From positions 1,176,503 through 1,240,502 of the forward strand of contig NZ_LT592171.1 in NCBI RefSeq assembly GCF_900088825.1: a DNA stretch of 64,000 nucleotides, in the 5' to 3' direction. The notes beneath the pieces are model-generated. The model was not told the DNA's origin, did no database searches, and was given only the letters and a program-made list of their open reading frames with translations. The stretch is from Thiomonas delicata (lineage in GTDB: Bacteria; Pseudomonadota; Gammaproteobacteria; Burkholderiales; Burkholderiaceae_C). Positions 1 to 64,000 of this stretch are shown piece after piece (within the stretch, counting starts at the first letter, position 1; every line of letters starts with the position of its first letter). A program made the translations under genes and the position numbers.

Positions 1-1803
1 CTTGCCGGCAAGGTGAATGGCCAGCTCGTCGATCTGAGCCACCGCATCAGCCATGACGCGCACGTCGCGATCGTCACCGATAAAGACCCCGAGGGGCTGG
101 ACATCATCCGCCACTCAACCGCCCACCTGCTTGCCTACGCGGTCAAGGAGCTGTTCCCCGAGGCACAAGTCACCATCGGACCGGTCATCGACAACGGCTT
201 CTATTACGACTTCGCCTACAAGCGCCCGTTCACGCTCGAGGACCTGGCGACGATCGAGGCCAAGATGGCCGAACTCGCTGCACGTGACGAACCCGTCGTG
301 CGCCGGGTCGTGCCCCGCGACGAGGCCGTCACCTTCTTCAAGGGTCAAGGCGAGCATTACAAGGCGGAAATCATCGCCGGCATTCCCGCTGGCGAGGATG
401 TCTCGCTTTACACCGAGGGACGCTTCACGGACCTCTGCCGCGGTCCGCATGTGCCTTCTACGGGCAGGCTTAAGGTCTTCAAGCTCATGAAGGTGGCTGG
501 CGCCTACTGGCGCGGCGATCACCATAACGAGCAGCTGCAGCGCATCTACGGCACGGCTTGGGCACGCAAGGAGGAGCAAGCCGCTTACCTGCAACGCCTG
601 GAGGAAGCCGAGCGGCGCGATCACCGCCGCCTGGGCAAGGAACTCGATTTGTTCCACTTCCAGGAAGATGGCCCCGGCCTGGCATTCTGGCATCCCAAGG
701 GTTGGGCCTTGTGGCAAGTCGTCGAGCAGTACCTGCGCCAGGTCTATCGCGATAGCGGATACCAGGAGGTGCGTTGCCCGCAAGTGCTCGATGTCAGTCT
801 GTGGAAACGGTCTGGTCACTGGGACAACTACGCCGAGAACATGTTCTTCACCGAGTCGGAAAAGCGCCAGTTCGCGCTCAAGCCGATGAATTGCCCCGGC
901 CACGTCCAGCTCTTCAACGCCGCGCTGCGCAGCTATCGCGAGCTCCCCTTGCGCTACGGCGAATTCGGGGCATGTCACCGCAACGAGCCGTCCGGAGGCC
1001 TGCACGGCCTGCTGCGCGTTCGTGGCTTTACGCAGGACGACGGACATATTTTCTGCACCGAGGACCAGATTGAATCCGAGGTCACGGCCTTCCACCGGCA
1101 GGCCATGCAGGTGTACGCCGATTTCGGCTTCACCGAAATCGACCTGAAAATCGCGCTCCGCCCGGACAAGCGCATCGGCGAGGACGCCGTGTGGGACAAG
1201 GCCGAGGCCGCCCTGCGTGCCGCGCTCGGCGCCTGCGGCGTGCGCTGGACGGAATTGCCGGGAGAGGGCGCTTTTTACGGCCCCAAGATCGAATACCACA
1301 TGAAGGATTCGATCGGCCGTGCCTGGCAAGTCGGGACCATGCAGGTGGACTTTATGATGCCGGAGCGCTTAGACGCAGACTACATCGATGAAAATTCGGT
1401 GCGCAAGCGTCCGGTCATGCTGCATCGGGCCATTGTCGGCTCCATGGAGCGTTTCATCGGCATCCTGATCGAACATCACGCCGGCGCGCTGCCCTTGTGG
1501 CTGGCGCCCATCCAGGCCGTCGTGCTCAATATCACCGACGAATCCGCCGCCTATGCGTCAGAAATCACGCAAGCGCTGAAAAAACAAGGCCTTAGAGTCG
1601 AGTCCGATTTGCGCAACGAAAAAATCACCTATAAAATCCGGGAACACTCGTTGCAAAAAATTCCTTATCTCCTCGTGGTCGGCGACAAGGAACGCGCATC
1701 GCAAGCCGTATCTGTGCGGGCGCGCGGCAACAAAGACCTGGGTGTGCTCCCTCTTGCCGAGTTTTCCCAAAGAACACGCAAGGAACTGGCTGATTTGCAA
1801 TAG
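1..1803 (+). CDS. thrS: threonyl-tRNA synthetase (5' end outside window)
   Basis: Class II synthetase charging tRNA-Thr in the cytoplasm. The frame is already open at base 1, so the true start lies upstream; about 600 residues are visible against roughly 640 in the family, so some 35-40 N-terminal residues (part of the TGS domain) are missing. Visible in order: the rest of TGS, the editing/SAD domain, and the catalytic core with the zinc site (NCPGHV near base 890, the DGH near 1040, and the HRA of motif 3 near 1423), motif 2 ([14 protein letters not shown]) and the anticodon-binding domain. It heads the usual thrS-infC-rpmI-rplT cluster, with infC 39 nt downstream. Confidence 0.97.
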
Positions 1804-1842
1804 CCGGGAGCACAGTTGTCCACCGCATTGAAAGGTTGAACC

Positions 1843-2388
1843 ATCGCTACTGTACAGAGCCGCAACGCCCCGGAAAAAAGGGCTCACCGCCTCAATCGTG
1901 AAATTTCTGTGCCTGAAGTTCGTCTATCCGGCGAAGACAACGAGGCGCTTGGCATCGTGTCCATCACCGAGGCCTTGCGCTTGGCCGAAGAGCAGGGCGT
2001 CGATCTGGTCGAGATCGCCCCGACGGCCACGCCGCCCGTCTGCCGCTTGATGGACTATGGCAAGTTCAAATATCAGGAACAGAAAAAATCTCACGAGGCC
2101 AAGCTCAAGCAAAAACAAATCCAGATCAAGGAAGTCAAGTTCCGCCCAGCCACCGACGAAGGTGATTATCTGATTAAAATCAGGAACTTGAAGCGCTTTC
2201 TTGACGACGGGGACAAGGCCAAGGTTTCGCTGCGCTTTCGCGGACGTGAAATTACCCACCAAGACATTGGCATGCGCTTGTTGGAGCGCGTGCGGGATGA
2301 CCTGGAGCCGCATGGTCAAGTCGAGCAGATGCCAAGACTCGAAGGACGTCAGATGATCATGGTTCTGACGCCCCGCAAGAAGAAATAA
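1843..2388 (+). CDS. infC: translation initiation factor IF-3, ATC start
   Basis: IF-3 binds the 30S subunit and discriminates against non-canonical start codons and wrong initiator tRNA. The first ATG/GTG/TTG in the frame (GTG at 1909) would remove the conserved N-terminal segment [12 protein letters not shown] at 1843, with an AAAGG Shine-Dalgarno at 1831-1835, restores an N-terminus of family type and gives 181 residues, the normal length. The protein shows the N-domain with EVRL and LGIVS, a Lys-rich linker and the C-domain with VKFRP and the GREITH segment. A rare start codon is a known feature of infC and lets IF-3 repress its own synthesis. Confidence 0.95.
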
Positions 2389-2413
2389 CAGCGCAAGCTG
2401 TAACGATCCGTCC

Positions 2414-2474
2414 CGCAGATCTTGTCGATCTGCGTGCGGTATACAGCAGGGATTGCCGTTGGCGAACCCTGCTG
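2414..2474 (+). promoter_or_regulatory. two perfect hairpins between infC and rpmI
   Basis: In the 161-nt gap there is an 8-bp stem (2414-2421 with 2427-2434, loop TTGTC) and a second 8-bp stem (CAGCAGGG 2444-2451 with CCCTGCTG 2467-2474). Neither is followed by a T-run, so they do not look like terminators. In E. coli L20 represses rpmI-rplT by binding structured RNA in this same region, so these hairpins are candidates for an L20 operator. That role is inferred from position only. Confidence 0.4.
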
Positions 2475-2549
2475 ATGACAAGTGGGCGTGGGCTCAAGTG
2501 CTGCAACAAACAGCCGCCTGCGTACATATCAACCTCAATGGAGCTTTCA

Positions 2550-2747
2550 ATGCCCAAGATGAAAACCAAAAAAAGCGCGGCCAAGCGCTTTCGTGTCCGC
2601 CCGGGCGGCACGGTCAAGCGCGGCCAGGCTTTCAAGCGTCACATCCTTACGAAGAAATCGACCAAGCGCAAACGTCAGCTTCGCGGCGCCACCGATGTGC
2701 ACGCCACGAACATGGGCCATATCGCCCAGATGATGCCGTTCGCCTGA
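2550..2747 (+). CDS. rpmI: 50S ribosomal protein L35
   Basis: Small basic protein of the large ribosomal subunit, 65 residues, the normal family size. It starts [14 protein letters not shown] and contains the GHIAQMMPF-type C-terminus. The ATG at 2550 has a GGAG Shine-Dalgarno at 2540-2543; an in-frame ATG at 2475 would add 25 residues unlike any L35. rplT follows 41 nt downstream and the two are almost certainly co-transcribed. Confidence 0.97.
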
Positions 2748-2788
2748 GCCCGCGGGCTCTTGTCTTTAGCTGATGAAGGAGTGATCAA

Positions 2789-3145
2789 ATGCCTCGCGTC
2801 AAACGTGGTGTAACGGCTCGCGCCCGCCACAAGAAAGTTCTGGATCAGGCCAAGGGTTTCCGCGGCCGCCGCAAAAACGTCTTCCGCATCGCCAAGCAGG
2901 CGGTGATGAAGGCCGGTCAATACGCCTACCGTGACCGCCGCGCCAAGAAGCGCGAATTCCGCGCGCTGTGGATCACGCGCATCAACGCGGCAGTGCGTGA
3001 ATTCGGCATGAGCTACAGCGTGTTCATGAACGGCATGAAAAAAGCCGCGATTGAAATCGATCGCAAGGTGCTGGCCGAAATGGCCGTCAACGACGCCGCC
3101 GCTTTTGGCAAGATCGTCGAGCAGGTCAAGGCCAGGCTGGCCTGA
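2789..3145 (+). CDS. rplT: 50S ribosomal protein L20
   Basis: Early-assembly 23S rRNA-binding protein, 118 residues. The N-terminal basic tail ([15 protein letters not shown]) and the [17 protein letters not shown] segment are typical, as is the compact helical C-terminus. An AAGGAG Shine-Dalgarno sits 8 nt before the ATG. In enterobacteria L20 is also the translational repressor of rpmI-rplT. A candidate attenuator lies between this gene and pheS. Confidence 0.97.
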
Positions 3146-3150
3146 GTCCC

Positions 3151-3224
3151 ATGACCGCCGGATGGGCCCGTTCGGGCCCATCCGGCTCGTTGTTTTCGAG
3201 GCCTGGTCGATCCGGGCCTTTTTT
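3151..3224 (+). promoter_or_regulatory. candidate pheST attenuator leader
   Basis: A perfect 12-bp hairpin with loop GTTC (3158-3169 with 3174-3185) precedes a terminator hairpin. GGCCCG at 3165-3170 could instead pair with CGGGCC at 3213-3218 inside the terminator, giving mutually exclusive folds. A short frame from ATG 3151 crosses the region and has a Phe TTT codon at 3193-3195, just before the terminator's left arm; it continues out of frame into pheS. E. coli pheST is attenuated from the same position by the pheM leader peptide. The ATG lacks a convincing Shine-Dalgarno, so the leader-peptide idea is tentative. Confidence 0.45.
3199..3224 (+). terminator. rho-independent terminator or attenuator before pheS
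   Basis: An 8-bp stem (AGGCCTGG 3199-3206 with CCGGGCCT 3212-3219, one G-U pair) with a 5-nt loop runs directly into six T residues at 3219-3224. It lies 38 nt before the pheS ATG, so either pheST has its own downstream promoter or read-through is regulated here. Confidence 0.7.
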
Positions 3225-3262
3225 CTCGCTGTCGCTTCAGCATCTTCTCGAGTCTCCACACC

Positions 3263-4312
3263 ATGACGGAACTGCAGGATCTGGTGCATCGGGCCCAATC
3301 GGAGTTCGCGGCCATCTCGAATTCGGCCGAGCTTGAAAACGCGAAGGCCCGCTATCTCGGCAAGACCGGCGCGATCACGGCACTGATGAAGGAACTGGCT
3401 CAACTGCCGCCCGAGATCAGGCGCGAACGCGGCGCCATCATCAACCAAGCCAAGCAGGGTATCGAGCTGGCGCTGCAGCAGCGACGCGATGCCTTGGACG
3501 AGGCAGAGCTTCAAGCCAGGCTGGCGGCCCAGGCCATCGATGTCACGCTGCCGGGAAGAGGTCAGCGGGGCGCAGGCCTGCATCCGGTGACGCGGTCATG
3601 GATGCGCATCGAGTCCATCTTCAATTCCATCGGCTTCGACGTGGCCGATGGCCCGGAAATCGAGGACGATTGGTCGAATTTCACGGCGCTGAATTCGCCG
3701 CAGAACCATCCGGCTCGCTCGATGCAGGACACCTTCTACGTGGATGTGCAGGACGGGCGCGGCCAGCCGCTGCTGCTGCGCACCCATACTTCCCCGATGC
3801 AGGTGCGCTATGCGAGGGCGCATGTGCAGCGGCATGCCGGCATGACGGAGATGCCCGACATCAAGGTCATCGCCCCGGGCCGCACCTACAGGGTCGACAG
3901 CGATGCGACCCATTCGCCGATGTTTCATCAGTTCGAAGGGCTGTGGATCGGCAAGAACGTGTCTCTGGCCGACCTCAAGGGCGTCTACACGGGTTTTCTG
4001 CAGACCTTCTTCGAGCGGGATGACATGACCCTGCGTTTTCGCCCGTCCTATTTCCCCTTCACCGAGCCCTCGGCGGAAATCGACATGATGTTCGACAGCG
4101 GTCCGCTCAAGGGGCGTTGGCTCGAAATCTCGGGCGCCGGACAGGTTCATCCCCACGTCGTGCGCAATTTCGGACTCGACCCCGAGCAATACATCGGCTT
4201 TGCCTTCGGCTCAGGCATCGAGCGCCTGACCATGCTGCGCTACGGCATCGCCGACCTGCGCTTGTTCTATGCCGGCGATCTGCGCTTTCTCGAGCAGTTC
4301 AATCCGGCTTGA
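3263..4312 (+). CDS. pheS: phenylalanyl-tRNA synthetase alpha subunit
   Basis: Catalytic subunit of the (alpha-beta)2 enzyme that charges tRNA-Phe. At 349 residues it has an N-terminal coiled-coil tRNA-binding arm (about residues 1-100) followed by the class II core: motif 1 around [14 protein letters not shown], motif 2 with the acceptor-recognition stretch [10 protein letters not shown], and motif 3 [18 protein letters not shown] near the C-terminus. pheT follows 54 nt downstream. Expression probably depends on the attenuator-like leader upstream. Confidence 0.97.
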
Positions 4313-4366
4313 CGCTGCAGTTTCCGTACAAGGGCCTTTTCTCAATCTCCTACCGATTTCCCGCCC

Positions 4367-6799
4367 ATGCAAGTGCCTGAATCCTGGCTGCGCCAATTTT
4401 GCAGTCCAGACTTGAGCAGTGAACAAATCGCCGACAGCCTGACCATGGCTGGCCTGGAGGTCGAAGACATGCGCAGTGCCGCACCTCCATTCAGCGGCGT
4501 GGTGGTCGGCGAAGTCCTGAAGATCGATCCGCATCCGGATGCGGATCGGCTGCGCGTGTGCCTGGTCGGCGTGGGCGGCGATGCGCCTTTGCAAATCGTC
4601 TGCGGAGCGCCGAACGTCGCAGTCGGCATGAAGGCGCCATGCGCACGCATCGGCGCCATCCTCCCGCCCGCTGCGGACGGTGGCCGGCCGCTGCACATCG
4701 GTCCGGCCACCATGCGCGGCGTGTCCTCTCAGGGCATGTTGTGTTCGGCAAAGGAACTTGGCCTGTCCTCGGATCACGCCGGACTGCTCGGCCTCCAGCC
4801 GGATCTGAAGCCGGGTTTGGATCTGCGTCAGGCGCTCGATCTGGACGATTGCATTTTCACCATCAAGCTCACGCCGAACCTTGGCCATTGCCTGAGCGTG
4901 TTCGGCGTGGCGCGCGAACTCGCGGCCGTGACCGGAGCCCCTCTCGTACAGCCGCAATTTCCCGCGATCCCTCCCGCCATTGCCGACACGCTGCCGGTAC
5001 ACATCGCGGCGGCTGATTTGTGCGGACGCTTTTCCGGACGCGTGATCCGCGGCGTCAATGCTCACGCCACGACACCGGCCTGGATGCGTCAGCGCCTGGA
5101 GCGGGCTGGACAACGCAGCATCTCGGCCCTGGTGGACATTTCCAACTACATCATGCTCGAGCTCGGGCGGCCTTCGCATGTGTTCGATCTCGACAAGATC
5201 GAGGGCGGCCTCGAGGTCCGCTGGGGCCGGGCGGGGGAATCGCTCGAACTGCTCAACGGCCAGACCGTGGAGGTGGATGAACGGGTTGGCGTCATTGCCG
5301 CCGGGCGCGGCATCGAGTCGCTGGCGGGCATCATGGGGGGCGAGGCCACCGCAGTTACGCTCGACACGCGCAATGTGTACGTCGAAGCCGCTTTCTGGTG
5401 GCCCGACGCCATTCGTGGCCGTGTCCGCCGCTATAACTTTTCCACCGACGCCGCAGCACGTTTTGAGCGCGGGGTGGACTACGCGACGACGGTGCAGCAC
5501 GCCGAACGCATCACCCAGCTCATTCTGGAGATCTGCGGCGGTCAGGCCGGCCCGATGAGCGACCAGCAGATCGCGCTTCCCGAGCGCAAGCCGGTGCGCA
5601 TGCGCATGGCCCGTTGCGCAAAGGTCATCGGCATGGCCATTGGCGCCGACGATGCCGCCAAGATCTTTACGCGTTTGGGGCTCCCGTTCCGGCAAGAAGG
5701 CCAGGCGCACGACGCCACGTTCATCGTCGAGCCGCCCAGCTATCGCTTCGATCTGGAGATCGAGGAGGATTTGATCGAGGAAGTGGCACGCATCCACGGC
5801 TATGCCCGCATCCCGGCGGCCCCGCCGCTCGCCTCGGCGCGCATGCTGCCGGCGACCGAGGGCCGGCGCAGCATGCATCAGTTGCGGCTGAAGCTGGCGA
5901 ATCTCGCCTACCAGGAAACCATCTCGTTCAGCTTTGCCGAACCCGAGTGGGAGGCAGATCTGGCGGGCAATGCGGATCCGATCCGGTTGCTCAATCCCAT
6001 TGCCGCACAGGCCAGCGTCATGCGGAGCACGCTGCTCGGCAGCCTGCTTCAAACCCTGCGCCTGAATCTCAATCACAAGGCGCGCCGCGTGCGCATCTTT
6101 GAATTGGGCCGCGTTTTTCTGCGTAGTCAGCGACTGGCGGACCCAACCCAGCCTGGCGGCCTGGATCAACCCACGCGCATCGGCGGGCTAGCCTACGGCC
6201 CCATCTGGCCCACAGGATGGGCGCAGCCCGAGCGTCTGGTCGATTTCTTCGATGTCAAGGGCGACGTCGAGCAGCTCTGCGCAGGTTCTGGCCGGTTGCG
6301 CTTCGAACCCAACCGCCATCCCGCGTTGCACCCGGGACGCTGTGCGGCAGTCCTGCTGGACGAACAGGTCGTCGGCACGCTCGGCGAACTGCATCCACGG
6401 CTGGTGCTCAAATATGGCCTGCACCATGCGCCCATCGTGTTTGAGCTCGATGCCGCGATACTGCAGCACCAAGCCATGCCGTCATTGCAGCCCGTTGCCC
6501 GCACGCCCGCGGCGCAGCGCGATCTGGCCTTCGTGCTCGACCCCGCGATTTCCGCGGCCCGCTTCTTGCGCGTGGTCGATACGGCCCGTGCGACGGATGC
6601 ACGCTGCGGCATCATCGCCAAGAGCGTCATCTTCGATGTCTTCCAGCCGCGGGAACAAGAAAGCATGCCAGGCAAGAGCGTTGCGCTGCGCCTGACGCTG
6701 CAAGCGGATGAAACACTGACCGACGCGCAGGCTGACGCCGCGTGCGCCGGCATCGTCGAAGCCATGCAACGGGAACTGGGCGCACGGCTTCGCGCCTGA
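4367..6799 (+). CDS. pheT: phenylalanyl-tRNA synthetase beta subunit
   Basis: Structural and editing subunit of PheRS, 810 residues, a normal size. Domains in order: EMAP/OB tRNA-binding module (about 40-150, with [18 protein letters not shown]), B3/B4 editing domain (about 210-390), B5 domain (about 400-475), the catalytic-like core, and the C-terminal ferredoxin-fold anticodon-binding domain (about 710-810). ATG 4367 gives [11 protein letters not shown], the standard N-terminus. ihfA follows 35 nt later, as in many proteobacteria. Confidence 0.97.
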
Positions 6800-6834
6800 G
6801 CAAGGCTCAAAGCTCATTTCGGGAAATTGCGATC

Positions 6835-7167
6835 ATGGAAAAACTAGTCACCAATCTGCTGACCCCCAGCCTGACCAAGGCCGAGCTGTCCGAATTGCTT
6901 TACGAGCGCATCGGTTTGAATAAACGGGAATCCAAGGACATGGTGGATGCCTTCTTCGACCTCATCCGCGAAACCTTGGCCTCCGGGCATGACGTGAAGC
7001 TGTCGAATTTCGGCAATTTCCAGTTGCGTGACAAAGCGCAGCGTCCGGGACGCAATCCGCGTACCGGAGAGATCATTCCCATTCAGGCCAGACGCGTGGT
7101 GACCTTTCATCCCAGCCAAAAATTCAAGGAACAGCTGCAAAACCAACTGGAAATCGAGGAGCATTGA
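6835..7167 (+). CDS. ihfA: integration host factor subunit alpha
   Basis: DNA-bending nucleoid protein that pairs with IHF beta and shapes promoters, recombination sites and origins. It is 110 residues from ATG 6835. The beta-arm with the conserved proline ([20 protein letters not shown]) inserts into the minor groove, and [13 protein letters not shown] marks the DNABII family. The in-frame upstream start at 6742 lies inside pheT and would add an unrelated 31-residue tail. The pheT-ihfA-merR order is widely conserved. Confidence 0.96.
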
Positions 7168-7288
7168 ATGCCCATGGATCGGCGGGCGATCTCGGCGGCA
7201 ATCAGCGGCCGGTTTGTCCCGGCCATGGCCCGCCCCGTATAGTTGACGTACAACTTCCGCAACAACCTGCCCGGCTTGACTCGCAGCC

Positions 7289-7747
7289 ATGAACGCGTCC
7301 ACGGCATTGCCTCCGATTCCGTCCAAGCGCTACTTCACCATCGGTGAGGTCAGCGAGTTGTGCGGCGTCAAGTCGCACGTGTTGCGCTACTGGGAGCAGG
7401 AATTCAGCCAGTTGCGGCCCATGAAGCGCCGCGGAAACCGACGTTATTACCAGCACCATGAAGTGCTGCTGATCCGCCGTATCCGCGAACTTCTGTATGA
7501 GCAGGGCTTCACCATCCACGGCGCACGCGCCAAACTGTCGCAGGGGGAGGCCCAGACGCACGAACCCGCACTCGCGGCGACCGAACCGCAGTCGCAGCCC
7601 GCCGCCGTGCAGGCCAATGGCGTGGCTTCAGACGCGCACCCCGCGCCCCGCTTGCCGTGCGGCGAGCCCGAAATTTGGCCGGTGGCGATGCGGGACGATC
7701 TACGCAGTCAATTGCTTGCGCTCAGATCTCTCCTGAGCCTCGAATAA
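7289..7747 (+). CDS. MerR-family transcriptional regulator
   Basis: 152 residues. The N-terminal winged helix-turn-helix (about 14-80: YFTIGEVSELCGVKSHVLRYWEQEF, then RRYYQHHEVLLIRRIRELLYEQGFTIHGARAKL) is clear MerR type. The rest is Ala/Pro/Gln-rich and ends in a short Leu-rich helix. It has none of the cysteine effector ligands of metal-responsive MerR proteins, so the signal is unknown. A copy next to ihfA and ahead of tRNA-Pro is common in proteobacteria; its target promoters are not evident from this window. Confidence 0.85.
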   Translation: MNASTALPPIPSKRYFTIGEVSELCGVKSHVLRYWEQEFSQLRPMKRRGNRRYYQHHEVLLIRRIRELLYEQGFTIHGARAKLSQGEAQTHEPALAATEPQSQPAAVQANGVASDAHPAPRLPCGEPEIWPVAMRDDLRSQLLALRSLLSLE

Positions 7748-7773
7748 TCTGCTATATTTATTGGCTTGGTCGA

Positions 7774-7850
<77 letters not shown>

Positions 7851-7959
7851 ATAAGAGTGGTGTCTTCGTGGCGAATACCAGGCGCCGGCAACCGAGGCAT
7901 TCCACACCCGTTCGTGCACACGGACGCGGGCCGAGCCGATGCGCCGGCTCTGTTCGGCA

Positions 7960-10900
7960 TCACCCGATCGTCATCAGACTGGCGTTGCCGCCGGCGGCCG
8001 CCGTGTTGACGCTGATGACCCGCTCGCGGAGCAGCATTTCAAGCGGGTAGTCCATCTGCGTGAGACCGTCACGTGGCAGTGCGTAAACCGGCACCACCGC
8101 ATGGGTGTAGTGCGCCAATTCGCTTTGAAAAGCAAGAAGCCCGGCGGGATCGCCGTGGTAGAGCGCAGCGTCGGGCGTCGCGTCTTGCGATGCGAGGTGG
8201 ATATGGTCGCGCAGCGTGGAGGGCAGTAGCGCGGAGACGGCGTCGACGGCCTTGCCTGAAATCAGCGCGACGTTGGCCGTGGCCAGCGCGGCACCGATCT
8301 GCCGCAGCAAAGCGTCTTGCGTGTCGGCGCGGCACAAAATCGCACCCCGTGCCTCGAGCCCGTACTGGTTCTGCTCGCCAACCGGTCCTGGCAGCACGGT
8401 CATCTGGCGCGCCGGGGCCTGGGCTGCGTAGGTGTGCAGCGCCGCGGTCTCGACTCCCTGGTCTTCGAGGGCTTTGATGAGATCCAGCAGAGGCTGCGGT
8501 GGTTGAGCCGTCGGCAAGCATGGCCCGGAACCGGGCGCGATCAATCGGCGCAGATAAAGCGGGCCCCCTGCCTTTGGCCCGGTGCCCGAGCGGGAATGCC
8601 CGCCAAAGGGCTGCACGCCGACCACCGCGCCGATGATGTTGCGATTGACGTAAATATTGCCGGCGCTGATGCGTGAGGTCACGTGCGCGATGGTTTCGTC
8701 GATGCGGCTATGAATGCCGAACGTCAAACCATAGCCCAGCGCGTTGACGGCGTCGATGGCGGCATCGAGCTCGCCGCGCTGATAGCGCAGGACGTGCAGC
8801 ACCGGCCCGAAGACCTCGCGCCCGAGGACGTCGATCGACGGAATCTCGATGATCGTGGGGGGGACGAAATAGCCGTGGCGCGCATCTTGCGGCAGTTCGG
8901 AAGCGCTGACCTTGAAGCCGCGGCCGCGCATCGCCTCGATATGCGCGGTGATGGTGTCTCGCGCTTCGGCACTGATGACCGGACCCACGTCGGTGCTGAG
9001 CCGATCGGGTCGGCCGATGGCGAGTTCGGCGGTTGCGCCAAGCAGCATCTCCAGCAGACGGGGGGCGATGTCGTTCTGCACCAGCACGATGCGCAACGCC
9101 GAACAGCGCTGCCCGGCGGAGTCGAAGGCCGAAGCGACGATATCGGTCACGGCCTGCTCGGGCAAGGCGGACGAGTCGATCACCATGGCGTTTTGTCCGC
9201 CCGTTTCGGCGATCAGGGGAATGGGCAGGCCCTGGGCGTCGAGATGGCTGGCAAGTTGTGACTGAATCAGGCGCGCCACCTCGGTGGAGCCGGTGAACAT
9301 CACGCCACGGACACGCGCATCGGCAACCAGCGCCGCGCCAACGCGACCATCGCCCGGAAGCAATTGCAGCGCGCCTGCCGGAACCCCGGCTTCCAGAAGC
9401 ACATGCGCGGCACAGCTGGCAATGAGCGGGGTTTCCTCGGCCGGTTTCGCCAGGACGACGTTGCCCGCGGCCAAGGCGGCGGCGATTTGTCCGGTGAAAA
9501 TTGCCAAGGGGAAATTCCACGGGCTGATGGCCACGACCGGACCGAGCGGGCGCTGTACGGCATTGTGAAACTGCGACGACACCTGGGCCGCGTAATAGCG
9601 CAGGAAGTCGGCCGCTTCGCGCACTTCACCAATGGCCGCAGGCAGGGTTTTGCCGGCTTCGCGCACGATCAATCCCACCAGCTTGGGAAGCCGCTCTTCG
9701 AGAAGATCGGCCGCACGGCGCAGAATCGCCGCGCGATCCTGCGCCGGCGTGGCCTGCCAGACGGGCGCCGCCTGCAGCGCGAAGGTGAAGGCCGTATCGA
9801 TCAAGGCAGGATCGGTTTCGATGACCTGGCCCACCGTATCGCGCAGATCGGCCGGGTTGAGGACCGGACGCGCCTGGCCTTGCACTTCGCCGCCGCCCAG
9901 AATGGGACGTGCCAGCCACGTCATCTCTAACCCTGCAAGCCCAGCCGAGGCCAGCGAGCCCAAGCGCTGCTCGTTGCTGAGATCGAGCCCGGCGGAATTT
10001 TCGCGGGCAAAACCGAACAGCGCGCGCGGCAGCACGATCTTTTCATGCCCAGCCCCCAGCGGCACCACGCTGCTGGCCAGTTCGACGGGGTCGGCGACGA
10101 TGTCGTCTAGACTCAGTTTCGGGTCGTTGATCTGGTGGACGAACGAGGTGTTGGCTCCGTTCTCGAGCAGCCTGCGCACAAGATAGGCGAGCAGGGTTTC
10201 GTGCGTACCCACGGGCGCATAGATGCGACAGGGGCGGTTCAGGGCCTCGGGTCCGACGACTTCCTCGTACAGCGGCTCGCCCATGCCGTGCAGGCACTGG
10301 AACTCGTACTGGCCGATGTAGAAATTTTCTCCCGCCATCGCATGAATGGCGGCAACGGTGTGCGCATTGTGCGTGGCGAATTGCGGGAAGACGGCGCTTG
10401 GCGCAGCCAGCAGCTTGCGCGCGCAGGCCAGGTACGAGATGTCGGTGTGCACCTTGCGTGTGAAGACGGGAAAGCCTTCGAGGCCGTCGATCTGTGCGCG
10501 CTTGATCTCGGAATCCCAGTACGCGCCCTTGACCAGCCGCACCATCAAACGTCGCTGCGAGCGGTGTGCAAGGTCGATGAGAAAGTCCAGCACGAAGGGC
10601 GCACGCTTCTGGTAGGCCTGGACCACAAAACCGATGCCATTCCACCCCTGAAGCGCCGGATCGAAGCACAGGCTTTCCAGCAAATCCAGCGACATTTCGA
10701 GTCGGTCGGCTTCCTCGGCGTCGATGTTCAGCCCGATGTCATAGTCGCGCGCCAGGCGCGCAAGCCGCAGCAGACGCGGCAGCAATTCGTCCACGACGCG
10801 CTGGCGTTGCGCGCGTACATAGCGGGGATGCAAGGCGGAGAGCTTGATCGAAATGCCTGGTCCTTCGTAGATGCCCCGACGCTGCGCGGCCTTGCCTATC

Positions 10901-11808
10901 GCATGGATCGCCTGCTCGTAGTCGCGCAGATAGCGCTCGGCATCCTGCGCCGTGAGCGCCGCCTCGCCCAGCATGTCGTAGGAATGACGGAAACCCTTGT
11001 CTTCCCACTTGCGGGCGTTGGCCAGGGCGTCGGCGATGTTCTGGCCCAGGACGAACTGCTCGCCCATGAGCCGCATGGCGATGTTCACGCCTCCGCGCAC
11101 CACGGGTTCGCCGCTGCGTGCAACGAGACGGGTCAGGACCGAGGACAGATTGGCCTCGCTGCTGGTGGCCACGAGTTTTCCGGTCAGCAAAAGCCCCCAG
11201 GTCGCCGCGTTGACGAACAGCGAGCGCCCGCCGCGCAGATGGCTTTGCCAGTCGCCCGAACAGATCTTGTCGCGGATCAATGCGTCGCGCGTGGCGGTGT
11301 CGGGGATGCGCAGCAGCGCTTCGGCCAGGCACATCAGGGCAATGCCTTCCTGGCTCGACAGTGCGTACTCCTGCAGCAGTGCTTCGACGCCTCCGCGCGT
11401 GCGTTTGGCGCGCAATCGGGTGGCAAGGCGGCGCGCGGTGTCTTGCGCTGCGGCCGCAAGCTTCGGCGGCAGCGTGGCTTGGGCAAGCAGGGCGGGGACG
11501 CATTCAGGTTCGGGCCTGCGATAGGCCGCCGTGATGGCCGCGCGCAGCACGGTTTGCGGCTGAACGTCCTGTGCCAGATCGAGAAAGGGCACGACCGGGG
11601 TGGAGGGATGGTCTTGGAGCGGGTCGGGCTGGAGTTCGCCGTCATTCGGGGCAACCTCCAGCGCGTCTCCACGCTCGAGGCGCTCCAGGCCTTGCAGGAT
11701 CATCTGCTTCACGACGAAATGCGGCGTGCGTCCATGCGCCTCGGCGGCAGATTTGATACGAAGACGAACATGCTCATCAATTTTCACGCCTATGGTTGTC
11801 ACTGGCAT
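7960..11808 (-). CDS. putA: trifunctional PutA: repressor, proline dehydrogenase, P5C dehydrogenase
   Basis: Oxidises proline to glutamate in two steps, passing electrons from FAD to quinone and then to NAD. It is 1282 residues. Residues about 1-48 form a ribbon-helix-helix DNA-binding domain ([20 protein letters not shown]), so this is the type that also represses its own gene. The FAD proline dehydrogenase barrel follows (about 180-480, with [17 protein letters not shown] and [18 protein letters not shown]). The aldehyde dehydrogenase module has a catalytic Cys near residue 902 (GQRCSALR) and [11 protein letters not shown], then a C-terminal domain. The start has an AGAGG Shine-Dalgarno that lies inside a repeated candidate operator. 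It diverges from livK. Confidence 0.97.
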
Positions 11809-11919
11809 GGTTGTACCTCTTGCGCCATGAAGTCGAGAATAGTTACACCTTTATCCTGAGAAGTAAAGCTTTCTCGTGTATTCGGTGTTACCTTTTCTTC
11901 CTGATGGGTGAAACCTTCT
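11809..11919 (-). promoter_or_regulatory. four-copy AGGTNNNAC motif upstream of putA (candidate PutA operators)
   Basis: Read in the putA direction, four 13-nt copies share (A/T)NNAGGTNNNAC(C/T): at 11907-11919, 11884-11896, 11841-11853 and 11809-11821. All face the same way, with start-to-start steps of 23, 43 and 32 nt, close to 2, 4 and 3 helical turns. The copy nearest putA contains its Shine-Dalgarno and abuts the start codon. PutA has an RHH domain and E. coli PutA binds repeated short sites in its promoter; these repeats differ in sequence from the E. coli GTTGCA site, so their role is inferred. Confidence 0.5.
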
Positions 11920-12202
11920 AGCACCATGGCGACGTGCAGCGACCTTCCGCAGATTTGCGGCGCACGACCTTCCTGTCGATGGTTGGGGGGCTTGAACCAA
12001 TGTGCTTGACCGACGTGACCCATGGGGCGCGCTTCACGCCGGGCCGGGATCGATGCGCGCTGGATCTTTGCCGTCCGCTGTCGTCATTTGGTCTGGGGGC
12101 TGTCGGACTGGTGCTGGGCATCGGCTTTTGCCGCTGCGAACAAGGGCCCGACTGTGGCCATTCACATTCATCTTCACATCGCCAAACGAGGAGACAAGCA
12201 AC
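11920..12202. other. rest of the putA/livK intergenic region
   Basis: With the repeats above this makes a 394-nt gene-free stretch. The livK promoter is expected here. I see no convincing -35/-10 pair, hairpin or small gene. A TTGACC at 12006-12011 has no good -10 at the right spacing. None of the putA-proximal motif copies recurs in this part. Confidence 0.5.
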
Positions 12203-13351
12203 ATGCGACAACTGTCCAAAACCCTTCTTTTCACCCTGGCCGCAGTCGGCCCTTGCCTTGCGGCGCCGCAGGCCTTCGCCGCTTCGCCCATCAAGATCGG
12301 CGTGCAGGCCCCGATCACCGGTCAGTACGCGAATGAAGGCCAAGGTATTGCCGATGCCGTGAAACTACTGGTCAAGCAGACCAACGCCAAGGGCGGCCTG
12401 CTCGGCCACCCGCTGGAAGTGAAAGTCTGCGACGACCAGGGAGAGGCCGCCGCGGCAGCGATTTGCGCGCGGCAACTGGTGAACGACGGCGTGCTTGCCG
12501 TGATCGGCAGTTACACCAGTGGCGCCGCCCTGGCCGCCGAACCGATCTATGCGCGCGCCAACGTCATTCAGACCTCCGACGGCACCAGCGACGAACTGAC
12601 GCAGCGCAACTACAAGACCTTTTTCCGCAACGCGCCGCCCAACAGCGCCGAAGCCTTGTTCACCGCCGGTTATTTCAAGGCCATGGGCGACAAGCGCATC
12701 GCCGTGGTGACCGACCACTCCAGCTTCGCCACGGGCCTGGCCGATGCGGTGGTGGCCGATGCGAAGAAGGACGGCATCGATGTGCTCGACAAGGCCTACA
12801 TCAATGCCGGATCGCAGAACTACACGCCGGTGCTGACTAAGCTCAATGCCCTGCACCCGCAGGTGGTGTACTTTTCGGGCTATTACACCGACGGCGGCTT
12901 GATCAAGGCGCAAATGGCGCAGCTGGGCATGAAAGCCAAGTTCGTTGGCGGCGATGCAAACCAGAATGTGGCCTTCGCCAAGATTGCCGGCAACGCCGCG
13001 GCCGGAGCGGTGATCATCAACGTGCCGGCGCCGCAGGACTTGCCGTATCCGGCGGCCAAGGAATTCCTCACCCAGTTCAAGGCCGCCTACGGCCATGAGC
13101 CGCCCAGCATATTCACGCTGACCAATGCCGATGGTTTCCGAGCCATTCTCGACACCGCCGAGAAGATCAAGAGCGTGGAGCCCGCCAAGTTGATTCCGGC
13201 CCTGCACGCGTTGAAGAATTTCGAGGGATTGACCGGGACGTTCTCCTGGAACGCCGTGGGCGAGCGCACCGGCAGCCCGTACGTGGCATTTGAAGTGATG
13301 TCCAACGGTGGCTACAAGATCACCTATCCGCCCGAAGCGGTGACCAAGTAA
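12203..13351 (+). CDS. livK: branched-chain amino acid ABC transporter, periplasmic binding protein
   Basis: High-affinity periplasmic receptor that delivers ligand to LivHMGF. It is 382 residues, with a signal peptide of about 30 residues (charged MRQ, hydrophobic core, AFA cleavage region) and mature protein starting near ASPIKIGVQAPITGQYANEG, the type I LIV-binding fold. A GAGGAG Shine-Dalgarno lies about 10 nt before ATG 12203; an in-frame start at 12002 would bury the signal peptide. The family includes leucine, glutamate, amide and urea binders, so specificity cannot be read here. Divergence from putA leaves open a proline-related ligand. Confidence 0.9.
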   Translation: MRQLSKTLLFTLAAVGPCLAAPQAFAASPIKIGVQAPITGQYANEGQGIADAVKLLVKQTNAKGGLLGHPLEVKVCDDQGEAAAAAICARQLVNDGVLAVIGSYTSGAALAAEPIYARANVIQTSDGTSDELTQRNYKTFFRNAPPNSAEALFTAGYFKAMGDKRIAVVTDHSSFATGLADAVVADAKKDGIDVLDKAYINAGSQNYTPVLTKLNALHPQVVYFSGYYTDGGLIKAQMAQLGMKAKFVGGDANQNVAFAKIAGNAAAGAVIINVPAPQDLPYPAAKEFLTQFKAAYGHEPPSIFTLTNADGFRAILDTAEKIKSVEPAKLIPALHALKNFEGLTGTFSWNAVGERTGSPYVAFEVMSNGGYKITYPPEAVTK

Positions 13352-13443
13352 ACATCCACCCGAGCCCCGGCACAGGGGCAGGGCGGTCATGGCGCGTACG
13401 CTTCCACGCCACGACCGCCTGCGATGAAGAAGAGGAGACGCTC

Positions 13444-14349
13444 ATGCTCGGCATTGTGCTGCAGCAGTTGGTCAACGGTCTGACGGTCGGTGGGATCTAT
13501 GCCCTGATCGCACTGGGCTACACGATGGTCTACGGTGTGCTCAGGCTGATCAATTTCGCCCATGGCGATCTGTGCATTTTCGGCGCCTACATCGGCCTCG
13601 TCGCCCTGGGCTCGGGGGCCGGCAGCGGGCAGAGTCATTTGCTGCTTGTGGGGGCGGCGTTCATCCTGGCCGCGGTGGTCGTTGCCGCTGCTGGGCTGGC
13701 GCTGGAGTTCACCGCCTACAGGCCGCTGCGCAAGGCCGACCGGCTCTCGGCCGTGGTGTCGGCGCTGGGCGCCTCGCTGTTCATCGAGAACGGCATCATG
13801 CTCCTCTGGGGGCCGCAGTTGAAGGTGTTCCCCAGCAATTTGCTCCCGGCCATGCATTGGACCTTCGGCGGTGCCCGCATCGACCTGGTGCAGGTGCTGA
13901 TCATGCTGGGCTCGGCGGTGCTCATGGCCGTGCTGTACTGGTTCGTGCACCATACACGTTACGGCACGGCGATGCGCGCTGCCGCGAGCGACCAAGACGC
14001 GGCCCGGCTGATGGGCATCAACGTCAATCGGGTGATCTCCAGCGTGTTCATCATCGGTCCGGCCATCGGCGCGGTGGGTGGGCTGTTCATCGGCCTGTAC
14101 TACCGGCAGGTGTACTTCACGATGGGCTGGACCTACGGGCTCAACGCCTTCATCGCCGCCATCATCGGCGGCATCGGCAACATTCCGGGAGCCATGCTCG
14201 GCGGTGTGCTACTGGGGCTGTTCAATGCTTTCGCCGCGGGCTTCCTGTCGAGTTCGTGGCAGGAGGCCATCACATTCGCCCTGCTGATCGGCATCCTGCT
14301 GGTGCGGCCGTCCGGACTGCTCGGCGAACGCGTGGCGGAGAAGGTATGA
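13444..14349 (+). CDS. livH: branched-chain amino acid ABC transporter permease LivH
   Basis: Inner-membrane permease, 301 residues, about eight hydrophobic segments. The N-terminus LQQLVNGLTVGGIYALIALG and the loop GTAMRAAASDQDAARLMGIN are typical of LivH, the latter being the coupling contact with the ATPases. Its ATG has a GAGGAG site 8 nt upstream. The stop overlaps the livM start (ATGA), so the two are translationally coupled. Confidence 0.93.
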   Translation: MLGIVLQQLVNGLTVGGIYALIALGYTMVYGVLRLINFAHGDLCIFGAYIGLVALGSGAGSGQSHLLLVGAAFILAAVVVAAAGLALEFTAYRPLRKADRLSAVVSALGASLFIENGIMLLWGPQLKVFPSNLLPAMHWTFGGARIDLVQVLIMLGSAVLMAVLYWFVHHTRYGTAMRAAASDQDAARLMGINVNRVISSVFIIGPAIGAVGGLFIGLYYRQVYFTMGWTYGLNAFIAAIIGGIGNIPGAMLGGVLLGLFNAFAAGFLSSSWQEAITFALLIGILLVRPSGLLGERVAEKV

Positions 14350-15293
14350 AACGAATCCTCGCGCTGTTGCGCAATCCTTGGGTCGGCGCGGCGATCTGGG
14401 TGCTGGGGCTGGCGGTGCCGTTCGGCCTCGACCAGACCTGGGTGTTCATCGCCTCGCTGTTCGCGGTGTATGCCATCGTCGCCCTGAGCCAGGACATCGT
14501 GCTGGGACGGGCGGGCATGTTCGACATGGGGCATGCGGTGTACTTCGGCGTGGGGGCGTATGTCACGGCCGTGCTCAACACGCAGTTCAACTGGCCCATC
14601 CTTGCCACCTGGCCGCTGGCGGTGCTGTTGGCAGCCTTCGTCGGTGCGTTGCTCGCGGCGCCCATCGTGAAGCTGCGCGGCGACTATCTGCTGGTGGCGA
14701 CCATCGGCTTCAACGCCATTTTCATTCTGGCGCTGGACAACAACGTCGCGCATCTGACGGGTGGAGCCGACGGTATTTTTGGCATTGGCGTGCCCAGTCT
14801 GTTCGGCTGGCAGCTCGCCAGCCAGAACGCGCAGTTCTGGCTCGACTGGCTGGCGTTTGCGGCGGTGCTGCTGCTGGTCCGCAATCTCGATCGTTCCCAC
14901 CTCGGCCGCACGCTGTTCTATATCAAGCACGACCAACTCGCCGCCACGACCATGGGCGTCGATGCGCGTGCCTACCGCGTGCTGGCTTACGCGCTGGGCG
15001 CCGGGCTGGCCGGGTTCGGCGGCACGCTGTTCGCCACGCTGATGGCGGCGGTCAGCCCAGGGGCCTTTGTGTTCACCGAATCGGTGACGTTGTTCGCCAT
15101 CGTGCTCGTGGGCGGGCAGGGGTCGATCCCCGGCGTCCTGCTCGGCACGGTGCTGATGTTCGTCGTGCCCCAGGCCTTCCGCAGTTTCGCGCAGTACCGC
15201 TACTTCGTGTTCGGCATCGCCATGGTGGTGGTGATGGTGCTGCGTCCGCAGGGCATCTGGCCGCGCGCCCAGCGGCAGGAGGCGAAAGAATGA
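14346..15293 (+). CDS. livM: branched-chain amino acid ABC transporter permease LivM
   Basis: Second inner-membrane permease of the LIV-type importer, 315 residues. It carries the LSQDIVLGRAGMFDMGHAVYFGVGAY segment shared by LivM proteins and the TTMGVDARAYRVLAYALGA coupling loop. The start is the ATG overlapping the livH stop, and the end overlaps livG by the same ATGA arrangement. The C-terminus ends in a short charged tail after VMVLRPQGIW. Confidence 0.93.
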   Translation: MKRILALLRNPWVGAAIWVLGLAVPFGLDQTWVFIASLFAVYAIVALSQDIVLGRAGMFDMGHAVYFGVGAYVTAVLNTQFNWPILATWPLAVLLAAFVGALLAAPIVKLRGDYLLVATIGFNAIFILALDNNVAHLTGGADGIFGIGVPSLFGWQLASQNAQFWLDWLAFAAVLLLVRNLDRSHLGRTLFYIKHDQLAATTMGVDARAYRVLAYALGAGLAGFGGTLFATLMAAVSPGAFVFTESVTLFAIVLVGGQGSIPGVLLGTVLMFVVPQAFRSFAQYRYFVFGIAMVVVMVLRPQGIWPRAQRQEAKE

Positions 15294-16119
15294 GCGACGC
15301 GCTGTTGCGCCTGGACGGCGTGGGCATCCGCTTCGGCGGTTTGCAGGCGGTCGGCGATCTGAGTTTCTCGGTCAGGCAAGGGCAGGTGGTCGGCCTGATC
15401 GGGCCGAACGGGGCGGGCAAGACCACCGCGTTCAACCTCATCACCGGGGTCTACAGACCTTCCGAAGGGCGCATCGAACTGGACGGACGGGACATCACCG
15501 GCTGGGCGCCCCACCGCATTGCCCGCGCCGGCATTTTCCGCACCTTCCAGACCATCCGGCTGTTCTACGGCCAGACGGTGCTGGTGAATGTGTTGGCGGG
15601 GCTGCACTTGCAGACGCGCCAGCATTGGTGGCAGGGCTTGCTGGGCACGCCGTTTCAGCGCCGCGAAGAGGTGGAGCTGCGCGCCAAGGTGCGCGAGCTG
15701 CTGGCGCGGCTCGAACTCGACACGGTGGCCGACGAGGACGTGGCGTCCTTGCCCTATGGCCTGCAACGCCGGGTGGAACTGGCGCGCGCCTTGATCGCCA
15801 AGCCCAGGCTGTTGATTCTCGATGAGCCGGCGGCGGGCCTGAACGACCAGGAATCCGCCGCGCTGAACCGCACCATTCTGGCGGTGCGGGATCAGGGTAT
15901 CAGCGTCTTGCTGGTGGAGCACGACATGAACGTGGTGATGAACGTGACCGACAACATCGTCTGCATCAACTTCGGGCGCAAGATCGCCGAAGGCACACCC
16001 GAGCACATTCGCAACCATCCGCAAGTCATCGAGGCGTATCTCGGCAAGGACGACGATGAAGACGACGTCCAGGCGCCGGTTTCACGGCCTGCCCATCTGG
16101 CCGCGGGCGGGGGCGGGGC

Positions 16120-16123
<4 letters not shown>
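15290..16123 (+). CDS. livG: branched-chain amino acid ABC transporter ATPase LivG
   Basis: Cytoplasmic ATP-binding subunit, 277 residues. The Walker A motif GPNGAGKTT is near residue 40 and Walker B LLILDEPAAGLN follows later. The signature helix reads LPYGLQRRVELARAL, the degenerate form usual in LivG instead of LSGGQ. ATG 15290 has an AGGAGG site 7 nt upstream inside livM. The C-terminus carries an acidic stretch (KDDDEDDVQ) longer than in E. coli LivG. Confidence 0.93.
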
Positions 16124-16890
<767 letters not shown>

Positions 16891-17120
16891 GCTGCGCCCC
16901 GGTCTGGTTCGCGGCTGAACTTTAAGGTGTGGTTCGGATCTGCATCTGCATGGACAGCAGCGAGGCAAGCCGGCGATTGCCGAAATGGCCTGAGCTTTCC
17001 CACTTGGCTGGCACAATTCGCCACGACGAACGACAACACGGCGCAGGCCATCGGCACTGTGCCGTTTGCGGGGAGGGTCAACGCGAGACCTGTTCAGCCT
17101 CGCTCAACCGGAGATGTCGC

Positions 17121-17372
17121 ATGAAGATCCACTACGTTTTCGTATCCGCCTTGTTTTTCGCCTTGGCCACGTCGGCGCACGCCACGACCTTCACCCAGTT
17201 CGCCCACAACGTCAAAGAAGACGCCGTCCATGCTGGCAAGAAGGTTGTGGGGGTTGGTGCCGAAACCGGGCATGCCGTTGTCCATGCGGGCAAAGTCGTC
17301 GGCAGCGACGTTGCCAGCGGCGTGGAACATGGCTACCACGCCACGGTACACGCGGTGAAGAAGGTCGAGTAG
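17121..17372 (+). CDS. small exported protein of unknown function
   Basis: I do not recognise this gene. It encodes 83 residues: a clear signal peptide (cleavage expected after AHA at residue 21) and a mature part of about 62 residues rich in His, Gly, Val, Ala and Lys. The mature part contains loose repeats of the form HAGK(K)VVG (HAGKKVVGVGAETGHAVV, then HAGKVVGSDVASGVEHG). It has no cysteine. A GGAG Shine-Dalgarno lies 7-8 nt before ATG 17121. It stands alone between livF and dusA. The composition suggests a small soluble or surface-associated periplasmic protein, but that is inference. Confidence 0.65.
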   Translation: MKIHYVFVSALFFALATSAHATTFTQFAHNVKEDAVHAGKKVVGVGAETGHAVVHAGKVVGSDVASGVEHGYHATVHAVKKVE

Positions 17373-17538
17373 GCGGGCGCGGCCGGCATGAACGCACGAG
17401 CGGGATCATCATCTTCGCCTAGGATGCATATCTGGCCTCGGACGCGGCTGATCTGGGTCCTGTGAACCCGCGTGCTGGTATGTTGCTCGCCTCGGGCTTC
17501 GATGATGTCCGCGCCGCTCCCAATTCCATTGAAAAGAA

Positions 17539-18525
17539 GTGCTTCAAAATCACAATCCGTGGTTGCTTTCGGTTGCGCCGATGCTCGATTGGACCGACCG
17601 GCATTGCCGCTATTTCCACCGCCAGCTCAGCCGTCATGCGCGCCTGTACACCGAGATGGTGACTACGGGCGCCTTGCTGCATGGTGATCAGCAGCGGCAC
17701 CTGGACTTCAGCGGCGAGGAGCATCCGCTTGCGTTGCAGTTGGGGGGCAGCGAGCCCCAGGATCTTGCCGCGTGCGCGAAGCTGGCGCAGCGCTGGGGGT
17801 ACTCGGAGATCAATCTCAACTGCGGCTGCCCGAGCGAGCGCGTTCAACGCGGCGCTTTCGGTGCCTGCCTGATGGCCGAGCCGGCCCTGGTGCGCGACGG
17901 CGTGGCAGCCATGCGCGACGCGGTGGGCGACGACCTGCCGGTGACGGTGAAGCACCGTATCGGCATCGACCGCGTCGAGAGCTACGACTTCGTGCGCGAT
18001 TTCGTCGGCACCGTGGCCGAGGGGGGAGCCTCGGTATTCATCGTGCATGCGCGCAACGCTTGGCTGCAGGGCTTGAGCCCCAAGGACAACCGCGAGATTC
18101 CGCCATTGCGACATGAACTCGTGTATCGGCTCAAGCGCGAATTTCCGCAGTTCACCATCGTGCTCAACGGCGGAGTCAAGAGCGATGCCGAGGTGCGTGA
18201 ACACCTGATGCACGTGGATGGCGTGATGGTCGGACGCGAGGCCTATCAGCGGCCCTGGTGGCTGGCGAGCTGGGATGGGCTGTACTTCGGCGCGAACCCG
18301 CGGCATGCGGTGCCGGAGGATGTCGAGCGCAGCATGCAGGCGTATGCGCAGCGCATGGCCTGGCAGGGTGTGCCGGCCTTCGCCATCACCCGCCATATGC
18401 TGAACCTTTGGAAAGGCGAGCCTGGTGCCAGGCTGTGGCGTCAGGCGCTGAGCGACCCGGCGCGGCGCCAATTGCCGCCGACCGAACTCTTCCGGCAGGC
18501 CGAGCAGGCGCGACTGGCGGCCTGA
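17539..18525 (+). CDS. dusA: tRNA-dihydrouridine(20/20a) synthase DusA
   Basis: FMN/NADPH enzyme reducing U20 and U20a in the tRNA D-loop. At 328 residues it closely follows DusA rather than DusB or DusC: SVAPMLDWTDRHCRYFHR at the FMN-binding N-terminus, LYTEMVTTGA, NLNCGCPSERVQRG with the catalytic Cys, VKHRIGID, the DusA-type GLSPKDNREIPPL, and VMVGREAYQRP. The GTG at 17539 is the only usable start, because a stop codon lies in frame at 17530-17532. The Shine-Dalgarno is weak (GAAAAG). Confidence 0.93.
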   Translation: MLQNHNPWLLSVAPMLDWTDRHCRYFHRQLSRHARLYTEMVTTGALLHGDQQRHLDFSGEEHPLALQLGGSEPQDLAACAKLAQRWGYSEINLNCGCPSERVQRGAFGACLMAEPALVRDGVAAMRDAVGDDLPVTVKHRIGIDRVESYDFVRDFVGTVAEGGASVFIVHARNAWLQGLSPKDNREIPPLRHELVYRLKREFPQFTIVLNGGVKSDAEVREHLMHVDGVMVGREAYQRPWWLASWDGLYFGANPRHAVPEDVERSMQAYAQRMAWQGVPAFAITRHMLNLWKGEPGARLWRQALSDPARRQLPPTELFRQAEQARLAA

Positions 18526-18611
18526 AGACAGGCCCGCGCCATCGGCAGGGTGTCATTCCTGCGGTCGCAATCCACGCGCGGCAGCCGGCACCGGAGCCTT
18601 GAACGCTGTAT

Positions 18612-18803
18612 TCAGCGCCCGAGTGCGTCATCCAGCGATTCGCCCGGTTTCCAAGGACGGCCAAGCTGGGCCTCGATGTATTCCCGGATCAAACGCCGAA
18701 CCACCTGAGAGGGGGTCTGGTCCTCGCGCGCGCACAGGTGTTCGAACACCGCCTTTTTCTGCGGATCGATCAGCACGGTCAGTCTGCTGGTGCGTTGTTC
18801 CAT
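18612..18803 (-). CDS. ribbon-helix-helix (CopG-type) DNA-binding protein
   Basis: 63 residues that nearly all fit one RHH fold: a beta strand RTSRLTVLID, helix PQKKAVFEHLCARED, turn, and helix TPSQVVRRLIREYIEAQ, then a short polar tail. Such proteins dimerise and bind palindromic operators. It diverges from the hyf-like operon with 67 nt between start codons, and a nested dyad occupies that gap, so it is a candidate repressor of itself and of the operon. No toxin gene is adjacent, which argues against an antitoxin. The Shine-Dalgarno is poor. Confidence 0.75.
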   Translation of the reverse strand: MEQRTSRLTVLIDPQKKAVFEHLCAREDQTPSQVVRRLIREYIEAQLGRPWKPGESLDDALGR

Positions 18804-18813
18804 TTTGGTACGG

Positions 18814-18859
18814 GTTGGATTAACATGTCATGCACATAGTATGTGATTTTGAATCCAAC
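18814..18859. promoter_or_regulatory. nested dyad and promoter between the RHH gene and the hyf-like operon
   Basis: An 8-bp inverted repeat, GTTGGATT (18814-18821) and AATCCAAC (18852-18859), encloses a perfect 13-nt palindrome CACATAGTATGTG (18833-18845) that is off-centre by only about 2.5 nt. On the plus strand TTGGAT (18815-18820) and TAGTAT (18837-18842), 16 nt apart, make a plausible promoter for the operon, and the palindrome covers its -10. A minus-strand TACTAT (18836-18841) could serve the RHH gene. This is a natural place for an autoregulating dimer to bind. Confidence 0.5.
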
Positions 18860-18870
18860 GAAAACCCGTC

Positions 18871-20874
18871 ATGGACGCCCCCTTGCTGCTGCCCGTTGCT
18901 TTGGGTGTCGTCCTGGGCTGGGGTTTGATCGGGCTGGCTGGCTTGCTGGCGCCACAGTCCACGCGCTGGGTCGCGCATGGCGTATTTCCCCTTGGCGCCC
19001 TGGGTAGTGCGGTATTGGCCGGCGTAGGGCTCCTGGCGCTGTTCGCGCCGGCGTCTTCGCTGACCCTGCCAATCGGCTTGCCGGGGCTACCCATGCATTT
19101 GCGGCTGGACGCGCTGTCCGGTTTTTTCCTGTTCCTGCTCGGCGCATCCAGCATCGGCATTTCGGTGTTCGCAGCGGGCTATTTCCGTTCAGGCGAAGGC
19201 ACCGCCCCGGGCCTGCTCGGCTTGCAATATCACATCTTTCTGGCTGCCATGGCCATGGTGCTGCTGGCCGCCGACGCCTATGCCTTCATGCTGGCGTGGG
19301 AAGTCATGGCGCTGTCGTCCTACTTCCTGGTCGTGAGCCAGCATCGCCTTCCGGAGATCCGCAGCGCCGGTTTCGTCTACCTTCTGCTCGCGCATTTGGG
19401 TGCCATCGCTCTGCTGCTGTGCTTCGGGGTGATGATGCAGGGCGGGGGCAGCGGGCTGACCTTCGATGCGATGCGCCAGGCCCATCTTTCGCCCGCCTGG
19501 GCCACGGTGGCTTTCGGCCTCGCCGTGGCCGGGTTCGGTGCCAAGGCCGGACTGGTTCCCTTGCATATCTGGCTGCCCGAGGCGCACCCCGCCGCCCCGT
19601 CGCCGGTGTCGGCGCTGATGAGCGGGGTCATGCTGAAGACGGCGTTGTACGGCCTGCTACGGGTGAGCTTCGACTTGCTGCACGCGCCGCTGTGGTGGTG
19701 GGGCGTGCCGCTGCTGGCGCTGGGCCTGTTCGGTGCGCTGTTCGGCGCGTTGTTCGCCGCAGTGCAAACCGATATGAAGCGACTGCTGGCGTATTCCTCC
19801 ATCGAGAACATCGGCATCGCGTTTGCGGCGCTTGGCCTGGCTCTGGTGTTCCATGGCATCGGCATGCCCGCGCTGGCCGCGCTGGCGCTGGCGGCCATGC
19901 TGTACCACGTCCTCAATCATGCCTTTTTCAAGAGCCTGCTGTTCCTCGCCACGGGCTCCGTGCTGCATGCAACCCACCAACGCAGCCTGGGACGGCTTGG
20001 CGGCCTGCTGCGGCGCATGCCGTGGGTCGGCTGGACGGCCTTGGTTGGCACCCTGGCCATCGCCGGACTACCGCCGCTCAACGGTTTCGTGGCGGAGTGG
20101 CTGCTGCTGCAGGCTTTTCTGTTCACGCCGGGTATTTCCAAGCCCTTCTTCGGCATGCTCATCCCGCTGGGGGCTGCCGTTCTGGCGCTCACCGCGGCGT
20201 TGGGGGGCTATGTGATGGTGAAGTTCTACGGCGTGATTTTTCTCGGCCGTGCGCGCGAACCGGAACTGGAACATGCGCATGACGCCGGTCTCTTGGAGCG
20301 CGCCGGTCTGGTGTGGCTTGCGGCGGGCTGCGTGCTGCTCGGGCTGTTGCCGGGTCTGGTGCTGCAGGCCATCGACCGCGTCAGCCTGCAGCTTCTTGGC
20401 CATGGACTCGCACGGACCGGCAATTGGACCTGGCTGGTGCCAACGTCGCCCCAGCGGGCAGCCTATAACCCGGTGGTCGTGCTGCTGGTCGGGCTGCTGG
20501 TTATCGGCTTCACGTTCTTGGTCACGCATCGGGTTTTCGCCGGTCGTACGCGCCGCGCCGAAGCCTGGGGCTGCGGAGCCACGGGCCTGACACCGCGCAT
20601 GCAGGACACGGCCGAGGGCATGGGCCAGCCGATCCGCAGATTGTTTGCCCCGTTCTACCAGACTCGCGTGGATCTGCCGGCCCCGACCGACGCGGCTCCG
20701 CGCTACCGCGTGGTGGTGCTCGACCGTTTCTGGGCGCAACTCTACATGCCCCTGGCCGATGCGGTGCTGTGGCTGGCCCGCCAGATCGGACGCATCCAGC
20801 AGGGGCGCATTGCGGTCTACCTCTTCTACAGCTTCATCACTCTGCTGGTGTTGCTGATGGTGGTCGTGCGATGA
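18871..20874 (+). CDS. hyfB: hydrogenase-4 / complex I-like membrane subunit (HyfB, NuoL-type)
   Basis: Antiporter-like proton-channel subunit, 667 residues, about 14-16 hydrophobic segments, first gene of the operon. It carries the family features: the acidic MLAWEVMALSSYFLV helix, GFGAKAGLVPLHIWLPEAHPAAPSPVSALMSG split around the central lysine and histidine, and TDMKRLLAYSSIENIG. The C-terminal extension resembles HyfB/HycC rather than NuoL, since it lacks the long lateral helix. The gene symbol reflects homology only; this operon is not a functional hydrogenase by its ligand residues (see the HyfG-like entry). It ends in an ATGA overlap with the next gene. Confidence 0.85.
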   Translation: MDAPLLLPVALGVVLGWGLIGLAGLLAPQSTRWVAHGVFPLGALGSAVLAGVGLLALFAPASSLTLPIGLPGLPMHLRLDALSGFFLFLLGASSIGISVFAAGYFRSGEGTAPGLLGLQYHIFLAAMAMVLLAADAYAFMLAWEVMALSSYFLVVSQHRLPEIRSAGFVYLLLAHLGAIALLLCFGVMMQGGGSGLTFDAMRQAHLSPAWATVAFGLAVAGFGAKAGLVPLHIWLPEAHPAAPSPVSALMSGVMLKTALYGLLRVSFDLLHAPLWWWGVPLLALGLFGALFGALFAAVQTDMKRLLAYSSIENIGIAFAALGLALVFHGIGMPALAALALAAMLYHVLNHAFFKSLLFLATGSVLHATHQRSLGRLGGLLRRMPWVGWTALVGTLAIAGLPPLNGFVAEWLLLQAFLFTPGISKPFFGMLIPLGAAVLALTAALGGYVMVKFYGVIFLGRAREPELEHAHDAGLLERAGLVWLAAGCVLLGLLPGLVLQAIDRVSLQLLGHGLARTGNWTWLVPTSPQRAAYNPVVVLLVGLLVIGFTFLVTHRVFAGRTRRAEAWGCGATGLTPRMQDTAEGMGQPIRRLFAPFYQTRVDLPAPTDAAPRYRVVVLDRFWAQLYMPLADAVLWLARQIGRIQQGRIAVYLFYSFITLLVLLMVVVR

Positions 20875-21821
20875 GTGCCGCGGCCTTGTTCACGCAGCTG
20901 CTGGCGGTATTGGCTTCGGTGGCGCTGGCGCCGCTGTTCCTCGGCTGGGTGAATCAGTGCCGCGCCTGGCTCGCCAATCGCACCGCGCCGCCCTTGTGGC
21001 TGCCCTACCTGCGCTTGCGCAAGCTGCTGCACAAGGACGTCGTGCTGGCGCACGAGGCTACGCCTTTGTTTCGCGCCGTGCCCTACATGCTGTTCGGCAT
21101 CATGGTGGCCGCCGCGGCCATCATTCCCTCGCTCAGTACCGATCTGCCCTTTGCCTCGGCGGCGGATGCCATCGCATTGGTCGGTCTGTTCGCGCTGGCG
21201 CGGGTGTTCATTGCGCTGGCCGGCATGGACATCGGCACCGCTTTCGGCAGCATGGGGGCGCGGCGCGAGATGATGGTGGGCTTCCTCGCCGAGCCGGCTC
21301 TGCTGATGGTGCTGTTCACGGCTTCGCTGATCACCGGCAGCACGCTGTTACCCGTGATCGCCGACACGTTGCAATCGCGGGCCCTGGCCATCCATGCCAG
21401 CCTGGCCTTCGCGGCGGTGGCCTTCGTCATGGTGCTGCTCGCCGAGAATGCGCGCATTCCGGTGGACAACCCGGCCACGCACCTGGAACTCACGATGATT
21501 CACGAGGCCATGGTGCTGGAGTATTCGGCGCGCCACCTCGCGCTGGTGGAATGGGCCAGCGCGTTGAAGCTGTTCAATTACGCCTGCATCGGCTTTGCCC
21601 TGTTCCTGCCTTGGGGCATGGCCAGCCGTGCCGATGGCATCCTATGGTTGTTGCCCGCGATTCCGCCGCTGCTCATCAAGCTCGCGGCGGCGGGCTTGGT
21701 CATCGCGCTGATCGAAACCCTGAGTGCCAAGCTGCGCATTTTCCGTGCGCCGGAATTCCTGGCCACCGCCTTCCTGCTGGCGGTTCTTGGGTTGCTGGTG
21801 CATCTGACGCTGGAGCATTGA
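20871..21821 (+). CDS. hyfC: hydrogenase-4 / complex I-like membrane subunit (HyfC, NuoH-type)
   Basis: 316 residues, about eight hydrophobic segments. NuoH/HycD-type features are clear: PLWLPYLRLRKLLHKD near residue 42, the charged GTAFGSMGARREMMVGFLAEP loop and ENARIPVDNPATHLELTMIHEAMV, the segment that faces the peripheral arm. In complex I this subunit lines the quinone chamber; in Hyc/Hyf it links the electron-transfer arm to the proton channels. ATG 20871 overlaps the hyfB stop; a further in-frame upstream frame is only a non-coding extension. Confidence 0.85.
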   Translation: MSAAALFTQLLAVLASVALAPLFLGWVNQCRAWLANRTAPPLWLPYLRLRKLLHKDVVLAHEATPLFRAVPYMLFGIMVAAAAIIPSLSTDLPFASAADAIALVGLFALARVFIALAGMDIGTAFGSMGARREMMVGFLAEPALLMVLFTASLITGSTLLPVIADTLQSRALAIHASLAFAAVAFVMVLLAENARIPVDNPATHLELTMIHEAMVLEYSARHLALVEWASALKLFNYACIGFALFLPWGMASRADGILWLLPAIPPLLIKLAAAGLVIALIETLSAKLRIFRAPEFLATAFLLAVLGLLVHLTLEH

Positions 21822-21824
21822 GCC

Positions 21825-22526
21825 ATGCCGGCCGTCGCGACATCCATGGTTGGCAGCGTTGCTGCCGCGCTTCCGCTCAGCACCCAACTCATCCACTTGT
21901 TTGCCGCGGTGCTGCTGCTGCTGTCCTTTGCAATGCTGGCCCAGCGCCGCGTCGTCAACCTTGTGAATCTATTTGCCGGACAGGGCGCCGCCCTGGTGGC
22001 TTGCGCCGTGGTGGTCGGTTATTCGACCGGGCAGCCCGAGCTGTACACCTCAGCCGCCATCACCCTGGTGCTCAAGGTTTTGGTGCTGCCTTACATCCTG
22101 CACAAGCTCATCGGCAGGCTGCAGGTGGAGCGGGACACGGAGACCCTGGTGAACATTCCCACCATGCAGATCATCGGCATCCTGCTGGTGATCTTCGCCT
22201 TCGTGCTGGCGCAGCCGATCTCGCAATTTGCCGGCGCGGCCACGCGCAGCACCCTGGGCATCGCGCTGGCCGTGGTGTTCCTCGCCTTCCTGATGATGAT
22301 CGTGCGACGCAAGGCCATCGCCCAGGTGGTGGGTTTCCTGGCGATGGAAAACGGTCTGCTGTTCGCGGCGACCAGCGCCACGCACGGCATGCCCATGGTG
22401 GTGGAACTGGGCATCGGCCTGGACGTGCTGGTGGGCGTGTTCGTGCTGGGCATTTTCTTTTTCCAGATCCGCGAGCAATTCGACAGCCTCGATCTGCGGC
22501 ATCTGGAAACCCTGAAAGACGACTGA
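21825..22526 (+). CDS. hyfE: hydrogenase-4-like membrane subunit (HyfE, NuoK-related)
   Basis: 233 residues with about six to seven hydrophobic segments; E. coli HyfE is of similar size (about 216). The second half carries the NuoK-like stretch with VVGFLAMENGLLFAATSATHGMPMV, including the conserved buried Glu of MEN. It begins 3 nt after hyfC and its stop abuts the ATG of the next gene. There is no counterpart of HyfD, as in other reduced members of this group. Confidence 0.82.
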   Translation: MPAVATSMVGSVAAALPLSTQLIHLFAAVLLLLSFAMLAQRRVVNLVNLFAGQGAALVACAVVVGYSTGQPELYTSAAITLVLKVLVLPYILHKLIGRLQVERDTETLVNIPTMQIIGILLVIFAFVLAQPISQFAGAATRSTLGIALAVVFLAFLMMIVRRKAIAQVVGFLAMENGLLFAATSATHGMPMVVELGIGLDVLVGVFVLGIFFFQIREQFDSLDLRHLETLKDD

Positions 22527-23981
22527 ATGGACTTGCTCGCCGTTCTGGCCCTGCCGCTGCTTGGCGCCGCGATGCTGGCGTTTTTCGGCCATCGTCCTAT
22601 TGCGCCGCGCCTGAACCTGGCGGTGAGCGCAGCCACGTTCGTCGCCGCCTGCGTGCTGACCGCGGATGTCATCGCGCATGGGCCGATGCAGGTTCTGGCG
22701 GCCGAATTCTTCATCGATCCGTTCAACGTCTTCCTGGTCGCGCTGACGGCCTTCGTCGGCATGACCACGGCTGCTTTTTCGCGGCCCTATATGCGTATCG
22801 AGCAGGAGCATGGGCGGGTCGATGCGCGGCGCCTGCGGCTGTATCACAGCATGTACCAGCTGTTCATGTTCACCATGCTGCTGGCGCTGACCACGAACAA
22901 TATGGGCATACTCTGGGTGGCGATGGAGGCGGCCACGCTGTCCACCGTGCTGCTGGTGTCGCTGTACCGCACCGCGGCCAGCCTCGAGGCGGCGTGGAAA
23001 TACTTCATCCTCTGCGGCGTGGGCATCGCGCTGGCCTTGTTCGGCACCGTGCTGCTGTATTTCGCCGCCGAACGCGTGCTTGGCGCCGAAGGCATGAGCG
23101 CCTTGCTCTGGACCCACCTGAATGCGGTGAAGGGGCAGCTCGAACCCAGCATCATCGGCATCGCCTTCGTCTTCCTGCTGGTGGGCTATGGCACCAAGGT
23201 GGGACTGGTGCCGCTGCACAGCTGGCTGCCGGACGCGCACGCCGAAGGGCCCACGCCGGTCTCGGCCGTGCTGTCGGGGCTGCTGCTGAACGTGGCGCTG
23301 TACGCGGTGATGCGCTGCAAGGTGCTGGTGGACGGCGCGGTGCACGCCGCCTGGCCGGGACAGATGCTGATGGGTTTCGGCCTGCTCTCGGTGGTGGTCG
23401 GCGCTTTCCTGCTGTGGCGGCAAAAGGACGTCAAGCGCATGTTTGCCTACTCGTCCATCGAGCATATGGGCATCATCACCTTCGCTTTCGGCATGGGCGG
23501 CCCGGTGGCGAATTTCGCGGCCTTGCTGCACATGACGGGCCATGCACTGACCAAGAGCGCCATCTTTTTCACCACCGGCCACGCCACGCAAAAGGCCGGC
23601 ACGCAGCGCATGGACGACATCCAGGGGCTGCGCGAGCAGTCGCCGGCATTGGGCTGGGGGATGATGCTGGGGGCGCTGGCCATCGTCGGCATGCCGCCCT
23701 TCGGCGTGTTCGCCAGCGAGTTCCTCATCCTCACCACCGCGATGCAGACCCAGCCCTGGGCCACACCCATCCTGCTGCTGGCGCTGGGCGTGGCCTTCGG
23801 CGCCATCTTCATGCGCGTGCAGGGCATGGTGTTCGGGGCCAGCACCTTGCGCCGGCTTCCGCACCAGCCTGACATGCTGCCGGTGTTCGCCCATTTGGCG
23901 CTGGTGCTGCTGCTCGGTCTGTATGTCCCGACGTTCCTGGAATCGTGGTGGCATCTGGCCAGCAGCATGATCGGAGGATGA
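22527..23981 (+). CDS. hyfF: hydrogenase-4-like membrane subunit (HyfF, NuoN/M-type)
   Basis: A second antiporter-like proton-channel subunit, 484 residues, about 14 hydrophobic segments. Motifs include LWVAMEAATLSTVLLVSLY (acidic helix), GYGTKVGLVPLHSWLPDAHAEGPTPVSAVLSG and KDVKRMFAYSSIEHMGI. Together with HyfB it would give two complete proton channels. The end overlaps the region before the next gene, where a GGAGG at 23973-23977 serves as Shine-Dalgarno. Confidence 0.84.
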   Translation: MDLLAVLALPLLGAAMLAFFGHRPIAPRLNLAVSAATFVAACVLTADVIAHGPMQVLAAEFFIDPFNVFLVALTAFVGMTTAAFSRPYMRIEQEHGRVDARRLRLYHSMYQLFMFTMLLALTTNNMGILWVAMEAATLSTVLLVSLYRTAASLEAAWKYFILCGVGIALALFGTVLLYFAAERVLGAEGMSALLWTHLNAVKGQLEPSIIGIAFVFLLVGYGTKVGLVPLHSWLPDAHAEGPTPVSAVLSGLLLNVALYAVMRCKVLVDGAVHAAWPGQMLMGFGLLSVVVGAFLLWRQKDVKRMFAYSSIEHMGIITFAFGMGGPVANFAALLHMTGHALTKSAIFFTTGHATQKAGTQRMDDIQGLREQSPALGWGMMLGALAIVGMPPFGVFASEFLILTTAMQTQPWATPILLLALGVAFGAIFMRVQGMVFGASTLRRLPHQPDMLPVFAHLALVLLLGLYVPTFLESWWHLASSMIGG

Positions 23982-23986
23982 CGGCG

Positions 23987-25507
23987 ATGCGCGCACTGTG
24001 CTCCGGAATGGCGGTGGATCACCGCGTGGTGGACGCGCAGGGCTGGGCCGCGCTGGCGCAGCACATGCATGCGCAGGACGCGCGACTGTTGGCCCTGTGG
24101 GGCAGCGATACGCGCCTGCAGTGCGGTGGCTTCACTGTGCACGCCTGCTGGCTGCAGCGCGATGCGCTCACCCTGGCCGAGCTTGTGCTGGCCTGCGGCG
24201 TGACCCATTACCCGGCGTTGCACGCCTTGTTTCCGGTGGCCGACCGCCTGCAGCGCGCCTTGCGCGACTTGCTCGGCCTGCAGGCGCCGGGCATGGACTC
24301 GCGTCCTTGGCTGCGCCACACGGCCTGGGGCGCCGACGAATTCCCGCTGCGTCGCGATGCCCCCGAGCGCGGGCCCGAAAGGGCACCGGAAGCCGAGCGC
24401 TACGCCTTCGTTGCAGTGGATGGCGAAGGCGTGCACGAGATTTCCGTCGGCCCTGTCCACGCCGGCATCATCGAACCCGGGCAGTTTCGTTTTTCCGTCG
24501 TGGGCGAGAAGGTTTTGCGCCTGGAGCCGCGCCTGGGTTTCGCGCACAAGGGGGTGGAACGGCGTTTTCAGCAGCTGACCCTGAACGAGGGCGCAGGCCT
24601 GGCGGCGCGTCTGTGCGGCGACAGTGCCGCGGCCAACGCCTGGGCCTATTGCATGGCGCTGGAAACCTTGGCGGAGGTGAGGATTCCGCCGCGTGCCGGC
24701 GCCTTGCGAGCTTTGTTGCTGGAGCGCGAGCGTCTTGCCAACCACCTGGGCGACCTGGGTGCCATCGTCAACGACGCGGGTTTCGGCTTCGGCCTCGCGC
24801 AGTTCTCGCGGCTCAAGGAAGACCTGCTGCGCTTGAATGCGCGGGTGTTCGGCGCCCGCTACCCGATGGGCGCGATCCAGCCTGGCGGCGTGGCGTTCGA
24901 CCTGGACGACGACGCGCAGTCCATGCTGCGTACCCAGTGCGGCGTATTGCGCAGGGAGGTGGAGCGACTGAAGGTCATCCTCGACCAGCATGAGGGCCTG
25001 CAGGACCGGCTCGCCGCCACCGGCCGCGTCGCGCCCGATCTGGCGCGTCGCCTCGGCATGCTGGGTTTGGCGTCGCGCGCCAGCGGCCAGGCCCTGGACC
25101 TGCGGGCGATCCCAGGCCTCGCGCCGTACGACAAGCTGGGCGTGCGCATCGCGGTGGAGCAGGGTGGCGATGTCGCCGCGCGGGTGGCGGTGCGCTTCGC
25201 CGAGGTGTTCGAGTCATTGCGCCTGAGCCTCGCGCTGCTCGATGCCCTGCCCGAAGGGCCGCATATCCTGGCGCTGCCCGAGGTCATTGCCCCCGGACTG
25301 GCGCTGGGTGTGGTGGAAGGATGGCGCGGGCCGGCTTTCATCGCGCTGCAAGCCGGGGAGGGCGGACGCATCGCGCGCTGCCATCCGCATGATCCATCCT
25401 GGCAGAACTGGCCGGCGCTGGAGTGGATCATGGTCCAGGACATCGTGCCCGACTTCCCGCTGATCAACAAATCGTTCAACCTGTCCTATTCCGGACACGA
25501 TCGCTGA
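23987..25507 (+). CDS. hyfG: HyfG/NuoCD-like large subunit lacking nickel ligands
   Basis: 506 residues. About 1-170 match the NuoC-like domain and the rest the NuoD / [NiFe]-hydrogenase large-subunit fold (EPGQFRFSVVGEKVLRLEPRLGFAHKGVER). The first CxxC of group 4 hydrogenases is replaced by CGDS (Cys210, Ser213). The C-terminal DPCxxC is replaced by NLSYSGHDR (Ser500, Gly503), and the protein ends there with the NuoD-like ..DR. No [NiFe] site can form, so this is an Ehr-type (hydrogenase-related) or complex-I-like protein. ATG 23987 was chosen for the GGAGG 9 nt upstream; ATG 23978, overlapping the hyfF stop, is the alternative. Confidence 0.85.
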   Translation: MRALCSGMAVDHRVVDAQGWAALAQHMHAQDARLLALWGSDTRLQCGGFTVHACWLQRDALTLAELVLACGVTHYPALHALFPVADRLQRALRDLLGLQAPGMDSRPWLRHTAWGADEFPLRRDAPERGPERAPEAERYAFVAVDGEGVHEISVGPVHAGIIEPGQFRFSVVGEKVLRLEPRLGFAHKGVERRFQQLTLNEGAGLAARLCGDSAAANAWAYCMALETLAEVRIPPRAGALRALLLERERLANHLGDLGAIVNDAGFGFGLAQFSRLKEDLLRLNARVFGARYPMGAIQPGGVAFDLDDDAQSMLRTQCGVLRREVERLKVILDQHEGLQDRLAATGRVAPDLARRLGMLGLASRASGQALDLRAIPGLAPYDKLGVRIAVEQGGDVAARVAVRFAEVFESLRLSLALLDALPEGPHILALPEVIAPGLALGVVEGWRGPAFIALQAGEGGRIARCHPHDPSWQNWPALEWIMVQDIVPDFPLINKSFNLSYSGHDR

Positions 25508-25520
25508 GGAACCCCGCATC

Positions 25521-26039
25521 ATGTGGAAAACCCTGCGCCAGATCGCCCGCGTCGGCCGCATCAGCGAAACCACGCACGCCGCGAGCATGGCCGTCGAGGC
25601 CGCGGACAAGTCGGATGCGCAGGCCGAGCTGCTGCGCATTCTTGGCCGCGCGCTGGCCATCCGGGTGGTCGATGCCGGCTCGTGCAACGGCTGCGAGCTG
25701 GAGATCCAAGCGCTGTCGAATCCCTACTACAACCTCGAAGGCCTGGGGCTGCAGTTCGTCGCCAGCCCGCGGCATGCGGACATGCTGCTGGTCACCGGCC
25801 CGGTTTCGCGCCACATGGAGCTGGCCTTGCGGCGCACCTATGAAGCCATGCCCGAGCCGCGGCTGGTGGTGGCCGCTGGGGAGTGCGCGTGCACGGGAGG
25901 CGTGTTCGGCGAAAGCTATGCGAGTTGCGGGCGGGTGGGGAACGTCCTGCCGGTGGACGTCACCGTGGCGGGCTGTCCGCCCAGTCCGCAGGCCTTGCTC
26001 GAGGGCATTTTGCGAGCCGTGCGGCGCCAGGCCCGATGA
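25521..26039 (+). CDS. hyfI: HyfI/NuoB-like [4Fe-4S] small subunit
   Basis: 172 residues, the small subunit partner of the HyfG-like protein. All four expected ligands for one proximal/N2-type [4Fe-4S] cluster are present: Cys55 and Cys58 in SCNGCE, Cys122 in GECACTGG and Cys152 in GCPPSP. The spaced CxxC is hydrogenase-like, unlike the tandem Cys of NuoB. So an electron-carrying cluster is kept while the nickel site is lost. No ferredoxin-like subunit (HyfA/HyfH/NuoI) is encoded before or after, so the electron donor is unknown. A GAGG lies about 10 nt before ATG 25521. Confidence 0.86.
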   Translation: MWKTLRQIARVGRISETTHAASMAVEAADKSDAQAELLRILGRALAIRVVDAGSCNGCELEIQALSNPYYNLEGLGLQFVASPRHADMLLVTGPVSRHMELALRRTYEAMPEPRLVVAAGECACTGGVFGESYASCGRVGNVLPVDVTVAGCPPSPQALLEGILRAVRRQAR

Positions 26040-26057
26040 ACGGGGGCGGTGTCGCGC

Positions 26058-27119
26058 TCAGGCCGCCTGCGGTGCGAGTTGACGGGCTACGGCGTCGAAG
26101 GCCTGCTGCGCGGAGCCGGCCACCGGCCAGGCGCTGCTCCGCGCGAAACCCTGGTAGTTGCGCGCCATCGAACCGCTGTAGCTCGGGTCGTAGTGCTGGG
26201 CCAGCAGCTCTTGCACGAGGGTCGGGAAATCGCCGGCGGCGACCAGCTCGCGCCAGCGCGCAATCGTCTGCTTGCCGCGCAGCTCGGTCAGCGTGTCCAG
26301 GCGCTTCAGGAGCTCCTGCGGGTCTCGCGTCAGTGCGGCGTAGTCTTCCAGCAGGATTTGCACGCGGATCGGCAAATCGACCTCGAGCCGCAGGCAAGGG
26401 CTGGCGTGCATGCGATCGAGCAAGGCGGCGGGGATCTGCAGCTTGCCGATTTTCTTGCTTTCGCATTCGACGAAAACGGGCCGCTCGGGCGCGCAGCCGC
26501 GCAGCGCGGACCAGATGCGGGTTTCGAACTGCTTCTGGCTGGGCTGGTTCTCGCCCGGGAGGGCGCCGAGCACCGAACCGCGATGCGCGGCCAGCGCCTC
26601 CAGGTCGAGCACCTGCGCGCCGTGGCGCTGCAGGGTCTGCAGCAGCCGGCTCTTGCCGCTTCCGGTCGGGCCGCAGATCACCTCGAACTGGAACTGGCCG
26701 GCAAGCGCGTCCAACTGCCTGACCACGGCGGCGCGCAGGGCCTTGTAGCCGCCTTGCACCAGATGCACGCGAAAGCCGATTTGCGCCAGCACGTGCGCCA
26801 TGGCGCCGGAGCGGTTACCGCCGCGCCAGCAGTACACCAGCGGCGCGAAGTCCTTGGGCCAGTTCTGCGCATCCCGCTCGATGTGCCTGGCGATGTTGCG
26901 CGCAACCAGCGCGGCGCCAATTTTCCTGGCCTCGAAAGCGCCGATCTGCTTGTAGATGGTGCCGACGTGCGCACGCTCGGCGTCATCCAGCACGGGCCAG
27001 TTCAACGCGCCGGGAACGCGGTCGAGGGCGAATTCGCCGGGACTGCGCACATCCAGCACGGCGCCGAATTCGGCGAGTCGGGTCAGTGCCTCGTCGGCAG
27101 ATAGGGGCCGCAAACTCAT
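26058..27119 (-). CDS. selU: tRNA 2-selenouridine synthase (MnmH)
   Basis: Replaces sulfur of (c)mnm5s2U34 in tRNA by selenium through a geranylated intermediate, using selenophosphate. 353 residues: an N-terminal rhodanese domain with active Cys97 in YCWRGGNRSG, matching the essential Cys97 of the E. coli protein, and a P-loop domain starting GPTGSGKS at 150-157. It converges on the hyf-like operon with only 18 nt between stop codons, and tesA lies 2 nt upstream on the same strand. It needs SelD, which is not in this window. Confidence 0.93.
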   Translation of the reverse strand: MSLRPLSADEALTRLAEFGAVLDVRSPGEFALDRVPGALNWPVLDDAERAHVGTIYKQIGAFEARKIGAALVARNIARHIERDAQNWPKDFAPLVYCWRGGNRSGAMAHVLAQIGFRVHLVQGGYKALRAAVVRQLDALAGQFQFEVICGPTGSGKSRLLQTLQRHGAQVLDLEALAAHRGSVLGALPGENQPSQKQFETRIWSALRGCAPERPVFVECESKKIGKLQIPAALLDRMHASPCLRLEVDLPIRVQILLEDYAALTRDPQELLKRLDTLTELRGKQTIARWRELVAAGDFPTLVQELLAQHYDPSYSGSMARNYQGFARSSAWPVAGSAQQAFDAVARQLAPQAA

Positions 27120-27121
27120 CG

Positions 27122-27790
27122 CTATTTTTGCGCGGCGCGCAGTAGGGGCTGGAGAAAAGGCCAGGCCGTTTCCAGCATGACCGGCTGGGCGATTGCCGCA
27201 GGATGGATGTTATCGGCCTGGAACCAGGCCGGGTGATCCACCACGCCGGACAGGAAGAACGGCACCAGCGCGACCCTTTGCGACTTGGCGACTTCGGGGT
27301 AGATGGCGGCGAAGCGCTTGGTGTAGGCCGCGCCGTAGTTGGGCGGAATCTGCATGCCCAGCAGCAGCACGCGGGCCCCGGCGGCCTTGGCTTGCTGCAC
27401 CATCGTGGTGAGGTTGGCGCGCGTGGATGCCAGGGACAGTCCGCGCAGCGCATCGTTGCCGCCCAATTCGAGTATGACCACGCGGGGTTTGTCGCGCGCG
27501 AGCAGGGCGGGAAGCCGGCTGAGTCCGCCGGCCGTGGTGTCGCCGCTGACGCTGGCGTTGACGACGGTCCAGGCCGGGAAACGCCTGGCCATGCGCCGGG
27601 CCAGCAGGCTGGCCCAGCCCTGGCCCGTTTCCAGGCCGTATCCGGCCGAGAGACTGTCGCCGACGATGAGCAGGGTCGGGTGCGACACCGGCGCCGCCGT
27701 GGCGACGCGCGCGATGCCCGACAAAGCCATGCCGGCGAGCAAGGCCAGCACAGTTCCTAGAATGACCGTCCAGTTCCGCACGCAGTTCAT
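27122..27790 (-). CDS. tesA: GDSL-type acyl-CoA thioesterase I / arylesterase
   Basis: Periplasmic SGNH hydrolase, 222 residues. A signal peptide (about residues 1-33) is followed by block I GDSLSAGYGL (nucleophile Ser46), block II around ASVSGDTTAGG, block III GGNDALRG and block V DNIHP with the catalytic Asp and His. The start codon (CAT at 27788-27790) directly touches the ATG of the divergent ABC ATPase gene, with no spacer. Co-location with a YbbA-type ATPase is a conserved arrangement in proteobacteria. Confidence 0.92.
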   Translation of the reverse strand: MNCVRNWTVILGTVLALLAGMALSGIARVATAAPVSHPTLLIVGDSLSAGYGLETGQGWASLLARRMARRFPAWTVVNASVSGDTTAGGLSRLPALLARDKPRVVILELGGNDALRGLSLASTRANLTTMVQQAKAAGARVLLLGMQIPPNYGAAYTKRFAAIYPEVAKSQRVALVPFFLSGVVDHPAWFQADNIHPAAIAQPVMLETAWPFLQPLLRAAQK

Positions 27791-28525
27791 ATGCCGTCCA
27801 CCGATCCACATGCCGCCATTGTCGCCCAGCACCTGGGCAAGACTGTTTCCGATGCCCAGGGGGCGCTGACCCTGCTCGACGACGTCAGCCTGAGCGTGGC
27901 GCGCGCATCCAGCCTGGCCATCGTCGGTCCGTCCGGCTCCGGCAAATCCACCTTGCTCGGTCTGCTGGCGGGGCTCGACCGGCCGACCTCGGGGAAGGTA
28001 TGGATCGAGGGCGTCGACCTGTTTGCGCTGAACGAGGACGGCCGCGCGGCCTTGCGCGCGGGCAGGCTGGGCTTCGTGTTCCAGAATTTCCAACTCATCG
28101 CCCACCTCAACGCGCTGGAAAATGTGATGCTTGCGATGGACATCGCAGGTCGCGGCGGAGCTGTACGCAGCGAGGCCCAGGCCATGCTGGAGCGCGTCGG
28201 CCTGGAAGGCCGGTTGCGCCACATGCCCGCCACGCTCTCCGGCGGCGAACAACAGCGCGTGGCGCTCGCACGCGCCTTCGCCACCCGGCCCTCGCTGCTG
28301 CTGGCCGACGAGCCGACCGGCAACCTGGACGCCGTGACCGGGCAGCGCATCATCGACCTGCTGTTCGGGCTGCAGCGCGAACAGGGCACGACCCTGGTGC
28401 TGGTGACGCACGACATGCAACTGGCATCGCGCTGCGATGCCGTGGTTGAACTGCGTGCAGGGCGGTTGCACATTCCTGCCTCGACCCCGCCCGCGTCCGA
28501 AACCGTTTCCGAGGTGGCGATTTGA
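27791..28525 (+). CDS. ybbA: YbbA-type ABC transporter ATPase
   Basis: 244 residues, of the MacB/LolD-like ATPase group: Walker A GPSGSGKST, Q-loop in FVFQNFQLIAHLNALENV, signature LSGGEQQRVALARA and Walker B LLADEPTGNLD. In E. coli it works with the large FtsX-like permease YbbP. Here the permease gene is not next to it; the following gene is rlmB, overlapping by 4 nt. ATG 27791 gives an N-terminus matching E. coli YbbA. Its promoter must lie within tesA. Confidence 0.9.
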   Translation: MPSTDPHAAIVAQHLGKTVSDAQGALTLLDDVSLSVARASSLAIVGPSGSGKSTLLGLLAGLDRPTSGKVWIEGVDLFALNEDGRAALRAGRLGFVFQNFQLIAHLNALENVMLAMDIAGRGGAVRSEAQAMLERVGLEGRLRHMPATLSGGEQQRVALARAFATRPSLLLADEPTGNLDAVTGQRIIDLLFGLQREQGTTLVLVTHDMQLASRCDAVVELRAGRLHIPASTPPASETVSEVAI

Positions 28526-29268
28526 CCCTCAAGCTGCTGTATGGCTTCCACGCCGTCGGCGCGCGCGTGCGCGCGGCCCCGGATTCGGTGCGCGAGCTGC
28601 TGGTCGACATGTCCCGGCACGATGCGCGCATGCAGCAATTCCTCGCCCGCGCGCAGGCGGCGGGGCTGGCCGTCGTCCCCGCCGACGCCGCGCGCCTGGA
28701 TGCACTGGCCGGCACGCACAGGCACCAGGGCGTGGTGGCACGGGTCGAGCCGCTGGACAAGCTGTCCACCCTGGATGCGGTGCTCGACGCCGCCGCAGGC
28801 GTGCCGCTGCTGCTCGGGCTCGACGGCGTGACCGATCCGCACAACCTCGGCGCTGTTCTGCGCACGGCGGATGCCGCCGGAGTGCATGTCGTGTTCGCGC
28901 CGAAGGACCGTGCCGTGGGCTTGACGCCGACCGTGGCCAAGGTTGCCAGCGGTGCGGCCGACACGGTGCCGTACATCATGGTCACCAATATGGCGCGCGC
29001 ACTGGCCGCCTTGCGCGAGCGCGGCCTGTGGGTCGTGGGCGCCGCCGGTGAAGCGCAGACCACGCTTTATGCCGCGGAAATGACGGGTCCGACGGCCCTG
29101 GTGCTGGGCGCCGAGGGCAGCGGCATGCGCAGGCTGGTGCGCGAGGGCTGCGATCAATTGGTGCACATTCCCATGCGCGGTCACGTGGACAGCCTCAATG
29201 TCTCGGTGGCCGCCGGTGTTTGCCTGTTCGAGGCGGTGCGTCAGCGCGTCGGCACGGCGTCGAACTGA
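28522..29268 (+). CDS. rlmB: 23S rRNA (guanosine-2251-2'-O)-methyltransferase
   Basis: SPOUT methyltransferase for Gm2251 in the ribosomal P-loop, 248 residues. The N-terminal L30e-like substrate-binding domain (LLYGFHAVGARVRA, THRHQGVVARVEP) is followed by the SpoU trefoil-knot domain: DGVTDPHNLGAVLRTADAAGV, LGAEGSGMRRLVREGCD and IPMRGHVDSLNVSVAAGVCLFE. The TTG at 28522 overlaps the ybbA stop (TTGA), with a GAGG about 8 nt upstream; no other start keeps the LYGFHAV motif. Confidence 0.94.
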   Translation: MTLKLLYGFHAVGARVRAAPDSVRELLVDMSRHDARMQQFLARAQAAGLAVVPADAARLDALAGTHRHQGVVARVEPLDKLSTLDAVLDAAAGVPLLLGLDGVTDPHNLGAVLRTADAAGVHVVFAPKDRAVGLTPTVAKVASGAADTVPYIMVTNMARALAALRERGLWVVGAAGEAQTTLYAAEMTGPTALVLGAEGSGMRRLVREGCDQLVHIPMRGHVDSLNVSVAAGVCLFEAVRQRVGTASN

Positions 29269-29350
29269 CTCGTAGCGTCGGCCGGGCGCGTGGCAATGCG
29301 CACATGTTGCGCGGTCGCGGCATTGAACCCGGCTTTCAGGGGCTGCGCGA

Positions 29351-29379
29351 TTGAGCGCATGGCTTCACAGCCCTATAGT
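29351..29379 (+). promoter_or_regulatory. candidate sigma-70 promoter for the DUF1631 gene
   Basis: TTGAGC (29351-29356) and TATAGT (29374-29379) are separated by exactly 17 nt and lie about 70 nt before the ATG at 29452, in the gap after rlmB. Confidence 0.5.
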
Positions 29380-29451
29380 GGGCGTTATGGCGCCATCTGC
29401 ACGGCGGGCGCCGTGCTGACACCCTGAGCTCGGCCTCATTTTTCTTGGACC

Positions 29452-31797
29452 ATGTCGCAAACCGATCTGTTTCGCCAATGCATCGACGCCGCGCTCAGCG
29501 ATTCGGACGACTTGATCCGGCGCGTGGCCAAGCAGGTTGTCGAAACATTCCAGACGCACGCCGAATCGGCATTGAGCAGCCGCGACCGCCAGCATTACAG
29601 CGATCTTCTGATGGTGCTGCGCCAGGCCGAGGGCGATCTGGTGCGCGCCTTCGTCGACCAGTTCAGTACCTTGCTGCAGCAGGAGATCCAGGGCAAACCC
29701 GCCGCATCGACCCAGCCCGCCGAGTACCGGATGGACGAACTCAGTCTGGTGCGGGACGAGAGCGTGCAGGAAGACGTGGAGGTATCCCAGCTCATCCGCA
29801 TGATCGAGTCCGGCGCCGAGTGGGAAATACGCGATCTCAACGCGCGCATGGAGTCGCTGCGGCAAAAAGACAAAGCTTCCGCTGGCGACCTGGCGCGCGC
29901 CAACCCATTGCGTCCCGAAGTGTTCGGCCGCTCGCTGCAGCGGGCGCTCGGCAGTCTGGACGTGGATCACACGGCCAGGCTGGCCTTGCTGCGGGCGTTC
30001 GGCGTGGCCATGACCAGCGCGCTGAAGGAAACCTATCACGCCTATAACGGCAGGCTGGAGGCCGCCCACATCAGTCCCGCGCGCTACGCGGTACGGACTT
30101 CCGGTCCGCGTAGCCCGGCGCGCGCTGCGCCGGCGCCGAGTCAAGATGCGGCCACGGCCGGCGCCGCGGTGGGCGCCGATGGAACCCTGAGCCTGGAAGA
30201 AGTGCAGCGACTCTTGCAGGGCAGCATGCAGAGTCTGATGCAGGGGCATGCGGCCGGCTTTGGCGCGCATGCGGCGGGTTCGCTGGACGAGGCGCTGGCA
30301 GGCCCGCAATCGACCTTCGGCCAGGCCATGCAGACGGCGATGCTGCGTTCCGCCCTCGACCGCCTGACGCAAGCGAACCGCCTCGGCGTCGGCGAAGGCT
30401 TCACGCAGGCGGCCGAGCGGTTCGCCGCCGGCGGGCCGCCGCTCAACATCATCGAGCACTACCGCCAGGAGTTGCAGGCGGCCACCTCGCGGCCGCTGGA
30501 GCGGCTCACGATCGACGTCGTCTCGCTGATGTTCGACCATATTCTGGCCGACCCGCGTCTGCTGCCGCGCGTGCGCGCCGCGCTCGGGCGTCTGCAGATT
30601 CCGATCCTGCGCCTGGCACTGGCGGATGCCGGGGTGTTCAGTTCGCGCAACCACCCGACGCGCAAGCTGATCAATCGCATCGCCAGCTACAGCGCCGGCT
30701 ATGTCAACGCCGAGGACGCCGCGGCCAGCGGCTTCCTCGACTGGCTCGACGGCATGGTCGAGTCGGTCGTCAACGCCGACAGCGAAACCGAGGAGGTGTA
30801 TGCGCTGCAGCTGGAGCGGCTCGACGCCTGGATCGCGCATCGAACCGCGCTGACCCAGGAATCCGAGCGCGAGGCCGTGGAGGCCTTGCGCCGCGCCGAG
30901 TTCCGCTCCGTGCTTGGCGCCGCGCTGAGCCGGCACGTCTCCAGCCTGCTGGATCACCTGGACATCGACGACTACCTCAAGGAGTTCATGCGCGGAGCCT
31001 GGACGTCCGTCCTGGTCGAATCGGTTCTTGGTCACGGCGAAAACGCCGAAGCCACGCTGGCCTTCAAGCAGGCCGGCAGCGACCTGCTCTGGAGCGTGCA
31101 GGCCAAGACCAGCGAGCCGCAACGCAAGGATCTGCTGCACAGACTGCCGGGACTGGTTCGCCGGCTCGAAGAGGGGCTGGCCTTGATCGACTGGCCGCAG
31201 GAGCAGCGCACCTCCTTTTTCTCCAGCCTGATGCGCACGCACGCGCAGGCCATCCGCGGCGAGGGCGCCGCCACGACCGGGCAGGCCGCGGACGCGTTCT
31301 TGTTGCAAAACGAGTGGGAGCGCCTGCTGCGCATCCCGCAGGGGCAGACACAACCCCAGTTCGGAGCGCTCGACGACGTGCGGCTTCCTGAGGAAGACCG
31401 TCAGCGCTCGGGCTTGATCGATGCGTTGGATCTGCAGCTCGACCTGTCGGCCCCGGCCACCTCGCCCGAGATGCATCAGGGTGCGGACGCATCGCCGGTC
31501 CAGCAGGCGATCGACGACCCGCTGGCCTTCATCGACTCGCTGCAGGAAGGGCATTGGGTGCACTGGCATCTGCAAGGGCAATGGACGCGCGCCCAGCTTG
31601 CCTGGCATAGCCCCCAGGGCATGTTCTTCATGTTCACCAGCCGTGTCGGCGGCCAGGCGCATTCCCTCACGCGCCGCGCCTTCGAGCGCCTGCTCAGGAG
31701 CGGCCACATCCTCCCGCTGGAAGACAAGAACCTGATGGACCGCGCAGTGGAGGGCGTCTACAGCGGCCTGCGCCAGCGCGCGCGCGAGGCCGCCTGA
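29452..31797 (+). CDS. DUF1631 family protein
   Basis: 781 residues, cytoplasmic, no membrane segment or signal peptide. The whole length fits the DUF1631 family, sometimes annotated thymidine phosphorylase by error. Visible features: a helical N-terminal part (about 1-200), an Ala/Pro/Ser-rich linker near 205-230, a long helical middle part (IEHYRQELQAATSRPLERLTIDVVSLMFDHIL), and a C-terminal beta-rich module (WVHWHLQGQWTRAQLAWHSPQGMFFMFTSR) resembling PilZ-like domains. The function is unknown. It converges with the DUF3422 gene, 10 nt apart. Confidence 0.85.
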   Translation: MSQTDLFRQCIDAALSDSDDLIRRVAKQVVETFQTHAESALSSRDRQHYSDLLMVLRQAEGDLVRAFVDQFSTLLQQEIQGKPAASTQPAEYRMDELSLVRDESVQEDVEVSQLIRMIESGAEWEIRDLNARMESLRQKDKASAGDLARANPLRPEVFGRSLQRALGSLDVDHTARLALLRAFGVAMTSALKETYHAYNGRLEAAHISPARYAVRTSGPRSPARAAPAPSQDAATAGAAVGADGTLSLEEVQRLLQGSMQSLMQGHAAGFGAHAAGSLDEALAGPQSTFGQAMQTAMLRSALDRLTQANRLGVGEGFTQAAERFAAGGPPLNIIEHYRQELQAATSRPLERLTIDVVSLMFDHILADPRLLPRVRAALGRLQIPILRLALADAGVFSSRNHPTRKLINRIASYSAGYVNAEDAAASGFLDWLDGMVESVVNADSETEEVYALQLERLDAWIAHRTALTQESEREAVEALRRAEFRSVLGAALSRHVSSLLDHLDIDDYLKEFMRGAWTSVLVESVLGHGENAEATLAFKQAGSDLLWSVQAKTSEPQRKDLLHRLPGLVRRLEEGLALIDWPQEQRTSFFSSLMRTHAQAIRGEGAATTGQAADAFLLQNEWERLLRIPQGQTQPQFGALDDVRLPEEDRQRSGLIDALDLQLDLSAPATSPEMHQGADASPVQQAIDDPLAFIDSLQEGHWVHWHLQGQWTRAQLAWHSPQGMFFMFTSRVGGQAHSLTRRAFERLLRSGHILPLEDKNLMDRAVEGVYSGLRQRAREAA

Positions 31798-31807
31798 AGG
31801 ACGGGAC

Positions 31808-33091
31808 TTACCGATCCACCTTGGCCAGCCGCTGGTGGGCGCGGCGCAGGCCCAGCCATACGGCCAGCGCGATGACGGGGATGGACCAACCCTGTGCCAC
31901 GGCGGCATCCACGTGCAGCCAGCGATGCATGGCCTCGAACAGGTGCCCGACCAGCGACGAGGCGTAATAGGTGATGGCCGCCACCGACAATCCCTCCACG
32001 GTCTGCTGCAGACGCAGCTGCAGGTATTGGCGCCGGTTCATCGACGCCAGCAGTTCCCGGTTTTGCTGCTGCATCTGCACTTCCACGCGGGTACGCAGCA
32101 AGTTGCTGCAGCGCGAGATGCGCTCCGACAAGCCCTGCAGGCGCCGAATGGCGTGCGAGCAGGTCTGCATCGCCGGAGCCAGGCGCCGGTCCATGAATTG
32201 GCCGAGCGTCTGCAGGCCCATGAACTGCTGCTCGCGCAAATCGGCGATGCGCCGGTTCACCAGGTCGTAGTACACGTTCGACGCGGTGAAGCGCGCATGG
32301 TGCTGGGCGTAGAGGCTTTCGACGGTGGAGGCCAACTGCGACAGCCGTTCCAGGGTCTGACGGTCGCGCTCGGGCTGGCTGCTGCGGATGGCGTCCATGA
32401 TCTGGGCCAATTCCTGTTCATACTGGGCCAGCAGGGGGGTGATCTCCCGCGCTGCCGGCAGTGCCAGCAACGAAAGCATGCGGTAGGTTTCGATCTCCAG
32501 CAGGCGTTGCGCCAGTCTGCCGCGGCGGCGCGGCGAGATTGCACGGCTGACGATGACGAACCGGGCGAAGCCGTCGGCATGGATGCGCAGGTCGGTATAG
32601 ACACGCGCCTGACCGTCGGCGACTTCCGATGCGACGAGCGCATCGGCGTCGAGCACGGCGGACAGATCGTGCTGCGGCCAGTCATCGCCCGGGTGGTCGG
32701 GAAGCAGGGCGATGTGGTTGGCGCAGATCAGTGCGCCGGGAATGGTTTCGCGCCACGCGTCCGAAATGTCGGCGCAGGCGCAATGCCCGAACCAGGACTG
32801 TTGGTCGGTCGCCAGCCCCGGTCTGATGAAAGTGTAGGACGTGAATTCTCCATGGCGCTCCCAGCGCAAACGCACCGGGCCGATATCGGCGACGTGAAAA
32901 CTACTGCCCTCCGAGGGGAGCGGGAGATGATGGTTTTCCAGCAGCCGGCACAGATGCACATGGGCCTGCGCCTGTGCTTGCGCGTCTGCCAGGTAGGCCA
33001 TGTGGCTGATTTGCAGCGGCGTGAGCAGGTGCTCGTACGGCCGGGCGTGGATTTCGTTGTGCAGCTGTTGGCGCAATACGTATTCATGCAT
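31808..33091 (-). CDS. DUF3422 family membrane protein
   Basis: 427 residues. The N-terminus [20 protein letters not shown] with the NEIHARP motif is the hallmark of DUF3422. A long helical and coiled-coil middle (about 230-375) is followed by two C-terminal hydrophobic segments ([17 protein letters not shown] and [14 protein letters not shown]) that would anchor it in the inner membrane. No biochemical function is established. ATG 33091 is the only methionine fitting the family N-terminus; the frame stays open for 87 more codons upstream but these look non-coding. It diverges from rpsB. Confidence 0.85.
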
Positions 33092-33215
33092 GGTTGCCAG
33101 GGCGCGGAGGAGAAGTGCGGACGACACCGAGCATACCCGGAAGGTTTCGCCCCGCCGGGGGAACGACGGCTTTCGAAAACATGCCGGACAAGCCAGCCCA
33201 GGCCGCGTCGCCCGA

Positions 33216-33243
33216 TTCAAGGATGCACGATGCGGCTTATAAT
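33216..33243 (+). promoter_or_regulatory. candidate rpsB promoter
   Basis: A perfect TATAAT at 33238-33243 is preceded by TTCAAG at 33216-33221 with a 16-nt spacer. The predicted transcript would start near 33250, leaving a leader of about 155 nt before rpsB. It lies in the 314-nt gap between the DUF3422 gene and rpsB. Confidence 0.65.
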
Positions 33244-33249
33244 GCTCAG

Positions 33250-33405
33250 GTTTTGTTGAGTTCGCTCCGGCGGGCCCTGCAAAACAATCGCAAACTGGCC
33301 TTACCAGGTGCCCGATGGCAGGTTTCGATGGGCTCCGCTTGCGCGGAGGCATCGGCTGCTTGCCCAGGGTTCTGGCCAGATTTCAGACCCAACCTAGGAC
33401 AAACC
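33250..33405 (+). promoter_or_regulatory. structured rpsB leader
   Basis: This untranslated leader contains a hairpin CTCCGC-TTGC-GCGGAG (33333-33348), extended by CGATG/CATCG (33326-33330 with 33350-33354) around a small internal loop. S2 represses rpsB-tsf in several bacteria by binding the rpsB leader, so this is a candidate site. I cannot match it to a specific published motif by eye. Confidence 0.35.
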
Positions 33406-34164
33406 ATGAGTGTTTCAATGCGCGAAATGCTGGAAGCGGGGGTGCACTTCGGTCACCAGACCCGTTTCTGGAATCCCAAGATGGCCCCTTATATCTTCGG
33501 CCATCGCAACAAGATTCACATCGTCAACCTCGAAAAGACGTTGCCGATGTTCCAGGATGCCTGCAAGTATGCGCGCCAGATGGCCGCACGCCGCGGCACC
33601 ATTCTGTTCGTCGGCACCAAGCGCCAGGCTGGCGAACTGGTGCAGGCCGAGGCCGAGCGCTGCGGCATGCCCTTCGTCAACGAGCGCTGGCTCGGCGGCA
33701 TGCTGACCAACTTCAAGACGGTCAAGGGCTCGATCAAGAAACTCAAGGACATGCAAGCCCAAGCCGCCGAAGGCGCGCTGGAGCACATGACCAAGAAGGA
33801 ACAGCTGATGTTCCAGCGCGAGCTGGAGAAGCTGGAGAAGTCGATTGGTGGCATTCAGGACATGTCTGCGCTGCCCGATGCGTTGTTCATCATCGACGTG
33901 GGCTATCACAAGATCGCCGTCGCCGAGGCGCACATGCTGGGTATTCCCATCATCGGCGTGGTGGATACCAACCACTCGCCGATCGGGATCGACCATGTCA
34001 TTCCCGGCAACGACGATTCCGGCAAGGCCGTGGCCCTGTACACCCGCGGCATGGCCGATGCCATTCTCGAAGGCAAGAACGACGCGCTGAACGAGGTCGT
34101 GCAGACATCCGCCGAAGAATCGGGCGAATTCATCGAAGTGCAGGACGAGCAGCACGCCGCCTGA
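33406..34164 (+). CDS. rpsB: 30S ribosomal protein S2
   Basis: 252 residues, normal for S2. [28 protein letters not shown] is the conserved N-terminus, followed by [24 protein letters not shown], the coiled-coil protrusion (about 105-150) and [23 protein letters not shown] 33406 has an AGGA-type site 7-10 nt upstream; an open stretch back to 33094 is leader. It heads the rpsB-tsf-pyrH-frr block. Confidence 0.97.
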
Positions 34165-34194
34165 GTCTGGCCTCACGCTTTTTCGATCTACCGA

Positions 34195-34220
34195 GGGGGC
34201 TGTTCGCAGCCCCCTTCTTC
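34195..34220 (+). terminator. attenuating hairpin between rpsB and tsf
   Basis: GGGGGCTG (34195-34202) pairs perfectly with CAGCCCCC (34207-34214) around a TTCG tetraloop, followed by TTCTTC. The T-tract is weak, so it probably lowers read-through into tsf or stabilises the rpsB mRNA 3' end. A partial terminator at this position is known in other bacteria. Confidence 0.55.
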
Positions 34221-34236
34221 AATCCAGGAGAACAAA

Positions 34237-35145
34237 ATGGCGGCAATCACCGCATCCATGGTCGCTGAACTTCGCGCCAAAACCGACGCGCCCATGATGG
34301 AGTGCAAGAAGGCGTTGACCGAGGCCGATGGCGACATGGCGCGCGCCGAGGAGTTGCTTCGCGTCAAGCTTGGCAGCAAGGCCAGCAAGGCTGCATCGCG
34401 CGTCACGGCCGAGGGCATCATCGCCATCCACATCGCCGGCAACACCGGTGCCATGGTCGAGATCAACTGCGAGACCGATTTCGTCGCGAAGAACGACGAT
34501 TTCCTCGCTTTCGGCAAGACGCTCGCGCAGCTTGTCGCCGAGCGCAATCCGGCCGACGTCGCAGCGTTGGCGGCGCTGGAGATCGACGGCGCCAGTGTGG
34601 AAGCTCGCCGCGCCGTGCTGATCGGCAAGATCGGCGAGAACATGTCGATCCGCCGCTTCAAGCGTTTTGCCGGCGACGCCAAGCTGGCCAGCTACCTGCA
34701 TGGCACACGCATCGGCGTCGTCGTCGAGTTCGACGGCGACGAGGTGGCAGCCAAGGATGTGGCCATGCACGTGGCCGCGATGAAACCGGTGGCGTTGTCG
34801 TCCGCCGACGTGCCGGCCGCGCTGATCGAATCCGAACGTTCGATCGCGACGCAAAAGGCCGCCGAGGACGCCGAGAAGGCCATGGCCGAGGGCAAGACCC
34901 CCCAGTCCGCCGACATCGTGGCCAAGCGCGTCGAGGGGTCGGTGCAAAAATACCTGAAGGAAGTCTCGCTGTTCAACCAGGCTTTCGTGAAGAACGACAA
35001 GCAGACGGTCGAGCAGATGCTCAAGGCGGCCAACACCACGGTGAAGGGTTTCACCCTCTATGTGGTCGGTGAGGGCATCGAGAAGAAGTCGGAGAATTTT
35101 GCCGACGAGGTCGCGGCGCAAATGGCCGCGGCACGCGCCAGCTGA
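34237..35145 (+). CDS. tsf: elongation factor Ts
   Basis: Nucleotide-exchange factor for EF-Tu, 302 residues. The N-terminal UBA-like domain with [18 protein letters not shown] and the core with the EF-Tu contact [10 protein letters not shown] near residue 80 are standard. The ATG has an AGGAG site 7 nt upstream. It is separated from rpsB by the GGGGGCTG hairpin and followed 32 nt later by pyrH. Confidence 0.97.
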
Positions 35146-35177
35146 TTCGACCAACCTTCTGCCAGGAGCGACAGCGC

Positions 35178-35888
35178 ATGAGTGGCTACAAACGGGTCTT
35201 GCTCAAACTCTCGGGTGAAGCCCTCATGGGCGACGATGCTTACGGCATCAACCGCGCCACCATCGTGAAAATGGTGGAGGACATCGCCCAGGTTGCGCGC
35301 AGCGGAGTTCAGGTCGCCATCGTCATCGGCGGCGGCAATATTTTCCGCGGCGTCGCAGGCGGCGCGGTCGGCATGGACCGCGCCACCGCCGACTACATGG
35401 GCATGTTGGCCACGGTGATGAATTCCCTCGCTCTGGCCGATGCCATGCGCCATGCCGGTTTGCTGGCGCGCGTCATGTCGGCGATCAGCATCGACCAGGT
35501 GGTCGAGTCCTATGTGCGCCCCAAGGCTCTGCAGTATCTGGAAGAAGGAAAATTGGTGATTTTCGCCGGTGGCACGGGCAACCCGTTCTTCACCACCGAC
35601 ACCGCGGCCGCCCTGCGCGCGGCGGAAATTGGCGCCGAGGTCATGCTCAAAGCCACCAAGGTGGACGGCATTTACACTGCAGATCCGGCCAGCGATCCTG
35701 CGGCCACACGCTACACCAGCATCAGTTTCGACGAAGCCATCGTCAAGCGGCTGCAGGTGATGGACGCGACGGCTTTCGCCCTATGCCGCGACCAAGGCCT
35801 GCCCATCCGGGTCTTCAGCATTTTCAAACCCGGTGCGCTTTTGCGCGTGGTGCAGGGCGAGTCCGAGGGCACACTGGTGCACCTTTGA
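35178..35888 (+). CDS. pyrH: uridylate kinase
   Basis: Converts UMP to UDP with ATP; a hexameric amino-acid-kinase-fold enzyme typically activated by GTP and inhibited by UTP. 236 residues, with [12 protein letters not shown] at the N-terminus, [10 protein letters not shown], the [13 protein letters not shown] helix and [25 protein letters not shown] lies about 9 nt before the ATG. It sits in its usual place between tsf and frr. Confidence 0.97.
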
Positions 35889-35914
35889 ATCACAGATCCC
35901 CGTACTGAATCATC

Positions 35915-36475
35915 ATGACAATCGCCGAGATCAAGAAAACCAGCGAGCAGAAGATGCTCAAATCCATCGAAGCGCTCAAGTCCGATCTGGCCAAGGTGCG
36001 GACGGGACGCGCGCACACCGGGCTGCTCGACCACGTCATGGTGGACTATTACGGCACCATGATGCCCATCAACCAGGTGGCCAATGTCAATTTGCTCGAC
36101 GCGCGCACCATCAGCGTGCAGCCCTGGGAAAAGAAGATGGCCCAGGCCGTGGAGAAGGCCATCCGCGAATCGGACCTGGGGCTGAACCCCCAGAGTCAGG
36201 GCGATCAGATCCGCGTGCCCATGCCGGCCTTGACCGAAGAGCGCCGGCGGGAACTCGTCAAGGTCATCAAGCACGAGGCGGAAAGCGCCAAGATTGCGGT
36301 GCGCAATTTGCGCCGCGACGCGAACCAGCAGCTCAAGGATCTGGTCAAAGCGAAAGAGGCGTCGGAAGATGATGAGCGCCGCGCGCAGGACGATATCCAG
36401 AAAATGACCGACCGCTTCATCGTGGAAGTCGACAAACTGGTGAGTCAGAAAGAAGCGGAAATCATGGCGGTCTGA
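35915..36475 (+). CDS. frr: ribosome recycling factor
   Basis: Splits post-termination ribosomes with EF-G. 186 residues of the tRNA-mimicking three-helix bundle plus beta domain: [15 protein letters not shown] near the N-terminus, [23 protein letters not shown] and [15 protein letters not shown]. The ATG at 35915 gives a standard N-terminus ([14 protein letters not shown]). uppS follows after 31 nt. Confidence 0.97.
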
Positions 36476-36506
36476 CGGCCCGCCGTGCGAGCAAGGAGCG
36501 AATCTG

Positions 36507-37250
36507 GTGTCGAAGCAAACTCCGAAACGATCCGAGCCGGCACCTGCCGGCCTGCGCCATGTCGCCGTGGTGATGGATGGCAATGGGCGCTGGGCGCAGC
36601 GCCGGCTTCTGCCGCGCACGGCAGGCCACAAATTCGGCGTGGACGCGCTGAAAAGCACCGTGCGCGGATGCATCGCGCAGGGCGTGTCCTATCTGACCGT
36701 CTTCGCTTTTTCTTCCGAGAACTGGAATCGCCCCGCTGACGAGGTCAAGGCCCTGATGGACCTGTTCGTGCAGGCCCTCCGGCGCGAAACGCGCGAACTC
36801 GCCGAACAGGGGGTGCGCCTGCGTTTCGTCGGCGACCGCAGCGCATTCGAGGCACCGATGCGCGATCTGATGCAGCAGGCCGAAGATCTCTCGGCAGCCA
36901 ACACGCGCCTGGTGCTCAACGTCGCCATCAACTATGGCGGTCGATGGGATCTCGTGCAGGCCATGCAGGCCTTGCAGGCCAGCGGCGAAGCGGTGACCGA
37001 GCAGAACCTGGAACGGCATCTATGCCTGGCCGACATTCCGGCGCCGGACTTGCTCATTCGTACCGGTGGAGAGCGGCGCCTCAGCAACTTCCTGCTTTGG
37101 CAGGTCGCCTACACCGAGTTCTATTTCACCGATACCCTTTGGCCCGATTTCGACGAGAAATCGTTGGCCATCGCCATCGCCGACTATGCACAACGCGAGC
37201 GGCGCTTCGGCACCGTTCCGGTGCGGGTCCAGGGTCTGCGCGTGGCCTGA
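36507..37250 (+). CDS. uppS: undecaprenyl diphosphate synthase
   Basis: cis-Prenyltransferase making the C55 lipid carrier for peptidoglycan and O-antigen. 247 residues with HVAVVMDGNGRWAQRR (catalytic Asp), FAFSSENWNRP, NVAINYGGRWD and LIRTGGERRLSNFLLWQVAYTEFYF. The start is GTG 36507, with AAGGAG 8 nt upstream. It starts the isoprenoid/phospholipid/outer-membrane run uppS-cdsA-dxr-rseP-bamA. Confidence 0.96.
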   Translation: MSKQTPKRSEPAPAGLRHVAVVMDGNGRWAQRRLLPRTAGHKFGVDALKSTVRGCIAQGVSYLTVFAFSSENWNRPADEVKALMDLFVQALRRETRELAEQGVRLRFVGDRSAFEAPMRDLMQQAEDLSAANTRLVLNVAINYGGRWDLVQAMQALQASGEAVTEQNLERHLCLADIPAPDLLIRTGGERRLSNFLLWQVAYTEFYFTDTLWPDFDEKSLAIAIADYAQRERRFGTVPVRVQGLRVA

Positions 37251-37266
37251 AGGCTGCGCAACATTC

Positions 37267-38100
37267 ATGCTTCGTACCCGCATCATCACGGCGGCAGTGC
37301 TGCTTGCAGTGCTGCTGCCGTCCCTGTTTTTCGCTTCAGCCTTTGTGTTCGCCGGTGTTGCCGGGGCCTTTGGCTGCGCTGGCATGTGGGAATGGGCGCG
37401 CCTTGCCGGGCAAAAACCGGTCGCTGCCTTGGGCTGGGCCGCCTTGTGGCTGATCGTGGCGGCAGGAACCTTGTCTCGCATGACCTTGGGTTCCGGATCG
37501 CATCTCGGACTGGACGGGGCTTTTGTCGCCGCGGCGCTGGTCTGGGCGGTGCTCCTGGTCTCCAGCTTGCCCAGGGCGGCGTTGCCAAAACCTCTTGCCG
37601 TTCCCCACATCCTCGCGGTTTTGGGTTTCGTTGTCATGTTCGCGGCGTGGTTGGCCTTGTTGCGGGCCCGCCAGGCTGGAGCGGGCTTCCTGCTGTCGGT
37701 GCTCTTGGTCGCCTGGGTTGCCGATGTCGCCGCGTATTTCGGCGGCCGCGCCTTCGGACGGCGCAAGCTGGCCCCCCGGATCAGCCCAGGCAAAACCTGG
37801 GCCGGCGTCTACGCCGCGCTCTTGGCCGTTCTGGCATATGGCCTGTTGTGCAGCCTCGTGCCCGCGTTGTCCGACACCCTGCTGGCCCGCATCGACCGGA
37901 TGTTCGGCATGGCGGCCATGCTGGGCTGCGCGGCGCTGTTTCTTGCGCTCAGCATCATGGGTGATCTGTTCGAATCGCTGCTCAAGCGGCATGCCGGGGT
38001 CAAAGACAGCAGCGCCCTGTTGCCCGGCCACGGCGGCGTGCTCGATCGCGTCGACGCCTTGCTGCCCCTATTGCCGGTTGCCATCTTGTTTCTCGCATGA
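37267..38100 (+). CDS. cdsA: phosphatidate cytidylyltransferase
   Basis: Makes CDP-diacylglycerol from phosphatidate and CTP in the inner membrane. 277 residues, about eight hydrophobic segments. The C-terminal signature is intact: [42 protein letters not shown] 37267 gives MLRTRIITA, as in homologues, although no strong Shine-Dalgarno is visible. It ends in an ATGA overlap with dxr. Confidence 0.95.
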
Positions 38101-39272
38101 AGCGCGTCGCCATTCTCGGTTCCACCGGCTCCATAGGACAAAACACCCTGGAGGTCCTCGCTCTGCATCCTGATCGCTTCGAGGTCTTTGCACTCGGGGC
38201 GAAGCAGCGCGACGACTTGCTGCTGGAACAATGCCTGCGCTTCCAGCCGCGCTATGCCATGCTCAGTGACGCGGCGGCTGCCGCGCGCTTGCGTGCGGCT
38301 TTGCAGGCATGCGGCAGTTCGACCGAGGTGATGCAGGGCGACGCGGCGCATACGCAGCTTGCCGCGGCTGCCGAAACCGATATCGTGATGGCAGCGATCG
38401 TCGGCGCCGCAGGGCTTGCATCCAGCCTGGCCGCGGCGCATGCCGGCAAGCGCGTGCTGCTGGCCAACAAGGAGTCGCTGGTGGTCGCCGGAGACTTGTT
38501 CATGCAGGCCATGCGGCAGGGGGGCGGGGAACTCATTCCCATCGACAGCGAGCACAGCGCAATCTTGCAAAGCCTGCCTGACGACCGCGCCCACTGGGCC
38601 GACACCGTGCGCGACATGACGCTCACGGCGTCGGGCGGCCCGTTTCGGCAGCTTGACCCGGCCGCGCTGCACGACATCACCCCCGACCAGGCCTGTGCGC
38701 ACCCGAACTGGAGCATGGGCCGCAAGATCTCGGTGGATTCAGCCACGATGATGAACAAGGCGCTGGAAGTCATCGAGGCGCATCATCTGTTCGGCATGCC
38801 AGCGGAGAAGATTCGGGTTCTGATCCACCCGCAGAGCATCGTGCACTCCATGGTCGGCTACCGCGATGGTTCGGTGGTGGCGCAACTCGGCGCGCCCGAC
38901 ATGCGTACGCCCATCGCCTATGGCCTTGCATACCCGCAGCGCATGGCTTCCGGTGCGTCGTGGCTCGATCTGGCGCGCATTGGCAGGCTTGATTTCGAAC
39001 AACCCGATCCGCAACGCTTTCCCGGTCTAGGGCTCGCTTACGCAGCCCTTTCGATGCCGGTGGGGGCGTGTGCCGTGCTCAATGCCGCCAATGAGCAGGC
39101 CGTGAGCGCGTTTCTGCAAGGCCGTATTCGCTTTACCGAGATTTACCGCGTCAATGCAGAGACCTTGCAGGATGTCGACGTGGGCCGCGTGCATGGGCTC
39201 GACGATCTATTCGATCTCGATGCCAGGGCGCGGGCGCGAGCGCAGTTCCATATCGATGCGCTGGTTGCTTGA
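38097..39272 (+). CDS. dxr: 1-deoxy-D-xylulose 5-phosphate reductoisomerase
   Basis: First committed enzyme of the MEP isoprenoid pathway, the target of fosmidomycin. 391 residues: NADPH-binding [25 protein letters not shown], the metal/substrate site [20 protein letters not shown], and [31 protein letters not shown]. Starts by overlap with cdsA. It supplies precursors for uppS two genes upstream. Confidence 0.97.
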
Positions 39273-39329
39273 ACCGGGGCACAATGCGTTCCGGTGCTGC
39301 CGGATGCGCGGCGTCCCAAGGGGTTTCTG

Positions 39330-40688
39330 ATGGTCACAGTGCTTGCATTTCTGTTCGCGCTCGGTTTGCTCATCACCATCCATGAATATGGGCATTACCG
39401 GGTGGCCGTCGCGGCCGGCGTCAAGGTGTTGCGGTTCTCAATCGGCTTCGGCAAACCGCTGCTGAAATGGACGCGCGGGGCAGATCGCACCGAATTCGTC
39501 ATCGCCGCGATTCCGCTGGGCGGCTTCGTGCGCATGGTCGATGAGCGAGAGGGCAATGTCGCGGAGGAAGATCTTCCACGCGCCTTCAACCGGCAACCCC
39601 TACGCAAGCGTGCGGCCATCGTCGCAGCCGGCCCGGCGGCCAATCTCCTGCTGGCCGTGGTCTTGTTCGCCCTGGTCGCCTTCGTCGGGGTCCGCCAGCC
39701 GCTTGCCTTGCTCGGGGCGCCCCCCGCCGGCAGCCCCGCCGCGCAGGCCGGGGTGCGCTCAGGAGATCTTGTCCAGTCCGTGACCATGGGCAGTAGCACG
39801 CAGGCCGTGCAATCCTGGGAGGATCTGCAATTCCAGTTGCTGAGCGCCGCGCTCGACGGGCAGACCGTCACGATGCACATCAGGGCCGCGGACGGCAGAC
39901 CATCGAGCGTCGTGCTGCACTTCACCGATGCGCAAGACAAGGCCAGTCAACCCGATTTCCTGGCTTCCTGGGGTTTGCACCTGAAAAGCCCCCCGGCCAA
40001 GATTAACAAGGTCATTCCCGGCAGTCCGGCAGCCAAAGCAGGCATGCTCCCAGGGGATCTCGTCACGCAGGCCGACGGCAAGCCAATCGCGAGTGCAGGT
40101 GCGCTGCTGCGGGCCATTCAGGCCAGCGACGGCCGGCCCTTACGCTTGGTTGCCAGGCGCGCCCAGCAAGACGTTGTGCTGAGCGTGCAACCACAGCGCC
40201 AGAGCGCCGCCGCGAATGGACAGCAGGTTTGGCGAATCGGTGCGATGCTCGGCGGCGAAATCCCGACCGTGGTGGTCAAGAGCGGGCCCTTGGCCGCGAT
40301 AGGCCAGGGTTTTTCACGAACCTGGGAACTCAGCGCGTTGACGCTCAAGACGCTGGGCAAGATGGTGATCGGCCAAGCCTCGCTCAGCAATCTGAGCGGG
40401 CCTGTGACGATTGCCGATTACGCGGGCCGCAGCGCCGAACTGGGATGGCTTGCGTACCTCAGTTTTTTGGCCATCATCAGCGTGAGCCTTGGCGTGCTGA
40501 ATCTGCTGCCTCTGCCGGTCTTGGACGGGGGGCATCTCTTGTATTATGCGATCGAAGGTTTTACGCGTCGCAGTATTCCCCAGCGTTTGCAGGAAAGGCT
40601 GCAGCAAGGCGGCCTCGCCGTCATCGCGCTCATGATGGCCATTGCTCTGTACAACGACTTCGCCCGACTGATCGGGCCATTCCATTGA
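39330..40688 (+). CDS. rseP: site-2 zinc metalloprotease RseP
   Basis: Intramembrane protease that cleaves anti-sigma factor RseA during the envelope stress response and clears signal peptides. 452 residues: HEYGH (18-22) in the first membrane helix with the zinc ligands, two PDZ domains in the middle, and LPVLDGGHLLYY near residue 393 supplying the third ligand. ATG 39330 has AAGGGG about 5 nt upstream and matches the family N-terminus; GTG 39294 would add 12 residues. It lies next to bamA, whose misfolded clients trigger this pathway. Confidence 0.95.
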   Translation: MVTVLAFLFALGLLITIHEYGHYRVAVAAGVKVLRFSIGFGKPLLKWTRGADRTEFVIAAIPLGGFVRMVDEREGNVAEEDLPRAFNRQPLRKRAAIVAAGPAANLLLAVVLFALVAFVGVRQPLALLGAPPAGSPAAQAGVRSGDLVQSVTMGSSTQAVQSWEDLQFQLLSAALDGQTVTMHIRAADGRPSSVVLHFTDAQDKASQPDFLASWGLHLKSPPAKINKVIPGSPAAKAGMLPGDLVTQADGKPIASAGALLRAIQASDGRPLRLVARRAQQDVVLSVQPQRQSAAANGQQVWRIGAMLGGEIPTVVVKSGPLAAIGQGFSRTWELSALTLKTLGKMVIGQASLSNLSGPVTIADYAGRSAELGWLAYLSFLAIISVSLGVLNLLPLPVLDGGHLLYYAIEGFTRRSIPQRLQERLQQGGLAVIALMMAIALYNDFARLIGPFH

Positions 40689-40706
40689 TTCCGCTCCGAG
40701 GTTAAT

Positions 40707-42992
40707 TTGAGGTTCCGTCACGCATTGCAGGGTACTGCCGTGGCCGTGTTGGCTGTGGCCTGTGCACAGGCCTACGCCGCCGACACTTTCATCATCAAGG
40801 ACATTCGCGTCGATGGCCTGCAACGGACCGAACCCGGGACCGTTTTCAGCTATTTGCCCTTCCGTGTGGGCGACACCTACACCCCGGAAAACGGCGCGGC
40901 TGCCATTCGCGCGCTGTTCGCCACGGGCCTGTTCAAGGACGTGCGTATCCGTACCGATCACGACGTCGTCACCATCATCGTCGAAGAGCGCCCGGTGATC
41001 GCTAATGTCGACTTCACGGGGACCAAGGAGTTTCCGAAGAAGACCCTGATCGAGGCTCTCAGCCAGGTCGGACTTGGCGAGGCGCATCCCTACGACCAGG
41101 CGCTGGTGGATCGCGCCGTGCAGGAACTCAAGCAGCAGTACCTGGCCAAGGGCTATTACGGCGTCGAGGTCAGCACCACGGTCACCCCGCTCGAACGCAA
41201 CCGCGTCAATGTGCTGTTCAATGTGACCGAAGGGGCGATCGCGAAGATTCGCGCCATCCGGATCGTCGGCAACAAGGTCTACAGCGAGAGCGATCTGCGC
41301 GATCTGTTCTCCCTGTCTACACCCGGCTGGCTGAGCTGGTACACCAAGTCGGACCAGTACTCGCGTGCCAAACTCAACGCCGATCTGGAAACCCTGCGTT
41401 CCTACTATCTCGACCGTGGCTATCTGGACTTCCGCATCGAGTCGACCCAGGTGGAACTGTCTCCGGACAAGGACAGCATCTATATCACGGTCAATATCCA
41501 CGAGGGACCGAAGTACACGGTTTCAGGCTACAAACTCGAAGGCAACTATCTGGGCCTGGATGACGAGTTCAGGCCGCTGGTCAAGCTCAAGCCGGGGGAT
41601 GTCTATAGCGCCAAGCTGCTCAATGAGAGCGTCAAAGCCATGGTCGACAAGTTCGGTGTCTACGGCTATGCCTTCGCCCGTGTCGAACCCAAGCCTGAGA
41701 TCGATCACGACACGCACGAGGTCTTTTTCACCATCGACTCCGATCCCGGCAGGCGCATTTACGTGCGCAAGATCGACATCTCCGGCAACACCCGCACGCG
41801 CGACGAGGTGATCCGCCGCGAGTTCCGCCAGTTCGAGGATGCCTGGTACGACGTCGACCGCATCAAGTTGTCGCGCGACCGCGTCGACAGGTTGGGTTAC
41901 TTCAAGGATGTGACCCTTGGCACCCGCGAGGTTCCCGGCACCAGCGACCAGGTCGATCTCGACATGCACGTCACCGAGAAACCCACCGGCATGCTCGGCC
42001 TAGGGGTGGGTTTTTCGAGCGCGAACCATCTCTCGTTCAACGCGTCGGTCAGCCAGGACAATATTTTCGGCAGCGGCAACAACCTCAGCGTTGATTTCAA
42101 CACCTCGAGCTACTACCGCACCCTGGCCGTCTCGAGTACGAACCCCTATTTCACCCAGGACGGCATCAGCCGCACGGTGAATGTCTACTACCGCACCATC
42201 CAGCCGTATTCCAGCCAGGGCAACAACTACACGATCAAGACGCCGGGATTCAACGTGCAGTTCGGCGTGCCCTTCACGGAACTCGACCGCGTGTTCTTCG
42301 GCGTGGGTTTCGAGCGCTACACCCTGGACCTGTCCCCCGGCGCCCCGGCGGCCTATATCAGCTACGTCAACCAGTTCGGCCAGACTTCGTCGGGCGTGCC
42401 GCTGACCATCGGCTGGCAGCGCGACAGCCGCAACAGTGCCCTGGTCCCGACGGATGGCCGCTATCAGCGTTTGAGCGTGGAGTACAGTCCGTTCAGCACC
42501 TTGCGCTACTTCCGTTCGACCTATGAGTACCAGCAATTCTTGCCTGTGACTCGGCAGACCAATCTGGCGTTCAATGGGCTGCTCGGCTACGCGCATGGCC
42601 TCAACGGGCAGCCGCTGCCAATTTTCAAGAACCTCTATGCCGGCGGCATCGGCACGGTTCGAGGCTTTCAGCAAAGCTCGCTCGGCCCGCAGGATGCCCA
42701 AGGCAACGCGCTGGGCGGGGCCAAGTTGCTGGTGGCGGATCTGGAATACCAGTTCCCGTTCCCGGGGACCGGCGCCGACAAGAGCTTGCGTATGTCGACC
42801 TTTCTCGACAGCGGCTATGTCTGGGGTGAGAACCAAAAGGTCAGCTTGGCGGACATGCGCGCTTCGGTCGGCATCGCCGTCTCGTGGATCTCGCCGATCG
42901 GCCCCTTGAAATTCAGCATTGCCAAACCTATACGCTCGCAGCCCGGCGACAAGCTGCAGGCGTTCCAGTTCACCGTCGGTACCGCCTTCTGA
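40707..42992 (+). CDS. bamA: outer membrane protein assembly factor BamA
   Basis: Omp85 protein that inserts beta-barrel proteins into the outer membrane. 761 residues: signal peptide (about 1-24), five POTRA domains (about 25-420) and a C-terminal 16-strand barrel with the lid-loop motif VRGF (GTVRGFQQSSLGP). It ends in aromatic FQFTVGTAF, the expected C-terminal signal. The start is TTG 40707, with GAGG nearby; no ATG or GTG would retain the signal peptide. It is followed by skp, its chaperone partner. Confidence 0.96.
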   Translation: MRFRHALQGTAVAVLAVACAQAYAADTFIIKDIRVDGLQRTEPGTVFSYLPFRVGDTYTPENGAAAIRALFATGLFKDVRIRTDHDVVTIIVEERPVIANVDFTGTKEFPKKTLIEALSQVGLGEAHPYDQALVDRAVQELKQQYLAKGYYGVEVSTTVTPLERNRVNVLFNVTEGAIAKIRAIRIVGNKVYSESDLRDLFSLSTPGWLSWYTKSDQYSRAKLNADLETLRSYYLDRGYLDFRIESTQVELSPDKDSIYITVNIHEGPKYTVSGYKLEGNYLGLDDEFRPLVKLKPGDVYSAKLLNESVKAMVDKFGVYGYAFARVEPKPEIDHDTHEVFFTIDSDPGRRIYVRKIDISGNTRTRDEVIRREFRQFEDAWYDVDRIKLSRDRVDRLGYFKDVTLGTREVPGTSDQVDLDMHVTEKPTGMLGLGVGFSSANHLSFNASVSQDNIFGSGNNLSVDFNTSSYYRTLAVSSTNPYFTQDGISRTVNVYYRTIQPYSSQGNNYTIKTPGFNVQFGVPFTELDRVFFGVGFERYTLDLSPGAPAAYISYVNQFGQTSSGVPLTIGWQRDSRNSALVPTDGRYQRLSVEYSPFSTLRYFRSTYEYQQFLPVTRQTNLAFNGLLGYAHGLNGQPLPIFKNLYAGGIGTVRGFQQSSLGPQDAQGNALGGAKLLVADLEYQFPFPGTGADKSLRMSTFLDSGYVWGENQKVSLADMRASVGIAVSWISPIGPLKFSIAKPIRSQPGDKLQAFQFTVGTAF

Positions 42993-43009
42993 ACCCGCTC
43001 TCTGACACC

Positions 43010-43576
43010 ATGAAGTTGATGACCCGTCTGACCCGCTATACCCTGAGCGCAAGTTTGTGCACCGCCGCTTTGCTGTCCTGTGTTCCTGCGTTGGCCCAGA
43101 CTGCGCCAGCGAAGCCTTCAGCGAATGCCGCCGCGTCCAGCGGCAAGATCGGTTTCATCAACACCGAACGCATCCTCAAGGACTCGGCCTTGGCAAAAGC
43201 GGCCCAGCAAAAACTGGAGGCCGAGTTTTCCAAGCGCGACAAGGAACTGCAGGACATGGCCGCGAAGATCAAGGCGCTCAATCAGAAGCTGGAAAAGGAT
43301 GGGCCGGTGATGTCCGATTCCGACCGCATCAACACCCAGCAGCAATTGGTGGAGATGAATCGTGAGTTCCAGCGCAAACAGCGCGAATTCGGAGAGGATC
43401 TGAACGCCAAGCGCAACGCCGCGCTGGCCATCGTGCTCGACAAGGCCAACAAGGTGGTCAAGGAGATCGCCGAGAAGGACAATTACGACATCATCTTTCA
43501 GGACGCCGTCTACGTGAACCCGCGTATCGACATCACCGACAAGGTCCTGAAGGCGCTGGATGCGTCCGGCAAGTAA
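43010..43576 (+). CDS. skp: periplasmic chaperone Skp (OmpH)
   Basis: Jellyfish-shaped trimeric chaperone that carries unfolded outer-membrane proteins to BamA. 188 residues: signal peptide ending near ALAQ (residue about 27), then [13 protein letters not shown] (body strand) and long amphipathic helices rich in Lys, Glu and Gln (about 60-160), closing with [15 protein letters not shown] 43010 was taken; ATG 43019 also gives a valid signal peptide. lpxD begins 2 nt after its stop. Confidence 0.93.
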
Positions 43577-43578
43577 AG

Positions 43579-44652
43579 ATGAGCGAGTGGCCCTTGGGGG
43601 CGGGGGAAGGCCTGCGGGTTGGCGACATTGTTGAGAAATTGGGCGGCACGCTGCTAGGGGACAGCCAGCGCCGCGTCCGCGGCATCGCTCCCCTGGATCG
43701 GGCAGGTCCGGCGGATATCGCCTTTCTCAGCCAGCCCGGCAAGCGCGCCTGGCTCGAAACATGCAAGGCCGGTTGCGTGATCCTGCCTCAGGATTTCGAG
43801 GCCGAAGCCAGTCGCTTCGCTGCATCAATCCTCACCCCCGACCCTTACCTTTATTACGCGCGCCTGGCGCAATGGTTTTCTGCGTTGCAGGGCGAGGACG
43901 CGACCCCCGGCGTTCACGCCACAGCGGTCGTGGACCCCGCCGCGCGGGTGGCGTCCACCGCAAGCGTGGGCGCGTGCGCCGTGATCGAGCGTGGCGCGGT
44001 GGTGGCGGATGGGGCCGTCATCGGCGCGGGTTGCTACATCGGTCGCAATGCCGTCATCGGTGCCGCCACACGTTTGCATCCGCGCGCCGTGGTGCTGCAT
44101 GGCTGCATCCTCGGTGCGCGCTGCATCGTGCACGCGGGAGCGGTGATCGGCTCCGATGGTTTCGGCTATGCACGCGATGAGCAAGGCGCGGGCGTGAAAA
44201 TCCCGCAGACCGGCGCCGTCGTGATCGGGAACGACGTGGAAATCGGCGCCAACACCACGATCGATCGCGGCGCTTTGGACGATACCCGCATCGGCGACGG
44301 CGTGAAAATCGACAATCAAGTGCAGATCGGACACAACGTCGAAATCGGACCGCACACGGCCCTGGCCGGTTGCGTCGGTGTCGCGGGCAGTGCCCGCATT
44401 GGCGCCTATTGCTTCATCGGCGGAAGCGCGGGGATTCTTGGTCACCTCGTGATTGCCGACCACGTGACGATTTCAGCCATGTCCTTGGTGACGCGTTCCA
44501 TCAGTCAGCCCGGGCGTTACGCCGGGGTGTTTCCGCTCGATACCCAGGCGAATTGGGCCGAAAATGCTGCCGCCGTCAGGCAATTGGGCGCCTTGAGAAG
44601 CCGCCTGCGACAACTCGAGAAACGCCAAGACAAAAACATCGACAAGACCTAA
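43579..44652 (+). CDS. lpxD: UDP-3-O-(3-hydroxyacyl)glucosamine N-acyltransferase
   Basis: Third enzyme of lipid A synthesis; adds the second hydroxyacyl chain from acyl-ACP. 357 residues: an N-terminal uridine-binding domain (about 1-110) and a left-handed parallel beta-helix of hexapeptide repeats. The active region [20 protein letters not shown] and QIGHNVEIG (catalytic His) are present. The C-terminus is a Gln/Lys-rich helix. Order skp-lpxD-fabZ-lpxA-lpxB is the standard one. Confidence 0.96.
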
Positions 44653-44670
44653 GCACATCCTGCCCAAGCC

Positions 44671-45117
44671 ATGACTGTTTTCGACATCAACCAGATCCAA
44701 AAACTCTTGCCTCATCGCTACCCCTTCCTGCTGATCGACAGGGTGGTGGAATTCGAGAAGGGCAAGCGCATCCTGGGCTACAAGAACGTTTCGTTCAACG
44801 AGCCGTATTTCGCCGGCCATTTCCCGCAAAAACCCATCATGCCGGGCGTGCTGATACTGGAAGCCTTGGCGCAGGCCGCCGGCATCCTGGCATTCGGAAC
44901 GCTGGAGACGACGGCCAACGACAATTCCGTCTATTACCTCGTCGGCATCGACGGCGCCCGCTTCAAGCGCCCGGTCGAGCCGGGCGACCAACTCATGCTC
45001 GAAGTCGAACTGGTGCGCAGAATGCGCAGCATCTACAAGTTCAACGCCGTGGCCCGCGTCGGGGATGAAGCGGTCGCGGAAGCCGAGTTGATGTGCACCG
45101 AGCGCATGATCGATTGA
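44671..45117 (+). CDS. fabZ: 3-hydroxyacyl-ACP dehydratase FabZ
   Basis: Hot-dog-fold dehydratase of fatty acid elongation, 148 residues. [15 protein letters not shown] and the catalytic His/Glu pair in [20 protein letters not shown] are intact. Its substrate pool competes with LpxA and LpxD for hydroxyacyl-ACP, which explains its conserved place between them. lpxA follows 10 nt downstream. Confidence 0.97.
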
Positions 45118-45127
45118 CGGAGTTATC

Positions 45128-45919
45128 TTGAGCTTGATCCACGCAACGGCGCTCGTCGACCCGAAGGCGCAAATCGCACCGAATGTCAGCATCGGACCTT
45201 ACAGCGTCATCGGTGCCGAGGTCTGCATCGATGCGGGCACCGAGATCGGCCCGCATGTCTGCATCCAGGGCCGCACCCGCATTGGGCGCGACAACCGCAT
45301 CCACGCTTTCTGCTCCCTGGGCGGCGTGCCGCAGGACAAGAAATATGCGGGCGAGCCCACGGAATTGCATATCGGGGACCGCAACACGATTCGCGAATAC
45401 TGCACCTTGAACCTGGGCACGGTGCAGGATGCCGGCGTCACCCGGCTGGGCAACGACAACTGGATCATGGCCTATGTGCATCTGGCGCACGACTGCCAGG
45501 TCGGCAACCACACGGTATTCGCCAATAGCGCCCAATTGGCCGGCCATGTGCACGTCGGCGACTGGGCCATCCTGGGCGGCTACACGGGCGTGCATCAGTT
45601 CGTGCACATCGGCGAGCATGTGATGACCGGCATCAGCTCGGTGGTGACGCAAGATGTGCCTCCCTTCGTGCTTTTGGCCGGCAGCCCCGCGGTGCCGCAC
45701 GGGATCAACGCTGAAGGCTTGCGCCGCCGCGGTTTTGACTCCGCCCGCATTGCCGTGCTGCGCGAGGCCTACCGCAAGCTGTATCGCCAGGGGCTGGCGC
45801 TGCAGGAAGCCCTCGGTGCCTTGATGGCGTTGCAGCGCGAGCATGCGGACAGCCATGACGATCTGGCGCGTTTGCTGTCCTTTCTCGCCGGCAGCAAGCG
45901 CGGCATCGTGCGGCCCTGA
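45128..45919 (+). CDS. lpxA: UDP-N-acetylglucosamine acyltransferase
   Basis: First enzyme of lipid A synthesis. 263 residues, beta-helix of hexapeptide repeats with catalytic His in YVHLAHDCQVGNH and the substrate-binding HQFVHIGEHVMTG. The C-terminal helical part has the SARIAVLREAYRKLYRQ segment. The start is TTG 45128 with a GGAG about 6 nt upstream; there is no in-frame ATG that would keep IHATALVDP. Confidence 0.96.
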   Translation: MSLIHATALVDPKAQIAPNVSIGPYSVIGAEVCIDAGTEIGPHVCIQGRTRIGRDNRIHAFCSLGGVPQDKKYAGEPTELHIGDRNTIREYCTLNLGTVQDAGVTRLGNDNWIMAYVHLAHDCQVGNHTVFANSAQLAGHVHVGDWAILGGYTGVHQFVHIGEHVMTGISSVVTQDVPPFVLLAGSPAVPHGINAEGLRRRGFDSARIAVLREAYRKLYRQGLALQEALGALMALQREHADSHDDLARLLSFLAGSKRGIVRP

Positions 45920-45939
45920 TTCAGACACGGTTTCCGAGC

Positions 45940-47079
45940 ATGCCTGCCGGCTCGATAGCCATGGTCGCCGGAGAGCCGTCCGGTGACTTGCTCGCCTCCC
46001 ATGTCCTGAGCGCCCTGCATGCCGCAGAACCCGGCCTGGTGTGTGCGGGCATCGGGGGGGCGCGCATGCAGGAGCAGGGTTTCACCGCCTGGTGGCCCAC
46101 CGAGCGCCTCGCCGTGAACGGCTATGCGCAGGTCCTGCCTCGCCTGCCCGAACTCCTCTGGATACGCAGACGCTTGCGTCTGCGCGTGTTGCGCCAAGCC
46201 CCCGCGGCCTTCGTCGGTGTGGATGCGCCCGATTTCAATCTCGGGCTGGAGCGCCATTTGCGTTCGGCGGGCATTCCCACGGTTCATCTGGTCAGCCCCT
46301 CCATCTGGGCTTGGCGACGCGAACGCCTGCAGGGCATCACCCTGGCCGTGGACCATATGCTGTGCGTATTTCCCTTCGAGCCCGAGCTTTACAAGGGCAC
46401 GCGGGTACGGGCGACCTATATCGGCCACCCGCTGGCCGAGGTCATTCCGGAGCAACCCGACCAGCAGGCCGCACGCGCTTTGCTCGGCCTTGAGGGGACG
46501 GCCAAGGTCCTCGCCGTCCTGCCCGGCAGCCGGGCAGGAGAGGTGGCGCAGATCGGGCCGAGCTTTCTCGGCGCCGCGGCCCTGCTTCAGCAACGCCACG
46601 GGGTGCGGGTTCTGCTGCCGGTCGCGCAAGAGGGGTTGATGCCGGCGCTGCGCCGGCAGTTGCGTGATGTCCCCGCACTCGACATCCAGTTGCTTGCCGG
46701 ACAGTCCCACCTGGCCATGGCGGCTTGCGACATCGCCCTGGTGGCCAGCGGGACGGCGACACTGGAATGTGCGCTGTTCAAGCGCCCCATGGTCATCGGC
46801 TACCGCCTGCCGGCCTTGTCCTGGCGCATGATGGCCGGCAAAGGTTACCAGCCCTGGATCGGTTTGCCGAACATCCTGGCCCGCGAGTTCCTGGTTCCCG
46901 AACTGCTGCAGGACGCCTGTACGCCACGCGCGCTCGCCGACGAAGCCGAGGCTTTGCTCCATGATTCGCAGCGACAGCGCCACCTGCGCGCATGTTTCAG
47001 CGAGATGCATGCGCAATTGCGTCGTCCGACGGCGAGCCTTGCGGCGCAGGCCATTCTGGAAAGTGCGCGCCTGCGCTGA
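45940..47079 (+). CDS. lpxB: lipid-A-disaccharide synthase
   Basis: Family 19 glycosyltransferase joining lipid X and UDP-2,3-diacylglucosamine. 379 residues: [17 protein letters not shown] at the N-terminus, [31 protein letters not shown], and the donor-site [16 protein letters not shown] followed by [17 protein letters not shown] 45940 gives a short standard lead. rnhB starts 5 nt after its stop. Confidence 0.96.
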
Positions 47080-47084
47080 GCACG

Positions 47085-47690
47085 ATGCAGGCCGAACTTC
47101 CCTTCTCAAGCGTCGAACGGTTGCCCGGCCTGGTTGCCGGCTGCGATGAAGTCGGTCGTGGTCCATGGGCTGGCCCCGTCGTGGCGGCAGCCGTCATTCT
47201 CGACCCAGCCCGGGTGATCAGCGGCCTGGCCGATTCCAAGGCGCTGACCGCCAGACGCAGAGTGCAACTCGATGGGCTGATTCGAGATGCTTGCCTCGCG
47301 ATGTGCATCGGACAGGCGAGCGTCGAAGAAATTGATCGGCTGAACATCCTGCAGGCGACCTTCCTGGCCATGCAGCGCGCGGTGGCTGGGCTGGCACTGC
47401 GGCCCGAACTCGTACTGGTGGACGGCAATCGCGCCCCCGACCTTCCCGTGGCATGTCAGACCATCGTCGGGGGGGACGCCACACAGCCGGCCATCAGCGC
47501 AGCGTCCATCGTGGCCAAAGTGTTCCGCGACAGCTTGATGCAAAACCTGGCCGACCAATACCCCGTTTACGGGTTTGAGCGCCATTTCGGCTACGGCACA
47601 ATGCAGCATCGACAGGCTCTGCAACAGCATGGGCCTTGTGCCGAGCACCGACGCAGCTTTTCCCCGATACGTCGCCTGATCCAACCCTGA
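47085..47690 (+). CDS. rnhB: ribonuclease HII
   Basis: Removes ribonucleotides from RNA-DNA hybrids. 201 residues with the catalytic carboxylates: [20 protein letters not shown] (Asp and Glu), ADSKALT, and [11 protein letters not shown], plus [14 protein letters not shown] and [14 protein letters not shown] 47085 was chosen as it lies just after lpxB. It ends the lipid A gene block, as in most betaproteobacteria. Confidence 0.96.
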
Positions 47691-47702
47691 GCGAAGAACG
47701 CC

Positions 47703-48485
47703 GTGAAACGCATCATTTCCGCTGAAAATCCCCTGGTCAAAACCCTGCGCGCGCTCAGCAGCGAACCCGGCGCGGTCAAGCGCCTTGGCCAGGTCTGGCT
47801 GGAAGGCATCCATCTCGTCCAAGCCGCGCTTGACAGCGGGCACCATGCCGATCCGCTGGTGACGACCGACGACGGCCTGCTGCAGCCCGAGATCGCCGCA
47901 CTGGTCGAGCGCGCCGGAAGCACCAATACGGTCATCCTGCATCGCGCCCTGTTCAGCTGGATTTCAACGGTGGAAAACGGCCCGCAGGTGGGCATGTTGA
48001 TCGACAAACCGCGTGGCGCAAAACCCAAGCCAGGTACCGCGATCGTGCTGGATCGCATTCAGGACGCGGGCAATGTCGGCACGATGTTGCGCACGGCTGC
48101 AGCAGCTGGCTGCGGTGCGGTTTATTTGCTGCGGGGCACGGCCGGTGCATGGACGCCCAAGGTTCTGCGCGCGGCCATGGGGGCCCACTTCTACCTGCCC
48201 ATTTTCGAGGATGCGCCCTGGGATCAGGTGGCCAACATCGTGCCGCGCCCCATTTATGCCACGGCAGCCGTGGCCGACATGGCGCTGTATGACTTGTCCT
48301 TGGATCGGCCCGTGACCTGGGTGTTCGGAAACGAGGGGCAGGGCATATCGGAGCACCTGATGGCGAAGTGCTCGGCCATGGTTTGTATCCCGCAGGCCGG
48401 GGCCGTGGAGTCGCTCAACGTGGCCTCCGCCGCGGCCGTGTGCCTGTTCGAAGGGGTCCGGCAGCGCAAGCTGGTCAAGGCCTAG
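47703..48485 (+). CDS. TrmH/SpoU-family RNA 2'-O-methyltransferase
   Basis: 260 residues, GTG start at 47703. The N-terminal L30e-like domain (ISAENPLVKTLRALSSEPG) is followed by the SPOUT knot: LDRIQDAGNVGTMLRTAAAAG, WVFGNEGQGISEHLMAKC and IPQAGAVESLNVASAAAVCLFEG. This pattern is of the TsnR/RlmB-like rRNA methylase group, with the exact target nucleotide unknown. It is distinct from the rlmB copy at 28522. It lies 12 nt after rnhB and converges with the next gene, 3 nt between stops. Confidence 0.9.
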   Translation: MKRIISAENPLVKTLRALSSEPGAVKRLGQVWLEGIHLVQAALDSGHHADPLVTTDDGLLQPEIAALVERAGSTNTVILHRALFSWISTVENGPQVGMLIDKPRGAKPKPGTAIVLDRIQDAGNVGTMLRTAAAAGCGAVYLLRGTAGAWTPKVLRAAMGAHFYLPIFEDAPWDQVANIVPRPIYATAAVADMALYDLSLDRPVTWVFGNEGQGISEHLMAKCSAMVCIPQAGAVESLNVASAAAVCLFEGVRQRKLVKA

Positions 48486-48488
48486 GAC

Positions 48489-49568
48489 CTACGCGTGGCG
48501 CCGGCTTCCGGGCGCCTGGATCAGGGCCAGGCTGAGCGAGCCGCTCGACGCCCAGATCCGCCCAGCCAGGCTCATGTGCGTGACATGAAGGCGCACTTGC
48601 ATGCGGTCTGCCTGCAGGCGCAAACGGGCGAACTCGGGCCAGGCTTGCAGCTCGCGGATACTTCCATCGAAACTGATTTGTAGATGGGTTCCCTGTGGGC
48701 CGCCATCCTGCAGCGCTTTCTCGGCGATGGCAAAAACCTCGGATACCGCAGTGCGCCAGCGCTTGGCGCGGGCGTCGCAGTGCAAGCCTTGCGCATCGCA
48801 GGAAAGAATCGGATAGGGATTCCAAAGGCGGCTGATTCCCGCTGAACAGGCCTGAACCCAGGGGGCCAGTGCCGGATTGGCGAGCCGGGACAGGGTTGAC
48901 GCGAGGTCTGCTGGGTAGCGTGGAACCAGCCACTGCTGCGTCATCCCGGCAAGTTGCGTTGCCGCCTGTGCCACCTGGGCTGCGGGCTCCCCAGCGTCGA
49001 GTTTTTTCAAGAGGACGCGCGCCTGCAGGGCAGGGCCCGAGAGCATTGAACCTCCGTCCAGGCAAAGCACCTGGAGTTCCGGGGCGAGTCCTCGGCTGCG
49101 GCGCATCTCATGAATTTCCTCCAGATGCTGCAGCAGCAGGGTCTGCAGGGCGGCTGCGGGATCGCTGAGCGCGCGCATCGAGCCGATATAGATCAGCCAG
49201 TCGGCATTGACGGCGATGTTCGGATAGAGGCGGTATTCCAGTCCCTCGACGCTGGGCGCGGCGATCTGCGCCGTGCGCAAGCGTTCGCGGCTGAGGTGGC
49301 GCAACTCGCTGCGCTTCTCGCGCAGACCCTTGTCCATGAACGTGCGCCCAGGCCACTGAATCGCCAGCGGCAGGACACGCATGCGCGGATTTTGGGTCAT
49401 CGCCCCCGAGGTGTCGGCGGCCGCGTCGACCATGACCACACCATAAGGATTTTGCTGCCGCTGCGGATTGACCGGCAGGGCCAACTCGCGCTCGGGCCTT
49501 TGCTGCTGGGTCGAAGCAAACCCCAACAGGTACTCGTTCTTGTTGCTTTCATACGAAGTCGTGGCCAT
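48489..49568 (-). CDS. hypothetical protein, unrecognised
   Basis: I do not recognise this 359-residue protein. It has no signal peptide and no membrane segment. The first 60 residues are polar and Gln/Arg/Pro-rich (ASTQQQRPERELALPVNPQRQQNPYG). The middle contains a Tyr/Asp-rich stretch (RLYPNIAVNADWLIYIGSM) and helical regions (LQTLLLQHLEEIHEMRRSR), and the C-terminal part has several Trp. It sits 58 nt downstream of ppsR on the same strand, probably co-transcribed. Coding is supported by length and by a start 20 nt after a purine-rich stretch. It appears to be inserted into the usual rnhB-methylase-ppsR-ppsA order. Confidence 0.6.
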   Translation of the reverse strand: MATTSYESNKNEYLLGFASTQQQRPERELALPVNPQRQQNPYGVVMVDAAADTSGAMTQNPRMRVLPLAIQWPGRTFMDKGLREKRSELRHLSRERLRTAQIAAPSVEGLEYRLYPNIAVNADWLIYIGSMRALSDPAAALQTLLLQHLEEIHEMRRSRGLAPELQVLCLDGGSMLSGPALQARVLLKKLDAGEPAAQVAQAATQLAGMTQQWLVPRYPADLASTLSRLANPALAPWVQACSAGISRLWNPYPILSCDAQGLHCDARAKRWRTAVSEVFAIAEKALQDGGPQGTHLQISFDGSIRELQAWPEFARLRLQADRMQVRLHVTHMSLAGRIWASSGSLSLALIQAPGSRRHA

Positions 49569-49626
49569 GGTTGCTCGAGGTTGGGGTTGCGGCGGGAATC
49601 AACCCGTGCGCGGCGGTCGCCAGGTT

Positions 49627-50457
49627 TCAGTATTCCAGACGATCGGGGCGGATGAGTTGAAGGATGGTGGTGGCGATCTCCTCGATCGATTTGTGCGTGG
49701 ATGACAGCCAGCGTATGCCTTCGCGTCGCATCAGCCGTTCTGCTTCCGCGACCTCCTCGACGCAATTCGGCAGCGACGCGTAGTTGCTGCCGGGTTTGCG
49801 TTCGGTACGAATCGCGCTCAGTCGCTCGGGAGCGATGCTCAGTCCAAACAGCTTCGTGCGATGCGGCACCAAGGCCGATGGAAGGCTCATGCGGGAAAAA
49901 TCTTCCGGGATGAGCGGATAGTTTGCCGCGCGCACGCCGTGCTGCATCGCGAGATAGAGCGAAGTCGGCGTTTTGCCGCTGCGTGAAACCCCAACCAGAA
50001 TCACGTCGGCCAAGGCCAGATTGCGGGAAGACTGGCCATCGTCGTGCATCAACGCGAAATTGATGGCGTCCATGCGGTCGGCATAGCGCGAGCTGCTCGT
50101 GACTTCGGAGAACTGGCCGATGCGGTGGTTCGACTTGATGCCGAACGCCGTTTCCAGGGGCTCGATAAACGTGGTGAACATGTCCAGGACCAAGCCGCTG
50201 CATTCCCGTATGACATGCAAGACATCCGCATTCACCAGGGTGATGAACACGATGGGCGGGCGGCCTTCGTTGCGCGCGGCGTGGTTGATGCGTTCGACCG
50301 CCCGGTGGGCTTTGTCGACCGTGTCGACGAAAGGCAAGCGTACGCGGTGTGGATGGACGTCGAACTGCGCCAGAATCGCGTTACCGAATGTTTCGGCCGT
50401 GATCCCGGTGCCGTCGGAGACGAAGAACACGGAAGGATTGGGCATGTCGCGTTGCAT
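49627..50457 (-). CDS. ppsR: PEP synthase regulatory protein (kinase/pyrophosphorylase)
   Basis: Bifunctional DUF299-family enzyme that inactivates PEP synthase by ADP-dependent phosphorylation and reactivates it by phosphorolysis. 276 residues from ATG 50457: FFVSDGTGITAETFGNAIL near the start and a P-loop-like GVSRSGKTPTSLYLA in the second half, with NYPLIPEDF after it. A start at 50445 (MPNPSVFF) is equally possible because no clear Shine-Dalgarno precedes either. It diverges from ppsA, its target. Confidence 0.93.
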   Translation of the reverse strand: MQRDMPNPSVFFVSDGTGITAETFGNAILAQFDVHPHRVRLPFVDTVDKAHRAVERINHAARNEGRPPIVFITLVNADVLHVIRECSGLVLDMFTTFIEPLETAFGIKSNHRIGQFSEVTSSSRYADRMDAINFALMHDDGQSSRNLALADVILVGVSRSGKTPTSLYLAMQHGVRAANYPLIPEDFSRMSLPSALVPHRTKLFGLSIAPERLSAIRTERKPGSNYASLPNCVEEVAEAERLMRREGIRWLSSTHKSIEEIATTILQLIRPDRLEY

Positions 50458-50639
50458 CAAAAAGGGAAGCTGGGCCTAGAATCCCAGGCATAGACCAGCC
50501 TGCACGGCTTCGCACCAGCGCGCATCTGCGGACATCTCATGACTGCATCAGAACAGGACCAACAACACATGCAGCCTCCGTGTTTGCCTAGCCGTGGCAG
50601 GACTTGCCCAGTTTTCTTTCATTCTATTGAGGGTTGTCC

Positions 50640-53039
50640 ATGTCAAATCAAAGCCAGGTGCGCTTTAGCGACACCGATTGGGTGGTGCCATTCGAGCGGT
50701 TGAGAATGCAGGATGTCGACGTGGTGGGCGGTAAGAACGCCTCCCTCGGCGAAATGATCAGCCAACTCACAGCAAGCGGCGTGCGCGTTCCAGGAGGTTT
50801 TGCCACCACGGCTTACGCCTTTCGCCAGTTTTTGCAGCAGGGCGGGCTCGATGCGCGGATCAGGCAGGCCCTCGATCAGCTCGATGCCGACGACGTGCGC
50901 GCCTTGGCCAGCACGGGCGCGAGTATCCGCCAGTGGGTGCTGGAAACGCCCCTGCCGGCCGGGCTTGAGCACTCCATCCGCGAGCATTTCGGCAAACTCG
51001 CAGCCGACCAACCCGATGCCAGCTTTGCCGTCAGGTCTTCCGCGACGGCCGAGGATCTACCTGACGCCTCTTTCGCCGGGCAACAGGAAACGTATCTGAA
51101 CGTCACGGGCATTGATGCCGTGCTCGACAAGGTGAGGCATGTGTTCGCCTCCATGTTCAATGACCGCGCCATTTCCTACCGCGTTCACCAGGGCTTCGAG
51201 CATCACCAGGTGGCCTTGTCGGCCGGGATCCAGCGCATGGTGCGCAGCGATCTGGGCGCGGCCGGCGTCATGTTCACGCTGGACACGGAATCCGGTTTCG
51301 AGGACGTCGTCTTCATCACGTCTTCCTACGGTCTTGGTGAAACCGTGGTGCAAGGCGCGGTGAACCCGGATGAGTTCTATGTCTTCAAGCCCACATTGCG
51401 CGCGGGGAAATCCGCCGTCATTCGTCGAAATCTGGGGTCCAAGCTGCTACGCATGGAATTCGCGCCCCCTGGCTCCGCACATCTCGTGCAGACCGTGGAT
51501 ACGCCTTCGGAACTACGCAATCGCTACAGCCTGGGTGACGCGGAGGTCACGGAACTGGCCAAATTCGCGCTGACCATCGAACAGCATTACGGCAGACCCA
51601 TGGATATCGAATGGGGCAAGGATGGCAAGGATGGGCATCTTTACATCCTGCAGGCCCGTCCGGAAACCGTCAAATCACGCGCGCAGGGACGCATCGAGCA
51701 GCGTTATACCTTGATGCAAAAGAGCGCGGCCCTTGTGACTGGGCGCGCCATCGGCCAGAAGATCGGCGCCGGTCCGGTTCGCGTGGTGAACTCCGTTGCC
51801 GAAATGGACCAGGTCCGGGCGGGCGACATCCTGGTGACCGACATGACCGACCCGAACTGGGAGCCGGTGATGAAAAGAGCTTCGGCCATCGTCACGAATC
51901 GAGGCGGCCGCACATGCCACGCCGCGATCATCGCGCGGGAGATGGGTATTCCTGCCGTGGTGGGCTGTGGCGACGCCACCGAGTTGCTCAAGGACGGCAT
52001 GCTGGTCACGGTGTCTTGCGCCGAAGGTGATACGGGAATTGTCTACGAGGGGTTGCTGGAAACCGCCGTGAACGAAGTCAAGCGCGGCGAAATGCCCGAC
52101 ATTCCGTTGAAGATCATGATGAATGTCGGCAATCCGCAGCTGGCATTCGATTTCTCGCAGATCCCGAATGCCGGCGTTGGACTTGCGCGATTGGAGTTCA
52201 TCATCAACAACAACATTGCCGTGCATCCGCGCGCCGTGCTTGAATATCCCAATGTCGACGCCGACCTGAAGAAGGCTGTGGAGAGTGTGGCGCGCGGTCA
52301 CGCGAGCCCGCGCGCGTTTTACATCGACAAATTGACCGAGGGCATCGCCACCATCGGCGCGGCCTTCTATCCCAAGTCGGTCATCGTTCGCCTGTCGGAT
52401 TTCAAATCCAACGAGTACAAGAAGCTGATTGGCGGGTCGCGCTACGAGCCCGATGAAGAGAATCCTATGCTGGGCTTCCGCGGAGCGTCGCGTTATGTCT
52501 CGCCTGATTTTGCGCAGAGCTTCGAGATGGAGTGCATCGCACTCAAGCGCGTGCGCGACGAGATGGGGCTGACCAATGTCGAAATCATGGTGCCGTTCGT
52601 GCGCACCTTGTCCGAAGCGCAGGGCGTTGTCGAACTGTTGGCGCGCAATGGCCTCAAGCGCGGCGAGAACGGCTTGCGCCTGATCATGATGTGCGAGGTG
52701 CCGTCGAATGCCGTGCTGGCATCCGATTTCCTGAAGTTCTTCGATGGGTTCTCGATCGGCTCGAACGACCTGACCCAGCTCACGCTCGGCCTGGACCGCG
52801 ATTCCGGACTCGTGGCCGAGGCCTTCGACGAACGCGATCCGGCCGTGCTGGCGCTCATCAAGCAGGCGATCGACGCGTGCCGGGCCGAGGGCAAATACAT
52901 CGGCATCTGCGGCCAGGGGCCGTCGGATCACCCCGATCTGGCGCAATGGCTGATGGAGCAGGGCATCGGATCGATTTCGCTCAATCCGGATACCGTGGTT
53001 GCGACCTGGCAGGCTCTGGCCGGCAAGCCCTTGCAGTGA
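50640..53039 (+). CDS. ppsA: phosphoenolpyruvate synthase
   Basis: Makes PEP from pyruvate and ATP with release of AMP and phosphate, for gluconeogenesis from three-carbon substrates. 799 residues: N-terminal ATP-grasp domain ([33 protein letters not shown]), the swivelling phosphohistidine domain with [21 protein letters not shown] (catalytic His), and the C-terminal PEP/pyruvate TIM barrel with [12 protein letters not shown] and [12 protein letters not shown] 50640 has GAGG 7 nt upstream; a TTG two codons earlier is less likely. ppsR upstream encodes its regulator. Confidence 0.96.
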
Positions 53040-53041
53040 TC

Positions 53042-53131
53042 TATAATTAAATGTTTCTTTGCCACACCGGGCCTGACGCCCCGGGTGGCTTTATCCGTAA
53101 AGAAGCCCCGAGCGGGTTAGAAGGAGTCTCT
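53042..53131 (+). promoter_or_regulatory. rpsF promoter box and structured leader
   Basis: TATAAT at 53042-53047, just after the ppsA stop, is a good -10, although I see no clear -35. The next 85 nt contain a hairpin of GCCACACCGGG with CCCGGGTGGC (about 53061-53089; 10 bp with one bulged A). The S6-S18 complex represses its own operon in many bacteria by binding an rpsF leader RNA, so this is a candidate. The hairpin could instead be a weak ppsA terminator, as it is followed by only a short T-rich stretch. Confidence 0.45.
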
Positions 53132-53494
53132 ATGCGTCACTATGAAATCGTTCTCATCATCCATCCCGACCAGAGCGAGCAGGTTCCCGCGATGGTCGAG
53201 CGCTACAAGGGCGTTGTCACCAGCAAGGGCGGTGTGGTTCACCGCTTCGAGGATTGGGGGCGCCGCCAGATGGCTTACCAGATCCAGAAGCTGGCCAAGG
53301 CTCACTACCTGTGCTTGAACATCGAGGCCAACCAGGACGTGCTGCAGGAACTCGAGCACAGCTTCAAGTTCAGCGACGCGGTGCTGCGCCACCTGATCGT
53401 CAAGATGGACAAGGCTGAAACCCAGCCTTCCATCATGATGCGCTCGGTCGAGCGCGAAGAGGCCCGCAAGGCGCAGCCGGAGCAAGTTGCCTGA
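53132..53494 (+). CDS. rpsF: 30S ribosomal protein S6
   Basis: 120 residues, ferredoxin-like fold: [25 protein letters not shown], the conserved [15 protein letters not shown], and the helical C-terminal tail. A perfect AAGGAG lies 6 nt before ATG 53132. It is the first gene of rpsF-priB-rpsR-rplI, and its stop overlaps the probable priB start. Confidence 0.97.
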
Positions 53495-53820
53495 GCATCA
53501 ACCGACTCGAGATACTCGCGGCAGTGGTCGAGCGCGGTCGTCTGCGCTATACGCCGGCCGGCATCGAAGTCTTGGATCTGCGTTTGACCCATGCATCGAC
53601 TCAGCATGTCGGCACGCAGGCTCAGCACATCGAATTGGACTTGCAAGGCGTCGCCTTCGCCGAGATGGCCTGCAAACTCCAATACGTGGAGGCAGGCCAG
53701 ACTCTGCGACTCGCCGGATTCCTGATGCCCAATCGTCGCGGATCTCGAACACTCAAACTGAACATCACCGAATGGATTGAGGAGCCTGAACATGGCCTTT
53801 TTCAAGAAAACCGATCGTAA
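53491..53820 (+). CDS. priB: primosomal replication protein N (PriB), non-ATG start
   Basis: OB-fold single-stranded DNA-binding protein of the PriA restart primosome. The frame has no in-frame ATG. GTG 53524 would remove the first strand ([11 protein letters not shown]), which betaproteobacterial PriB proteins carry before [13 protein letters not shown]. The CTG at 53491 overlaps the rpsF stop (CTGA) and has a GGAG 8 nt upstream, so I favour it, with ATC 53497 as the alternative. It gives 109 residues. The 3' end overlaps rpsR by 29 nt. GTG 53524 is the conservative choice for software. Confidence 0.8.
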
Positions 53821-54073
53821 GAACAAACCCAAGCGCAACCAGCAATCGTCGCTGTTCAAGCGCAAGCGTTTTTGCCGCTTCACCGTCGCGGGCGTCGAGC
53901 GCATCGACTACAAGGATCTGGACACCCTGCGCGAATTCCTGGCCGAGAACGCCAAGATCATTCCAGCCCGCCTGACCGGTACGCGCGCGATTTACCAGCG
54001 CCAGCTCAACACGGCCATCAAGCGCGCCCGTTTCCTGGCTCTGATGCCGTTCTCCGACCAGCACAAGAGCTGA
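53792..54073 (+). CDS. rpsR: 30S ribosomal protein S18
   Basis: 93 residues. The basic N-terminus is followed by [40 protein letters not shown] and the helical [22 protein letters not shown], all standard. ATG 53792 has GAGGAG about 8 nt upstream, inside the end of priB; an in-frame ATG at 53777 would add five unrelated residues. S18 pairs with S6 in the ribosome. Confidence 0.97.
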
Positions 54074-54090
54074 ATAGCAAAGGACATCCC

Positions 54091-54543
54091 ATGCAAGTCA
54101 TCCTGCTCGAAAAAGTGACCAATCTCGGCAACCTCGGCGATGTGGTCAAGGTGAAAGACGGCTACGGCCGTAATTTCCTGATTCCTCAACGCAAAGCACG
54201 TACCGCGACGGCGCAGGCCCTGCGCGAATTCGAAGCCAAGCGCGCCGAATTGGAAAAGCTGGCGGCCGAGAAACTCGCCGCTGCCCAGGAACTGGCCAAG
54301 AAAATGGAGGGCATGACGGTTCAACTCGTCCAGAAAGCCGGCGTCGACGGCCGGCTGTTTGGCTCCGTGACCAACCACGACATCGCCGAGGCTCTCGGTA
54401 AGCAGGGCTTCACCGTGCCGAAGGCCGCGATGCGTATGCCGAACGGCCCTCTCAAGGCCGTGGGTGATCACGCGGTTGAGGTGTCCTTGGCCACCGACGT
54501 GACCGTAAGCATCACCGTTTCGGTGCTGGGCGAGCACGTTTGA
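54091..54543 (+). CDS. rplI: 50S ribosomal protein L9
   Basis: 150 residues: N-terminal [32 protein letters not shown], a long connecting helix (about 40-75, [23 protein letters not shown]) and the C-terminal domain with [17 protein letters not shown]. An AAAGGA lies about 6 nt before the ATG. It is the last gene of the operon, followed by a strong terminator. Confidence 0.97.
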
Positions 54544-54564
54544 GGCCCACGCCTTTGACGATCG

Positions 54565-54588
54565 AGCCGCGCTATGCGCGGCTTTTTT
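54565..54588 (+). terminator. rho-independent terminator after rplI
   Basis: AGCCGCGC (54565-54572) pairs fully with GCGCGGCT (54576-54583) around a TAT loop, running into six T residues (54583-54588). It ends the rpsF-rplI operon 22 nt after the rplI stop and separates it from dnaB. Confidence 0.88.
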
Positions 54589-54643
54589 ATCCCTGAAATC
54601 TTGTTTACCCCGCCGCTGCTGTCTCGCTGGTAAAGTCCTCGCC

Positions 54644-56008
54644 ATGTCCGCCCTGATGGATTCCGCAATCGAAGGTTTGCGTACGCCGCCGCATTCGGCG
54701 GAAGCTGAGCAGTCGGTGCTCGGAGGCCTGCTGCTCGACAACCAGGCTTTCGACCGTGTTGCCGACATCCTGCACGTCAGTTTTTTTTATCGCCATGAAC
54801 ACCGGCTCATTTATCAGACCATCAGCGCATTAATCCAGGCGACCAAGCCAGCCGATGTCATTACGGTCCTCGAAGCCTTGCAGTTGCAAGGGCAGGCCGA
54901 ATCTTGCGGAGGACTGGTTTACCTCAACAGCCTGGCTCAAAGCGTACCGAGTGCGGCCAATATTCGTCGCTATGCGGAGATCGTTCGCGAACGCGCCATC
55001 TTGCGCAATCTCGTCACGATCAGTGACGAGATTGCGCAAAGTGCGCTCAACCCGCAAGGCAGAGCGGTGCAGCAGATCCTCGACGAAGCCGAGTCGAGGA
55101 TCTTTGCCATTTCGGAAGACGGGGCGCGCGGCAAGGCGGGTTTCCAGCCGATGAAGCAATTGTTGGGCGAATTGTTGGACCGCGTGCAGCAACTCTCCGA
55201 GCATGGCGGTTCCGATATCACCGGTGTGGCGACGGGGTTTGCCGACCTCGATCGCATGACGGCGGGGATGCAACCGGGCGATCTTGTGATCATTGCCGGC
55301 CGTCCATCGATGGGGAAAACCTCCTTTGCCCTCAATATCGCCGAGCACGTGGCGGTCAATGAGCAGTTGCCGGTTGCCGTGTTCAGCATGGAAATGGGGG
55401 CCTCGCAACTTGTTCTGCGCATTGTGGGCTCGATGGGGCGCATCGACCAATCGCATCTGCGAACCGGGCAACTCACCGAAGACGAGTGGTCGCGTTTGCC
55501 CGAGACCATTGAACGCTTGGACGACGTGCAACTCCACATCGACGAGGCTCCGGCGCTCAATCCGCTGGAAGTTCGTGCCAGGGCGCGTCGCCTGGCCCGA
55601 CAATGCGGCAAACTCGGCCTGATCGTGATCGATTACCTGCAGTTGATGACGTCCTCGCGCGACGGTGAGAATCGGGCGACGGAGATCTCCGAGATTTCCC
55701 GTTCGCTGAAGGCTCTGGCGAAAGAACTGGCTTGTCCCGTGATCGCCCTGTCACAGCTCAATCGTGACCTCGAGAAACGTACCGACCGCCGTCCCGTGAT
55801 GAGCGACCTGCGCGAGTCCGGCGCCATCGAGCAGGATGCCGACGTGATCCTGTTCATCTACCGCGACGAGGTCTACAACAAGGATTCGAAGGACCAAGGC
55901 GTGGCCGAGATCATCATCGGCAAGCAGCGTAACGGGCCCATCGGGACCGTGAATCTGGCCTTCCTGCGCCAGCTCACGCGATTCGAGAATCTGGCGCGCG
56001 AGTTCTGA
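54644..56008 (+). CDS. dnaB: replicative DNA helicase DnaB
   Basis: Hexameric 5'-3' helicase at the replication fork, 454 residues. The N-terminal helical domain (PHSAEAEQSVLGGLLLD, residues about 15-115) interacts with primase; the RecA-like C-domain has Walker A GRPSMGKTS (about 219-227), SMEMGASQLVLR, Walker B IVIDYLQLM, SQLNRDLEKR and DLRESGAIEQDADVILF. No intein interrupts it. It converges with phoH, 11 nt apart, without a visible terminator. Confidence 0.97.
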   Translation: MSALMDSAIEGLRTPPHSAEAEQSVLGGLLLDNQAFDRVADILHVSFFYRHEHRLIYQTISALIQATKPADVITVLEALQLQGQAESCGGLVYLNSLAQSVPSAANIRRYAEIVRERAILRNLVTISDEIAQSALNPQGRAVQQILDEAESRIFAISEDGARGKAGFQPMKQLLGELLDRVQQLSEHGGSDITGVATGFADLDRMTAGMQPGDLVIIAGRPSMGKTSFALNIAEHVAVNEQLPVAVFSMEMGASQLVLRIVGSMGRIDQSHLRTGQLTEDEWSRLPETIERLDDVQLHIDEAPALNPLEVRARARRLARQCGKLGLIVIDYLQLMTSSRDGENRATEISEISRSLKALAKELACPVIALSQLNRDLEKRTDRRPVMSDLRESGAIEQDADVILFIYRDEVYNKDSKDQGVAEIIIGKQRNGPIGTVNLAFLRQLTRFENLAREF

Positions 56009-56019
56009 GCAGGAGGACC

Positions 56020-57711
56020 CTAGAGAATTTCGGTGGCGTAATCCGCAAGGCGGCTGCGCTCGCCGCGCGCCAGGGTGATATGCCCGCTGTGCTTCCAGCC
56101 CTTGAAGCGATCCACCACATAGGTCAGGCCCGAACTGCCTTCGCTGAGGTAGGGGGTGTCGATCTGGGCGATATTGCCCATGCAGATCAACTTGGTCCCG
56201 GGTCCGGCACGGGTGATCAGCGTCTTCATTTGCTTCGGCGTCAGGTTCTGGGCTTCGTCGATGATGACGAACTTATTCAGGAAGGTGCGGCCACGCATGA
56301 AATTCATGCTCTTGATTTTGATCTTCGAGCGGATGAGTTCCTGGGTTGCCGCACGGCCCCATTCACCGCCCTGCGAAGCGCCGCCAGCCTGATTCAACAC
56401 TTCGAGATTGTCGTCCAGCGCGCCCATCCACGGCGACATCTTTTCTTCTTCCGTGCCGGGCAGGTAGCCGATGTCCTCGCCGACGGGCACCGTGACGCGC
56501 GTCATGATGATTTCGTTGTAGCGGCGATCTTCCAGGACTTGGTGCAGGCCAGCGGCCAAGGCAAGCAGGGTCTTTCCCGTTCCCGCCTGGCCGGTGAGCG
56601 TGACAAAGTCCACTTCCGGGTCGAGCAGCAGGTTCAGAGCGAAGTTCTGCTCCCGATTGCGCGCGGTCACGCCCCATACCCCATTTTTCTGGTGGCTGTA
56701 ATCGCGTATGACCTGCAGTACCGCCGTGGATGCGCGAATCTCCTTCACGCGGGCGTACAGTGGGGTCGCGCTAGGGGATTCCCAGTAAACGGCCTGATTG
56801 ACCAGCATGGCCGAAACCAGCGGACCTTGCAGGCGGTAGTAGGTGTGTCCGCCCTGCTGCCAGCTTTCCACGGACTGGGTTTGCTGTTCCCAGAAATCCG
56901 CCGGCAAGGGCAGCACGCCGCTATAGAGCAGATCGGCATCATCCAGGGTTTTGTCGTTGGCGTAGTCTTCCGCGTGCAAGCCCAAGGCGCGAGCCTTGAC
57001 TCGCATATTGATGTCCTTGGACACGAGCACCACGGGACGATCGGGGTTGGCTAGTGTCAGGGCCTGCAAGACCGCCAGGATCTGGTTGTCGGCCTTGCCT
57101 TGGGGCAAGGCCTCGGGTAGGCGCGCTTCATGCGCCTTCGTCTGGAAGAACAGACGGCCGCGCGCTTCACGGTGCCCCGTGTGATCGAGACGGATGCCTG
57201 TTTCGATGCTGCCTTCGACGCCAGCGACCAGAGCATCCAGCTCACGGCTGGCTTGGCGCGCATTGCGTGCCACTTCCGACATGCCTTTTTTATGCCCGTC
57301 GAGTTCTTCGAGCGTGACCATGGGCAAATAAACGTCGTGCTCCTCGAAGCGGAACAGCGAGGTCGGATCGTGCATCAGCACATTGGTATCCAGCATGAAC
57401 AGCTTGGAGACCTCCGGAGCCTGCGCCGCAGAGCGCTTGGCAGGTTTGCGCGGCGCCTTGGCGTTTTCTGAAGGGGACGCTGCCGCCACCAAGACTTCGC
57501 CAACAGGCCCGGTGGCCGGCAACAAGTCGCGCACAGGGGATGCAGTCATTGGTGCAATTTGCGCTTTTTGCGCGGGCCGCGCTTGAGAAGGTTTTGCCGA
57601 AGCCGCGCGCGCCTTGACTGGAGGATGAACATTCACGGCCTCGGTTGTCGCCGGCGTCGAGGACGCCTTGACCAGTGATCCGAGTTTCGAGGGAGGCTTG
57701 GGCAGGGGCAT
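56020..57711 (-). CDS. PIN-domain PhoH-like ATPase (PhoH2 type)
   Basis: 563 residues. Residues 1-100 are low-complexity, Ala/Pro/Lys-rich and probably disordered. A PIN nuclease-like domain follows (LDTNVLMHDP at 107-116, with later acidic residues), then the PhoH NTPase (about 340-563) with Walker A GQAGTGKTLLALAAG and the Walker B-type FVIIDEAQNLTP. PhoH2 proteins are RNA helicase/ribonuclease fusions in studied actinobacteria; the role here is inferred from that. An internal ATG at residue 55 could be the real start. Confidence 0.85.
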   Translation of the reverse strand: MPLPKPPSKLGSLVKASSTPATTEAVNVHPPVKARAASAKPSQARPAQKAQIAPMTASPVRDLLPATGPVGEVLVAAASPSENAKAPRKPAKRSAAQAPEVSKLFMLDTNVLMHDPTSLFRFEEHDVYLPMVTLEELDGHKKGMSEVARNARQASRELDALVAGVEGSIETGIRLDHTGHREARGRLFFQTKAHEARLPEALPQGKADNQILAVLQALTLANPDRPVVLVSKDINMRVKARALGLHAEDYANDKTLDDADLLYSGVLPLPADFWEQQTQSVESWQQGGHTYYRLQGPLVSAMLVNQAVYWESPSATPLYARVKEIRASTAVLQVIRDYSHQKNGVWGVTARNREQNFALNLLLDPEVDFVTLTGQAGTGKTLLALAAGLHQVLEDRRYNEIIMTRVTVPVGEDIGYLPGTEEEKMSPWMGALDDNLEVLNQAGGASQGGEWGRAATQELIRSKIKIKSMNFMRGRTFLNKFVIIDEAQNLTPKQMKTLITRAGPGTKLICMGNIAQIDTPYLSEGSSGLTYVVDRFKGWKHSGHITLARGERSRLADYATEIL

Positions 57712-57775
57712 GACGGTTGGAGTGGGAAAAGAAACTCAGAGTGAATTGCTGTGCTGAACGAGCACGCATGCCTGA

Positions 57776-57819
57776 GAAACAAAACAACCGCCGTTCGGTC
57801 GAGACCAAAGGGCGGTTGT
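57776..57819 (-). terminator. rho-independent terminator after the bcp gene (minus strand)
   Basis: Read on the minus strand, ACAACCGCC (57819-57811) pairs with GGCGGTTGT (57792-57784), nine perfect base pairs around a loop that itself holds a short GGTC/GACC stem. It is followed by TTTGTTTC. It lies about 80 nt beyond the bcp stop and upstream of phoH. Confidence 0.7.
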
Positions 57820-57896
57820 CGGGCTGGCAGGCGAAAGGCAGAGGTCCTTGCGCCTTGGGTCTGGCGCAGAACGGACGAGCCAAGAATGATCCGGAT

Positions 57897-58361
57897 TCAA
57901 AGTTTGCGCACGGCCTCGAGGACTTCTTCGACGTGGCCTGCAACCTTCACGCCGCGCCATTCCTGGCGAAGAACACCCTCGGCATCGACCAGGAAGGTGC
58001 TGCGCTCGATGCCCTTGACTTTCTTGCCGTACATGATCTTGTTCTTCACCACGCCGAACATGTGGCAAAGCTTTTCCTCGGTGTCCGCGATCAAGTCAAA
58101 GGGCAGTTCGAGGTTGGCGCGGAATTTGTCATGCGAAACCAGGTTATCGCGCGATACGCCAAAGATGACGGCGCCAGCCTTGTCGAATTGGGGATACAAG
58201 TCGCGGAACTGCATGGCTTCGGTCGTGCAGCCGGGGGTCATGTCCTTGGGGTAAAAGTACAGGATGAGTTTGCTGCCCAGATAATTTTTCGGGCTGAATT
58301 TGATTTCGCTCGTGGCCGTAGCCTCGAAATCCGGAACAAGCTTGTTAAGCACCAAAGCCAT
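57897..58361 (-). CDS. bcp: thiol peroxidase, PrxQ/BCP family
   Basis: Peroxiredoxin reducing hydrogen peroxide and organic hydroperoxides. 154 residues with the peroxidatic Cys45 in PKDMTPGCTTEAMQFRD. The E. coli resolving Cys (five residues later) is Met50, and the helix-3 position used in other PrxQ proteins is Arg81. The only other cysteine is Cys99 (EKLCHMFG), so it may be a 1-Cys enzyme or use Cys99. ATG 58361 has AGGAG about 6 nt upstream. Confidence 0.93.
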   Translation of the reverse strand: MALVLNKLVPDFEATATSEIKFSPKNYLGSKLILYFYPKDMTPGCTTEAMQFRDLYPQFDKAGAVIFGVSRDNLVSHDKFRANLELPFDLIADTEEKLCHMFGVVKNKIMYGKKVKGIERSTFLVDAEGVLRQEWRGVKVAGHVEEVLEAVRKL

Positions 58362-58494
58362 GAAGTCTCCTGATAGCGGGCCGTACATGTCGGCAACAGT
58401 TGGTTTCTTGGCCCCCTGTCGCCACCCCGAAGGCCAAACGCCCACGCATGCCGAAGTCACCCGTCAACAACACTGCGCATTTTAACAAGCCGGG

Positions 58495-58896
58495 TTACAA
58501 ATCATCCGGAGTGCCGGTATTTGTGGGGCTGACGACCAGGCCCGCGACGACCCGGCGGCCTTCGCTCGCAAGGATGTTGTAGGTGCGGCAGGCCGCCGCG
58601 GTGTTCATCACCTCAAATCCTATGCCCTGCGCCATCAGCGGCTGCAGCAAGGACGGATGGGGAAATTGCTGCTGCGTTCCAGTGCCGATGATGACGATTT
58701 CCGGTCTCAACGCGATCAGGCGCGTAAAGTCGGCCTCGGTCAGCGCCGCGAATCCGGCGCATCCCCAAGGTTCCGGCGCCGCATCGGTGCCGAGGCAGAT
58801 GCCTTGCAGATGGCGGACATGGTTGACCTCCACGAACCCTTGGCCTTGTGCGGAAATGCTGTAGGAGGCCTGATTTGAGTCGGGTTGCAGCTTCAT
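58495..58896 (-). CDS. Mth938-like domain protein (DUF498 family)
   Basis: 133 residues from ATG 58896. The segment EIVIIGTGTQQQFPHPSLLQPLMAQGIGFEVMNTAAACRTYNIL is the core of this small alpha/beta family, which includes the mitochondrial complex I assembly factor NDUFAF3. The role in bacteria is not established. No convincing Shine-Dalgarno is visible. It diverges from alaA, an arrangement I recall from other betaproteobacteria. Confidence 0.83.
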   Translation of the reverse strand: MKLQPDSNQASYSISAQGQGFVEVNHVRHLQGICLGTDAAPEPWGCAGFAALTEADFTRLIALRPEIVIIGTGTQQQFPHPSLLQPLMAQGIGFEVMNTAAACRTYNILASEGRRVVAGLVVSPTNTGTPDDL

Positions 58897-59010
58897 GGAC
58901 AGTCGCGGTCTGACCCCGGGTAGGGTGCTGAGTAAACGCGGTAAATTATAGGGTTCGCTCCCCGGTTGAACGGCTCGCGGGGCAGGGTGGTTCAGGGTAT
59001 GGGAGGCTGT

Positions 59011-60243
59011 GTGCGGGAATTTCGGAAATCGAACAAGTTGGCGGATGTCTGCTATGACATCCGCGGGCCGGTGCTGGATAAGGCCCGGCAGATGGAAGAA
59101 GATGGTCAACGCATCATCAAATTGAACATCGGCAACTTGGCCGTGTTCGGCTTCGATCCGCCCGACGAGATCGTGCAGGACATGATCCACAACCTGCCGC
59201 AAGCGGCCGGCTACACCGACTCCAAAGGTCTGTTCGCGCCACGCAAGGCCATCGTCCACTACTCGCAGGAAAAGGGTGTGGCCGGGGTGACCATCGACGA
59301 CGTGTTTCTCGGCAACGGGGCTTCGGAACTCATCGTCATGAGCATGAACGCCCTGCTGAACAATGGCGACGAGGTGCTGATTCCCTCGCCCGACTACCCG
59401 CTTTATACCGCCGCGGTTTCCCTTTCGGGGGGCAGACCGGTGCACTACGTCTGCGACGAGCAATCCGACTGGTATCCGGACATCGCCGATATCCGCAGGA
59501 AGATCACGTCCAATACCCGTGCGCTGGTCGTCATCAACCCGAATAATCCCACCGGCGCGCTCTATCCGCGCGAGTTGCTCCTGGAATTGATTCAGGTCGC
59601 ACGCGAGCATGACCTCGTGTTGTTCGCCGATGAAATCTACGACAAGACACTCTATGACGGGAATGTCCACACCAGCATTTCCGCGTTGGCGGATGACGTG
59701 CTGTTCGTCACGTTCAACGGTCTGTCCAAGAATTACCGCTCCTGCGGCTACCGTTCGGGTTGGATGGTGGTGTCGGGCAACAAGCGCGGCGCGCGCGACT
59801 ATATCGAGGGCCTGTCCATGTTGGCCTCGATGCGTCTGTGCGCCAATACACCCGGACAATTGGCGATCCAGACGGCCCTGGGCGGCTACCAGAGCATCCG
59901 GGACTTGGTCGCACCGGGCGGACGACTGACCCGACAACGCGACCTGGCCTATGACCTGCTGACCCAGATTCCGGGGGTGAGCGTGGTCAAGCCCAAGGCC
60001 GCGCTCTATATGTTCCCGAAGCTTGATCCCGCGCTTTACCCGATCGCCAACGACCAGCAGTTCGCATACGACCTGTTGGCGGAAGAACGGGTGCTCATCG
60101 TGCAAGGTACGGGTTTCAACTGGCCGCGGCCGGACCATTTCCGTCTGGTTTTTCTGCCGAATGCCGACGACCTGACCGAGGCTATCGGCCGCATCGCACG
60201 CTTCCTCGACCATCAGCGCAAGCGCAAGTTGATTGCGGCTTAA
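59011..60243 (+). CDS. alaA: alanine aminotransferase (AlaA type)
   Basis: Fold-type I PLP aminotransferase making alanine from pyruvate and glutamate. 410 residues from GTG 59011, which has GGGAGG 4 nt upstream; ATG 58999 is an alternative four codons earlier. Motifs: KLADVCYDIRGPVLDKA, KLNIGNLAVFGF (most homologues have a Pro where this has Val), NPNNPTGALYP, the PLP lysine in FNGLSKNYRSCGYRSGW, and the C-terminal arginine in FRLVFLP. hom follows after a possible terminator. Confidence 0.92.
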   Translation: MREFRKSNKLADVCYDIRGPVLDKARQMEEDGQRIIKLNIGNLAVFGFDPPDEIVQDMIHNLPQAAGYTDSKGLFAPRKAIVHYSQEKGVAGVTIDDVFLGNGASELIVMSMNALLNNGDEVLIPSPDYPLYTAAVSLSGGRPVHYVCDEQSDWYPDIADIRRKITSNTRALVVINPNNPTGALYPRELLLELIQVAREHDLVLFADEIYDKTLYDGNVHTSISALADDVLFVTFNGLSKNYRSCGYRSGWMVVSGNKRGARDYIEGLSMLASMRLCANTPGQLAIQTALGGYQSIRDLVAPGGRLTRQRDLAYDLLTQIPGVSVVKPKAALYMFPKLDPALYPIANDQQFAYDLLAEERVLIVQGTGFNWPRPDHFRLVFLPNADDLTEAIGRIARFLDHQRKRKLIAA

Positions 60244-60250
60244 CGGTGAT

Positions 60251-60301
60251 GCCTTGTTCGGCATGCGAACAATATTCGCAAGGCCTTCTCCTCCCTTTTT
60301 T
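60251..60301 (+). terminator. possible terminator or attenuator between alaA and hom
   Basis: GCCTTG (60251-60256) can pair with CAAGGC (60279-60284) around an inner TTCG/CGAA stem; alternatively TTGTTCG (60254-60260) pairs with CGAACAA (60266-60272). The two folds share bases and exclude each other in part. A pyrimidine stretch and six to seven T residues end at 60301, 7 nt before the hom ATG. No Thr-rich leader peptide is present. Confidence 0.4.
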
Positions 60302-60307
60302 CCGACG

Positions 60308-61618
60308 ATGAATCCAATTCAGATTGCCCTGCTGGGCGCGGGCACCGTGGCTTCCGGCGTGGTCAAAGTCCTCGAGCGCAATCAGGAGGAACTACGCCGC
60401 CGCGCTGGGCGTGGCATCGAGGTTGCCGCAGTCGCTGCGCGCAACCCGGAGAAGGCGCGCGAGGCCCTGGGCCAGGACCTGCCAATCACCCAGGACTTCA
60501 TGCAACTGGCGACCCGATCCGATATCGACATCGTCGTCGAGTTGATGGGTGGAATCTCGCCCGCGCGCGAATTGGTCCTGGCTGCGATCGCAGCAGGCAA
60601 GCATGTGGTGACGGCGAACAAGGCGCTGATCGCCTTGCATGGCAATGAAATCTTCGCTGCCGCGCAAGCCAGGGGCGTGATGGTGGCATTCGAGGCCGCC
60701 GTGGCCGGGGGCATCCCCATCATCAAGGCCCTGCGCGAGGGGCTGGCTGCCAACCGCATCGAGTGGGTGGCCGGCATCATCAACGGCACGACCAATTTCA
60801 TCCTGTCCGAAATGCGCGACAAGGGCGCGAGTTTCGAAACCGTGCTCGGCGAAGCCCAACGCCTGGGCTATGCCGAGGCCGATCCCAGCTTCGATATCGA
60901 GGGCATCGACGCCGCGCACAAGATCACCATTCTGTGCGCCATTGCGTTCGGTGTGCCGGTGCAGTTCGACAAGGCGTACATCGAGGGCATCGCCAAGCTC
61001 GACGCGGCCGATATCCGCTATGCCGAGTTATTGGGCTACCGCATCAAGCTGCTTGGCATCACGCGGCGCACGCCCGCAGGCATCGAATTGCGCGTGCATC
61101 CCACCCTGATCCCGGCCACGCGTCTCGTGGCGAACGTCGAGGGGGCGATGAACGCCGTGGTGGTGCAGGGCGATGCGGTGGGTGCAACGCTGTACTACGG
61201 CAAGGGCGCGGGCCCCGAGCCGACGGCCTCGAGCGTGATCGCCGATCTGGTGGATGTGACGCGGCTGCACACAGCCGATCCTGAGCAGCGCGTTCCGCAT
61301 CTGGCGTTCCAGCCGGGTGCGCTGGCCGATACCCCCATCCTGCCGATCGAACAGGTGCAGACGGCCTACTATCTGCGCATTCGCGTGCGCGATGAAGCCG
61401 GCGTGCTTGCGGAAATCACCCACATTCTGGCCGAGGGCGGCATGTCCATCGACGCTTTGCTGCAACGTCCTTCGGGCGAAAGCGACCAGCACACCGATGT
61501 CATCCTGCTCACGCATGAAACCATCGAGAGCCGGATGAACCAGGCCTTGGCCAGCATCCAGGCGCTGGATACCGTCTTAGCTCCGATCGTGCGTTTGCGC
61601 AAAGAGGAGTTGCGCTGA
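60308..61618 (+). CDS. hom: homoserine dehydrogenase
   Basis: Reduces aspartate semialdehyde to homoserine, the branch point to threonine and methionine. 436 residues: NAD-binding LLGAGTVASGVV, GGISPARELVLAAIAAGKHVVTANKALIA, GIINGTTNFIL with the active-site region, AYADPSFDIEGIDAAHK-like segment, and a C-terminal ACT domain (from about 355) for feedback regulation by threonine. ATG 60308 gives the standard MNPIQIALLG. thrC follows one base after the stop. Confidence 0.96.
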   Translation: MNPIQIALLGAGTVASGVVKVLERNQEELRRRAGRGIEVAAVAARNPEKAREALGQDLPITQDFMQLATRSDIDIVVELMGGISPARELVLAAIAAGKHVVTANKALIALHGNEIFAAAQARGVMVAFEAAVAGGIPIIKALREGLAANRIEWVAGIINGTTNFILSEMRDKGASFETVLGEAQRLGYAEADPSFDIEGIDAAHKITILCAIAFGVPVQFDKAYIEGIAKLDAADIRYAELLGYRIKLLGITRRTPAGIELRVHPTLIPATRLVANVEGAMNAVVVQGDAVGATLYYGKGAGPEPTASSVIADLVDVTRLHTADPEQRVPHLAFQPGALADTPILPIEQVQTAYYLRIRVRDEAGVLAEITHILAEGGMSIDALLQRPSGESDQHTDVILLTHETIESRMNQALASIQALDTVLAPIVRLRKEELR

Positions 61619-61619
61619 C

Positions 61620-63029
61620 ATGAACTATCTCAGCACCCGCGGCGAGGCGGCGCAGCGCCAGTTCGACGACATCCTGCTCGAGGGTCTGGCCCCGGATGGC
61701 GGGCTTTACCTGCCCGACCATTACCCGAGTCTGACTCGCGGCGATCTGCAATCCCTGCAGGGCCTGTCCTATCCGGATCTGGCCTTCGAGATCCTGCGGC
61801 GCTACACCGCCCCGGCCGATGCCGCGGCCTTGCGCCAACTGGTTCACGCCACCTACACGGCGGAACACTTCGGCAGCGACGAGATCGTGCGCATCAAGCC
61901 CCTGTCGGGCGGCATGGCCCTGCTGGGCGTGTCCGAGGGGCCGACCCTGGCCTTCAAGGACATGGCGATGCAATTGCTCGGCCGCCTGTTCGAGCATGCC
62001 CTTGCCCGCAGCGGGGAGGTTCTCAACATTCTCGGCGCCACGTCCGGCGATACCGGCAGCGCGGCGGAGTACGCGATGCGCGGGCGCCATGGCATCCGCG
62101 TGTTCATGCTCTCGCCATTCGGCAAGATGAGCCCGTTCCAGACCGCGCAGATGTACAGCCTGACGGACGACAACATCCACAACATCGCCGTGCAGGACGT
62201 GTTCGACACCTGCCAGGACATGGTCAAGGCCGTCTCCGGCGATCTGGAGTTCAAGCGCCGCCATCGCATCGGCACCATCAACTCCATCAACTGGGCGCGT
62301 GTCGTGGCCCAGGTTGTTTACTACTTTGCAGGTTATCTGCGTACTGCGCGCAGCATCGGCGATCCGGTGTCTTTCGCGGTTCCTTCCGGCAATTTCGGCA
62401 ACATCCTGGCCGCGCATGTGGCTCGGCAGATGGGTTTGCCTATCCATAAGCTGATCCTCGCCACCAACGAGAACAATGTGCTCGACGAGTTCTTCCGCAC
62501 CGGGGTTTACCGGCCCCGCGGCCCCGCCGAGACCCACCACACCTCGAGTCCGTCGATGGACATCTCCAAGGCCTCCAACTTCGAGCGCTACGTGTTCGAC
62601 ATGCTGGGACGCAACGCGTCGCGCACGCGCGACCTCTTCGAACGGCAGCTGACCGAGCGGGGTTTTTTCGACCTCTCCCATGACCCCGCCTACGTCCGGA
62701 TGCGCTCCAGCGGCATGGTTTCAGGCCACAGCAATCATGCCCAGCGGGTGCAGACCATCCGCGAGGTCTGGCAGCGCGATCGGGTGATGATCGATCCGCA
62801 TACCGCCGATGGCGTGGCCGTGGCGCGTTCGCATCAGGACGAGGGCGTGCCCATGCTGGTGGTCGAAACCGCGCTGCCCGCAAAATTCTCCGCCACGCTC
62901 GTGGAAGCCATTGCGCAAGAGCCTCCGCGTCCGCCAGGAAGCGAGGATCTGGAGCGGCGTCCGCAACGCTTCACGGTGATGAAACCGGATGTCGACGCGC
63001 TGAAAGCCTATATCACGCAGCATGTCTGA
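61620..63029 (+). CDS. thrC: threonine synthase
   Basis: PLP enzyme converting O-phosphohomoserine to threonine. 469 residues, the longer proteobacterial/fungal type: MNYLSTRGEAAQRQFDDILLEGLAPDGGLYLPD, the PLP lysine in TLAFKDMAMQLLG, GATSGDTGSAAEYAMRG for phosphate binding, and PSGNFGNILAAHVARQMGLP. With hom it makes a threonine operon. Its end overlaps mobB by 8 nt. Confidence 0.96.
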   Translation: MNYLSTRGEAAQRQFDDILLEGLAPDGGLYLPDHYPSLTRGDLQSLQGLSYPDLAFEILRRYTAPADAAALRQLVHATYTAEHFGSDEIVRIKPLSGGMALLGVSEGPTLAFKDMAMQLLGRLFEHALARSGEVLNILGATSGDTGSAAEYAMRGRHGIRVFMLSPFGKMSPFQTAQMYSLTDDNIHNIAVQDVFDTCQDMVKAVSGDLEFKRRHRIGTINSINWARVVAQVVYYFAGYLRTARSIGDPVSFAVPSGNFGNILAAHVARQMGLPIHKLILATNENNVLDEFFRTGVYRPRGPAETHHTSSPSMDISKASNFERYVFDMLGRNASRTRDLFERQLTERGFFDLSHDPAYVRMRSSGMVSGHSNHAQRVQTIREVWQRDRVMIDPHTADGVAVARSHQDEGVPMLVVETALPAKFSATLVEAIAQEPPRPPGSEDLERRPQRFTVMKPDVDALKAYITQHV

Positions 63030-63564
63030 GGCCGGGGTGCTTTCGATGCGCGTCGTGGGTTTCGCTGGATACTCCGGCAGCGGCAAGACCACGCTGGTTG
63101 AGCAACTCGTCGGGCATTTGCGCCTGTCCGGGCAGAAGGTATCCGTCATCAAGCATGCCCACCATAAATTCGATATCGACTACCCGGGCAAGGATTCCTG
63201 GCGCCACCGCAAGGCTGGCGCGTACGAGGTTCTGGTGGCGTCGAGCCACTTGCTCGCCTTGCAGCGGGAGTCGGCGCAACCGGTCGAATACACGGTTGGC
63301 GATCTTTTACCCATGCTCGAAACCGTGGATTGGGTGTTTGTCGAAGGGTTCAAGCACGCCCCTATTCCTAAAATCGAGGTGTGGCGCCACGCGGCCGGCA
63401 AGCCGGTGTGCTACCCCGACGATCCCCATATCCTGGCCATCGCCACGGACGATGCGGACAAGCTGCCGCAACCGACCACGGCCCGACTGCTGGATCTCAA
63501 CCAGCCCGCCGCGATCGCGCAATGGCTACTCGACGAGCAAGAGCGTTTCACCTACCGCCCATGA
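63022..63564 (+). CDS. mobB: molybdopterin-guanine dinucleotide biosynthesis adaptor MobB
   Basis: GTP-binding P-loop protein that assists MobA in making the bis-MGD form of the molybdenum cofactor. 180 residues: GYSGSGKTTLVEQL (residues about 16-29), SVIKHAHHKFDIDYPGKDSWRHRKAGA and the FVEGFKHAPIPKIEVWR motif typical of MobB. An alternative start at 63046 (MRVVGFAGY) is also compatible. Its stop overlaps the moeA start by ATGA. Confidence 0.92.
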   Translation: MSEAGVLSMRVVGFAGYSGSGKTTLVEQLVGHLRLSGQKVSVIKHAHHKFDIDYPGKDSWRHRKAGAYEVLVASSHLLALQRESAQPVEYTVGDLLPMLETVDWVFVEGFKHAPIPKIEVWRHAAGKPVCYPDDPHILAIATDDADKLPQPTTARLLDLNQPAAIAQWLLDEQERFTYRP

Positions 63565-64000
63565 ATTCGAAACCCAGTGACCTGATCGAGATGGAAGCCG
63601 CCTTGCAGACCTTGCTGCAGGCGGCCTGCCCGCTTGGGCCCGCGGAACAGGTACCGACCATACAGGCGCTCGGACGGGTATTGGCGGCCGACGTGCGCAG
63701 CCCGATCGACGTGCCGCCGGCGGCCAACACCCAGATGGATGGCTACGCCGTACGCAGCGCCGATCTCGGTCAGCCCGGCACCCGTTTGCGCGTGACGCAG
63801 CGCATAGCCGCTGGGCATGTGGGGCAGGCGCTGGGGGCAGGCGAGGCCGCGCGGATTTTCACTGGCGCGCTGATTCCCGAAGGTGCCGATGCCGTGGTGA
63901 TGCAAGAGCAATGTGTCGCGCAAGCCGACACCGTGATCGTCCAGCATGTACCCAAGGCCGGGGAATGGGTGCGTCCGCAGGGCTGCGACGTGCAGGCTGG
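63561..64000 (+). CDS. moeA: molybdopterin molybdenumtransferase MoeA (3' end outside window)
   Basis: Inserts molybdate into adenylated molybdopterin. Only the first 146 codons are inside the window. They show ALGRVLAADVRSPIDVPPAANTQMDGYAV and RIAAGHVGQALGAGEAARIFTGALIPEGADAVVMQE, the conserved domain III/IV region of MoeA. The start is the ATG overlapping the mobB stop, so the two are coupled. Presence of mobB and moeA implies molybdoenzymes elsewhere in the genome. Confidence 0.93.
   Translation, partial: MNSKPSDLIEMEAALQTLLQAACPLGPAEQVPTIQALGRVLAADVRSPIDVPPAANTQMDGYAVRSADLGQPGTRLRVTQRIAAGHVGQALGAGEAARIFTGALIPEGADAVVMQEQCVAQADTVIVQHVPKAGEWVRPQGCDVQA

Follow-up and report, generated by a model that had tools for sequence, protein, structure and literature searches.

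The window, by which we mean the whole analyzed stretch of 64,000 nucleotides from a Thiomonas-like genome, contains a tight operon of six genes, hyfB-C-E-F-G-I, whose product, judged from its motifs and tree position, is not a hydrogenase. The nickel site and the complex-I quinone ligands have been lost, whereas across the family the Fe-S site is invariant and the channels are conserved. In relatives, the operon is linked both statistically and physically to SulP permeases, carbonic anhydrases and RuBisCO, a gene context which suggests a connection to inorganic-carbon metabolism. The class itself is already published under the names of hyfBCEFGI "non-hydrogenase" or Ehr clusters, without a function being assigned there, and it is the gene context of the nickel-less version that is new here. 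Tentatively, we favor the reading that the complex resembles complex I in pumping ions at the expense of a redox reaction and that, in autotrophs, it might support inorganic-carbon uptake. The operon spans positions 18871 to 26039 of the plus strand, with the following features:

18871..20874, plus strand: hyfB-like gene for the large antiporter-like subunit (proton channel), 667 aa; scores 867 bits against NF005086, hydrogenase 4 subunit B (cut-off 667)
20871..21821, plus strand: hyfC-like gene, 316 aa, NuoH-like membrane anchor; PF00146, 100 bits
21825..22526, plus strand: hyfE-like gene for a small membrane subunit, 233 aa; scores 91.9 bits against NF008556, hydrogenase 4 membrane subunit, which is under the cut-off of 136
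22527..23981, plus strand: hyfF-like gene for the second antiporter-like subunit, 484 aa; scores 862 bits against NF005045, hydrogenase 4 subunit F (cut-off 543)
23978..25507, plus strand: hyfG-like gene for a large subunit of NuoC+NuoD type that lacks the nickel site, 509 aa; phmmer match to 7z0s_E, 5e-61
24614..24625, plus strand: CGDS of HyfG (residues 213-216), aligned with the first CxxC of the nickel site
25478..25504, plus strand: NLSYSGHDR at the C-terminus of HyfG (residues 501-509), aligned with the second CxxC of the nickel site
25521..26039, plus strand: hyfI-like gene, 172 aa, NuoB-like, with one [4Fe-4S] site; PF01058, 107.9 bits

A first-pass annotation had described these as six coupled genes of Hyf/Hyc type, and the six plus-strand open reading frames, separated from hyfB to hyfI by gaps of -4, 3, 0, -4 and 13 nucleotides, bear this out in their NCBIfam and Pfam labels (hydrogenase-4 B, NuoH-like, HyfE-like below the cut-off, hydrogenase-4 F, NuoCD-like and NuoB-like). 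It had also proposed two full proton-channel subunits, in agreement with the conserved channel residues of both antiporter-like proteins: Glu144, Lys225, Lys303, His350 and Glu409 of HyfB are 98-100% conserved among 134 aligned sequences, and the channel residues of HyfF are likewise conserved (136 aligned), as are the charged residues of HyfC (137 aligned), the gene for which has no BLASTN match in E. coli genomes. The four [4Fe-4S] ligands attributed to the small subunit (Cys55, 58, 122 and 152 of HyfI) are each present in 143 of 143 aligned homologues, and HyfI aligns with MbhJ without a gap across the cluster motif, including the four cysteines. Further, the operon itself lacks HyfA, HyfD, HyfH and a maturation gene, the missing HyfA/HyfH ferredoxin being as first annotated, and no hyp genes occur in the operon or its neighbors. 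The genome itself, on contig C4, encodes large subunits of NiFe hydrogenases and a protease of the HycI type.

The closest solved relative of HyfG by sequence is HycE of the E. coli formate hydrogenlyase (7z0s_E, E 5e-61). Alignment with E. coli HycE and HyfG places CGDS opposite CGIC and NLSYSGHDR opposite DPCYSCTDR, which upholds the annotated replacement of CxxC and DPCxxC by these same motifs; the residues formerly numbered Cys210/Ser213 and Ser500/Gly503 become Cys213/Ser216 and Ser503/Gly506 when the frame is read from 23978, the earlier count having begun at a Met three codons later. Three of the four nickel cysteines are thus absent from the window protein and one is kept. This CGDS is a rare form, found in five of 152 aligned family members including the window; SGDS occurs in 124, so that usually all four nickel cysteines are lost in the family. 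The chain stops level with the DR in HycE's DPCYSCTDR, a point past which HycE continues, and it is this C-terminal tail of HycE that is cut off during nickel insertion. Near the lost ligands, Asp215 and Lys498 are invariant, the former in all 152 rows, at a position occupied by Ile in E. coli HycE and HyfG and by Leu or Val in the two NuoD proteins compared. An AlphaFold2 model of the HyfG monomer (pTM 0.86) resembles 7z0s_E with a TM-score of 0.85 by query length; however, pLDDT falls below 50 at residues 140-190 and 504-509, and consequently the geometry of the former nickel site cannot be read from the model.

In a tree of 65 sequences, which was built without the published Ehr, Mbx and Ech references, the window HyfG joins other nickel-less proteins in one clade (SH-aLRT 99) and lies outside the group that unites HycE and HyfG of E. 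coli with six further proteins bearing CGIC and DP-C-C motifs. The earlier assignment to the Ehr class or to a minimal complex-I relative stands on this tree, and HyfG shows the trait expected of an Ehr protein, being a group-4-like large subunit without nickel ligands.

At the genome level, RuBisCO is present in 56 of 80 hyf-bearing genomes of the order as against 54 of 220 without hyf (OR 7.2), and the association persists inside 20 mixed families (OR 6.5, p 0.001); 24 of the 80 hyf-bearing genomes are without RuBisCO. These counts leave out genome G297 (36% identity, another lineage), weaker NuoD and second-lineage matches, and RuBisCO-like matches that fell short of 1e-100, as they did in 20 of 130 genomes. 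Of 398 genomes sampled from the phylum, 63 have the nickel-less complex, with RuBisCO in 37 of these 63 and in 55 of the 335 others, after leaving out ten genomes with a 31-32% match (those sampled being CGIC hydrogenases) and two with NuoD-like matches.

Inspection of 139 distinct homologous loci (141 less two duplicates of the same place) shows SulP permeases for anions (bicarbonate/sulfate) as the largest cluster of flanking genes, found at 21 loci once L126, with a STAS domain alone, is taken from the initial 22. These loci belong to eight family groups, one of them from another class; of 23 SulP genes near hyf, 19 lie on the same strand and 14 directly upstream, and in five loci the gap to hyfB is 20-34 nucleotides. 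Among 39 genomes picked before SulP was noticed, a SulP gene lies no more than 10 kb from hyfG in ten as against 0.5 expected, whereas a larger count of 19 in 48 is biased, since nine genomes were added for showing SulP. Additionally, a CcmM-like gamma-carbonic anhydrase with its three His occurs at seven of the 139 loci, five of them also with SulP, and in two lies 10 nucleotides before hyfB. A CsoSCA-like anhydrase lies near hyf in five genomes (CxDxR and HxxC being present in the one read, L231), giving twelve genomes with an anhydrase of either type. Locus L231 has the order SulP-hyfBCEFGI-CA-GGDEF/EAL-LysR-cbbLSQ, with the same plan in L232, and by published locus tags the hyf cluster AFE2149-54 of At. 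ferrooxidans adjoins cbbM (AFE_2155). The classical beta-carbonic anhydrase (PF00484), encoded by 22 of the 39 genomes, is near hyf in none of them and was rejected as a partner.

Close behind SulP comes MetG (19 loci, nine family groups of the order), together with ApbC at 13 loci; the genomes differ from those with SulP, and we read this as old gene order. MetG is a housekeeping gene, and since its frequency almost equals that of SulP, counts of this size can arise from inherited gene order; this weakens the argument from adjacency and led us to lower the odds slightly. Histidine kinases (19 loci) belong to a large superfamily and, like spermidine-synthase-like proteins (11) and cobalamin adenosyltransferase (8), were not taken as partners, and neither were regulators of HTH (14 loci) or HTH/cupin type (16 loci), which lie mostly outside the order. 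Plasmid copies of hyf in Burkholderia, Azospirillum and Rhizobium adjoin unrelated genes. The linkage to SulP, carbonic anhydrase and RuBisCO is confined to part of the relatives and is absent at the window locus, which is flanked by DusA, MnmH and a Liv-type ABC transporter; hyfG is present in all 28 genomes of the genus, and 23 of them, the window's own included, show no SulP.

In the scheme that we favor, electrons would enter at, or pass via, the single [4Fe-4S] cluster of HyfI, the remodelled HyfG site with Asp215 and Lys498 would together with HyfC couple the redox step to ion movement, and ions would move through HyfB and HyfF. In autotrophic proteobacteria, this movement would most likely aid inorganic-carbon acquisition: the pumped ions could energize bicarbonate import via SulP-type carriers or, alternatively, protons could be drawn from a carbonic anhydrase, thereby trapping CO2 in the form of bicarbonate, as has been proposed for cyanobacterial NDH-1MS. 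We infer the electron flow, the ion pumped, which way the coupling runs and the part played in carbon uptake alike; against the last, SulP occurs at just 21 of the 139 loci and could carry sulfate, and linkage is not mechanism.

Among the alternatives, reverse electron transport, in which the proton gradient drives electrons uphill to a low-potential acceptor as reductant for CO2 fixation, would account for the RuBisCO association and resembles an idea proposed, in the part of the source available, for the At. ferrooxidans cluster (PMC2621215). We regard it as unlikely, though the strongest of the rivals, because it leaves the SulP and carbonic anhydrase linkage unexplained and a ferredoxin-type gene is usually not nearby: CxxCxxCxxxC occurs in two of 732 flanking genes, both of one family at position +3, a count on which a dedicated ferredoxin partner was also rejected. 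Somewhat less probable is a minimal quinone-reactive complex I, with a soluble donor reducing HyfI and electrons passing to quinone while ions are pumped for general energy conservation. The homology to NuoD, NuoB and NuoH and the occurrence in heterotrophs suit it; however, the His and Tyr of NuoD, the quinone ligands of complex I, correspond to Ile165 and Gly214 in HyfG, and the HyfI motif is the hydrogenase-type CxxC rather than the tandem CC of NuoB.

A role in pH or Na+ homeostasis, as a redox-driven Mrp-like antiporter whose SulP and anhydrase neighbors serve bicarbonate-based pH control, would fit the antiporter-like subunits, the F-type ATPase operon that adjoins hyf in Methylovirgula and the acidophile carriers described in the accessible text of PMC3826726. 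It is a distinctly weak candidate, as it does not predict the RuBisCO association. Improbable to a greater degree is a sulfane-sulfur reductase with its chemistry at the Fe-S cluster, which would accord with the sulfur oxidation of Thiomonas, a genus of sulfur oxidizers. Its model, the MBS of P. furiosus (PMC7684303, 6u8y, features as given in the part of the description available), is likewise complex-I-like and short of nickel ligands, but its motif is three residues shorter, its cluster has three Cys, and two of its nickel cysteines are kept. HyfI instead has four cysteines and is gap-free to MbhJ, the sequence actually aligned; HyfG keeps one nickel cysteine, the family usually none, and the operon lacks an MbsN-like ferredoxin subunit, a pattern that disfavors an MBS-like enzyme. 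A functional [NiFe] hydrogenase-4, for which the gene names and homology speak, is practically ruled out by the missing nickel cysteines (three of four here, usually all four in the family) and the tree position outside Hyf/Hyc.

The same six genes were named in C. metallidurans and C. necator (PMC2864759) and in At. ferrooxidans, where the catalytic subunit was called non-hydrogenase (PMC7735108), and large subunits without nickel or CxxC ligands were reported from Nitrospira (PMC10284858, PMC12542776, the latter naming its cluster hyfBCDF rather than hyfBCEFGI), Sulfobacillus (PMC4378227) and Riflemargulisbacteria (PMC6349859). The portions of these six papers available to us give the function as unknown or doubtful and nowhere connect the complex with SulP or with the uptake of inorganic carbon. 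The window HyfG differs in keeping one of the four cysteines. Kinship by sequence was compared with the plasmid-borne C. metallidurans homologue (54% identity), the likeness to the other clusters being one of description. In a partial search, with subscription journals outside it, nothing joined hyf to carbon uptake beyond the available text of PMC3826726, in which a beta-carbonic anhydrase and carbon-fixation genes lie near hyf in A. caldus and the complex is read as a hydrogenase. The nickel-less complex is widespread, and papers file such complexes as "hydrogenase" or "function unknown". Were the tie to CO2 fixation true, hydrogen-metabolism annotations would be corrected, the question would be testable in genetically tractable autotrophs such as Cupriavidus necator, and a further kind of energy-coupled carbon uptake could stand besides the cyanobacterial and DAB systems.

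Among known systems, the E. coli formate hydrogenlyase and hydrogenase-4 share with the window complex the fold and domain plan of HyfG and homologous HyfB, C, E, F and I subunits; the window operon encodes neither their CxxC pairs and C-terminal extension in HyfG nor their HyfA, HyfD, HyfH and maturation gene. Complex I is set apart by the ligand and cysteine differences given above, and no NuoE, F, G or I gene occurs in the operon. The DAB system (DabA-DabB, a PMF-driven carbonic anhydrase; PMC13144422, as described in the part available) shares a NuoL-like subunit and the carbonic-anhydrase theme in autotrophs, but DabA sits elsewhere in the window genome and shows no association with hyf among genomes of the order (OR 1.1), on which a DAB partnership was rejected. 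NDH-1MS likewise has a complex-I-like ion-pumping core tied to CO2 hydration, a likeness that is one of analogy, and the window HyfG differs in having lost the complex-I quinone ligands. That hyfBCEFGI might be its counterpart in chemolithoautotrophic proteobacteria, a pump for inorganic carbon driven by redox chemistry, made from a metal-stripped hydrogenase-4 and working with SulP and unrelated carbonic anhydrases, is a narrower proposition to which we give only a minor share of belief.

NCBIfam and Pfam assignments bear out the earlier naming of the six coupled genes as hyfB-C-E-F-G-I, HyfE scoring under the curated cut-off. They occupy 18871-26039 (+) of the window with spacings of -4, 3, 0, -4 and 13 nt:

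18871-20874, + strand, hyfB, NCBIfam/Pfam assignment
20871-21821, + strand, hyfC, NCBIfam/Pfam assignment
21825-22526, + strand, hyfE, NCBIfam/Pfam, below curated cut-off
22527-23981, + strand, hyfF, NCBIfam/Pfam assignment
23978-25507, + strand, hyfG, NCBIfam/Pfam assignment
25521-26039, + strand, hyfI, NCBIfam/Pfam assignment

The encoded complex is almost certainly not a hydrogenase. Its large subunit, HyfG, can be aligned to E. coli HycE through both the C and the D domain. The predicted fold, modelled from 38 family sequences with a pTM of 0.86, resembles the E. coli formate hydrogenlyase large subunit (7z0s_E) at a TM of 0.85 by query length; pLDDT falls below 50 at 140-190 and 504-509, and the former nickel site is not resolved in the model. 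The loss of nickel ligands claimed in the first-pass annotation is borne out at both motifs, which read CGDS and NLSYSGHDR. Of 152 aligned family rows, including the window, 124 have SGDS as their first motif and 5 have CGDS; Asp215 and Lys498 are found in 152/152. The corresponding residues are Ile/Gly in E. coli HycE and HyfG, and Leu/Val and Gly in two compared NuoD proteins. Because this pair is invariant in the family and different in E. coli HycE and HyfG and in NuoD, the site has been rebuilt and is under selection, rather than merely decayed. Additionally, Ile165 and Gly214 stand where complex I has its quinone ligands.

A HyfG tree of 65 rows (43 family members, i.e., the window and 42 random draws, plus 22 others) places the window outside the functional Hyf/Hyc enzymes, as anticipated, in a nickel-less clade of 55 rows (SH-aLRT 99). 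The nickel-ligand sequences form a single group of 8 rows (support 86); several branches are long, so that placements deeper inside the tree are uncertain. Nickel-less proteins form at least two further lineages: one, which some members of the window's genus also carry, has RVSG[IV][DG]S and the gene order C-E-F-G-I-B, and another has [VA]GD[ST] with FDLSYCGNDL. The C-E-F-G-I-B lineage, which also carries FGL..AG.DR, occurs at the relatives' loci L216, L217, L218, L220, L221, L229 and L230, with CrcB and DUF190 genes following the operon in L220. Plasmid 3 of Variovorax sp. PBL-E5 (L058) bears two nickel-less operons of different lineages (8828-16012 and 1-5416), with spermidine-synthase-like and universal stress protein genes nearby.

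The 15 HyfG relatives in the genome collection comprise Thiomonas and MAGs labelled Proteobacteria, Betaproteobacteria or Burkholderiales. All 28 of the 28 genomes in the window's genus group have a match of at least 59% identity, two over a partial protein. The family was found in 80/300 sampled genomes of the order (best E <=5e-80) and 63/398 of the phylum (matches >=39% identity). Genera with plasmid-borne copies include Cupriavidus, Burkholderia, Rhizobium and Azospirillum, the plasmid search giving 226 records matching at any similarity, including relatives of other kinds.

Neighbouring genes were called and then clustered in 141 mutually related loci (139 distinct), each 8 kb or longer; among them are the window, ten plasmid records and roughly twenty loci from the window's genus. 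The simple gene caller recovered an uninterrupted B-C-E-F-G-I in 63/141. A SulP anion permease (PF00916 with STAS) is present in 21/139 loci, from 20 genomes and eight family groups, one of another class. The SulP beside hyf is sometimes 700-900 aa long, with an insert dividing the permease match in two (L100 2001-4124, L114 1485-4238, L115 1843-4014). Further, a 186-aa hexapeptide protein matches the CcmM model with 131.6 bits (the model's cut-off, 550, was set for a longer protein) and shows by eye three histidines in the gamma-carbonic anhydrase pattern. It occurs in 7/139 loci, five of them also with SulP, and in an eighth genome about 12 kb from hyfG (L235). A 353-aa CsoSCA-like protein lies near hyf in five genomes (PF20686, 30-35 bits in the three scanned, cut-off 21.5), that of L231 having CMDGR and HRGC. 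Together these two anhydrase-like proteins cover 12 genomes and six family groups. The order in L231 is SulP, hyfBCEFGI, CsoSCA-like, GGDEF/EAL, LysR, cbbL, cbbS and cbbQ; L232 follows the same plan, with anhydrase, LysR and cbbL confirmed. In both, 7.9 kb separate RuBisCO from hyfG; the distance is 13 to 26 kb in at least four more among the matches listed.

Other neighbours include a spermidine-synthase-like gene in 11 loci (L009, L016, L057, L058, L059, L066, L122, L128, L147, L148, L203), a second F-type ATPase operon and a formaldehyde-activating enzyme gene on Methylovirgula plasmid L062 (1621-8183, 16155-16673), and a TauE/SafE permease fused with universal stress protein domains (L233 13425-15353). 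MetG and the Fe-S carrier ATPase ApbC, related by Pfam name to the complex-I assembly factor NUBPL, together flank hyf in eleven non-SulP loci of several families (L101, L106, L117, L124, L125, L129, L166, L175, L176, L183, L184).

Being neighbours may by itself be a relic of ancestral gene order, since MetG occurs in 19 loci from nine other-or-overlapping family groups. SulP lies within 10 kb of hyfG in 10/39 genomes that had been selected for room on the contig before SulP drew attention; SulP number together with genome size would predict 0.5. RuBisCO is present in 9 of these 10 versus 26/39 overall. In the order, RuBisCO (E <1e-100) occurs in 56/80 hyf-bearing versus 54/220 hyf-lacking genomes (OR 7.2, p 2e-12), and the Mantel-Haenszel OR across the 20 families that contain hyf-bearing as well as hyf-lacking genomes is 6.5 (p 0.001; nine families higher with hyf, two lower, nine tied), these p values overstating the case because the genomes are related. 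The phylum sample gives 37/63 versus 55/335, or 15/32 versus 25/305 without the listed dominant-family members, a subset still containing any members of that family with neither gene. DabA shows no association (18/80 versus 46/220).

The window's own 3.84-Mb genome has hyf flanked by DusA, MnmH and a Liv-type transporter, with RuBisCO and DabA 255-260 kb away; neither SulP nor a PF00484 anhydrase was seen in it. On a contig other than the window's (C4, 621428-635478), it has NiFe hydrogenase large-subunit genes and a HycI-type protease. No SulP is seen in 23/28 genomes of the genus, some of these incomplete, and the operon is also present in genomes without RuBisCO. Hence, the complex does not strictly require SulP as a partner, and a role in inorganic-carbon acquisition of autotrophs, plausible if tentative, may be just one task of an ion pump with a general function.

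This kind of operon is already known and unsolved; the linkage to SulP, anhydrase and RuBisCO is the new part, and makes its function testable. In the portions of the literature available, hyfBCEFGI was noted in C. metallidurans and C. necator, its lithotrophic role being doubted (PMC2864759), an At. ferrooxidans subunit was rated non-hydrogenase by HydDB (PMC7735108), and such operons were described as putative hydrogenase or formate hydrogenlyase (PMC5596200, PMC4136832). The A. caldus hyf adjoins a beta-carbonic anhydrase, accompanied by carbon-fixation genes, and was read as a hydrogenase (PMC3826726). The accessible text tags the At. ferrooxidans cluster, a putative family member, AFE2149-54 (PMC2621215) and cbbM AFE_2155 (PMC6458275); as both papers give identical tags for SulP and its anhydrase, we infer that hyf adjoins cbbM. 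The words "hyf" and "hydrogenase" are absent from the main texts of PMC6458275 and a carbon-uptake gene review (PMC10880623).

The HyfI Fe-S ligands reported earlier, Cys55, 58, 122 and 152, are indeed kept, in 143/143 aligned homologues, and channel residues are near-invariant in HyfB (134 aligned), HyfF (136) and HyfC (137). Judged by homology, the product is likely an ion-translocating redox complex. With CxxCxxCxxxC in 2/732 flanking genes (up to three genes from hyf), a ferredoxin is as a rule not encoded beside it. Among known systems, Nitrospira complexes without CxxC (PMC10284858, PMC12542776) and Ehr complexes without the ligands (PMC4378227, PMC6349859) are described in the parts of those papers available. 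The HyfI motif aligns without gaps to the small-subunit sequence MbhJ, whereas the P. furiosus sulfane sulfur reductase MBS, in the available part of its description, has a motif three residues shorter and a three-Cys cluster (PMC7684303).
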